Shown here one piece after another: positions 1 through 35,998 of a DNA stretch of 35,998 bases. Source of the stretch: Caldilineales bacterium. Lineage in GTDB: Bacteria; Chloroflexota; Anaerolineae; JAAEKA01. The notes under the pieces are model-generated. The model was given only the letters and a program-made list of their open reading frames with translations, made no database searches and was not told the origin of the DNA. A program made the position numbers and the translations under genes. The stretch spans positions 1 through 35,998 of the forward strand of contig JANWYQ010000225.1 of assembly GCA_025055015.1 (NCBI GenBank). The letters run 5' to 3'. How positions within the stretch are numbered: position 1 is the stretch's first letter; each line of letters opens with the position of its first letter.

Positions 1-1
1 C

Positions 2-823
2 GTGCTCCTTGCCCAGGGGGACGTGCTGGCCTTTCTGGATCGGCGGGAGGAAGCGCTGGCGTGCTACGAGCAGGCCTTGGGGTTGTATCGGGCCGTGGGC
101 GACCGCCTGGGCGAGGCCAACGTGCTCCAGGCCCAGGGGGACGTGCTGCGTCAGCAGGGTCACTACGAGGCCGCGCACGTTCAATACCAAGCGGCGCTCG
201 AACGTTATCGGGCCATCGGCGCGCGGCAGGGCGAGGCCAACGCCTACCTCGGCCTAGGCCGGCTGGCGCTGGCGCAAGGGCAAGCCGAGGATGCCCGGCG
301 TTGGGCCGAGCGGGCCATCGCCTTGCACGAGGCCACCGGCAGCCGCTACGACGTGGCCCTGGACTGCACCACGCTGGCACAGGCCTGCAAGGCTGCAGGC
401 GACATCGAAGGAGCCATGGCCGCCTGGCGCCGCGCAGCCGAGACCTATCGGGCGATCGGTCTCGACGGGCAGGCCGCAGAAGCCATGAACGTGCTGGGGG
501 ACCTGCTGCAGGAGGCCGGTCGCTTGGAAGAGGCCCTGGCCGCCTACGCCGAGGCTGTTGCTCTAGCGCCTAACGACGCCATGTTTCGATGGGACTACGC
601 GCATCAGCTCATCACCCTCGGACGGCTGGACGAAGCGGCCGCCCAGCTCGACGCGGCCGAGGCCCTGGAGCCGGACGCGCCCTACCTGGCCCTGCGCCGG
701 GCCCAGCTCGCCCAGGCCCGCGGGGACCGGGCCGAGGCCGTCCGCTGGGTCCAGGAGGCCCTCCGCCGCCGACCCGATTGGGACGAGGCGCAGCAAGTGC
801 TGGTGGGAGCGCAGGCTAACTGA
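2..823 (+). CDS. TPR-repeat protein, 5' end missing
   Basis: The frame is open from the window edge, so the N-terminus lies upstream; the stop is TGA at 821-823. The visible 273 residues are almost entirely tetratricopeptide repeats with a period near 40 residues early on (pattern G-D-V-L, then E-A, then Y-x-x-A-L, then R-L-G-E-A-N) and about 34 residues later (YAEAVALAPND). TPR solenoids are protein-protein interaction scaffolds. In this lineage such repeats often form the C-terminal sensor of large STAND-type ATPases or transcriptional activators, but nothing upstream is visible to decide that. The first repeats are also similar at DNA level (period 120 bp), suggesting recent repeat amplification. 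The protein ends 115 bp before the signalling operon on the same strand. Confidence 0.85.
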   Translation: MLLAQGDVLAFLDRREEALACYEQALGLYRAVGDRLGEANVLQAQGDVLRQQGHYEAAHVQYQAALERYRAIGARQGEANAYLGLGRLALAQGQAEDARRWAERAIALHEATGSRYDVALDCTTLAQACKAAGDIEGAMAAWRRAAETYRAIGLDGQAAEAMNVLGDLLQEAGRLEEALAAYAEAVALAPNDAMFRWDYAHQLITLGRLDEAAAQLDAAEALEPDAPYLALRRAQLAQARGDRAEAVRWVQEALRRRPDWDEAQQVLVGAQAN

Positions 824-937
824 GGCTATTGCGACTTGCGGCGAACGCGAGTGTTAGCCAACTGTTATCTTCCGCGACCGCAGCGTCCGTACAATTGGGG
901 GGAGAAAGTGGAGTGCGAGGGAACCGCAGAGGTTGTC

Positions 938-3217
938 ATGTCCGCCGTGTCCGACAGTCCAGCTACGCCAACAGTCCTCGAGCGAGTGACCTGCATAGTC
1001 GAAAGCGTCTTCCCCTTTGGCGTCTTCGTACGCCTGTCCGACGGCTCGCGCGGCTACATTCGTCGGCGGGAGCTTACCCTTTCCGGAGACGTAGAGCCTG
1101 CACAGGCTGTTTGCGAGGGACAGCGGATCGAGGCCGTGGTGCTCAGCCGCACCGGCGGCAAGACGCCGGAGCTCAGCGTCAAAGCGGCCCTGCCCGATCC
1201 CTGGTCCGACTTCCTACGCTCCCACCGAGTAGGCGATGTCGTGCCTGTTACGGTGAAGCGCCTTTTCGCCGACGGCGCGCTGGTGGAGATCGTGCCGGGG
1301 GTGGACGGATACGTGCCTCTGCGGGAGCTGAGCGCTCAGGACGGCGCATCGCAGGCCGAGGACATCGTGTGGCCCGGCGATCAGAGCGAGGCGGTCATCA
1401 TCCACGTGGATGCTGCTGATCGCCGCGTGCTGCTTAGCATTCGGCAATGGGCTCATCGCATTGGCGCAGCGGAGACTTTTCTGAGTGCGCTACAAAAGGA
1501 AGAGCCAACAGGTAGCGACCAAACGCCGACGAACACCAGCCCTGTGCTGCGTGATCCTACATCCACTCCGTTAAACCTGCCCAATCCGGTGCTAGTCGTA
1601 GAGGACCAGGAAGAGCTACGTCGCTCGCTGGTGGAGTGGCTGCTGTCCCTGGGTTGCTCCGCCGTGGGGGTGTGTTGCGGTGATGAGGCCCTGCAGCGCT
1701 GTCAAGGCCAGCCCTTCTCCCTAGCCTTGATAGACCTGGACATGCCCAAGGTGGACGGTTTGAGCCTCCTTCAGGAGCTCCGTCGGCAAGGCCATGGCAT
1801 GGCTGTGGCCGTAATGAGCGGTCCAGAATTGCTTTCCCAGCACCTCTCCCAGCTGCGGGCGCTGGAGGTAGCTGCGGTGTTTCCTAAGCCTTTGCACCAG
1901 GACGAGATCTATCGTTTCCTGCGGCAACTGGCAGACGGGCAGCCGATAACCTTAACAGATCTCCCTCCAGAGCCGACACACCAGGGAGTGCAGGATTTTC
2001 AGACCCTGGCCGGCCTGCTGCGCTCTCCTCAGGCAACGTCGGAGCGGCTGCAGGAGGGTCTTCAGCGGCTGGTTACGGACCTGCGCGCCCACTTTGGTGC
2101 GCTCTTCCAGGTTAACCTGGCCTCGCGCACGGTGTCTGTGGTTGCGCAAGCCGGCGCGCTGCGGCTGCACAGCGCTGACCTGTATGGTCTCATTGATAGC
2201 CCCGTGAAGGACGTGGTAGTGGAGGGAGGCGTTCTGTGGGAAAACCACGTCACGGCGGTTCAACATCGCTATCGCAAGTTGCGTGATCTGTTTGCGTTCG
2301 AGTCGTGCATTGGTATTCCGTTGGAGGTTTCCGGGAGAGTGGAACATGCTCTCTTCCTCTTCGGCCGCGAGCCAGGCGCCTTCTCCCCATACCGTCTGCG
2401 CGATGCCCTGGCTGCGGCCACGCTGTTTAGCGCCGTGTTGCACGGACAAGAACTGGAGCGAAGGGCTCAGGCCGTGGGCGCAGTGCTCCTCAGCGGCCAG
2501 CTCGCTTCTGCCTTCAGCCACGAGGTGTACAACAAGATCACAGCCCTTGATCTCCAAGTGACCAACGCGCGCCACCGACTGCGCACCGGCTACGCGGAAA
2601 GCGCTTTGGAGGAGAGCATTTCTTCGGCGCGTGAAGCCATCGAACAAATTGCCCAAACCGCCGCGGCCCTCAAGCGGACCGTAGAGGACTTCCAACGGCT
2701 GGCTCGACACAGCTCGGTCACCTCGGTTGACGTCAACAAAGCCATACTGGCCGCCAAAGCGCTGGTAGACCCGCTGGCGCTGCGCCAGAAGACGCGCGTG
2801 GTCCTGGAACTGGCGCCCAACCTGCCGCGCTGCATGGGCAGCTCAGTACGGCTGCAACACGTGTTTCTCAACCTGATGCTGAACGCGGTTCAACAGATGG
2901 CTCATCAGCCGGAAACCAAGCGTGTGGTGCGAGTGGTCACGTCGGCAGCGTCCAGCAATGGCAGAGAGGTGGTGCAAGCGCGCTTCAGCGACACAGGGCC
3001 CGGGATCCATCGTAAGCTGTGGGAAAAGATCTTCAGCATGGGTTTCACTACGCGCCAGGAAGGATCCGGCTTGGGGTTGTTCATCTCACGCAGTCTGGTC
3101 CAGTCCATGGGTGGACGTCTGGTGGTGGAGAGCAGCCTTATGCAACTCGGCACTACCTTCCTAGTGGAGCTGCCGGCAGCAGCCTGGCCCTTGCCCGAGC
3201 CAGGAGGTTTGGGATGA
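938..3217 (+). CDS. S1-S1-REC-GAF hybrid sensor histidine kinase
   Basis: Predicted cytoplasmic hybrid kinase of 759 residues with no membrane segment. Two S1/OB-fold RNA-binding-like domains lie at about 12-85 and 95-172 (GVFVRLSDGSRGYI; GALVEIVPGVDGYVPLREL). A receiver lies at about 216-335 (acidic pair E222-D223, phospho-acceptor D266 in LIDLDMP, S294, K317). A GAF-like region lies at about 365-505. The HisKA H-box is H528 in FSHEV, the N-box is N649, and the ATP-lid motifs are DTGPGI (685-690) and GSGLGL (709-714), so kinase and receiver both look catalytically complete. The start is ATG 938 with AGAGG at 928-932. An in-frame ATG at 836 lies upstream of a -10-like TACAAT (890-895) and is unlikely; GTG 908 is an alternative. 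It overlaps the next gene by ATGA. An S1 pair ahead of a kinase is unusual. Confidence 0.88.
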   Translation: MSAVSDSPATPTVLERVTCIVESVFPFGVFVRLSDGSRGYIRRRELTLSGDVEPAQAVCEGQRIEAVVLSRTGGKTPELSVKAALPDPWSDFLRSHRVGDVVPVTVKRLFADGALVEIVPGVDGYVPLRELSAQDGASQAEDIVWPGDQSEAVIIHVDAADRRVLLSIRQWAHRIGAAETFLSALQKEEPTGSDQTPTNTSPVLRDPTSTPLNLPNPVLVVEDQEELRRSLVEWLLSLGCSAVGVCCGDEALQRCQGQPFSLALIDLDMPKVDGLSLLQELRRQGHGMAVAVMSGPELLSQHLSQLRALEVAAVFPKPLHQDEIYRFLRQLADGQPITLTDLPPEPTHQGVQDFQTLAGLLRSPQATSERLQEGLQRLVTDLRAHFGALFQVNLASRTVSVVAQAGALRLHSADLYGLIDSPVKDVVVEGGVLWENHVTAVQHRYRKLRDLFAFESCIGIPLEVSGRVEHALFLFGREPGAFSPYRLRDALAAATLFSAVLHGQELERRAQAVGAVLLSGQLASAFSHEVYNKITALDLQVTNARHRLRTGYAESALEESISSAREAIEQIAQTAAALKRTVEDFQRLARHSSVTSVDVNKAILAAKALVDPLALRQKTRVVLELAPNLPRCMGSSVRLQHVFLNLMLNAVQQMAHQPETKRVVRVVTSAASSNGREVVQARFSDTGPGIHRKLWEKIFSMGFTTRQEGSGLGLFISRSLVQSMGGRLVVESSLMQLGTTFLVELPAAAWPLPEPGGLG

Positions 3218-6200
3218 TAGCAGAAAGCCTGCGGGTGCTGCTGGTGGACGACGAGCGGAGCCTCCGCCAGCCGCTTGCGGAGTACTTGAAGACCCAGTGC
3301 GGCTTCCACGTGGACGACGCCGCCGACGGACAGGAAGCGTTGGCTAAGGTGGAGGCCAACGGTGGACGCTACGACGTCGCCCTAATTGACAACTTGCTCC
3401 TTCCCGAGCCCGACGGCGTCGAGGTCATGCGCCGCATCAAGGCTCGCTATCCAGAGATCGAGTGCATCATTTTCACCGGATGGGGCACAGCCGAGCGTCA
3501 GCGAGCGTTGCGGGAGGGCGCCTTTCGATACATCGAGAAGCCTTTTGACAACGAGGAATTGGCGTTGCTGATCCGCGTGGCAGCCCAGCAGGTGCGCCTG
3601 CGGTCCATCAGTCGGTCCATTCTCTCCACCCACGACCCGGGCCAGGTGCTGCAGCACATTCTGGCAGCTACCCGCTCGTTGACCCAAGCCGACGAGGTTT
3701 TCGTCACCTTACAGAGCGAAGCCTCAGGCGATCTCCGCACCTTCGCCCTGGACCATGAAAGCGGGGCTCTATCTCCAGCTGCCTCCAATGGGTCCCTCCT
3801 GAGCGAGAACCTAGTGCGTGAAGTCTTGGCCGCCGGAAAAACGGTGAACATCGGGGAGCTACCTGCTGACGCGGCCTGGGCAGAAGCAGCCTGGCTGGCT
3901 GGCTTCCGCTCCGTAGTAGGCGTGCCCATTCCTGGGCCGCGGGGAAACCTAGGGGCGCTCTGGGCCCTAAGGCGCCGTTCCGACCATCTCGCTCCAGGCG
4001 GCAGCGTAGCTCTGCTGCAGACGTTGGCCGGCCAGGCAGGCCTGGCCATTGTCAATGCGCGCACCTTTGAGCAGACTCAGGCCCAGGCTAGCTACATGGA
4101 AGCACTGGTGCGGGCCAGCCGTCAGCTTACCGCAGCCGGCAACGAGGAGCATCAGCTCGAGATCGCCTGGCGCTTCGTTCACCAAGAGATGGGGGTCTCT
4201 ACCTTCTTGGTGGCTCTATACGACCAGAGCACCGGCGTTCTACGCTTCCCGCTGGCCTACGACGAAGGCCAACGGGTTGTTATTCCGGCTACCAAGGTGG
4301 GAGAGGACGCCACTGCGTGGACCATCACCGCTCTGGTGGTCAAAACAGGTGAGGAGTTTTACTGGCCAACCCCTGAGCACCAGGCGGAGACCTGTCGAGC
4401 GTACAACATTCGCCCGAGGGCCATAGGCCGACCTTGCCAGTCTTGTTTCTATTTTCCTCTGAAGCACGGTGACCAGATCATCGGCGCCGTCTCCATTCAG
4501 GCCTATCGCACCCATGCCTTCACCTCGGCCCAGCTCGATGCCTGCCGCGCCCTGGGCAACCAACTGGCCGCCGCGCTGGCTAACAGCCGACTGGTGAGCG
4601 CTACTCGGAAGCTCGCCACCGACCTGGAGAAACTACAACGGCTGTCCACGGCCATCGCTTCCTCCCTAGACCTGAAGGAGGTCATGACTCGTACCTGCCA
4701 AGCCGCGGTGGAGTTCTTCCAGGCTGACCACAGCGGCCTGGTGCTGTTCGACGAAGACCTGTGTTGGGGGACGACAGCGGCTGAATACCCACCAGACTTG
4801 GGTACCGTAGGCCAGCGCATTCCGTTGGAAGGGATACCCGACGAGGAACGGCTGGTGCACGGCGGCGAACCGCTGGTGGTAGAGGACGTGGCTAACGAAG
4901 TGGACCTCGGTCCAGTGCGTAACATTCTGTACGACCAGTACGGCATTCAGTCCATCCTCATCGTCCCGATTATCAGTAAAGGCAAGCGCTTGGGCTCTTT
5001 CAGTCTGGACGCCATTCAGCAGCGACGACGGTTCACTGATCAGGAGCTCGAGCTGTGTCGGATGTTCGCTGCGCAAGTTGCAGCAGCCATCGAGAACGCG
5101 CAACGGGCGGAAGAGCTGGAACGTATGCGCAGAGCTGCCGAGGCGCTGGCGCAGACTGCCGCCCCTGCCGACACCCTAGCAAAGATTACCCACTGGGCTG
5201 CTGAGACGCTGCGCGCCGCCTCTGTGGTGATTTGGCCCTACGACAACGTGCGCCGCAAGTTCATTCCCGACGAGCTGACGGCTGTAGGCATCAGCGACGA
5301 GGACCTGCAGCGCCTGCGCGAGAGTGAACCGGCGCCTGGACAAACCACAGAATACGTGCTGGAGCGAGGATACGTCGCTGTCGCCGACGCCAGCGATCCG
5401 CAACACACGTTCATCGGGCAGTCCACTCGCAACACCCTTCGTCGGCTGGGCGTGCGCAGCTTCCAGGCCGTTGCCCTCCGCCTGGGCGAAGAGCGGCTCG
5501 GTGTGCTTTATGTGAACTACCGTTTCCGGCGGGTCTTTGCCTCCGACGACGAAACAACGCTGAAAACCTTTGCCAGCCACGCGGCGTTGGCTCTGAAAAG
5601 CGCCCGGCTTCTCACCCAGCTGGAGCGTACCAAGCGGGCAGCCAGCGTGGTGGCCGGTGCCGTGGTGCAGCAGGACCTGCGCCTCACCCTGGCTGAGATC
5701 GCCAACAACACGCGCGAGGTGTTAAACGCCGACGTGGTGACTGTGTATGCCTACGATGAGAGCAAGGGCCGGTTCACCGACGAGGGCATCAGCATCGTTG
5801 ACCAGCGACGTCCCAACTCGATTCGGACTGCAGACGAGCTACTGCCGGCGTCCACCCCCTATCGCATCCTGGAAATCAGCGGGCCGCCTTACTACCGCCT
5901 GGCCGATGACTTGGCAAAGCAGGATCCCATTCTGGGCGGCAAGTTCACGGAGGTCGAGGAGGTGAGGGCGTCGGTGGGCATCCAACTTCGAGCCAACGAT
6001 CGGCGGGTAGGCGTGATGTTCGTGAACTTTCGACAGCCTCACCGCTTCACCGACGACATGATCGCCACCGTTCAGCTGTTCGCCGACCAGGCTGCGGCCG
6101 CCGTGCGCAACACCCAACTGTACAATCAGACGGCTCATCTCCTGGAGCGATTGGAGCTGGTGACCAGGATTAGCCGACAAGCCGCTTCCAACCTGGAAAT

Positions 6201-7371
6201 TGACGCGTTTCTGGAGAGCCTGTTCACGTCCCTTACCGAGGTCTTTGCCCGCCGCGGCGTGCTGATCTATCCCAGCCTGGCCACCTACGACAAAACCGAC
6301 CAGACTCTGGTGACCTACCACACCCGCTTCTATCCGACAGACGTTCGCCCAAACCGCGTCTCCATTTACAGCCGTGGTATCATGGCCTGGGTGGCGCGTG
6401 AGCGCAAGCCGTATCAGGCGCGGGATGTTCGAGAGGACCAAAACTACAACCTGCTTCTCCCAGACACACTATCTGAGATCGCCGTGCCTGTGTTCTACGG
6501 CGACGAGCTCTTGGCAGTTTTGGACCTGGAAAGCCCGGTGCTGGACGCCTTTGGCGCAACGGATATTGCGCTCCTGGAGGCGCTGAGCAATCATATTGCC
6601 GTCACCCTCCACAACGTCCAGCAGTATGCCGAGCTGAAGAGGACAAAGGGTTTGGCGGGAGCAAGAACAGCCGTGGCCTGGATGGGCATGGTGAGCAGCG
6701 ACTGGATGCATCGGGTGCGGGGTGACGCGGTGGTGATCCGGGATGTGGTGGGTCTCCTGCAACAGGAGCTGCAACCGGTAAGCCCGCAGGTGCGGGAGTG
6801 GTTCGATCGCATCCAGCGGCGCCTAGCGTCCATTCTGGAAGCACCGATCAGTCCGCCGCTGCAACCGGATCAAGATGTCTTCCCCGTGGACATCGGCGTG
6901 TTCGTCCAGGAAGCGCTGCAACGGCTTCAGCGTCGAGACCGCTACAGCCCTATAGCCTTTGAGCTCGACATCCGCTTACCGGAAGGTGTGCTGGTCCGGG
7001 CCGATCCCCACTGGTTGCAGCGCGTGTTGGAAATCCTCGTGGACAACGCCGCCAAGGCCGTGGCCAAGACTCCCGTGAAGCGCATAGGAGTGTCTGTCTA
7101 CAGCCCCTCTACGTCCGTTGTGAAGGGTGGCGTGGTGAACATAGCGGTGGAGGACACCGGACCCGGCATTCCCGATGAAATCAGCGCCGTGTTGTTCAAA
7201 GAGCCCGTGAGGAAATCTCCTGGGTCCGGCGGCGCAGGGCTTGGCCTGTTGATGGCGCAGACGATCGTTCAAACCTACGGGGGCGACATTTACTTGGAAC
7301 ACACCAGCGCCGCCGGTACCCGAATGGTGTTCTGGCTGCCCATCGAAAACCACAAGGAGCGGGAGCCGTGA
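3214..7371 (+). CDS. REC-(GAF)x6 histidine kinase
   Basis: Soluble kinase of 1385 residues. An intact N-terminal receiver lies at 6-120 (D12-D13, phospho-acceptor D59, T88, K109 in IEKPF). About six successive GAF-type small-molecule-sensing modules follow, near 130-290, 292-462, 465-630, 635-805, 808-975 and 978-1140. Each ends in a helical joint such as AAAIENAQ or AAAVRNTQ. The C-terminal kinase has a divergent phospho-acceptor segment (H1166 in DWMHRVRG), N1278 in the N-box, D1314 in EDTGPGIP and a glycine box GGAGLGL. The start is ATG 3214, which overlaps the preceding stop (ATGA) and follows AGGAGG. A longer frame from 3019 only shadows the upstream gene. It is probably translated together with its neighbours as a multi-input relay. 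Exact GAF boundaries are approximate and ligands are unknown. Confidence 0.88.
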   Translation: MIAESLRVLLVDDERSLRQPLAEYLKTQCGFHVDDAADGQEALAKVEANGGRYDVALIDNLLLPEPDGVEVMRRIKARYPEIECIIFTGWGTAERQRALREGAFRYIEKPFDNEELALLIRVAAQQVRLRSISRSILSTHDPGQVLQHILAATRSLTQADEVFVTLQSEASGDLRTFALDHESGALSPAASNGSLLSENLVREVLAAGKTVNIGELPADAAWAEAAWLAGFRSVVGVPIPGPRGNLGALWALRRRSDHLAPGGSVALLQTLAGQAGLAIVNARTFEQTQAQASYMEALVRASRQLTAAGNEEHQLEIAWRFVHQEMGVSTFLVALYDQSTGVLRFPLAYDEGQRVVIPATKVGEDATAWTITALVVKTGEEFYWPTPEHQAETCRAYNIRPRAIGRPCQSCFYFPLKHGDQIIGAVSIQAYRTHAFTSAQLDACRALGNQLAAALANSRLVSATRKLATDLEKLQRLSTAIASSLDLKEVMTRTCQAAVEFFQADHSGLVLFDEDLCWGTTAAEYPPDLGTVGQRIPLEGIPDEERLVHGGEPLVVEDVANEVDLGPVRNILYDQYGIQSILIVPIISKGKRLGSFSLDAIQQRRRFTDQELELCRMFAAQVAAAIENAQRAEELERMRRAAEALAQTAAPADTLAKITHWAAETLRAASVVIWPYDNVRRKFIPDELTAVGISDEDLQRLRESEPAPGQTTEYVLERGYVAVADASDPQHTFIGQSTRNTLRRLGVRSFQAVALRLGEERLGVLYVNYRFRRVFASDDETTLKTFASHAALALKSARLLTQLERTKRAASVVAGAVVQQDLRLTLAEIANNTREVLNADVVTVYAYDESKGRFTDEGISIVDQRRPNSIRTADELLPASTPYRILEISGPPYYRLADDLAKQDPILGGKFTEVEEVRASVGIQLRANDRRVGVMFVNFRQPHRFTDDMIATVQLFADQAAAAVRNTQLYNQTAHLLERLELVTRISRQAASNLEIDAFLESLFTSLTEVFARRGVLIYPSLATYDKTDQTLVTYHTRFYPTDVRPNRVSIYSRGIMAWVARERKPYQARDVREDQNYNLLLPDTLSEIAVPVFYGDELLAVLDLESPVLDAFGATDIALLEALSNHIAVTLHNVQQYAELKRTKGLAGARTAVAWMGMVSSDWMHRVRGDAVVIRDVVGLLQQELQPVSPQVREWFDRIQRRLASILEAPISPPLQPDQDVFPVDIGVFVQEALQRLQRRDRYSPIAFELDIRLPEGVLVRADPHWLQRVLEILVDNAAKAVAKTPVKRIGVSVYSPSTSVVKGGVVNIAVEDTGPGIPDEISAVLFKEPVRKSPGSGGAGLGLLMAQTIVQTYGGDIYLEHTSAAGTRMVFWLPIENHKEREP

Positions 7372-7751
7372 CCCACCGTGTGCTTTTGGTCAGCAACGCC
7401 GGAACCAACCGGTGGGGAAGACTGGTGCAAGAGGTCCTGAAAGAGATGGACGCCCTGTTGATCACAGCCAGGAACGGACAGCTTCAGCAGCAAGTGCAGG
7501 AGGGCTTCTCAGCTGTGATTGTAGATGCCAGCTCCTTTGGCCTCGGCAGGGAGAACGACGTGGTCACGATGATTCGAGCTTTGCGCGCTCGCTCAGCCCT
7601 AATCCCTATCGTGGTAGTCACCAGCTCTCTGTCGTGGGAGGTGGCGAGAGAGTACCTGCGCGCTGGCGCCAGCGACTACATCCCACAGACGTTCGACCGA
7701 GAAAAGCTGGCCCGTCGTCTGTCCGCGGCCCTCCACTTGAGTGCGCCTTGA
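7368..7751 (+). CDS. Degenerate stand-alone receiver-domain protein
   Basis: This is a single CheY-like domain of 127 residues. The alternating beta/alpha pattern and D53 (VIVDAS), T85 (VVVTSS) and the segment A-S-D-Y-I-P fit a receiver. However, the Mg-binding acidic pair is replaced by S9-N10 and the conserved Lys by Q107. It may therefore be a pseudo-receiver that signals without normal phosphorylation. The GTG start at 7368 overlaps the upstream TGA (GTGA) and is preceded by AAGGAG, so it is translationally coupled to the six-GAF kinase. It has no output domain. It could act as a partner or phosphate sink for the two kinases; that role is inference. Confidence 0.82.
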   Translation: MTHRVLLVSNAGTNRWGRLVQEVLKEMDALLITARNGQLQQQVQEGFSAVIVDASSFGLGRENDVVTMIRALRARSALIPIVVVTSSLSWEVAREYLRAGASDYIPQTFDREKLARRLSAALHLSAP

Positions 7752-7769
7752 GCGCCAAGGAGCCAGTCC

Positions 7770-9725
7770 ATGTCCCACAAAGCCAGGGTGGTCTTGCTGG
7801 CCGACAACACTCTCGACTTTCTAGCCACTCGCGCCGAGTACCTTGAGCGAGCAGGGTACAAGGTCCTGCGGGCGAGCTCGGTTGCTGAAGCTAGAAACCT
7901 ATTGGAGACTCGCTGGGTCCATGTCGCTATCCTGGACATTCGGCTAGTGGACGACAACGATCAGGAGGACCAATCCGGCATTGCGCTGGCGGCAGAGCCA
8001 GCGTTCCGCCATATCCCGAAGATCATGCTCACCGCGTTTCCTCATTGGGAGTACGTGCGCCGGACGATGGCTGCCATCCCCCCTGATCCGCCCGCAGCGG
8101 TTAACTTCCTCGACAAGCGGGAGTCCCCGGCGAAGATGCTTGACGCAGTTGCCCAGTTGTTCTCCGCCCATCTGCAGATCAACTGGGATTTGGCTATCCA
8201 TCGCAGCAGTCGCTGTAACTGGAGATTGTTAAGCCTGGCTGAAACTCTCAGCCAAAGCGAGGACGCGGAAGCGCTACAGGACTCAGCCCAGGAGCTGGAG
8301 GACCTCCTGCGTCGCCTGTTCTGCCGTAGCGAAGAGATCACGCTGGATCAGTTGCTCTGGCAGAAGGGCGAACGAGCGGCGTTTATCGTGTTTGCCCACG
8401 CTGAAGGCCATCCCACCCGTCTATATCTGGTCACCTGCGGCGCTCGCCACAGCGCTCGGCGCGAGCATGAGACCGTCCGCCGGCTAAGCGCTGCAGCTGC
8501 CAGTCACGGCGTTCCGACCTGGGTGGAGTACCATGAGACCCTCCACTTCGGCGCCAATCGTTACGAGTTGAAGGACGCTTCCCTGGAAACGGCCAAGCCC
8601 TTTGCTCACTTTTTCATCGCTGCATCTAGCCGAGAGGTGGGCGCAGCGGTGGATCGCCTGGCCCAGCACTGCCTAAGGCCCTGGCACCAACAGCCCAGGA
8701 TCGTTGTCACCTCTCCGCGCGTCCTTCACCTGTTTGGGACAGAGAACAGGCTTGCCTGGCTGGAGGCCCGATTGCAGGACCTCGGTCGCGAGATGGCCGA
8801 GGCCGGCATCGGCGAGCTGATCCGAGATGGAACCCACATGGCGCTCCAGCTCGCCCGGGGTCAGCGCCATCAGTTCCCCGATCCTGTGATCTGGCTCTCT
8901 GGGCAGGTCTCCAAGCATGACCAGGTTTCGCTGCCCCACGCTCTAGCGCTGAACTCGTTAAGCGTGGATACAATCCTAGTGGACGGCGCCGGGCATCCGT
9001 GGCTAACAGACTTCGGCGCCGTCGCCGAGGGGCCGGTGTGGGGTGACTATGCGGCCTTAGAGACCGCCTTCAAGTTCGACCTGCTCGACAGTGCAACCTC
9101 CTTGGAGGACATCTGCGAGATGGAGGAAGTGCTGCTGTCGGCAGAGCGACTGAACCAGCGGCTTTCGCCTCCGATGAACAAGGTCGCCAAGGTGGTATCG
9201 GCGGTGCAACATGTGCGTCAGCGGGCCTCAGAGGCTTGGCGCCCCGAGATGGCGCCCTATTTATGGGAGCTACTGTATTGCAGCGTGGAGCGATTACGAG
9301 CTTCCACAACCGCAGCCAGACGCCCTCCGTCCGAGCTGGTGCCGTTGGTTCACACCGTCTTGAATCTTGGGATGCTGTGCGACCGGCTAAACGTATGGGC
9401 GTTGCCACCATCCTCGGCGGCCGGCCTAACGCTGGACCCAGAGCGTCGCAGCGCACGCGTAGATGGCCGTCCTGTCAGCTTGACCCCTAGCGAATACAAG
9501 CTCTTTGAATACCTTTGGCGCAACGCTGGTAAGGTGTGCTCGCGCACGGAGTTAGAACAGCTCCTTTATGGAAGGCCTGAGCAGGCCAGCGGCAGCGACA
9601 ACCTCAACATGACTATCAACCGCTTGCGGCAGAAAATTGAACCCGATCCGGCGCGCCCGCAATATCTGAAGAACGTACGCGGACAGGGATACATTCTCTG
9701 GCCACACGGAGAACCGAGACCGTAG
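7770..9725 (+). CDS. REC-(APH-like middle)-winged-helix regulator
   Basis: Response-regulator-like protein of 651 residues. The N-terminal receiver (about 5-130) keeps D12, phospho-acceptor D56 (AILDIRL), T88 and K116. The C-terminus (about 555-647) is an OmpR/PhoB-type winged helix (LTPSEYKLFEYL, then NMTINRLRQKIEP and a VRGQGYIL wing), so it should bind DNA. The roughly 420-residue middle is unusual. Near 403-430 it reads like the catalytic end of an aminoglycoside-phosphotransferase/kinase fold (ILVDGAGHPWLTDFGAV, then GDYAALE), but the expected H-G-D-L motif is replaced by A-L-N-S-L-S. This recalls the APH-like 'TCAD9' domains described in bacterial conflict-type ternary systems; that match is from memory. 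The start is ATG 7770 with AAGGAG 8 nt upstream. It lies 18 bp after the pseudo-receiver and closes the operon. Confidence 0.85.
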   Translation: MSHKARVVLLADNTLDFLATRAEYLERAGYKVLRASSVAEARNLLETRWVHVAILDIRLVDDNDQEDQSGIALAAEPAFRHIPKIMLTAFPHWEYVRRTMAAIPPDPPAAVNFLDKRESPAKMLDAVAQLFSAHLQINWDLAIHRSSRCNWRLLSLAETLSQSEDAEALQDSAQELEDLLRRLFCRSEEITLDQLLWQKGERAAFIVFAHAEGHPTRLYLVTCGARHSARREHETVRRLSAAAASHGVPTWVEYHETLHFGANRYELKDASLETAKPFAHFFIAASSREVGAAVDRLAQHCLRPWHQQPRIVVTSPRVLHLFGTENRLAWLEARLQDLGREMAEAGIGELIRDGTHMALQLARGQRHQFPDPVIWLSGQVSKHDQVSLPHALALNSLSVDTILVDGAGHPWLTDFGAVAEGPVWGDYAALETAFKFDLLDSATSLEDICEMEEVLLSAERLNQRLSPPMNKVAKVVSAVQHVRQRASEAWRPEMAPYLWELLYCSVERLRASTTAARRPPSELVPLVHTVLNLGMLCDRLNVWALPPSSAAGLTLDPERRSARVDGRPVSLTPSEYKLFEYLWRNAGKVCSRTELEQLLYGRPEQASGSDNLNMTINRLRQKIEPDPARPQYLKNVRGQGYILWPHGEPRP

Positions 9726-10006
9726 GAACGCTAGGTCCCTCGACGCCGGACCCTGCTCCCAGGGGATAAGCCGAAACCAGATGGCGCCCTTAGCCTCAAC
9801 AAGGGGGAGCCTTCATAACAGCCTCAACAGTTAGCGCCCAATTGTGGCCGTCCCGTGAGTTTCGCGATAGTGAACTGAAAGCTACAGGAGCCGCACTTGC
9901 CCGTACCATTCAAGTAGCTGCCGAACCATGGCCTGCGCCGGGCCCGGCGACGTGCAGCGACTGACAATCCTTACGGCAGGGCTTTTCGGCAGCCAGGAGG
10001 TCGGCC
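9726..10006. other. Intergenic region with no recognised gene
   Basis: This stretch follows the signalling operon. I see no convincing ORF, no intrinsic terminator with a T-tract and no strong promoter. The last 12 bases hold the Shine-Dalgarno (AGGAGG, 9995-10000) of the small membrane protein that follows. Confidence 0.5.
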
Positions 10007-10207
10007 GTGATTAGCCTGGCCATCGAGCAAGTGCTCGCTTTAACCTTTGGGGCGATCTGCATCGGAGCCTGTGCGGTTTTTATGGCACTGGTGTGGATCT
10101 CGTCGAAAATCAGTGGCGATAGGAGCGAAACCCTCGCAGGAGTCCTGTTGGCATTCCCCCTTCTGATGCTTGGTTTGTACCTGATCGGCAAGGCTCTATT
10201 GCGTTGA
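10007..10207 (+). CDS. Small two-helix membrane protein
   Basis: Sixty-six residues with two hydrophobic helices (about 3-30, from AIEQVLALTFGAICIG, and about 42-62, from LAGVLLAFPLLMLGLYLI) separated by a short polar loop (SSKISGDRSE). The GTG start at 10007 is supported by a full AGGAGG six bases upstream. No family is recognised. The protein is the last plus-strand gene before the minus-strand photolyase cluster and is not obviously part of any operon. A longer minus-strand frame crosses the same bases but has shadow composition, so the plus-strand reading is preferred. A chance ORF cannot be excluded. Confidence 0.5.
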   Translation: MISLAIEQVLALTFGAICIGACAVFMALVWISSKISGDRSETLAGVLLAFPLLMLGLYLIGKALLR

Positions 10208-10283
10208 TGCATTGGTCTGACCACTCCGCCCCCCGCCACCCACCTGCCGCAGACGTCACAGGTCTCCCACGTTTTCGCCGCCC

Positions 10284-10904
10284 TCAACCGACCAGCAGGC
10301 GAGCCTCCGGCCATGCGCCGCTGCGCTGCCGGGCTAGCGCCTCCTCCCAGGTCAGCGCAGCCTCTTGGATGCCCAGCGCGGCCAACAGGGCAAAGTGGAA
10401 GTCCAGGGGGTGCTGATCGGCCGGCCGCGGCACGACTGCCCTTGCGTCGGCCAACGCGGCGAACAAATCCGCCGCGGTCGGCTCGTTCACGAGGGTCTCC
10501 CCCGCCAAGGCCAGGCCGGCCACGTGCTCGTTCCCGCGGAAGTAGTGCACGTCCATCCCCTCCCCGGCGTAGATGCGATAGCCAACCACCCAGGTGTCCA
10601 GGCTGCGGGCTAGGTCGGACGCCAGTCGGTTGAAGCCCACCGACATGGCCAGGTCGGGCTCCACGTAGACCGACGTCCAGTCGCCCTGGGGCGCCATGAC
10701 CGCCGCCGGCGCAGCGGGCGCAGCTCCGGCCAGGTAGGTGCGCCGCAGGGCCGGCTCCAGCCGATCTGGGGCCACCCGGTAGAAGTGGACGTTGAAGTAG
10801 CTGGCGTAGGGCGTCCGCGGCGGCTGCCAGGCGATGGCCTCCTGGGGGGAGACCGGCTCCATCGGGGATCGTGCTTTCTTTCGTTGGAAGAGTCGCTTCA
10901 GCAT
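10284..10904 (-). CDS. Hypothetical protein, 206 residues
   Basis: No family is recognised. The protein is soluble, with a basic N-terminus (MLKRLFQRKKAR) and a mixed alpha/beta body (segments such as DWTSVYVEPDLAMSVGF, WVVGYRIYAGEG, VHYFRGNEHVAGLAL) followed by a helical C-terminus (HFALLAALGIQEAALTWEEAL). No catalytic motif, Cys cluster or membrane helix is evident. The start is ATG 10904 with AAAGGAGA ideally placed upstream, which makes the coding call solid despite the unknown function. It lies 86 bp downstream of the DUF2256 gene on the same strand, with a hairpin in the gap, so co-transcription with the photolyase set is possible but not certain. Confidence 0.8.
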   Translation of the reverse strand: MLKRLFQRKKARSPMEPVSPQEAIAWQPPRTPYASYFNVHFYRVAPDRLEPALRRTYLAGAAPAAPAAVMAPQGDWTSVYVEPDLAMSVGFNRLASDLARSLDTWVVGYRIYAGEGMDVHYFRGNEHVAGLALAGETLVNEPTAADLFAALADARAVVPRPADQHPLDFHFALLAALGIQEAALTWEEALARQRSGAWPEARLLVG

Positions 10905-10951
10905 GGAAGTCTCCTTTCTGACCGACAGGGGTCGGACAAGCGGCGGGCCTA

Positions 10952-10973
10952 CTCAGGCGACGCTCGGCCTGAG
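10952..10973 (-). terminator. Hairpin between the DUF2256 gene and the 206-residue gene
   Basis: CTCAGGC at 10952-10958 and GCCTGAG at 10967-10973 form a perfect 7-bp stem with an 8-nt loop, just downstream of the DUF2256 stop. There is no T-tract on the minus strand, so termination is only a possibility. Confidence 0.25.
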
Positions 10974-10990
10974 GGGGCCGGGTGTGCGCG

Positions 10991-11155
10991 CTACGTTTTA
11001 CGAGCTGCGCCCACCTCGCCTCGCCGCCGCCGACACCGCTCGCTGCAGTAGACCACCTGGTCCCACTGCCGCGCCCACCGCTTGCGCCAGGCGAAGGGCC
11101 GGCCACACACGGGGCACACCTTGGTCGGCAGGTCTCGCTTCTTCCGTCCACGCAT
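10991..11155 (-). CDS. DUF2256 zinc-ribbon protein
   Basis: A 54-residue basic protein with two Cys pairs: [10 protein letters not shown] near residues 12-21 and V-Y-C-S-E-R-C-R near 35-42. The tryptophans of W-R-K-R-W and Q-W-D-Q lie between them. This is the hallmark of DUF2256, a small probable zinc-binding family. As I recall, DUF2256 genes commonly sit beside cryptochrome/photolyase genes, and here the gene follows an Fe-S photolyase by 67 bp on the same strand. The start is ATG 11155 and the stop is TAG at 10991-10993. A different frame over the same DNA (10998-11198) and a 418-residue frame (9910-11166) are shadows. Its biochemical role is unknown; assistance with the photolyase or its cofactors is inference. 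Confidence 0.85.
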
Positions 11156-11174
11156 GGTCGAGGCATCCTAACGC

Positions 11175-11228
11175 GATCACCGACCGCTCATCAGCCACCG
11201 ATCACCGGTTACAGGCCACTGATCACCG
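11175..11228. repeat. Three GATCACCG direct repeats
   Basis: GATCACCG occurs at 11175-11182, 11200-11207 and 11221-11228, interspersed with related CATCAG/CATCGG words, in the gap between the Fe-S photolyase and DUF2256 genes. The last copy overlaps the photolyase stop. It looks like a degenerate intergenic repeat with no coding content. Confidence 0.5.
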
Positions 11229-12752
11229 ATCATCGGCCTCCGGCCCCAAGAACGCCGCCGCCTGCTCCCGCACGCGCGCCCGCTCTGCCTCGTCCAGGTG
11301 GCGCAGGCCGAGCACGGCGTTGCCCAGCCGCGGGTTGCGGCGCAGGGTCTCCTCGTGCTCCAGCAAGAAGTTCCAGTAGAGGAAGTTGAAGGGACAGGCG
11401 TCGGCGCCGACGCGAGCCTTGGGATCGTAGCGACAGCCTGCGCAGTAGTCGCTCATGCGGTGGATGTAGTTGGCCGACGCCGCGTAGGGCTTGGTGGCCG
11501 TGCGGCCGCCGTCGGCGTTCAGCCCCATGCCCAGCACGTTGGGCAGCATCACCCACTCGTAGGCGTCCACGTACGTGGCCAGGAACCAGCGGTTGACCTG
11601 CAGCGGCTCGACCCCGGCCAGCAGGCAGAAGTTGCAGATCAGCATCAGCCGCTCGATGTGGTGGGTGTAGCCGGTGTGCAGGGCGCGGCGGATCGCCGTC
11701 TGCAGGCAGGCTAGGTCGGTGTCGCCAGTCCAGAAGAAGTCGGGCAGCGCCCGCTGCGCGCGCCAAGCGTTGAAGCCCTGCCAACGATCTGCCAGCCGCC
11801 AATACTGCCAGTAGATGTACTCCCGCCAGCCGATCACCTGGCGCACGAAGCCCTCGACGGAGTTGAGGGGGGCCTGGCCGGCGCGATAGGCCCGTTCAGC
11901 TGCCTGGGCCAGCGCCAACGGCTCCAACAGGCCGATGTTCAGGTAGGGCGAGAGCAAGGAGTGGAAGAGCAGCGGATGGCGGCTGCTCATGGCGTCCTCG
12001 TAGGGCCCGAAGTTAGCCAGGCGATGGGCTAGGAAGTCCTGAAAGGCCGCCTCAGCCTGCCCTCGGGTCACGGCCAGGTCAAAGCCGTCTACCGTCCCTG
12101 TGCCGGGCATGGCCGCTACCTCGGCCATCACCTGGCGGGTGATCACGTCGGGCGGGTAGCTGGGCGGGGGCGGCGGCCGGAGGCCCTTGGGCAGCGGCTT
12201 GCGGTTCTCCGCGTCGAAGTTCCAGCGGCCGCCCACCGGCTGGTCGCCGTCCATCAACAGGCGGAAGTGGCGCCGCATCGCCCGATAAAAGGTCTCCAGC
12301 ACCACCCGCTGGTCGGGCCCTGCGTTGGGGAAGGGGTCGAACCGGCCCACTAGGAACTGGGTGTTGGGCAACACCCGCACGGGGAGGCCCAGCTGCTCGG
12401 CCAGCTTCCCGTGCTGCCAGCGCCGGCCGGCCACCTCGCTGGCCGCCATGGTCCACAGGGCGGCCGGCTGGTGCTGGGCCACGTGGGCCTGTAGGCCGGC
12501 CCGCGTCGTCTCCGCCCGCACGTAGTCCACCTGCCAGCCCTGGCTGCGCAAATCCTCGGCATAGTGGCGCATGGCGCTGAACAGCAGCACCAGCTTCTTG
12601 CGTTGGTAGGGCAGACGCCGGCTGCGCGCGGCGCTCTCCACCAGGACGACGCGCACGTTGTCTCGCCCAACGGCCTGCTCGGCCGCGGCCAGCGCCGGAT
12701 GGTGGGCCAGGAGCTGGTCGCCGAGGATCCAGACGGAGAGAGGGGGTGCCAT
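11223..12752 (-). CDS. Fe-S cluster cryptochrome/(6-4) photolyase family protein
   Basis: A 509-residue protein of the FeS-BCP class (prototype Agrobacterium PhrB, a light-dependent (6-4) photoproduct repair enzyme; Rhodobacter CryB is a relative). It begins LSVWILGDQLL. It shows the FAD-domain motifs NSVEGFVRQVIGWREYI, THHIERLM, DAYEWVMLPNVLGMG and TKPYAASANYIHRMSDY. Four cysteines match the 4Fe-4S ligands of PhrB: one in TDLAC, two in DYCAGC and one in ADACPF. The start is taken as ATG 12752, since the conserved N-terminus begins there. TTG 12785 and ATG 12779 are in-frame alternatives, and none has a strong Shine-Dalgarno. It forms a minus-strand group with DUF2256. Repair versus photoreceptor function cannot be settled from sequence. 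Confidence 0.93.
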   Translation of the reverse strand: MAPPLSVWILGDQLLAHHPALAAAEQAVGRDNVRVVLVESAARSRRLPYQRKKLVLLFSAMRHYAEDLRSQGWQVDYVRAETTRAGLQAHVAQHQPAALWTMAASEVAGRRWQHGKLAEQLGLPVRVLPNTQFLVGRFDPFPNAGPDQRVVLETFYRAMRRHFRLLMDGDQPVGGRWNFDAENRKPLPKGLRPPPPPSYPPDVITRQVMAEVAAMPGTGTVDGFDLAVTRGQAEAAFQDFLAHRLANFGPYEDAMSSRHPLLFHSLLSPYLNIGLLEPLALAQAAERAYRAGQAPLNSVEGFVRQVIGWREYIYWQYWRLADRWQGFNAWRAQRALPDFFWTGDTDLACLQTAIRRALHTGYTHHIERLMLICNFCLLAGVEPLQVNRWFLATYVDAYEWVMLPNVLGMGLNADGGRTATKPYAASANYIHRMSDYCAGCRYDPKARVGADACPFNFLYWNFLLEHEETLRRNPRLGNAVLGLRHLDEAERARVREQAAAFLGPEADDR

Positions 12753-12840
12753 GGGGCGGTGTGTCAAGCCAGGCGTCATGCGCAACCCATCAACCCTAAG
12801 CCGGACGCGCGCTGTTGGGTTGCGAGTGGCGTGTTACGAG

Positions 12841-13401
12841 TCATGCGTTTCGGCGCAGTCGCTTCTGCAGCGCTGCCAACAGCGCTCCCACCAACACCAC
12901 AAAGCTCCCCCCGACGAAGGCCCACTTCAGCGAAGTGAACAAAGGCGCCAGGACGTCCACCACCGGGGTGAGCGCGGGGTAGCGGGCCATGACCAGCGAG
13001 GTGGAGAGGTTCTCCAGGTAGTCCAGCGCCACCCCAAGGACCGGGACCAGCACTAGGAGCCGCGGCAGGCTGCCCGGGGCAAACGCCCGGCCCGCCAGCC
13101 AGCCGATGCTGGTGACCAGAAACGCGCCGTAGACCAGAGGCCACACCAGGTCGAAGGTAAAGCGAGCGCGGATATAGGCCTGGCGGCCCTCCGGGCCAAA
13201 GGCCTCGGCCATGGCGTAGAGGTCCTCGGCCGAGTAGAAGAGGGACGAGTCGGGCTGCGGTCCGCCGCCGGTGCGCTCGGCCGACTGGGCCGCCTGGCCG
13301 GGCAGCACCAGCGCCGTGAACAGCAGAAAGGCGGCCAGCGCAGCCAGCGCCAGCCATCCCCGGGACGCAGCGATCAGCCTCTCGGCCAGCCTGTAGGCCA
13401 T
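12841..13401 (-). CDS. Integral membrane protein of unknown function
   Basis: A 186-residue protein with about four hydrophobic segments: near 14-35 (WLALAALAAFLLFTALVLPG), 75-100 (FDLVWPLVYGAFLVTSIGWL), 108-126 (LPRLLVLVPVLGVALDYLEN) and 150-178 (WAFVGGSFVVLVGALLAAL). A probably extracytoplasmic loop carries SLFYSAEDLYAMAEAFG. No family is recognised. The start is ATG 13401 (MAYRLAERL), with GGAG upstream. An upstream in-frame extension to 13494 only reads through the neighbouring gene. It starts 13 bp after the PII-like gene ends, so the two are likely co-transcribed. Confidence 0.75.
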   Translation of the reverse strand: MAYRLAERLIAASRGWLALAALAAFLLFTALVLPGQAAQSAERTGGGPQPDSSLFYSAEDLYAMAEAFGPEGRQAYIRARFTFDLVWPLVYGAFLVTSIGWLAGRAFAPGSLPRLLVLVPVLGVALDYLENLSTSLVMARYPALTPVVDVLAPLFTSLKWAFVGGSFVVLVGALLAALQKRLRRNA

Positions 13402-13414
13402 GGGGGCTCCGCCT

Positions 13415-13768
13415 TCACGCTCGCTTGTGCAGGCCGCGCACCTGCCAAAGCGGCACGACGAACAGCAGGCCGGTGTCGGGACGGCTGAAGTCACCCACCA
13501 CCCGCTCAGCGGCCTCCACCAGCCGTTGCGCCTCCTCTTCAGTTTCCACCACCGAGAACAGGGTGCGGTGGCGGTGCTCCTCGGCCTTGAGGATACGCTG
13601 CAGGCTGGGCATCAGGGGAAGGTCGTCGCGCATGTGCATCCGCCGCATCCGCCCGATGCCGCTGCTCTCCAGGATGGTCACCCCGCGCGCGCCGGCCGCC
13701 TCCCAGGCGTCCAGCAAGGGCATGCACTGGTCCACGTTGTCCAAGACCACCACGACCATAAAAGCCAT
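13415..13768 (-). CDS. PII-like signalling protein
   Basis: A 117-residue protein with the ferredoxin-like PII layout. It opens with a first strand MVVVVLDN and helix QCMPLLDAWEAAGARGVTIL, has a possible T-loop segment SSGIGRMRRMHMRDD, and ends with a strand PDTGLLFVVPLWQVRG, equivalent to the C-terminal strand of GlnB-like proteins. PII-like trimers commonly bind a nucleotide and regulate a membrane transporter encoded nearby. Here a CPA2 antiporter gene lies upstream and a membrane protein gene 13 bp downstream, all on the same strand. The canonical uridylylated T-loop tyrosine is not evident, so this is not classical GlnB/GlnK. ATG 13768 is chosen; GTG 13780 is an in-frame alternative. The target is unknown. 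Confidence 0.72.
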   Translation of the reverse strand: MAFMVVVVLDNVDQCMPLLDAWEAAGARGVTILESSGIGRMRRMHMRDDLPLMPSLQRILKAEEHRHRTLFSVVETEEEAQRLVEAAERVVGDFSRPDTGLLFVVPLWQVRGLHKRA

Positions 13769-13898
13769 GGGACAGCTCACTACCTTTCAAGAGCACTGGC
13801 GCCGTAGGAACTGCGGCCTCCTTGGCCAGAAATCGCTCCCGCCTGGCGGGCGCCACAGCGGACGACAAGCCTTTGGTTACTACCTACCCTCACCCTAT

Positions 13899-13919
13899 CC
13901 CTCTCCCAGAGGGAGAGGG
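13899..13919. repeat. Palindromic CCCTCTCCC hairpin element
   Basis: CCCTCTCCC (13899-13907), loop AGA, then GGGAGAGGG (13911-13919) form a perfect 9-bp stem preceded by CTACCCTCACCCTAT. Elements of this wording occur dispersed in many bacterial genomes, like REP sequences. It sits in the gap between the antiporter and PII-like genes and could terminate the antiporter transcript. Confidence 0.6.
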
Positions 13920-13937
13920 AGACGCAAACCTTTCGTC

Positions 13938-13970
13938 GAATTCGTGAAATTCGTGGCCAAATTCGTGGCC
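13938..13970. repeat. Tandem 12-bp AT-rich repeat
   Basis: AAATTCGTGGCC occurs twice back to back (13947-13958 and 13959-13970), after a partial copy GAATTCGTG (13938-13946). It is an AT-rich island in GC-rich DNA just downstream of the antiporter stop. Its function is unknown. Confidence 0.7.
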
Positions 13971-13997
13971 AAACTTGAGACCGCAGCACACCTCCTG

Positions 13998-15251
13998 CTA
14001 TTCAGTGATCAGCTCGGCCGCTGCCACGGGTTCGGCGGGGGTGTGATCTCCTGTGGAAGCCGGCTGTTGTCCTCGCGCGAACAGGACACGCAGGGCGGGC
14101 GGCGTGAGCAGCGTGGTGGCGATCACCACGCCCACCACGGCGGAGAAGACATCGCGGCCGATGAAGCCCTGGGTGATGCCCAGGGTCGCCACGATCAGGC
14201 CCACCTCCCCGCGCGACATCATGCCGGCGCCCAGCTGCAGCGCCTCTAGCCTGCTAAAGCCGGCCAGAAAGGCGCCCAGCCCTGCGCCCACCACCTTGCT
14301 GACCACGGCGACCGCGATCAGCGCCAAGGCCAGCCACACGCCGCCGCCCGCCAGCTCCCGCACGTTGGCCGAGAGCCCCACGTGGATGAAGAAGATCGGC
14401 ACGAACACGCCGTAGGCCAAAGCCGAGATGCCGGTCTCGATCCGATCCCGCAGGGGGCTGCGGGCCAGGAACAGGCCGGCTAAGAACGCGCCGGTGATGT
14501 CCGCCATGCCGCCGATCACCTCGGCAGCCCAGGCGTAGAGCAGGATCAGCACCACCGACGAGGCCACCAGCCCCTCGCTGATGGGCATGCGGTCGGCCCG
14601 GCGAGCGATGCGCGGCAGCAGCACCAGCCCGATGACGGTGGCGCCGGCCAGATAGACGACCATGCGCAGCACCACCAGGCCGATGCTAGCCAGCCCACCG
14701 CCGGTGCCGTCCATCAGGGCCAGGACGATGGAGAGCAGCAGCACCACCAGCACGTCGTCGAACACCGCTGCGCCCAGCAGGCCCATCCCCACCCGGCTGC
14801 GCAGCGCGCCCAGCTCCATCAGGGTCTGGGCCGAGATGCTCACGCTGGTGGCGGCCAGGATCAGCCCCAGGAAAAGCGCCGAGGAAGCGGGCATCTGGAA
14901 CAGCAGGCCGGCCAAGAACCCCATGCCGACCGGGAAGACGACGCCCAGCGTCCCCGCCAGCACCGACACCCGCCCCGACCGGGCCAGCTCCGACAGGTGC
15001 AGCTCCAGGCCGGCCAGGAACATCAGGAGCAGCACACCCAGCTCGGCCAGCTCGGCGACGAACTCCTCCAGGTGTGGGTCGGTGAAGGGCGCCCAGTGGA
15101 TGACGTTCAGCAGGCTAGGGCCCAGCAGGATGCCCACGACGATCTCCCCCAGCACCGAGGGCTGGCCCAGCCGCAGGCTGATGTAGCCGCCCAGCTTGGC
15201 CATGGTGATGAAGATGCTGAGGATCAGCGCCAGCTGTAGGAAGTTGGACAC
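13998..15251 (-). CDS. CPA2-family cation:proton antiporter
   Basis: A 417-residue polytopic membrane protein with about 12 helices throughout. The N-terminus (GGYISLRLGQPSVLGEIVVG, then LGPSLL) and the segment ELGVLLLMFLAGLEL are typical of the monovalent cation:proton antiporter-2 family (Kef/GerN/NapA-like). The core helix carries an Asp pair (AAVFDDVLVV), the ion-binding motif of electrogenic members. The region RGEVGLIVATLG near the end is also conserved. There is no C-terminal TrkA-N/RCK domain, so regulation must come from elsewhere; the PII-like gene downstream is a candidate partner. The start is GTG 15251 (MSNFLQLAL). It lies 42 bp after the TspO-like gene, so the pair is probably one transcript. 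Na+ versus K+ specificity cannot be assigned. Confidence 0.9.
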   Translation of the reverse strand: MSNFLQLALILSIFITMAKLGGYISLRLGQPSVLGEIVVGILLGPSLLNVIHWAPFTDPHLEEFVAELAELGVLLLMFLAGLELHLSELARSGRVSVLAGTLGVVFPVGMGFLAGLLFQMPASSALFLGLILAATSVSISAQTLMELGALRSRVGMGLLGAAVFDDVLVVLLLSIVLALMDGTGGGLASIGLVVLRMVVYLAGATVIGLVLLPRIARRADRMPISEGLVASSVVLILLYAWAAEVIGGMADITGAFLAGLFLARSPLRDRIETGISALAYGVFVPIFFIHVGLSANVRELAGGGVWLALALIAVAVVSKVVGAGLGAFLAGFSRLEALQLGAGMMSRGEVGLIVATLGITQGFIGRDVFSAVVGVVIATTLLTPPALRVLFARGQQPASTGDHTPAEPVAAAELITE

Positions 15252-15293
15252 GGAGAGTCTGCCTTGTGCGGAGAGTCCGCGCAGGGTGACGCC

Positions 15294-16070
15294 TCAAGCA
15301 GCGGTCGGCGCCGAGGCTTGCGGCTCCCGAGCCAGACCGCTGGCCGCGGCCATGGCCAGCGCCAGCGCCGTTGCGACCCAGGCGGCCACAGCCACCGTGG
15401 GCACGGCGGCGTGCTTCACGCCGATGCCGGCGAAGGCCCAGGCCAGCACGAGCAAGTAGGCCACGTCGCGCCGGGTGAGGGCCATCAGCGCAGCCACCAC
15501 CAGCGCCACCCCCAGCATGATGGCTAGCCACGCCTCGTCGCTCACCCCGAAGCCGTTCCACCCCAGGTCGTACAGCACCGCGGTGACGTTGGCCACCGTG
15601 GCCACGGTGATCCACCCCAGATAGATGCTGAAGGGCAGGTCCACGAGCCATCGCTCGGGGGTCGGTGGGTTCGCTCGGCCGATGTCCAGCCGCAAGTAGA
15701 TAGCCACCAGAGCGACCAGCAGCACCACCATGGCGACCAGGGTCAGGGGGAACAGAAGGTAGTGCCAGAGGAAGATCCAGGCGATGTTGGCGGCGCTGCC
15801 CAGGAGAAACCACCCAGCGATGCCCTGCACCCGAGCATTTTCCCGCTGCGCCGGTAGCGCCTGGTAGATGGCGTAGGCGATCAAGCCGACGTAGATCAGG
15901 CCCCAGATGGAGAACACGTAGCCGGCCGGCACGAAGTAGACCGGAAAGGTGTCCGAGATCTGGCCCGTCTGTAGGCCATTGAGGGGAAGGGCGTTGGCCA
16001 GCGTGTTGACGGCGATGGTGGCCGCCACTGCGATGACCACCAGCGCTCGGCGAAGGAGGTTCTTGTTCAT
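15294..16070 (-). CDS. TspO/MBR-like tryptophan-rich membrane protein, enlarged
   Basis: A 258-residue membrane protein with about seven or eight hydrophobic segments. The motif PAGYVFSIWGLIYVGL (near 48-63) and the aromatic run ANIAWIFLWHYLLFPL match the TspO/MBR (peripheral benzodiazepine receptor) family, which binds tetrapyrroles and is linked to light and oxidative stress. Classical TspO has five helices and about 160 residues. This one carries roughly 100 more, with extra C-terminal helices, so it belongs to the longer relatives and the ligand may differ. A promoter-like TTGACG-17-TAAGAT ends six bases before the ATG at 16070 and no Shine-Dalgarno is visible, predicting a leaderless message. 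The antiporter gene follows by 42 bp. Confidence 0.8.
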   Translation of the reverse strand: MNKNLLRRALVVIAVAATIAVNTLANALPLNGLQTGQISDTFPVYFVPAGYVFSIWGLIYVGLIAYAIYQALPAQRENARVQGIAGWFLLGSAANIAWIFLWHYLLFPLTLVAMVVLLVALVAIYLRLDIGRANPPTPERWLVDLPFSIYLGWITVATVANVTAVLYDLGWNGFGVSDEAWLAIMLGVALVVAALMALTRRDVAYLLVLAWAFAGIGVKHAAVPTVAVAAWVATALALAMAAASGLAREPQASAPTAA

Positions 16071-16076
16071 GGTTGC

Positions 16077-16105
16077 ATCTTACTGTGCCTGCGCAGCGCC
16101 GTCAA
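16077..16105 (-). promoter_or_regulatory. Promoter of the TspO-like/antiporter operon (leaderless)
   Basis: On the minus strand, TTGACG (16105-16100), a 17-nt spacer and TAAGAT (16082-16077) form a good sigma-70-type promoter. Only six bases separate the -10 box from the ATG at 16070, so transcription would begin at or next to the start codon. Confidence 0.65.
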
Positions 16106-16169
16106 GTGGCGTCAAACAGGCTCTGCTGCGCAGCCCTAGCGCCGCAAGGCCGCCAGGCGGGTCCTGCCG

Positions 16170-17585
16170 CTATCTCCTGGCCTGGGCATAGGCCGCCAGG
16201 GTGCGCTCGCGCGCCTGGCCATGGTCCACGATGGGCGCCGGGTAGTCCTGGCCGACTAGGCAGCCGGCGCGGCGCTGCTCGGCCAAGGGCATGGTCCAAG
16301 GCGCGTGGATGTACTTTGTCGGCACGCGGCCCAGCTCCGGCACCCAGCGCCGCACGTAGTCGCCGTTGGGGTCGAACTTCTCCCCCTGCATCACCGGGTT
16401 GAACACCCGGAAGTAGGGCGCAGCGTCGGTGCCCACGCCGGCGGTCCACTGCCAGCCGCCGTTGTTGCTGGCCGGGTCGCCGTCCACCAGGTGCTGCATG
16501 AAGAACCGCTCGCCCCAGCGCCAGTCCACGAGCAGGTCCTTCACCAAGAAGGAGGCCACGATCATGCGACAGCGGTTGTGCATCCAGCCGGTTTGCACCA
16601 GCTGGCGCATGGCTGCGTCTACGATGGGGTAGCCGGTGCGGCCTTCGCACCAGGCCGCGAAGTCCTCGGGGTCGTTGATCCAGGGGATGCGATCGTACTG
16701 GCGCTGGAAGCTGCCGGTGCGCACGTAGGGGAAGTGGTAGAGGATGGACACGTAGAACTCGCGCCAGATCAGCTCGCTCAGCCAGGAGTCCGCGCCGTAG
16801 CAGGCGTCGGCGGTGCGGGCTGCCTGCCGCGCGGCGCGCGCTGCGACCGTCGCCTGCCGCGCCGACACCATGCCAAAGCGCAGGTAGGGGGAGAGGCGCG
16901 ACGTGCCCTCCAGGTCCGGCCGGTTGCGGTCCTCGCGGTAGCGGGTGATGGGCGCCGACGGCCCTTGGGTGAAGGCCGCCAGCCGGCGCTGCGCCTCGGC
17001 CTCGCCGGCGGGGAAGGGAACTGCCGCAGGCAGGGCCGGCGCGTCGGGGATGGGCAGGCTCTCCAGCGCAGCGGGGGTGACGATGCGCTCCGGCGCGGGC
17101 AGCAGGTCGTCGGCCGTGGGCAGGGGCAGGCTGAGCCAGCGCTTGCTGAAAGGAGTGAACACGGTGTAGGGCGCGCCGTCCTCTTTCACCACCTGGCTGG
17201 GCCGGTGCACCGTCAGCCCGGGGGTCAGCTTCAGGGGCAGCTCGGCCCGCACGGCCTCGTCCCGCCGTCGGGCGTAGGGCGTGACGTCGGCCTCGGCGAA
17301 AATGGCCTGGGCGCCGGTCTCGGCCACCAGCTGCCGCAGCGCCTCCATGGGCCGGCCGCGGCGCACGATCAGCCGGCTGCCGCAGCGGCGCAGGTCGGCG
17401 TCCAAGCTGCGCAAGCCGTCGAACAGGAAGGCCAGCCGCTTCTCGCCCACGTAGGGCGAGCTGAGCAGAGCCGGGTCCAGTACGAAGACGGGCACAACCT
17501 GGTCGGCGGCGGCAAGGGCCCGGCTGAGCGCCTGGTTGTCGCTGAGCCGTAGATCCCGGCGCACCCACCAGATGGCAGTGGCCAT
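16170..17585 (-). CDS. phr: Deoxyribodipyrimidine photolyase (CPD, class I type)
   Basis: A 471-residue flavoenzyme that uses blue light to split cyclobutane pyrimidine dimers, about the length of E. coli PhrB. The N-terminal Rossmann/antenna domain begins [20 protein letters not shown]. The FAD-binding domain shows [50 protein letters not shown] and [13 protein letters not shown], all typical of class I photolyases. The start at ATG 17585 has GGAAG upstream; the frame is open further (to 17954), but that extension only reads across the intergenic region. It stands apart from the Fe-S photolyase, giving the genome two repair enzymes of different families within about 6.5 kb. A hairpin and a possible LexA-like site lie upstream. 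Confidence 0.96.
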
Positions 17586-17614
17586 GGCGATCTTCCAACC
17601 ACTCGACGAGGAAA

Positions 17615-17646
17615 GCCCTCCCACGGCCGGCGCCCCGTGGGAGGGC
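17615..17646 (-). terminator. Strong hairpin between the membrane-protein gene and phr
   Basis: GCCCTCCCACGG (17615-17626), an 8-nt loop and CCGTGGGAGGGC (17635-17646) give a perfect 12-bp stem, followed on the minus strand by TTTCC. It probably terminates the upstream 145-residue membrane-protein transcript just ahead of the phr Shine-Dalgarno. The T-tract is short, so a 5'-UTR role for phr is also possible. Confidence 0.55.
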
Positions 17647-17658
17647 CGAAGGTCACGC

Positions 17659-17672
17659 CCGACGTATGTTCG
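17659..17672 (-). promoter_or_regulatory. Possible LexA-like (CGAAC) site upstream of phr
   Basis: The minus strand reads CGAACATACGTCGG, with a perfect left half and a partial right half of a Gram-positive-type SOS box (CGAAC-N4-GTTCG). It lies about 75 bp upstream of phr and inside an inverted repeat GCCCGA-N7-TCGGGC (17657-17675). The match is weak on one side and could be chance. Confidence 0.25.
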
Positions 17673-17761
17673 GGCCGAAAGGCTTAGCTTAGCGGGCTGG
17701 GGGACGCGTCGGTCGGCAAGCCTGTCGAACCAACCGACGCTGCGCCTGGCGAAGGGCGCTT

Positions 17762-18199
17762 CTAGCGGTTCATAAACGCGCCGCGCACGTCCGGCCTTAG
17801 GAGGTACACGAAGATGGCCACCGGAACCGCGAGGCCGGCGAAGCCGCAACACAGCGCCCAGAACCCGCCGCTGAACATGCCTATGATGCCGGTGAGGACA
17901 TAGACGCCCAGGGCCACCACCGCGAGGAGCCACGCCCAGCGCTTCAGGTTCCACAGGCCGTAGGCGACGACCAGGTGCAGAACGGCTGTGATGAGGCCCA
18001 GCGTGCCGCTCAGGGCGCGGTTGGTGCCCTGCATCGCCATGTTTTCAGCGCCGAAGATGGTGCCGAAGAGCGCGCCCAACCCACCAAAGCCGAAGACCAG
18101 CAAGCTCCACACGAGCGAGAGAAGGGACAGCACGATGTAGACGATGACCAGAACCACAATGCCGGCGGGACGCCTTGTCGGAGGAGAGGTTGGTGCCAT
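17762..18199 (-). CDS. Small four-helix membrane protein
   Basis: A 145-residue integral membrane protein with four hydrophobic segments: near 12-50 ([19 protein letters not shown] onward), 64-86 ([20 protein letters not shown]), 90-108 ([20 protein letters not shown]) and 112-134 ([20 protein letters not shown]). A Pro/Thr-rich N-terminus precedes the first helix. No functional family is recognised; it resembles generic membrane proteins common in Chloroflexi. The start at ATG 18199 has an excellent AAGGAG. A consensus-like promoter TTGACA-17-TATCAT lies about 75 bp upstream and a strong hairpin follows, so it looks like a single-gene transcription unit. Confidence 0.78.
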
Positions 18200-18272
18200 A
18201 GGTGCTCCTTGTTAACAAAGCAAACACTGAACGGGTTGGGCCATGCGACGCCCGAGCGCGCCACACGGCCCG

Positions 18273-18301
18273 ATGATAACCCGTCCAGCGTTCTATGTCA
18301 A
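18273..18301 (-). promoter_or_regulatory. Promoter of the 145-residue membrane-protein gene
   Basis: Minus strand: TTGACA (18301-18296), a 17-nt spacer and TATCAT (18278-18273). The -35 is perfect and the spacing optimal. The predicted start near 18266 leaves a 5' leader of about 67 nt containing AAGGAG. Confidence 0.7.
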
Positions 18302-18345
18302 AGACAGCGCACGACGGCGGGGATCATCCTGTCCACGGCTGGCGC

Positions 18346-19251
18346 TCAGTGCGCTCCAACGGAGACGCCGCGGCGCACCACGGCATCGGCCATGCGGGCC
18401 ACGCGCGCCATGGCCTGCACATCGTGGACGCGCACGATGTCGGCCCCGCGGGCGATGGCGATGGCCACCGTGGCCGCCGTGCCCTCCACCCGCTGGTCGG
18501 GCGGCAGGCCCAAGGTGTAGCCGATGAAGGACTTGCGGCTGGGACCCACCAGGAGGGGGTAGCCCAGGCTGCGCAGCTCTCCCAGCCGGTCCAGCAGCTC
18601 CAGGTTCTGCGCCACGCTCTTGCCGAACCCCAGGCCGGGGTCCAGGATGATATGGTCGTCGGGCACGCCGGCCCGCCGCGCCAGCTCGATGCTGATGCGC
18701 AGCTCGGCAGCCACGTCGGCCACCACGTCGCCGTACTCGGCGCCCAAGTACATGCCGCCCAGGGCAGGGTCAATGGACACGTGCTCGCGACGGCTGCGGT
18801 TGTGCATCAGCACAGCGGCCGCGCCGTGTCGCGCGGTCACCTCGGCAATGGCCGGGTCCAGCCGAAAGCCCCACACGTCGTTGACGATGACGGCGCCGGC
18901 GCGCAGGGCCGCCTCGGCCACTGCCGACTTGGAGGTGTCCACGGAGATGGGCACGTCCACTGTGGCCGCCAGCCGCTCGATCACCGGCAGCACGCGGCGC
19001 AGCTCCTCCTCCGCGTCCACCGGCTGGCTGCCCGGCCGGGTGCTCTCTCCTCCCACGTCCAGGATGTGCGCGCCCTCGGCCACAAAGCGCTGCCCCTGGG
19101 CCACGGCCAGCTCCACCCAGTCCTCAGATTGGGGAGCGAGGCTCAGCAACCCATCGCCCGAGAAGCTATCGGGCGTGACATTGAGGATGCCCATGACGTA
19201 GGTCTGGGCGCCCCAGCGGAAGGTGTGTCGGCCAAGGGTGAGGATAGACAT
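18346..19251 (-). CDS. folP: Dihydropteroate synthase
   Basis: A 301-residue cytosolic TIM-barrel enzyme that condenses 6-hydroxymethyl-dihydropterin pyrophosphate with p-aminobenzoate in folate synthesis. The signature motifs occur in order: MGILNVTPDSFSGDG, DVGGESTRPGSQPV, ISVDTSKSAVA, VNDVWG, MHNRS, DPGLGFGKS, GPSRKSFIG and a final RVHDV. All expected pterin- and pABA-binding segments are present and the length is normal. The start is ATG 19251. No clear Shine-Dalgarno is visible, but TTGCTA-17-TATACT upstream gives a plausible promoter. No other folate gene is nearby; phoU is divergent. Confidence 0.97.
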   Translation of the reverse strand: MSILTLGRHTFRWGAQTYVMGILNVTPDSFSGDGLLSLAPQSEDWVELAVAQGQRFVAEGAHILDVGGESTRPGSQPVDAEEELRRVLPVIERLAATVDVPISVDTSKSAVAEAALRAGAVIVNDVWGFRLDPAIAEVTARHGAAAVLMHNRSRREHVSIDPALGGMYLGAEYGDVVADVAAELRISIELARRAGVPDDHIILDPGLGFGKSVAQNLELLDRLGELRSLGYPLLVGPSRKSFIGYTLGLPPDQRVEGTAATVAIAIARGADIVRVHDVQAMARVARMADAVVRRGVSVGAH

Positions 19252-19308
19252 AGTGAGTGGATCACAGGTGTCAGAAGGTTGCTATCGCGTCGAGCGTTGA
19301 TAGAGGAG

Positions 19309-19337
19309 AGTATAGACGCGCGTCGCTGCCTTAGCAA
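19309..19337 (-). promoter_or_regulatory. Promoter of folP
   Basis: Minus strand: TTGCTA (19337-19332), a 17-nt spacer and TATACT (19314-19309). The predicted transcript starts near 19302, about 50 nt upstream of the folP ATG. Confidence 0.55.
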
Positions 19338-19435
19338 GCGGGTGGGGAGAGGTGAGCCTGGGCAATTAGCGCTTCGCGGCCTTCCGGAGTAAAATGCGCC
19401 TGCTTTCAGCTCTCGCTCTAGGAGGGACCCCGCCG

Positions 19436-20149
19436 ATGGTGATCATTCGTCAACGCTTTGAGCAGCAGCTCAACGACCTACGCACCGACGTCATCAAGAT
19501 GGGCAGCATGGTGGAGGAGGAGCTCACCACCGCTCTGGCTGCCCTGGAGGACATGGACGTGGACCGGGCGCGCGCGGTGTTCGTCGCCGACACCGGTGTC
19601 AACGCGCTGCGCTTCGACCTAGAGGAGCAATGCTTCTCGTTGATCGTGACGCAGCAGCCCGCGGCGCGCGACCTGCGCGCTATCGTCAGCGTGATGAACA
19701 TGATCGTGGACCTGGAGCGCATGGGCGACCAGGCCAAGGGCATCGCCAAGATCGTGCCGCACCTGGCCCGCCGGCCCCAGGTGCCCCGCCCTCCTGAGCT
19801 CAGACAGATGGGCGACCTGGTGATCCGCATGCTGAACCAGACCATGGACGCCTACGCCCAGAGCGACGCGGACCTGGCCCTCCAGGTGGCCAAGCAGGAC
19901 GACGAGGTAGACGCCCTCTACAGCCAGGTCTTCACCCAGATTATGCTGCAGATGGCCCGCACAGACAGCGCCGATCTGATCGAGGCCAACTACGAGCTGC
20001 TGCGCGCCGCGCGCGAGCTGGAGCGCTTCGGCGACCTGGCTACCAACGTAGCCGAGCGGGTGATCTACATGGTGACGGGACGGTTCCAGGAGATCAACGT
20101 GGACCGCAGCGAGGTGATGGCTGTGCCTTCCTCGGGGATGGAGCTTTGA
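19436..20149 (+). CDS. phoU: Phosphate transport system regulatory protein PhoU
   Basis: A 237-residue all-helical protein made of two PhoU three-helix repeats (about 6-110 and 118-225). It begins VIIRQRFEQQLNDLRTDVIK and contains the metal-binding type motifs LERMGDQAKGIAKI (first repeat) and LERFGDLATNVAERVIYMVTG (second repeat). PhoU links the Pst phosphate importer to PhoR signalling and represses the Pho response. Here it stands alone, with no pst or phoR gene in the window. The start is ATG 19436 with GGAGGG at 19421-19426; an in-frame ATG at 19394, also with GGAG, would add 14 residues. The stop codon overlaps the -35 box of the next transcription unit. Confidence 0.95.
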   Translation: MVIIRQRFEQQLNDLRTDVIKMGSMVEEELTTALAALEDMDVDRARAVFVADTGVNALRFDLEEQCFSLIVTQQPAARDLRAIVSVMNMIVDLERMGDQAKGIAKIVPHLARRPQVPRPPELRQMGDLVIRMLNQTMDAYAQSDADLALQVAKQDDEVDALYSQVFTQIMLQMARTDSADLIEANYELLRAARELERFGDLATNVAERVIYMVTGRFQEINVDRSEVMAVPSSGMEL

Positions 20150-20174
20150 CAGGCGTGGGCCCTTATGCTATAGT
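20146..20174 (+). promoter_or_regulatory. Near-consensus promoter of the DUF4258/YgiT pair
   Basis: TTGACA (20146-20151), a 17-nt spacer and TATAGT (20169-20174). The -35 box overlaps the phoU stop codon (20147-20149). Transcription would start near 20181, about 90 nt upstream of the DUF4258 start codon. This is the closest match to a sigma-70 consensus I found in the window. Confidence 0.75.
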
Positions 20175-20237
20175 GACAACGATTGAGCAGTTATTTGCCC
20201 TTTAACTCTCTGCATGGTCTGCTATAAGTTTCAAACG

Positions 20238-20253
20238 ACGAGGTAATTCTCGT
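20238..20253 (+). promoter_or_regulatory. Inverted repeat upstream of the DUF4258 gene, possible operator
   Basis: ACGAG-GTAATT-CTCGT is a perfect 5-bp inverted repeat 18 bp before the DUF4258 start. YgiT/MqsA-type antitoxins repress their own operon at palindromes, so this is a candidate site; the sequence does not match the published E. coli MqsA box exactly. Confidence 0.3.
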
Positions 20254-20270
20254 TACACTGGGAGCAGACC

Positions 20271-20553
20271 ATGTTCAAGCACATTTTGGACAAGATTCGC
20301 GACAGGGTCCGACGTCGTCCATATGTCATGACCGTCCACGCAGAAGAAGAGATGAACGATGACCGGTTGAGCATCTTCGACGTCGAACGGAGCTTGCTCA
20401 CGGGTGAAATTGTCGAGCGTCAGAAGGACCTGTCAAGCGGCGAGTGGAAGTTATTTAGTCAGGCGCCAGACGGTTGCCGGCGATGAGATGGTCGCAGTAG
20501 TCAAGCTCAGTCCGATGGGCAAACTGGTGGTCATCACGGTGTATCGTTTATGA
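20271..20553 (+). pseudogene. DUF4258 protein, frameshifted (putative toxin of a TA pair)
   Basis: The first frame (20271-20486) begins MFKHILDKIRDRVRRRPYVM and contains VHAEEEMNDDRLSIFDVERS and GEIVERQKD, typical of the N-terminal part of DUF4258 (mRNA-interferase-like RelE-type fold suspected). It then derails after GEWK. Removing one T in the TT at 20451-20452 restores the expected C-terminus: YLVRRQTVAGDEMVAVVKLS, then GKLVVITVYRL, ending TGA at 20551-20553. The repaired protein is 93 residues and its stop overlaps the next start (ATGA), as expected for an intact pair. Either the gene is a recent pseudogene, or the T is a sequencing/assembly error, or it shifts frame in a programmed way. 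The downstream zinc-finger gene remains intact. Confidence 0.8.
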
Positions 20554-20792
20554 GCGTGAGTCCTATGATTTGTGATGTTTGCGGCAAGGATGGCGCGCGC
20601 GTTCGGCAGGTCACCCGTAGCTATGGCGAGGGTGAAAACCTACTCATCATCGAGAATATTCCTCTCGTCACGTGCCCGAATTGCGGCGCAAGCTATTTTA
20701 CCGCAGAGACCTTGCACGAAATCGAGCGTATCAAGCTGCATCGTCACAGTTTTGCGCGGAAGCAGCTGGTGGCGATTGCAGAGTTTGTATGA
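20550..20792 (+). CDS. YgiT-type zinc-finger protein (putative antitoxin)
   Basis: An 80-residue protein with two CxxC knuckles (ICDVCGKD and VTCPNCGASYF) followed by a helix ETLHEIERI. This is the N-terminal zinc-binding module of YgiT/MqsA antitoxins. The C-terminal helix-turn-helix of full MqsA is absent, as in the short forms that accompany DUF4258 proteins. The start is ATG 20550, overlapping by four bases the stop of the repaired DUF4258 frame, which supports their being one operon. It would neutralise the DUF4258 partner, which is known family context and not tested here. With the partner broken, it may be an orphan antitoxin. Confidence 0.85.
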   Translation: MSVSPMICDVCGKDGARVRQVTRSYGEGENLLIIENIPLVTCPNCGASYFTAETLHEIERIKLHRHSFARKQLVAIAEFV

Positions 20793-20929
20793 GCAGAGGC
20801 AACCGCCTAACGCCTTCGGTTTTGCGCGCGCAGTGAATAGAGTGCCTCTTGCGCGCCCAGTCGCTCCTTAATAGCCCCGAGCTGCCCGCAGGCCGTAGGT
20901 CTTGCAGCCAGCTCAGCCATACATCGTTG

Positions 20930-21065
20930 GCCGTCAGTGGTGCCCGTTGGCCCGGATGCCAGGGCTGAACTACGGTTCAGGCGAAGCCGGTGAAAGTCCG
21001 GCGCTGTCGCGCAACTGTAACTCGGACGCACGAGCCGAGAAGCCAGGACGACCGCCACTGCACGT
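20930..21065 (+). promoter_or_regulatory. Cobalamin (adenosylcobalamin) riboswitch aptamer
   Basis: The conserved core is clear: GAAGCCGGTGAAAGTCCGGC (from 20983), then GCTGTCGCGCAACTGTAA (to 21020) and the B12-box-like AGCCAGGACGACC (21041-21053). The closing P1 stem pairs CAGTGG (20935-20940) with CCACTG (21055-21060). An internal hairpin CTCGG/CCGAG (21021-21039) precedes the B12 box. Such RNAs bind adenosylcobalamin and lower expression of B12 synthesis or uptake genes. An intrinsic terminator lies about 100 nt downstream and the three-gene uptake locus follows, so repression is probably transcriptional. I could not pick a convincing promoter upstream (20793-20930). Confidence 0.93.
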
Positions 21066-21158
21066 CCGCCACACCCTTCGACGGAAAGGAGAGCGGAAAC
21101 TTGCCATGATCACCAGGTATTGGCCGGCCTGCGAGCTGGTCAGCCCAGGAAGTGCGAC

Positions 21159-21194
21159 AAAAGCGTCCGACGTTCATCCGTCGGGCGCTTTTTT
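21159..21194 (+). terminator. Intrinsic terminator of the riboswitch expression platform
   Basis: AAAAGCGTCCGACG (21159-21172), loop TTCATC and CGTCGGGCGCTTTT (21179-21192) pair over 14 positions with one G-U, running into six T (21189-21194). An upstream aptamer segment TCGGACGC (21022-21029) is perfectly complementary to GCGTCCGA in its left arm (21163-21170), offering an antiterminator. Confidence 0.88.
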
Positions 21195-21336
21195 GTCTCC
21201 TGGTGAGTCGGCAGGCATCGCGGTAGAACCCACCGTCCCGTAACCTGTTCTGCCCCCGACCTGTTCAACGACCGCCTGGCCGCTGCTTGCGCAGCGGTCC
21301 AGGGCTTTTGACCACTCGTAGCTACCGGAGGAAAGG
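21195..21336 (+). other. Leader between the riboswitch terminator and the first uptake gene
   Basis: This is non-coding leader of the B12-controlled transcript. It ends in GGAGGAAAGG, a strong Shine-Dalgarno for the ATG at 21337. I see no further element in it. Confidence 0.5.
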
Positions 21337-23568
21337 ATGAACCCGACAACCATTCGCGCCCTGCGCAGCGTCGGCCGACTGCTGTTGGCCCTGGCGCTGC
21401 TGATCTCCACCTTGGTCGCCGCCGCGCCGACCCAGGCGCATCTCGCCGCGCCCAGCGACGATCCCCACTACGCCGACATCGTGGTGGACCTGGGCGACGG
21501 CCGCGTGATCACCCGCCGCGTCACCTTCAGCACTCCCACCATCACGGGCTTGGAGGCGCTGCAGCGCTCCGGCCTGAACCTGGAAGTCGCTACCTACAGC
21601 TTCGGCTCGGCCATCTGCGCCATCGAGGGCGTGGGCTGCCCGGCCACCAACTGCTTCTGCGACGCCAGTCGCTTCTGGAGCTATCACTTCTGGAACAACG
21701 GCTGGCAGATGTACATGGTGGGCGCCAGCAGCTCCACCCTGTCCAGCGGCGCGGTGGAGGGCTGGGCCTGGGGAGCCGGCGACCCGCCCCCACCGATCAC
21801 CGCCGAGAGCCTGGCCGCCGAGGCTACGCTGCAGTGGCTGCGCGGCCAGCAGGCGGCCGATGGCAGCTTCGGCAACAGCGCAGGCGCCACGGTGGACGTC
21901 CTGCTGTCCGTCGTGGCCGCCGGTCAGAACCCCTGGCTGTGGCGCAGCGGGCAGAACCGGTCGCTGCTGGACTGGCTGTTTGCCAACGGCCCCGCCTACG
22001 CTAACAACAGCGCCGCGGCGGCCGGCAAGCTCGCCGTGGGTCTCGTGGCGGCCGGCGTTGATCCTCGCACCTTTGGCGGCATGAACCTGGTGGCGAAGAT
22101 CAACGCGTACTACACCCCGGCGACGGGCGCGTTCGGCACCACCGTGCAAGACCAGGCGTGGGCCATGCTGGGGCTGGCGGCTGCCGCCGAGCCGGTGCCG
22201 CCGGCTGCGGTGGCGCGGCTGACCTCCCTGGCCAACGCGGACGGCGGCTGGGGCTGGACCGCGGGCATGAGCAGCGACGTGGACAGCACCGCCGTGGCCA
22301 TCCAGGCGCTGATCGCGGCCGGCGAGCCGCCCACGTCCTCCGCCGTGGCCGGCGGGCTCGCCTACCTGCGCAGCGCCCAGCTCACCAACGCTGACGGCGG
22401 CTTCCCGGCCTCGCCCGCCCAGCCCTGGGGCACGCGCAGCAACACCAACTCCACGGCCTACGCCGTGCAAGCCATCCTGGCGGTCGGCCAGGACCCCCTG
22501 AGCGCGGCGTGGGCGATCACGGCCACCCATCCCATCAGCTACCTGCTGGGCCAGCAGCTCCCCAGCGGCGCGTTTGTCTACCAGGACCCGCCGGCCAACC
22601 TCTTTGCCACGCAGCAGGCTGTGCCGGCGCTGGTGGGCAAGCCCTTCCCCCTGCCCGGCCGAGGGGTCGCCCAGCGCCAGGCCCTGCGCTGGATCGCAGC
22701 CCAGCAGCAGGCCGACGGCAGCTTCGCCGGCTTCAACCCCGGCGCTACCGTTGACGCCGTGCTCGCCATCGCCGCCACGGGCCGCGACCCCCGCAGCTTC
22801 GTCGTCAACGGCAACAGCCCCATGGACTACCTGGCCACCGTGGCTAACACCTACGCCAACGCCAGCGCAGCTGCGGCCGGCAAGCTCACCGCAGGCGTGG
22901 TAGCGGGCCGGGGCAATCCCCGCAGCTTCGGCGGCGTGGACCTGGTGGCCAAGCTGATCGGCTACTACGACGCCAGCAGCGGCAAGTTCGGCGGCGGCTC
23001 CACCTGGGACCAGTCGTGGGCCATGCTGGGCCTGGCGGCCGCGGGCGAGGCCGTGCCGCCGGCCGCCGTGACCTACTTGACCAGCATCCAGGCCGCAGGC
23101 GGCGGCTGGGGTTTCAGCGCCAACGCCGGCGCAGCCGACGTGGACAGCACCAGCCTGGCCCTGCAGGCCTTGGCGGCCGTCAAGGTCGGCCGCAACCATC
23201 CTGCGGTGGCCGCGGGCCTGGCCTTCCTGCGCAGCCAGCAGAACGAGGACGGCGGCTTCCCCGGCTTCCTCGGCACCACCGATCCCGCCTCCACCGGTCT
23301 GGCGCTGCAGGCCCTGGCCGCGTTCCACGAGGACCCGCGCAGCCTGCGCTGGCGCACTTTCGTGGCCGACGGCTCCAGCTCCCGCCTGACGGCCCACAAC
23401 CCCCTGGAGGCGCTGATGGCCCTGCAGACCGACGCCGGCGGCTTCCCCGGCTTCTCCGGCCCCAACGACCCGTTCAGCACCTACCAGGCGGTGCCCGGCT
23501 TGAGCGGCAAGCCTTTCCCGCTGCGGCCGCCCAGCCAGCGCATCTTCCCGCTAGTGTTCAAGGACTGA
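21337..23568 (+). CDS. Secreted DUF4430 + double alpha/alpha-barrel protein, transcobalamin-like
   Basis: A 743-residue exported protein. The signal peptide is 1-34 (hydrophobic LLLALALLISTLVAAA, cleavage near TQA). A DUF4430 beta-domain lies at about 46-149, with C94, C101, C106 and C108 in an AICAIEGVGC-PATNC-FC insert and FWNNGWQMYM. Two tandem copies of a prenyltransferase/squalene-oxidase-repeat alpha/alpha barrel follow (about 155-439 and 444-729). Each has QxxDGSF, DQAWAMLGLAA or DQSWAMLGLAA, DVDST, DGGFP, and ends QAVPxLxGKPFPL 290 residues apart. The last residues IFPLVFKD resemble the C-terminal motif of Chloroflexi surface proteins. No terpene-cyclase DxDD acid motif was found. Alpha-barrel plus DUF4430 is the architecture of animal intrinsic factor, here in reverse order. 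With the riboswitch upstream, capture of cobalamin outside the cell is the best inference. The start has GGAGGAAAGG. Confidence 0.87.
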   Translation: MNPTTIRALRSVGRLLLALALLISTLVAAAPTQAHLAAPSDDPHYADIVVDLGDGRVITRRVTFSTPTITGLEALQRSGLNLEVATYSFGSAICAIEGVGCPATNCFCDASRFWSYHFWNNGWQMYMVGASSSTLSSGAVEGWAWGAGDPPPPITAESLAAEATLQWLRGQQAADGSFGNSAGATVDVLLSVVAAGQNPWLWRSGQNRSLLDWLFANGPAYANNSAAAAGKLAVGLVAAGVDPRTFGGMNLVAKINAYYTPATGAFGTTVQDQAWAMLGLAAAAEPVPPAAVARLTSLANADGGWGWTAGMSSDVDSTAVAIQALIAAGEPPTSSAVAGGLAYLRSAQLTNADGGFPASPAQPWGTRSNTNSTAYAVQAILAVGQDPLSAAWAITATHPISYLLGQQLPSGAFVYQDPPANLFATQQAVPALVGKPFPLPGRGVAQRQALRWIAAQQQADGSFAGFNPGATVDAVLAIAATGRDPRSFVVNGNSPMDYLATVANTYANASAAAAGKLTAGVVAGRGNPRSFGGVDLVAKLIGYYDASSGKFGGGSTWDQSWAMLGLAAAGEAVPPAAVTYLTSIQAAGGGWGFSANAGAADVDSTSLALQALAAVKVGRNHPAVAAGLAFLRSQQNEDGGFPGFLGTTDPASTGLALQALAAFHEDPRSLRWRTFVADGSSSRLTAHNPLEALMALQTDAGGFPGFSGPNDPFSTYQAVPGLSGKPFPLRPPSQRIFPLVFKD

Positions 23569-23579
23569 GGCGGCTTGCG

Positions 23580-23602
23580 CCTCCCTGGTAGGTGCAGGGA
23601 GG
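23580..23602 (+). repeat. Intercistronic hairpin between the two DUF4430 genes
   Basis: CCTCCCTG (23580-23587), a 7-nt loop and CAGGGAGG (23595-23602) form a perfect 8-bp stem 11 bp after the first gene. No T-tract follows. It may stabilise or attenuate the polycistronic message. Confidence 0.45.
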
Positions 23603-23665
23603 TCTGGCCACGCATTCCACGGTTTGGACCAACGTTACGTAAGATTGGCCAGCGCGACGGTGCTC

Positions 23666-25816
23666 ATGTCTGGATGGCGTAGTCTCCGGCTTCGCGACAG
23701 CCGTCCTCTGCTCAGCAGAGGACGGGCTGTCGCGCGGGCGGGCGCCGTTGCGCTGGCCTCCCTGGTGGCCCTGGCCGGGGGAACGCTGACCCCGGCGCCG
23801 GCCGTGGCGCAGGAGGGCCAGCCCTCGCGCGCCGGGCTGGTGGTGGACTTCGGCAACGGCACGGTGATCACCCGCTGCGTGGACCTGGGCCCCAGCGGCC
23901 AAGCCACCGGCGAGCAGCTGCTGCGCGCTGCGGGCCTAAGCCTCACCGCCGAGTATAGCGCCATGGGCGCGGCCATCTGCAGCATCGAGGGGGTGGGATG
24001 CAACTACCCCATGCAGCCCTGCTGGTGCCAGTGCACCAGCTCCCCCTGCGTCTACTGGATCTACTACTACCTGGCGAACGGCCAGTGGGTGTACTCCAAC
24101 CTGGGCGCCAGCAGTCGCATCGTGCGCGCTGGCGACGTGGACGGGTGGGTGTGGGGCGCCGGCACCTCCAACCAAGGCGCGCTGCCGCCGGTGCGCACCT
24201 TTGCCGAGATCTGCGCGGCGCCGACGCCCACGCCCACCCCAACGGCCACGGCCACCCCCACACCGCTCCCCACCGACACGCCCACCCCGTCGCCCACGGC
24301 CACCTGGACCCCCACCGCTACGGGGACGGCCACGCCGGCGGCCGGGTTGTCGCCGGCGCCGCCCACCGCCACCCCCGTGCCCTCGCCCACAGCGATTGCG
24401 TCACCCGCCGCGCCGACCGCCACCCCCACGGCCACCCCAACCACTACCCCGCCGTCCCTTGGGACCCCAGGAGGGCCCCTCCCGCCGCCCGCGCCTGAGC
24501 CGCCGGCGGCCATGGAGGTGCCCGCAGCCCCAGACAACGGCGCAGGTCGCCGTGCGTTCTTGCCGCTGCTGGAGCACGGCCGCGTTGCCGTCTCGTCGGC
24601 GACCGCCGCAGACGTCCTCGGGTGGCAGCCCAGCGCCATGTCAACGTCCACCCCGGTACTCGCCCCTGTCGCAGCGCCATCCCCCGCCCGCGTAGCCCTG
24701 GCGAACCTGCGGCAGCCCCTGAGCCGGGAGGAGGTTGCGGCCGCGCTGGCAGCCCGCGCGCCGCGCAACGCAGTCCCGACCGGCGGAGGCGGCGCCCAGG
24801 CGTGGAGCCCCAGCGCTGCTGCGGTCACGCGTGCCACCTGGGACCCGCTGTTCGCGACGGCTATGGCTGCCGCCTTTAGCCTAGGCCTGGCCGCCGCACG
24901 GCGGGTGCACCGCCGCAGCGCGTCCCTGGACGACCGTCGGCTCGCGGCTGCGGCCGGGCCACGCGCCCGACCAGGCCAGGAGCACCGCAGGCTGCCCCTC
25001 AGCAGCGGGGTGATCTACGGGCTCTGCCTGGCTCTGGGCCTCATTGCCCTCCTCTATCCCTTCCTGCAGGCCACCTCGCCCGCATCGCCCAGCATGGGCC
25101 AGGCGCGGGCGGCCGACGCGCCGCTGCTGATGGCGGTGCTGGTCGGGCTGATCTTCCTGGTGATGCTGGCCGAGGTACAGGAACAGGCTGTCAGCGCCAA
25201 GACCATGGCCCTGCTGGGGGTGCTGGTGGCCATCAACTCTGCGCTGCGCTTCATCGAGGTGGCCATCCCCGGCCCCGGCGGCTTCACGCCCATCTGGGTG
25301 CTGATCGTGCTGGCCGGCTACGTCTATGGCCCGCGCTTCGGCTTCCTGATGGGCGCGCTGACCCTGGCCGTGTCTGCGGTGATCACCGGCGGCGTGGGAC
25401 CGTGGCTGCCTGCGCAGATGTTCACCGCCGGCTGGATGGGCCTCAGCGCGCCGCTGGCGCGGCCGCTGGTCCGCGCGATGGGCGGAGAGGGTAGCCCGCG
25501 CCGCGAGGTGTGGGCGCTGGCGGCCTTTGCCGGCCTGTGGGGGTTGATCTACGGCGTGATCATCAACCTGTGGTTCTGGCCCTTCATGGCGGGGCCTCCG
25601 GACCAGTACTACCAAGCGGGGCTAGCCCTGGGCGAGGTGGTGCGGCGCTATGCCACCTTCTACGCCCTGACCTCCTTGGTGTGGGACAGCATGGCCGTGG
25701 CGGGCAACGTGGCCCTGACCCTGGCCTTCGGCGCGTCCGTCCTGAGCGCGCTGCGGCGCTTCCAGCAGCGCTTCGAGTTTCAGTATCGGCCATGGACGGC
25801 CCAGGCGACCCCGTGA
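23666..25816 (+). CDS. DUF4430 domain fused to an ECF transporter S component
   Basis: A 716-residue protein. The N-terminal signal (to about 49, AVAQ) exports a DUF4430 domain (about 56-166). That domain has the same AICSIEGVGC motif as the previous gene, a denser Cys cluster (C105, C112, C119, C121, C123, C128) and YYYLANGQWVY. A Thr/Pro linker (about 186-265) leads to RRAFLPLLEHG (295-305) and a probable membrane anchor (about 394-412). Residues 446-700 form a polytopic S component with LVLIVLAGYVYGPRFGF-like and ITGGVGPWLPAQMFTAGWMG segments, typical of vitamin-binding ECF S proteins. Predicted role: surface capture plus membrane delivery of cobalamin or a precursor. ATG 23666 is chosen; TTG 23624 and GTG 23660 are alternatives and no Shine-Dalgarno is clear. 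EcfT follows with overlap. Confidence 0.87.
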   Translation: MSGWRSLRLRDSRPLLSRGRAVARAGAVALASLVALAGGTLTPAPAVAQEGQPSRAGLVVDFGNGTVITRCVDLGPSGQATGEQLLRAAGLSLTAEYSAMGAAICSIEGVGCNYPMQPCWCQCTSSPCVYWIYYYLANGQWVYSNLGASSRIVRAGDVDGWVWGAGTSNQGALPPVRTFAEICAAPTPTPTPTATATPTPLPTDTPTPSPTATWTPTATGTATPAAGLSPAPPTATPVPSPTAIASPAAPTATPTATPTTTPPSLGTPGGPLPPPAPEPPAAMEVPAAPDNGAGRRAFLPLLEHGRVAVSSATAADVLGWQPSAMSTSTPVLAPVAAPSPARVALANLRQPLSREEVAAALAARAPRNAVPTGGGGAQAWSPSAAAVTRATWDPLFATAMAAAFSLGLAAARRVHRRSASLDDRRLAAAAGPRARPGQEHRRLPLSSGVIYGLCLALGLIALLYPFLQATSPASPSMGQARAADAPLLMAVLVGLIFLVMLAEVQEQAVSAKTMALLGVLVAINSALRFIEVAIPGPGGFTPIWVLIVLAGYVYGPRFGFLMGALTLAVSAVITGGVGPWLPAQMFTAGWMGLSAPLARPLVRAMGGEGSPRREVWALAAFAGLWGLIYGVIINLWFWPFMAGPPDQYYQAGLALGEVVRRYATFYALTSLVWDSMAVAGNVALTLAFGASVLSALRRFQQRFEFQYRPWTAQATP
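23693..23734. repeat. Large palindrome inside the signal-peptide coding region
   Basis: The arm 23693-23712 (CGCGACAGCCGTCCTCTGCT) and the arm 23714-23734 are inverted copies differing only by one extra G, giving a 20-bp stem. It encodes D-S-R-P-L-L-S-R-G-R of the signal peptide n-region. It looks like an inserted REP-like element and could fold in the mRNA near the start codon. Confidence 0.7.
24221..24460 (+). repeat. Low-complexity Thr/Pro linker coding repeat
   Basis: This encodes residues about 186-265 of the DUF4430-S-component fusion, an irregular run of T-P and T-A-T-P units (DNA words CCCACG, GCCACC). It is an extended spacer that would lift the DUF4430 domain away from the membrane through the cell envelope. 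Confidence 0.8.
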
Positions 25817-26883
25817 GACCCTTGGCCACAGGGCCGGCCGACGACCGTCCGCCGCTACACCCGCTGGCGTGGTTGGTGTGGCTGGGCAGCGTGCTGGCGG
25901 CGCTCACTGCCACCCGCAACCCGGTCTACCTGGCCCTGGCGCTGGGGTGCATCGGCCTGGCGCATAGCCAGGCCCGCCGCCGCGCCTACGCGCCCCCGCC
26001 CCCCCTCTCTCCTCTGCGCTTCGGCCTGGTGGTGGTGCCCCTGGGCGCTCTGTTGAACGCGCTCTCCACCCACTACGGCGAGACGGTGGTGCTGACCTTT
26101 CCCCGTTGGCTGCCGCTGATCGGGGGACCGATCACCCTCGAGGCGCTGGTCTACGGCGGCTTGAACGGCCTGGTGCTCACCGGCCTGTTCGCCGCCTTCA
26201 CAGCCCTCTACCTGGGGCTGTCGGTGCAGGCGCTGGTGCGACTGATCCCTCGCGCGTTCTACCCCGTGGCGGTGGTGCTGTCCATTGCGCTGGCCTACGT
26301 GCCCACCACCTTCGCGCAGCTCCAACAGATCCGCGAGGCGCAGACCATGCGCGGGTACCGGCCGCGCGGGCTGCGAGACGCCCTGCCCCTGGTGATGCCG
26401 CTGCTGGTAAGCGGCCTGGAGAACGCCCTCCACCTGGCCGAGGCCATGACCGCGCGCGGCTTCGGCAGCGCAGCAGCCCCGCGGCCCCGGCTGGCGCGGC
26501 CGCTACAGGCGGCGGGCCTCGTCGGCGTGGTGAGCGCTTTGATCCTCCGCCTGGCCGGCCAGCAGTCGCCCGCCGTTGCTCTGTTGCTGGCAGGCGGCGC
26601 AGTGTTGGTGGCTGTGGGCCTGTGGCTGCAGGGACGCAGCTTTCGGCGCACGGTGTATCGGCCGCAGCCGGTGACCCCGCGCGACCTTCTGGTGGCGATG
26701 GCGGCCGCAGCCACCGCCGTCTTCTACCTGGCCCCCACGGCCGCCCGCGTTTCCCTGGCCTACACCCCCTACCCTCGCCTATCGCCGCCCCCGGTAGACT
26801 GGGCAGCAGCGCTGGCCACCCTGGGGCTCGTTGCGCCGGGGCTGGCTCTGGCGGTCTTCTCCCGTCGCCAATCCGCCGCCTAA
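25813..26883 (+). CDS. ecfT: ECF transporter T component (CbiQ/EcfT family)
   Basis: A 356-residue membrane protein that couples ECF ATPases to the S component. It has about six to eight hydrophobic segments. It carries the two characteristic A-R-G-type coupling motifs: T-M-R-G-Y-R-P-R-G near 178-186 and A-M-T-A-R-G-F-G near 211-218. The start is uncertain. GTG 25813 overlaps the upstream stop as GTGA, favouring translational coupling; ATG 25792 would overlap by 25 bp, and neither has a Shine-Dalgarno. No gene for the ATPase subunits (EcfA/A') follows, so they must be encoded elsewhere, as in group II ECF systems that share a module. The 3' end is duplicated in the downstream 91-bp tandem repeat. 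Confidence 0.9.
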   Translation: MRPLATGPADDRPPLHPLAWLVWLGSVLAALTATRNPVYLALALGCIGLAHSQARRRAYAPPPPLSPLRFGLVVVPLGALLNALSTHYGETVVLTFPRWLPLIGGPITLEALVYGGLNGLVLTGLFAAFTALYLGLSVQALVRLIPRAFYPVAVVLSIALAYVPTTFAQLQQIREAQTMRGYRPRGLRDALPLVMPLLVSGLENALHLAEAMTARGFGSAAAPRPRLARPLQAAGLVGVVSALILRLAGQQSPAVALLLAGGAVLVAVGLWLQGRSFRRTVYRPQPVTPRDLLVAMAAAATAVFYLAPTAARVSLAYTPYPRLSPPPVDWAAALATLGLVAPGLALAVFSRRQSAA

Positions 26884-26888
26884 AAGTT

Positions 26889-26917
26889 GTAAGGCAACTC
26901 CTGTGGAGTTGCCTTAC
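26889..26917. terminator. Palindromic bidirectional terminator, copy 1
   Basis: GTAAGGCAACTCC (26889-26901), loop TGT and GGAGTTGCCTTAC (26905-26917) make a perfect 13-bp stem six bases after the ecfT stop. It lies between convergent genes, so it could end transcription from both sides, though T-tracts are weak. Confidence 0.6.
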
Positions 26918-26979
26918 TCGGTTGCGCCGGGGCTGGCTATAGCGGTCTTCTCCCGTCGCCAATCCGCCGCCTAAACGCT

Positions 26980-27008
26980 GTAAGGCAACTCCTGCGGAGT
27001 TGCCTTAC
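26980..27008. terminator. Palindromic bidirectional terminator, copy 2
   Basis: The same 13-bp stem as the first copy (26980-26992 with 26996-27008) has loop TGC instead of TGT. It ends eight bases before the stop codon of the convergent 181-residue gene. Confidence 0.6.
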
Positions 27009-27016
27009 AAAGGGGC

Positions 27017-27562
27017 TCAGTGCGCCGCTGCGGCGGCCAAGGCCTCAGGCTCCACGGCCAGCCGCCAAGGCTTGCGCTCCCTGGACACGAACACCATCCG
27101 CGCGGCCTGCTGGCGCATCCGCTGGGCCACCGCCTTAGCGTAGACGTCGGTCTCCACCACGGTCAGCACCTTGCCGCTAAGGAAGGCCTCTCGGAAGCGG
27201 TGGACCTCGTCGTCGGCGTCGGCCCGGCCCTTCACCCATCCCATGAACAAGCCGGAGAGCAGGCCGACCACCAGAAAAACCCACAGCAGGGTAAGCGCGG
27301 TGTTAAGAGGGGCTCCGGTGGCCACCATGGCGCCGTAGAGGGTGAACAGCCCAAAGACGCCGAACAGCGCCACGCCCATTAAGGTGAAGCTGCGCAGGGT
27401 GCGCAGGGCGACGGCGCGGCCCTCCGGCTCAAACCACTCATCGGGCTTTGCGCTGCGGTCCATGACCTCGACCCGATACTCCGGCACGCCCAGGGATATC
27501 GCCGCCGAGGCCATGGCCTCGGCCTGCGCGCGCTGGTCAAACACACCGATGACCGTTTTCAT
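27017..27562 (-). CDS. Membrane-anchored general-stress-type protein (YflT-like N-terminus)
   Basis: A 181-residue protein. The N-terminal alpha/beta part (MKTVIGVFDQRAQAEAMASA, then GVPEYRVEVMD) resembles the YflT/GSP17M 'general stress' fold. Two membrane helices follow (about 59-80, FTLMGVALFGVFGLFTLYGA, and about 88-110, TALTLLWVFLVVGLLSGLFM), then a second soluble alpha/beta part (KVLTVVETDVYAKAVAQRM). The exact function is unknown. The start is ATG 27562 with GGAGGAGG ideally placed. Upstream are an inverted repeat GGTTGCCG/CGGCAACC (27583-27611) and a promoter-like TTCGCC-17-TATACT. It is convergent with ecfT and looks monocistronic. Confidence 0.78.
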   Translation of the reverse strand: MKTVIGVFDQRAQAEAMASAAISLGVPEYRVEVMDRSAKPDEWFEPEGRAVALRTLRSFTLMGVALFGVFGLFTLYGAMVATGAPLNTALTLLWVFLVVGLLSGLFMGWVKGRADADDEVHRFREAFLSGKVLTVVETDVYAKAVAQRMRQQAARMVFVSRERKPWRLAVEPEALAAAAAH

Positions 27563-27640
27563 GGCGCTCCTCCTCCGGGGAAGGTTGCCGGCCTTTCGAC
27601 GGTCGGCAACCCGGTTGCTTGAACGATTGCTTTGCCGCGC

Positions 27641-27669
27641 AGTATACCCACCGCCGTCGAAACGGCGAA
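27641..27669 (-). promoter_or_regulatory. Promoter of the 181-residue stress-type gene
   Basis: Minus strand: TTCGCC (27669-27664), a 17-nt spacer and TATACT (27646-27641). The -10 box is strong and the -35 weak. The leader would include the GGTTGCCG inverted repeat at 27583-27611. Confidence 0.45.
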
Positions 27670-27692
27670 ATCTTCAGGGGACAGCCGCAGCC

Positions 27693-28511
27693 CTACAGCC
27701 GCGCAATTAGCTCGTTGCGGTGGAAGTTGCGGGCGCCCAGCCGCAGGAGCACCCCGTCCACGACCCACAGCCCCAGCCCCAGGGCCAGGGCCACGCCGAC
27801 GCTCAGGTAGACCACGCCGCTGATCTGGCCGATCACCAGCAGGATCACGGGCAGCACTACCACGCCGCCCAGCTGGTAGGCCTCCTGGAAGGTCTTGGCC
27901 CGGGCCGACACCAGGATCATGGCCACCAGGCCCAGGCCGGCCGCGGCCGGCGCCACCCACAGGGCCAGCACGATCCACATGGGGGTGGGGAAGAAGACGC
28001 GGCCCATCACCGGCCACGCTGCCAGGTTGGCGGTCACGCCGTAGACCACGAAGCCCAGCCAGCTTACAGCCACCGCCGGCAGCCAAGCGGACAGCATCTT
28101 GCCCACTATCAGCTCGCCGTCGGTGAGCGGGGTGTGCAGCAGCGCCTCCAGGGTCTTGCGTTCCCGCTCGCCCACGAAGCTGTCCGCAGCGATGACGTTG
28201 GCCACCATCAGCGGTACGATCAGGAACAGGGGAGCCATCACGTACGCCAGCATGAAGACCACGCCGGCTTGCTCCGGGCTATAGTGGCTCAGCGCTTCGC
28301 GCAGGGGCGGCGCCGCCATCGTGAGCAGCTCCTCGATGTCTTGCGTTGGAGCGCCCATCGCCCCGAACAGACGCGGCAACAGAGCGACCAAGGCCGGCAC
28401 CACCACGAAGACGATCACCGGTACAACGATCAGCGGAATGCTCACCCCCTTGTTCTGCATCACCACCTTGAGGTCCTTGCGCACCAGGGCGCGAACCCCG
28501 CGCCAGTTCAT
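27693..28511 (-). CDS. ABC-2 type transporter permease
   Basis: A 272-residue membrane subunit of an exporter. The N-terminal helix (IPLIVVPVIVFVVVPALVAL) is followed by a long extracytoplasmic loop (about 48-80) and five C-terminal helices. The cytoplasmic coupling stretch SFVGERERKTLEALLHTPLT is the hallmark of NatB/ABC-2 permeases. The ATG at 28511 overlaps the ATPase stop (ATGA), so the two form one exporter. The substrate is unknown; candidates for this architecture include Na+, antibiotics and lipids. No dedicated partner such as a peptide, a regulator or a second permease is adjacent. Confidence 0.9.
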   Translation of the reverse strand: MNWRGVRALVRKDLKVVMQNKGVSIPLIVVPVIVFVVVPALVALLPRLFGAMGAPTQDIEELLTMAAPPLREALSHYSPEQAGVVFMLAYVMAPLFLIVPLMVANVIAADSFVGERERKTLEALLHTPLTDGELIVGKMLSAWLPAVAVSWLGFVVYGVTANLAAWPVMGRVFFPTPMWIVLALWVAPAAAGLGLVAMILVSARAKTFQEAYQLGGVVVLPVILLVIGQISGVVYLSVGVALALGLGLWVVDGVLLRLGARNFHRNELIARL

Positions 28512-29470
28512 GGGCTCACCTCCCTCTGGCCGTGCACCCCTTCGCCGTGCAGGGCAAAGTAGACGTCCTCCAGCGAGGGCTCCTGGGGCGCAACGCCATA
28601 AACGGCTACGCCCGCGTGGACCAGGGCTGCCACCAGCGCCGGGATGGCCTCACGACGCACGCCGCTCACCGCCAGCTGTCCCCGCGGCGAGCCGGGTTGG
28701 ACGGCTACCGGCAGACCGGCCAGCGCCTGGAGGGCTGTGTCCGTGTCCTCCGGCGCCACCTCCACCTCCACCGTCAGGTTGTGCACGTAGCGCCGGGCCA
28801 GCTCCTGCGGCGCGCCGACGGCCACCAGCCGGCCTTGCTCCATCACCCCCACCCGGTCGCACAGCCGTTGCGCCTCCACCAGGTTGTGGGTGCACAGGAA
28901 GACGGTGCGTCCCTCCTGCCGGGCCATGCGCAGGATCAGCTCGTGCACCCCGCGCGCGGCCACCGGGTCCAGGGCGGCGGTGGGCTCGTCTAGGAAGAGC
29001 AGGTCGGGCTCGTGCAGCAGGGCGCGCGCCAGGGCCAGCCGCTGCTTCATGCCCTTGCTGTAGCCTCCTACCTTCTCGTCGGCCCGGTCGGCCAGCTCGA
29101 AGTGCTCTAGGAGCTCGGCTATCCGGCGACGCACCCGCTCGCGCGGCACGCCGTACAGGTCGGCGAAGATGGCCAGGTTGTCGCGGGCGGTCAGTCGCTC
29201 GTCCAGGGAGGGGCTCTCGGTCAGGACGCCGGTGCGGCGGCGCAGCGCAGTGCCCTGGCTGGCCGGGTCCAGCCCTAGGACGCGCGCCTGGCCGCCGCTG
29301 GCCGCCAGCACGCCGTTGAGCAAGCGTACCGTCGTGGTCTTGCCGGCGCCGTTGTGGCCCAAAAAGCCGAAGACCTCGCCCTGCGCCACCTCCAGGCTCA
29401 GCCGGTTTACGGCCACTAGGGAGCCAAAGCAGCGAGTGAGCTCGTGGGTCAAGATCACGGGGTCGGACAC
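28508..29470 (-). CDS. ABC-2 type transporter ATP-binding protein
   Basis: A 320-residue ATPase powering the adjacent permease. Motifs: Walker A GHNGAGKTTT, signature YSKGMKQRL (the S-K-G-M-K-Q variant usual in ABC-2 exporters), Walker B LLFLDEPTAALD and switch His in LCTHNLVEAQRLCD. The C-terminal extension (about 225-320, VEVEVAPEDTDTALQALAGL onward) resembles the accessory domain of NatA/CcmA-like ATPases. The GTG start at 29470 has AGGAGG seven bases upstream. It lies 66 bp downstream of the glycosyltransferase gene on the same strand, so read-through from that unit is possible. Confidence 0.93.
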   Translation of the reverse strand: MSDPVILTHELTRCFGSLVAVNRLSLEVAQGEVFGFLGHNGAGKTTTVRLLNGVLAASGGQARVLGLDPASQGTALRRRTGVLTESPSLDERLTARDNLAIFADLYGVPRERVRRRIAELLEHFELADRADEKVGGYSKGMKQRLALARALLHEPDLLFLDEPTAALDPVAARGVHELILRMARQEGRTVFLCTHNLVEAQRLCDRVGVMEQGRLVAVGAPQELARRYVHNLTVEVEVAPEDTDTALQALAGLPVAVQPGSPRGQLAVSGVRREAIPALVAALVHAGVAVYGVAPQEPSLEDVYFALHGEGVHGQREVSP

Positions 29471-29536
29471 GGAGGGCCTCCTGAGCGAAGCCGGCAGCGC
29501 TTGCGTTTGAGAGTTGCCAAGAACCTTTGGTCGCGC

Positions 29537-32005
29537 CTACTGCACGTCTACCTCGAGCAGCGGCACCTGATCGGCGGGGAACCGGCGGCCCTCGGCGTCC
29601 CGCGCCGGCAGGCGAGGCAGGTTGGGGTCCGTTGCGTCGTACAGGCCCACCAGCAGCCGATAGCGGCCCGACGGCAGGTCGGCGGGCAGCGTCATGCGCA
29701 CGGCGTCCAGGAGCGCCTCGCCCGGCTGCCAAACGGAGGTGGGGTAGCGGCCGCCCATGGGGGGGCCGTCGTGTTGGGCCACGATGGTGCCACTCTGGTC
29801 CACCAGGTGCACGAAGAGGGTGTAGTCTCGATCGGATGGGCGGATCGGCTGCCACATCAGGCGCAGGACCAACACGTCCTCCGGCAGGCCTTTCTCCGGC
29901 GCCGTTCCGAACAGAGAGGCGACGTCCAGCCGCGGGCCGCCCACTTCGTACCCCGCCAGCACAATCCGGTCGGCGAAGTTGGCGTAGGTGCGCTTAATCA
30001 CCAGGCCGGCGACCACGGGAGGCCGTTCACCGCCCACGCTGCCCCCCAGCGGCGTCTGGTCTAGCAGCTGGGCCTGACCATCCACCAGCTCGTACAGCCC
30101 GGCCACCAGGCGATAGGGGCCCGGCTCAGCCTCCGCCGGGATGGATAGCCAATGGCGATCCCGCAACACCTCGCCCGGCCGCCATAGGCTGGTGGGGTAG
30201 TAGACGCCGCCGGGCCGGTGGTCGCTCTGGGCTATGGGCGTGCCGTCGGGCAGGAGCAGGTGCACAAAGCTGGTCAGGTCAACAGCCAGGGGCTGCAGCG
30301 GCTCCCAGTACAAATCTACCTGAAGGGTGCTGCCGGGGCCGGCCAGGAGGGGGCTCACGTTGTAGCCCCCCAGCCGCACCACGTTCCCCAGCACCGTATC
30401 CTGCTGCCGTTGGGGCGTCGCGTCCCCGTGCAGGCCCAACACCGGCGTGAGGCCGGAGGCCGGGTCCGGCTCGCCCAACGCTGCCTTGACCTCCCGGCCG
30501 GGCATGGGCTTGATCCGGGCCACCGGCCGGCCGGTGGCCAGCGCCTGCTCCACCACCCGTCCCACGTCGGACCACCGGTCGCCGGGCAACAGGCCGGGGA
30601 AGATGCCGGTCAGGTCGGGCCGCGCGCCCTCCACCTGCTGCAGGTACCACAGGGGCATCATCTCGTCGCGGTCGTTGGTGACCAGCAGGGCACCGGCCGG
30701 CGGGTCGGCAGCCAGCAGCTGCCGCCACCACTGCTCCGCCCGGTGGTCGTTGCGACGGCTGACCGCGTCGGCGTGGCTGAAGATCAACACTAGAGGCAGG
30801 ATCGCCACGGGCAGGCCCAGCAGGGCCGCAGTCCTCGGGGACAGGGGGCGGCCGAGCACCTTGGACAGGGCAGGGGCCAGTCCCTCCGCCGCAGCGGCCG
30901 CAACGCCGATCCACAGGCAAGCGATCAGCGCCGGCCCGATGTAGAAGACCTGGATGTCGCCGATAGTGTAGAAAAGGTTGAAGCCGAACAGCAAGGCAAA
31001 GCTGCCGGCCGTCAGGCCCAGGACATCGCGCGGCCCCCGCCGCGCTAGATGGAGCAGGCCCACGGCCGCCAGGAACAGGCCGCCCCAGGTCAGCTCAGCC
31101 CGGAGCCGCCGTAGGCCGTCGGGCACGGCCTGAGCCGCGGCGCCGACGCCCTGCAGCTCGCCGGCGAAGGTGCGGCCGGCCACGTAGCTCAGCAGGCCGG
31201 CCGGGGAGCGGTCCACCAGCTCCACCGCCTGCCCCGGCGCCAGCTCCACGGTGAGGTAAGGTGTGCGGGCTGCCGCCCACGGCACGAACGCGTAGAGCAG
31301 CAGCGGCAGCGCAGCGAAGGCGACCAGGCGGGCTAGGTCTCGCAGCCGCCGGCCACGACCGCTGTCCACCCAAACGAAGGCGGCCACCACCGGCAGCAGG
31401 AGCACCGTGGTGCGATGGTGGGCCAGCCCTAGGCCCAGGGCCAGCCCCAGGGCGGCCAGCCAGCGTCCCCGGCTTGCCGCGGGCGCGCTGCGCCACTGCA
31501 AAGCCAGCCCCAGGATCAGCGCCAACAGGGCCGCGTGCAGCGCGTAGACCTCGGCCACCAGGGCCTGGCCCCAAAAGGTGGGCGTGAAGGCGAAGGTGAG
31601 CGCGGCCAGCAGGCCCGCCAGGCGCTGCGCAGCGGGGGACGACGAGGGAGCGCCAAGGGCCGCGAGCAGCCGCGCAGTCCCGTAGACCAGGCCGACGGCC
31701 AGCGCAGCGAACACCGCGGATAGCAGGTTTAGCGCCCGCGCCGGCTCGGCCAAGCCCAGGCCGGCCAGCAGGTGGGTCCACGCCCAGCCGAGAAGGATGT
31801 ACAGCGGATAGCCGGTGGGGTGGGGCAGGCCGGCCAACCAGGCGGCGAACTGCAGCTCGCCGCTGTCGCCGAACAGGAGGCCGGGCGCCGCGCCCCGCCA
31901 GTAGACCAAGCCGGCCAGCAAGGACACGCCGGCAGCCAAGCCCAGGTCCATCGTGGTCCACCGACGGTTGGTCGGCGCCACGACTAAAGATTTGGTAACG
32001 CTCAT
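29537..32005 (-). CDS. DUF2723 (GT117-type) membrane glycosyltransferase
   Basis: An 822-residue protein with a hydrophobic GT-C-type half (about 20-425, roughly 11 helices). The diagnostic DUF2723 opening is GDSGELQFAAWLAGLPHPTG, where the Asp and Glu are likely catalytic or metal-binding. A later segment reads AEVYALH. The C-terminal half contains two tandem beta-sandwich modules (about 555-670 and 690-815). They share SFVHLLLPDGTPIAQSD and LFVHLVDQSGTIVAQHD, then YYPTSLWRPGE and YPTSVWQPGE. Relatives transfer sugar to proteins or lipids outside the membrane; donor and acceptor here are unknown. The ATG at 32005 overlaps the upstream stop (ATGA) and follows GGAGGAGG, so it is coupled to the 937-residue membrane protein. 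Confidence 0.9.
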   Translation of the reverse strand: MSVTKSLVVAPTNRRWTTMDLGLAAGVSLLAGLVYWRGAAPGLLFGDSGELQFAAWLAGLPHPTGYPLYILLGWAWTHLLAGLGLAEPARALNLLSAVFAALAVGLVYGTARLLAALGAPSSSPAAQRLAGLLAALTFAFTPTFWGQALVAEVYALHAALLALILGLALQWRSAPAASRGRWLAALGLALGLGLAHHRTTVLLLPVVAAFVWVDSGRGRRLRDLARLVAFAALPLLLYAFVPWAAARTPYLTVELAPGQAVELVDRSPAGLLSYVAGRTFAGELQGVGAAAQAVPDGLRRLRAELTWGGLFLAAVGLLHLARRGPRDVLGLTAGSFALLFGFNLFYTIGDIQVFYIGPALIACLWIGVAAAAAEGLAPALSKVLGRPLSPRTAALLGLPVAILPLVLIFSHADAVSRRNDHRAEQWWRQLLAADPPAGALLVTNDRDEMMPLWYLQQVEGARPDLTGIFPGLLPGDRWSDVGRVVEQALATGRPVARIKPMPGREVKAALGEPDPASGLTPVLGLHGDATPQRQQDTVLGNVVRLGGYNVSPLLAGPGSTLQVDLYWEPLQPLAVDLTSFVHLLLPDGTPIAQSDHRPGGVYYPTSLWRPGEVLRDRHWLSIPAEAEPGPYRLVAGLYELVDGQAQLLDQTPLGGSVGGERPPVVAGLVIKRTYANFADRIVLAGYEVGGPRLDVASLFGTAPEKGLPEDVLVLRLMWQPIRPSDRDYTLFVHLVDQSGTIVAQHDGPPMGGRYPTSVWQPGEALLDAVRMTLPADLPSGRYRLLVGLYDATDPNLPRLPARDAEGRRFPADQVPLLEVDVQ

Positions 32006-34815
32006 GGGGCCTCCTCCACCCGCAGCCAGTCCGCGGCGGCGGAGAGCGACCGCCGGTCCGCAGCCAGGCGCAGGTACGCGCCCTGCGGGCCGGTGGCCTC
32101 CAGGGCGGTTCCCGACGCCGCACCCTTGACGCCGATCAGAGCGTGGCCGTAGCCCGGCGTTTGGCGCAGGTCCACGCCGCTGCCCAGGCTGGCCAGCGCG
32201 GCCACGGCGCGGTCGGTGAGGTGGCGACTGGCGTCGTCGCGCGCAGCGGCCACCACGATGACGCCGGGGCGGAGCCGGGCCACGAAGTCGGCCAGGCGCT
32301 CGGCCTCGTAGGCGTTGGCCCAGGTGTCGAAGCCGCGCTTGTCCAGCACGCGGCCGGTGCGCGGGTCTAGCGCGGTGAGGTTGTAGCCGCGGCGACCGGC
32401 CGACGCGTCCTCTGCAGCGCCGCCCGGCGGGGTGACAGTGATGTAGGCGATGTCCTGCGCGGCGCCGCCGCTGTTGATCTCGATGTCCACCGGCGCCTGC
32501 ACCCCGGTGCTGCCGATCTGTCCCTGGCCGGGAAGGACGTCCACGGGCCGCGCGCTGTAGCCGAAGCGCAGCCGCAGCCGGTTCAAGCCGGGCCGCACGG
32601 CCGCGGCCGGCGCGTCGAAGGTGACCTCGCTCCAGCCGGCCGGCAGCGCCCGCGCGCCCAGGTCGCGGCCGTTGAGGTAGGCCACCACGGTCTGCTGCTC
32701 CGCGCCGTCGTAGGCGAAGGGCAGCAGCCGCAGGGTCAGGCGCAGGGCCGGCGGCTGCGGGGCTTGCACCGGGAAGAAGAGCTCCGCACGGCGGCCCTCG
32801 GCCCAGACGCCGCTGGCGCCGGCGATGTCGGCCTCATCTACGCTCCAGCCGTCCCCGCGGTAGGCGGCGGTGTCCTGCGCGCCGAAGTCCAGCGCGAAGG
32901 GCAGGGGCACGGACGGCTGCCGCACGGCGTAGACCTGCACGCCGTCCCCCTCCCAGACCGGCCGGCGATCCACCGGCAGCACGCTCAGCGCGTAGTCACG
33001 GGCAGCCTGCCAGGTGTCGGCGTAAGGATAGCGGCCGGGCACCGGCGGGTTGACCACCAGGTAGCGCACGTTCCACAGGGCCATGAGCTCGCCGGCGCTC
33101 TGGCGGGCGGCCTGGTCGAGGGCCGAGTCGGGCTGCCCGTAGGTCTGCACTGCGGCGATGGCCTGCACCAAGGGCAGTCGGCGGAAGTAGTCGAACTTGA
33201 AGGGCGGGTTGCGGGAGGTGTTGCCGCTGAGGATGGGGCGGCCGTGGACCGATTGGTACCACTGAACGCGGGTGTCCTCGCTGCCCAGCACGCCGAAGCC
33301 GTTGCGCCAGCCCATGGGAAGCTGCAGCAGGGCGAACTCGCCGGGCTGCTGGGCGATCTGGCGGTAGACGGCCGGCACGCGCGCGTCGGTCAGGGGCATG
33401 GGCACGGCCAGGTGCTCGAACAGCACCAGGCCGATCAGCAGCGCCGACAGGGCGCCGGCGCCGATCTGCCGAAAGCGGCCGGAGAGGGCCTCCCCCGGCT
33501 GCTGGCGTTGGCCGGCGAGCAGCGACAGCAGCCAGGCAGCGGCGTAGGCTGCCAACACCGCCAGCGCCAGCATGACCACGATGCTGAAGCGGTTGGGCGC
33601 GCGGAAGCCCTGCAGCAAGGGCAGGTAGTGGAAGACGATGTAGGGCAGCGGCACCGTCACCGGCAGCCCGTCCAGGTCGAAGGTGGAGCGGCCGTTGATC
33701 GTCAGCAGGGGCCCCAGAGCCAGCACCAGGGTCAGCAACGCCAGGGCAGCCCACCCGCGCGCCCGACGGCCCCCGACGACGGCGCCCAGCACGGCCAGCG
33801 CAGCGGTGGCGTAGCCTAGGAAGAGGGTGTTGACGTCGTTGAAGCGGCTCTCGCCGGTCTGCACGGCCCGCAGCTCCTCCTCCCAGGTGCGCCCCTCGGC
33901 GCCGTCCAGCACAGGGTGCAGCGCGGTGGGGGTAAAGAGGCCGGCCAGGTCGGCGTTGAGCACGTCCGCGTTGCCCCAGCCCTCCACAGCGTAGTCGGCG
34001 CTGATCCCCTCGCGCAAGGTAGGGATCAACAAAGGTGCGCTGAGCAACGCTGCCACGGCCACCACCGTAGCCAACAGGCCAAGGCTGCTGGGCAGTGAGG
34101 GCCGCTGTGTCCGCTGTCGCCACCGGCTCAACAGGAGGACCACGGCAATCAGCCCCAGCAGCACGCCGTACAGCATGTCGGTGAGCAGGCACAGCGCAGT
34201 GAAGAGCCCGGCTAGAACTGCGTCGCGGCGCCGATGGCCGTCCAACGTGCGCAGGAAGTACAGGGCGAAGAACGGCACCCACTGGGTGGTGACGATCATG
34301 TAGTGGCCCAAGGCCAGGTAGATGGAGCGGCTGGAGGCGAACGCATACACGGCGCCGGCCAGCACGGCTGCAGGCAGGGCTACGGCGCCATCGCTCAACC
34401 GGGCAGCGCGCGCGTCGCCGTTGCTTGCCCCAGGGCGCAGCAGATAGCGCGCCAGCAAGTAGACCCCGAAGCCGCCTAGCGCAGACGCAGCTAGGTTCAT
34501 CAGGTTGCTGGCCAGGGCGGCGTTGCCGGTGGCCAGGTAGAGAGGCAGGGCCAGGCCTGAGGCCAAGAGGTTGAAGGTGTACATGACCAGGTCCAGGCCC
34601 AGCGGGTAGAACAGCAGCTCGGTGTGCAGCGGGGAGGTGTGTAGGTCAATCAGCGCGCGCTTGAAGTACCAGATGTTCCAGAGAAAGGTGTACTCGTCGA
34701 AGGCCCAGATGTAGCTGCCCGGCACATGGGTGGTCAATCGGGTCGCTAGGGGCCAGGAGAGAGCCACGGCCAAGAGGCTGAAGCCCAGGAGAACCCATCG
34801 GTGAGATCGGTGCAT
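32002..34815 (-). CDS. GT-C-like membrane protein with C-terminal ILEI/FAM3-like domain
   Basis: A 937-residue protein. The N-terminal half (about 8-460) holds around 12 helices and a GT-C-like first loop (AFDEYTFLWNIWYFKRAL, with an acidic D-E pair). A soluble region follows, including a beta-sandwich (about 660-770). Residues about 775-910 match the ILEI/PANDER (FAM3) domain: GRRGYNLTALD, RGFDTW, RPGVIVVAAARDDASRHL, ALASLGS and ALIGVKGA. In animals this fold occurs in FAM3 cytokine-like proteins and in the sugar-binding stem of POMGnT1, so a carbohydrate-related role fits. The start is ATG 34815, about 83 nt below a TTGCCC-17-TACCAT promoter. It is translationally coupled to the DUF2723 glycosyltransferase gene. 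Confidence 0.85.
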   Translation of the reverse strand: MHRSHRWVLLGFSLLAVALSWPLATRLTTHVPGSYIWAFDEYTFLWNIWYFKRALIDLHTSPLHTELLFYPLGLDLVMYTFNLLASGLALPLYLATGNAALASNLMNLAASALGGFGVYLLARYLLRPGASNGDARAARLSDGAVALPAAVLAGAVYAFASSRSIYLALGHYMIVTTQWVPFFALYFLRTLDGHRRRDAVLAGLFTALCLLTDMLYGVLLGLIAVVLLLSRWRQRTQRPSLPSSLGLLATVVAVAALLSAPLLIPTLREGISADYAVEGWGNADVLNADLAGLFTPTALHPVLDGAEGRTWEEELRAVQTGESRFNDVNTLFLGYATAALAVLGAVVGGRRARGWAALALLTLVLALGPLLTINGRSTFDLDGLPVTVPLPYIVFHYLPLLQGFRAPNRFSIVVMLALAVLAAYAAAWLLSLLAGQRQQPGEALSGRFRQIGAGALSALLIGLVLFEHLAVPMPLTDARVPAVYRQIAQQPGEFALLQLPMGWRNGFGVLGSEDTRVQWYQSVHGRPILSGNTSRNPPFKFDYFRRLPLVQAIAAVQTYGQPDSALDQAARQSAGELMALWNVRYLVVNPPVPGRYPYADTWQAARDYALSVLPVDRRPVWEGDGVQVYAVRQPSVPLPFALDFGAQDTAAYRGDGWSVDEADIAGASGVWAEGRRAELFFPVQAPQPPALRLTLRLLPFAYDGAEQQTVVAYLNGRDLGARALPAGWSEVTFDAPAAAVRPGLNRLRLRFGYSARPVDVLPGQGQIGSTGVQAPVDIEINSGGAAQDIAYITVTPPGGAAEDASAGRRGYNLTALDPRTGRVLDKRGFDTWANAYEAERLADFVARLRPGVIVVAAARDDASRHLTDRAVAALASLGSGVDLRQTPGYGHALIGVKGAASGTALEATGPQGAYLRLAADRRSLSAAADWLRVEEAP

Positions 34816-34904
34816 ACAGGGGAAACCTGCTCGGCAAGAAGTTGGCGCCCGGCCATCCGCGCGCAGAGGGACAACCAGGGCTGATCCTTGAACAAGGCCT
34901 CACA

Positions 34905-34933
34905 ATGGTACCACAGGGAAAGGGGATGGGCAA
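34905..34933 (-). promoter_or_regulatory. Promoter of the two-gene GT-C operon
   Basis: Minus strand: TTGCCC (34933-34928), a 17-nt spacer and TACCAT (34910-34905). The predicted start near 34898 gives a leader of about 83 nt to the ATG at 34815. Confidence 0.5.
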
Positions 34934-34993
34934 TCTCGAACGCTGCGTGGGCTAAGACTGTCGAAGCCCGCGCTCAGACCACCTACGGCTGCG

Positions 34994-35021
34994 TTGCCGG
35001 ATTGCCGAATTCGAGTACAAT
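34994..35021 (+). promoter_or_regulatory. Promoter of the Rpn gene (leaderless)
   Basis: TTGCCG (34994-34999), a 16-nt spacer and TACAAT (35016-35021). The ATG begins at 35029, seven bases after the -10 box, and no Shine-Dalgarno lies between, so the message would start at the ATG. Confidence 0.65.
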
Positions 35022-35028
35022 ACCTCCC

Positions 35029-35998
35029 ATGGAGCTTCCGGCCAATCCACACGATCGGTTCTTCAAGCAGCTCATGGCGGACGCACGGGTGGCGCAGGAC
35101 TTCATGCGCCACTACCTGCCCTCCGACGTGGCGGCGGCGCTGGACCTGTCCACGCTGGCGTTGACGGGTGAGAGCTTCGTGGACGAGGCCTTCCAGGCCC
35201 ACCACACCGACCTTCTCTTCACCGTGCAGTTGGCGGAGGGCGACGACGGCTTGGTCTACGTGCTCATCGAGCACAAGAGCTTTCCCGACCGCCTGGTGGC
35301 CTTTCAGCTTCTGCGCTACCTGGTGAAAATCTGGGAGCGCGCCCTGCGGCAGGAGGGCCGCCTGCCGGCGCTGGTGCCCCTGGTGCTCTACCACGGCGAG
35401 GTGGCCTGGCGGGTGCGGCCGGGGTTTCGCTGGCTGGTGGGTGGGCCGGAGGTGGTGCGGCGGTATGTGCCGGAGTTCGAGTATGCCTTGTGCGACCTGT
35501 CTCAGTTCAGCGACGACGAGATTCGCGGCGAGGTGACGCTGCGGGCGGCGCTGTTGGTGTTGAAGCACATCTTGCGGGAGGACCTGGGTCCTAGCCTGGC
35601 CAGGGCCCTTTTCCTCCTCCGCGACCTGGCCCACCAGCGCACGGGCTTGGAGTACATCGAGACGCTGTTGCGCTACGTGACGGTCGGCAGCCGCTACCTG
35701 TCGGCGGAGGAACTGGAACGAACAGTGAGCGAGGCGTTTCCAGAAGGAGAACAGATCATGGCAACCATCGCTGAGAAGTGGGTCGAGCAGGGCCTGCAGC
35801 AAGGCCTCCAGCAGGGATTGAGCCAGGGCAAGGAGCAAGGCCTGGCGGAAGGCAAGCGCGAGGGCTACCTGGCGGCCATTGAGCTCGGCCTGGAGCTGCG
35901 CTTCGGCGCCGAGGGCCTGCGCCTGCTGCCGGAGATCGCCAAGATCGAGGATGTCGCTACCCTGCGGGCCATCGCCGAGGCGATCAAAACCCAGGCCA
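35029..35998 (+). CDS. Rpn-family recombination-promoting nuclease (3' end cut by window)
   Basis: The frame is open from ATG 35029 to the window edge (323 codons), so the C-terminus is missing. It begins PANPHDRFFKQLMADARVA, the usual opening of Rpn/transposase-31 (PF04754-like) proteins, relatives of E. coli RpnA. The PD-(D/E)xK core is visible: D61 (HTDLLF) and E81-H-K83 (VLIEHKS), followed by YHGEVAWR. A Gln-Gly-rich stretch near 250-275 (EQGLQQGLQQGLSQGKEQG) is a length-variable tail typical of the family. Rpn proteins are DNA endonucleases linked to recombination, genome plasticity and in some cases phage defence. A promoter directly abuts the start, and no partner gene is visible within the window. 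Confidence 0.92.
   Translation, partial: MELPANPHDRFFKQLMADARVAQDFMRHYLPSDVAAALDLSTLALTGESFVDEAFQAHHTDLLFTVQLAEGDDGLVYVLIEHKSFPDRLVAFQLLRYLVKIWERALRQEGRLPALVPLVLYHGEVAWRVRPGFRWLVGGPEVVRRYVPEFEYALCDLSQFSDDEIRGEVTLRAALLVLKHILREDLGPSLARALFLLRDLAHQRTGLEYIETLLRYVTVGSRYLSAEELERTVSEAFPEGEQIMATIAEKWVEQGLQQGLQQGLSQGKEQGLAEGKREGYLAAIELGLELRFGAEGLRLLPEIAKIEDVATLRAIAEAIKTQA

Follow-up and report, generated by a model that had tools for sequence, protein, structure and literature searches.

A cobalamin riboswitch-controlled operon of a Caldilineales bacterium encodes carrier-like proteins and an ECF importer, and is a probable system for corrinoid scavenging

We analyzed a stretch of 35,998 nt of DNA from a Caldilineales bacterium (hereafter the window), in which a riboswitch and a strong terminator are followed by three co-directional genes, here called P1, P2 and EcfT. 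The features of this locus are:

20921–21073, + strand: cobalamin riboswitch aptamer RF00174 (cmscan, 51.7 bits, E=3.1e-10, full model 1–189)
21160–21195, + strand: terminator-like hairpin with U run (fold and consensus scan)
21337–23568, + strand: P1, 743 aa, a single ORF with N-terminal hydrophobic signal-like segment, beta-domain and two alpha/alpha barrels (ORF; AF2; NCBIfam)
21457–21792, + strand: P1 beta-grasp-like (transcobalamin-C-like) domain, residues about 41–152 (iterated HMM, alignment, model strands and one short helix)
21802–22635, + strand: P1 alpha/alpha barrel 1, residues about 156–433 (model helices; Pfam toroid matches)
22654–23541, + strand: P1 alpha/alpha barrel 2, residues about 440–735 (model helices; Pfam toroid matches)
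23624–25816, + strand: P2, one polypeptide of beta-domain, Pro/Thr/Ala linker, transmembrane segment and ECF S component (ORF)
23822–24166, + strand: P2 beta-domain (alignment to the P1 beta-domain; SCO2322_fam under cut-off)
24212–24868, + strand: P2 linker of 219 residues with 51 Ala, 45 Pro and 35 Thr (composition)
25121–25813, + strand: ECF S component, CbrT-like (PF12822, E=1.9e-10; profile match to 6fnp_A)
25792–26883, + strand: EcfT, CbiQ family (PF02361, E=3.5e-11), the start overlapping the end of P2 by 25 nt

The cobalamin riboswitch proposed in the first-pass annotation was confirmed by covariance search, as the aptamer exceeds the RF00174 gathering score of 31.5 bits over the full model and represents the sole Rfam match above threshold in the window (cmscan). 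Downstream of it, the region 21150–21205 folds into a hairpin of −27.1 kcal/mol (z=−5.3 against 200 shuffles), which is the probable expression platform of the riboswitch.

The structural model of P1 (AlphaFold2; mean pLDDT 91.8, pTM 0.86) contains two helical barrels and the sequence matches squalene-cyclase/prenyltransferase toroid families of Pfam, in agreement with the alpha/alpha barrels initially suggested for this protein. In the beta-domain, helix H71–77 is followed by the strands E82–87 and E90–96, the arrangement expected of a hairpin. At the family level, P1 matches SCO2321_fam of NCBIfam with E=1.7e-43 and 149 bits, under the curated cut-off of 300. The match of its barrel to Cobalamin_bind (PF01122), the family of the animal carriers, falls short of the cut-off of 25 bits (E=0.018, 14.4 bits), and that of a relative, L112, likewise (E=0.0013, 18.3 bits).

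P2 starts with TTG at 23624, with an alternative ATG at 23666. Its beta-domain is homologous to that of P1 (42% identity, E=2e-25) and matches SCO2322_fam under the NCBIfam cut-off of 85 (E=2.7e-5, 24.6 bits). The locus had been read as two exported DUF4430 proteins next to an S component; the homology of the beta-domains stands, but the second of them and the S component form one polypeptide, a fusion that also occurs in the related loci L081 and L150. The Pfam label itself had to be dropped: DUF4430 (PF14478) has no match in the whole genome and matches 1/31 family members, at E=0.1, so that the domains are DUF4430-like through fold and gene context only. True DUF4430 genes occupy the equivalent operon place in two relatives (L079 and L080). 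Searched against PDB sequences, the beta-domain profile retrieved no B12 carrier, the weak matches being mostly immunoglobulin-type chains.

The predicted pairing of ECF S and T components holds, with PF12822 in P2 and PF02361 in the following gene. Using an S-family profile, the best solved relative is 6fnp_A of the B12 transporter ECF-CbrT (E=3.1e-10, versus 4e-4 for a folate S component). EcfT most likely starts with the ATG at 25792, for which a start at 25510 was set aside. No EcfA match was found beside S and T in the operon of the window, but a fused EcfAA' is encoded elsewhere in the same genome (G000:C45:275-1885), with 55% identity to the EcfAA' of L101, a relative carrying this gene in the operon.

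In addition, we surveyed genomes for related loci using the S component as query, since the beta-domains are too diverged. In the first set (Chloroflexota), RF00174 lies upstream on the same strand in 26/27 S loci with a beta-domain versus 2/23 without one (Fisher p=8e-11, uncorrected for kinship), and a fused EcfAA' adjoins 26 of the 27. The second set showed a B12 riboswitch in 33/37 beta-bearing loci versus 1/13 lacking the domain. Here, cmscan directly located a riboswitch of the cobalamin class in all 33, each where it was expected, compared to 25/37 loci recovered by a strict regular expression for riboswitch cores; three of the four misses are cut by the contig start. In one locus (L115), the AdoCbl riboswitch model RF01482 outscores RF00174, and a possible extra riboswitch suggested by coordinates at the beta-less L127 was absent in cmscan. 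Altogether, this survey, of the kind suggested with the original annotation, shows beta-bearing S loci to be tightly linked to B12 riboswitches. Exceptions are found on the level of single loci: L045 has barrel and beta-domains with no riboswitch match, and RF00174 gave no match in G057 and G138, the two genomes of Chloroflexota whose operon includes a true DUF4430 gene. The barrel was undetected in 10/27 beta-bearing loci of the first set. Where both domains are present in one protein, they are fused in either order among the relatives. S-only loci of other Chloroflexota were uninformative as a clue to the substrate; for example, L038 and L047 adjoin what we take to be a pseudouridine synthase gene.

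The gene content of the host agrees with scavenging of B12. Neither CbiC nor a FecCD/BtuC-type permease was found in the genome, which is 92% complete, whereas 13/14 controls have such a permease and 11 B12-binding domains score above cut-off in the genome itself. CbiC occurs in 1/28 beta-bearing genomes, the exception being G088.

Human intrinsic factor, transcobalamin and haptocorrin likewise combine an alpha/alpha barrel with a beta-domain, and among the relatives L099 has both in one chain, in the human order. As modelled by AlphaFold2, this protein has the architecture of transcobalamin and intrinsic factor, a barrel followed by a beta-grasp domain with matching fold. Of its 881 Foldseek matches in the PDB, the best 14 belong without exception to transcobalamin, haptocorrin or intrinsic factor (E 1.3e-10 to 2.9e-8 over 429–460 columns), with terpene cyclases ranking below, although superposition over both domains gives an rmsd of about 23–24. 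The similarity to the animal carriers suggested for the locus is therefore seen in L099, whereas the fold search with P1 places squalene-hopene cyclase on top, with non-B12-carriers in the first 18 places and transcobalamin at rank 19. Further differences to the human proteins are a sequence identity of 13–16%, the order beta-barrel-barrel with two barrels in P1, the location of the P1 gene next to a bacterial importer and the putative nature of the P1 ligand.

Since carrier-like exported proteins are paired with a membrane importer under B12 control, the gene set probably serves to bind extracellular B12 and bring it into the cell. We interpret the operon as a system by which this bacterium scavenges a corrinoid, most likely cobalamin, through riboswitch control, a clamp at the surface, hand-over to the S component and ECF import, and assign this reading a probability of about 0.83. 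Its directly supported parts are the gene order, the riboswitch, the folds, the kinship of S to CbrT and the linkage conserved across many families. The initial proposal of a capture and hand-over system was thus mostly upheld by the RF00174 match, the fold of L099 and the linkage in the survey; corrinoid binding itself is what we infer.

At low B12 levels, the riboswitch would let transcription proceed through the terminator. Judged from its fold, P1 would be exported and clamp B12 at the cell surface between alpha/alpha barrel and beta-grasp domain, as transcobalamin does. The linker-tethered beta-domain of P2 may receive or co-bind B12 and deliver it to the CbrT-like S component, which, by analogy to CbrT, would move it into the cytoplasm jointly with EcfT and EcfAA', the fused ATPase encoded elsewhere in the genome. 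A more tentative version of this hand-over, which we consider somewhat doubtful, is a relay of two clamps: the P1 barrel and the first beta-domain would capture B12, and the tethered second beta-domain would take over one face and lower it into S. If true, this would parallel in bacteria the way in which animals hand B12 from carrier to receptor. It would be conserved in both Chloroflexota and Actinomycetota, and the animal carriers could have their origin in an operon of this sort.

It is rather unlikely, but conceivable, that the cargo is another corrinoid or a precursor (cobinamide, other cobamides) instead of cobalamin itself. The riboswitch senses the pool of the finished coenzyme and not the cargo, and, according to the part of the literature on CbrT considered here, this transporter carries cobinamide besides cobalamin, several corrinoid forms being accepted by CbrT, BtuF and the human carriers (PMC5997447).

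An improbable explanation is that the operon has decayed in this genome, as could be suggested by the lack of EcfA next to S and T and by 88 nt duplicated in tandem where ecfT ends (26830-27008). However, none of the three ORFs is interrupted. L081, the nearest relative found, shares 71% identity in S and has an identical gene order, likewise with no EcfA match within its 18 kb. The matching EcfAA' on contig C45 also recalls ECF systems with a shared energizing module.

Even less probable is that P1 represents an enzyme with the terpene-cyclase/prenyltransferase fold that is exported and lies in a B12-regulated operon by chance. In favour of this, its best sequence matches are squalene-hopene cyclase families, in line with the top of its fold search, and in NCBIfam the squalene cyclase models come after SCO2321_fam. 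However, the catalytic motif of type II terpene cyclases, DxDD, is present in just 2/69 barrel ORFs, and of the 59 DxDx[TSA] motifs, 32 carry Ser or Thr at position four. Moreover, the signal-like N-terminal segment would be out of place in an enzyme acting on lipid diphosphates, and both the fusion of barrel and beta-domain in either order and the two-domain L099 favour B12 carriers over cyclases. Transport of cobalt or another metal by the ECF module to feed B12 synthesis, as the Pfam annotation of EcfT as cobalt transport protein CbiQ would imply, is hardly credible given the S component of the ECF_trnsprt/CbrT type, the lack of a detected CbiC to use cobalt in a new corrin ring, and a large two-domain carrier fold that would make little sense for a metal ion.

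The general idea is not new, as Burroughs et al. 2007 already predicted bacterial transcobalamin-like beta-grasp and toroid proteins beside CbiQ/CbiO to be B12 scavengers (PMC1796856); the present locus is therefore a variant, linked to a riboswitch, of a type of system already foreseen. In the parts of that study considered here, the clade comprises low-GC Gram-positives, planctomycetes and, less often, euryarchaea, usually hosts without key enzymes of B12 synthesis, and shares with our operon an exported beta-grasp domain (SLBB) that precedes or follows the toroid fused to it, a further beta paralogue and CbiQ/CbiO operons (PMC1796856). Our locus agrees with this scavenging class in its exported beta-domain and toroid, its CbiQ operon and the absence of CbiC, the sole synthesis gene checked, with the off-operon EcfAA' as exception. 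It differs in its occurrence in Chloroflexota and Actinomycetota, the direct riboswitch linkage, the CbrT-like S component, the fusion of beta-domain and S, and a divergence beyond DUF4430; the main text of that paper contains neither 'Chloroflex' nor 'riboswitch' as a string (PMC1796856).

The importer itself corresponds to a CbrT-like ECF transporter, with an S component homologous to CbrT, an EcfT, and EcfA/EcfA' as an off-operon fused pair. ECF-CbrT of Lactobacillus delbrueckii (6FNP) shares the related S (E=3e-10), EcfT and EcfA/A', but no extracellular carrier is described in the portion of the report covered, whereas the S component of the window has a tethered beta-domain and lies in a riboswitch operon (PMC5997447). 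BtuG and DUF4465 proteins of Bacteroides, as far as the sources at hand describe them, also capture B12 at the surface before an importer, but one of the outer membrane, making this an analogy only. The folds of these surface binders are unlike those found here.

Scavenging of B12 by bacteria without BtuCDF is thinly studied, and knowledge of B12 uptake by auxotrophs is called scarce in the part of the CbrT report considered (PMC5997447). Within the open-licence PMC literature covered, we found no experimental study of a bacterial transcobalamin-like binder, and the sole paper mentioning SCO2321 deals with a peptide for skin delivery. The operon adds a concrete five-part system (barrel, beta-domain, S, T and AA') in many families of two phyla, with genomes mostly lacking CbiC, and bears on the origin of the animal intrinsic factor family. 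The 2007 prediction is hereby extended by a signature of regulation, the assignment of an S component, and gene families near SCO2321 and SCO2322, whose names give no function. These NCBIfam families (NF053823 and NF040672) are homologues of barrel and beta-domain, respectively, with the proteins of the window under their cut-offs. Near them, the equivalent operon recurs in Actinomycetota; the gene matching SCO2322 best in this phylum has no RF00174 match nearby, and 7/9 actinomycetotal loci covered show the order barrel, beta, T, AA' and S.

The locus is best read as an operon for the capture and import of vitamin B12, in which P1 would act as a B12 clamp and P2 would provide a tethered acceptor together with the ECF S component. 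The window is the entire contig C58 of a 4.14-Mb genome that is 92% complete, and the B12 riboswitch placed ahead of the operon by the first-pass annotation was recovered by the RF00174 search. The operon comprises the following features:

20921-21073 (+), cobalamin riboswitch RF00174, 51.7 bits, the single match in the window
21160-21195 (+), strong hairpin with a U run, -27.1 kcal/mol, z=-5.3
21337-23568 (+), P1, open reading frame
23624-25816 (+), P2, open reading frame
25792-26883 (+), EcfT, overlapping P2 by 25 nt

Because the strong hairpin with its U run follows the riboswitch by about 90 nt, control is likely exerted via transcription termination. Ahead of the riboswitch lies a pair of small ORFs (20272-20792), which we take to resemble a DUF4258/MqsA-type toxin-antitoxin pair. 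At the other end, an 88-nt tandem duplication (26830-27008, 94% identical) covers the last ecfT codons and a palindrome behind them, where relatives have ecfAA'.

P1 (743 aa) has a hydrophobic segment at its N-terminus, followed by a beta-domain and then by two alpha/alpha barrels (AF2 pLDDT 91.8, pTM 0.86, 42-row alignment). The beta-domain of P2 is homologous to that of P1 (42% identity, E=2e-25) and is followed by a linker of 219 residues, rich in Ala, Pro and Thr, and by membrane segments with an ECF S component (PF12822). The first-pass annotation had described two DUF4430 proteins beside an ECF S and T component. The S component and EcfT are present, with the beta-domain of P2 and S sharing one ORF; the Pfam label did not hold, as PF14478 (DUF4430) has no match anywhere in the genome. 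Such a beta-S fusion as a single ORF was found only in the window, L081 and L150 among 131 S loci examined (window included).

When PDB sequences were searched with a profile of the beta-domains, no B12 carrier turned up. Folds were compared as well. In the relative L099 (Anaerolineaceae record), one chain has one barrel followed by a beta-domain, which is the domain order of the human B12 carriers. Its model (417 residues, pLDDT 90.4, pTM 0.70) was compared with 350,542 PDB chains, and the 14 best of 881 matches were transcobalamin, haptocorrin and intrinsic factor (E 1.3e-10 to 2.9e-8), followed by squalene-hopene cyclase (2.5e-7). The carrier alignments span 429-460 columns (gaps included) and those of the other listed matches, all helical barrels, 281-373, so it is unlikely that the modelled match arises from the barrel alone. 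With an rmsd of about 23, the model seems to arrange the two domains in another way than the carriers do, so that a closed clamp is a prediction. P1 itself has the opposite domain order and two barrels; its best matches are terpene cyclases, with transcobalamin at rank 19 (5.7e-5). The proposed transcobalamin/intrinsic-factor likeness is borne out by the fold of the relative.

For the S component, a profile of 27 sequences matched 6fnp_A (E=3.1e-10) ahead of a folate S component, 5d3m_C (4e-4). The 6FNP structure is that of ECF-CbrT; its S component has reported affinities of 9 nM for cobalamin and 36 nM for cobinamide (PMC5997447).

The link between riboswitch and beta-domain extends to other genomes. 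This S component occurs in 50/201 Chloroflexota genomes, including the present one. A first set comprised 50 S loci with flanks, all outside the window (the short fragment G187:C15 was omitted), and 27 of these contain a beta-domain by our own HMMs. A same-strand RF00174 match precedes S in 26/27 beta-bearing loci, at 0.5-6.6 kb from the S frame, versus 2/23 without beta-domain (L044, L070; Fisher p=8e-11, kinship not corrected). The 26 loci span 11 families (f4, f5, f8, f9, f14, f21, f24, f27, f29, f49, f59); for the sole exception, L045, no riboswitch was found in its genome. Barrels were detected in 17 of the 27 beta-bearing loci, the ten others coming from f27 and f49.

The second set held the best 80 of 532 S loci from a scan of named genomes (L081-L160). 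Most of them are from Chloroflexota; the set also includes four actinobacterial records (L133, L153, L156, L160) and a single one from Acidobacteria (L144). A beta-domain is present in 51/80, together with a barrel in 46 of the 51. RF00174 was searched for 50 of the 80 loci, each with 2 kb or more of sequence ahead of the S frame and chosen after the architecture was seen; L107, L134 and L138, already in the first set, and others with at least 2 kb of flank were left out. The riboswitch lies upstream of the barrel/beta genes in 33/37 beta-bearing loci, each confirmed by cmscan, versus 1/13 without beta-domain (L123, which has a barrel). L133 and L143 have S on the opposite strand. Among the misses, L092, L097 and L101 start inside the barrel gene at a contig edge, and L117 showed neither barrel nor riboswitch. 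At L119, a ZMP/ZTP riboswitch (928-1009, -) and the operon's cobalamin riboswitch are 4 kb apart.

A fused EcfAA' ATPase is found in the same locus in 26/27 beta-bearing first-set and 39/51 beta-bearing second-set loci (several second-set contigs end early), in the variable orders barrel-beta-S-T-AA' or barrel-beta-T-AA'-S. Neither the window nor the locus of its nearest relative L081 contains EcfAA'. The genome's own copy (G000:C45:275-1885) shares 55% identity with the L101 protein and lies close to the end of a contig; visual inspection of the ORFs listed beside it showed no other evident ECF gene. In L045, a single 1363-aa open frame (8326-12414, +) matches S, T and ATPase parts, adjoined by beta-domain and barrel genes.

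Regarding host demand, 11 B12-binding domains of the genome score above cut-off, and the corrin-ring enzyme CbiC was not found in it. CbiC occurs in 1/28 beta-bearing genomes, own included (G088), versus 5/22 others. Since no FecCD/BtuC-type permease was detected, a type present in 13/14 control genomes, the operon is the only B12 importer found in this genome, which is 92% complete. The genome's second cobalamin riboswitch (C121:6270-6409) stands before a gene for a BtuF-like Peripla_BP_2 protein (L179, 6270-7227). This protein has no evident signal peptide, even though the genome yielded no BtuC-type permease, and another gene of this kind runs divergently at 5318-6136.

PF14478 (DUF4430) matches 3/201 Chloroflexota genomes. 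In G057 and G138, where RF00174 has no match, EcfT, a fused EcfAA' and a distant S component follow the DUF4430 gene on its strand; in G057, a barrel gene precedes it. Because of this comparable ECF context, a true DUF4430 and the diverged beta-domain can occupy the same operon place, as judged from gene context and not from sequence match. The third genome, G063, has a sub-threshold RF00174 match (23.8 bits) about 240 nt upstream of DUF4430, and within the 18 kb fetched our models detected neither a barrel nor S, T or ATPase. At L080 (5318-7987), the barrel protein beside a DUF4430 protein has additional parts: a region like MgtE_N, a CARDB-like stretch and, at its end, a weak resemblance to dockerin.

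Burroughs et al. (2007) predicted that bacterial beta-grasp/toroid proteins, with the domains in either order and encoded beside CbiQ and CbiO, scavenge B12; in their proposal, the animal carriers were acquired from low-GC Gram-positives (PMC1796856). Relative to that prediction, the present locus adds the riboswitch, an S component together with its fusion to the beta-domain, the lack of BtuC and CbiC, and a clade invisible to the DUF4430 model. Within the open-licence literature, we found no paper showing B12 binding by the bacterial beta-domain/barrel fold.

Finally, relatives occur in Actinomycetota. Among NCBIfam models, the barrel resembles SCO2321_fam (E=1.7e-43) and the beta-domain SCO2322_fam (E=2.7e-5), both below cut-off. 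SCO2322_fam matches 10/50 genomes of the phylum of the actinobacterial record L133, one over cut-off. Nine of the ten loci were fetched, and of these L196 is cut: barrel and beta-domain are present in 9/9, T and AA' in 8/9 and S in 7/9. In 7/10 genomes there is a same-strand RF00174 match upstream (4 over the gathering score, 3 below). As for the others, G252 has its match on a different contig, none was found in G272, and G273 (9.2 Mb, best SCO2322 match) has five, none near the SCO2322 gene. One actinomycetotal locus (L199, 5418-7970) carries a riboswitch, two beta-domains and a barrel, and the 16 kb fetched for it showed no ECF parts.
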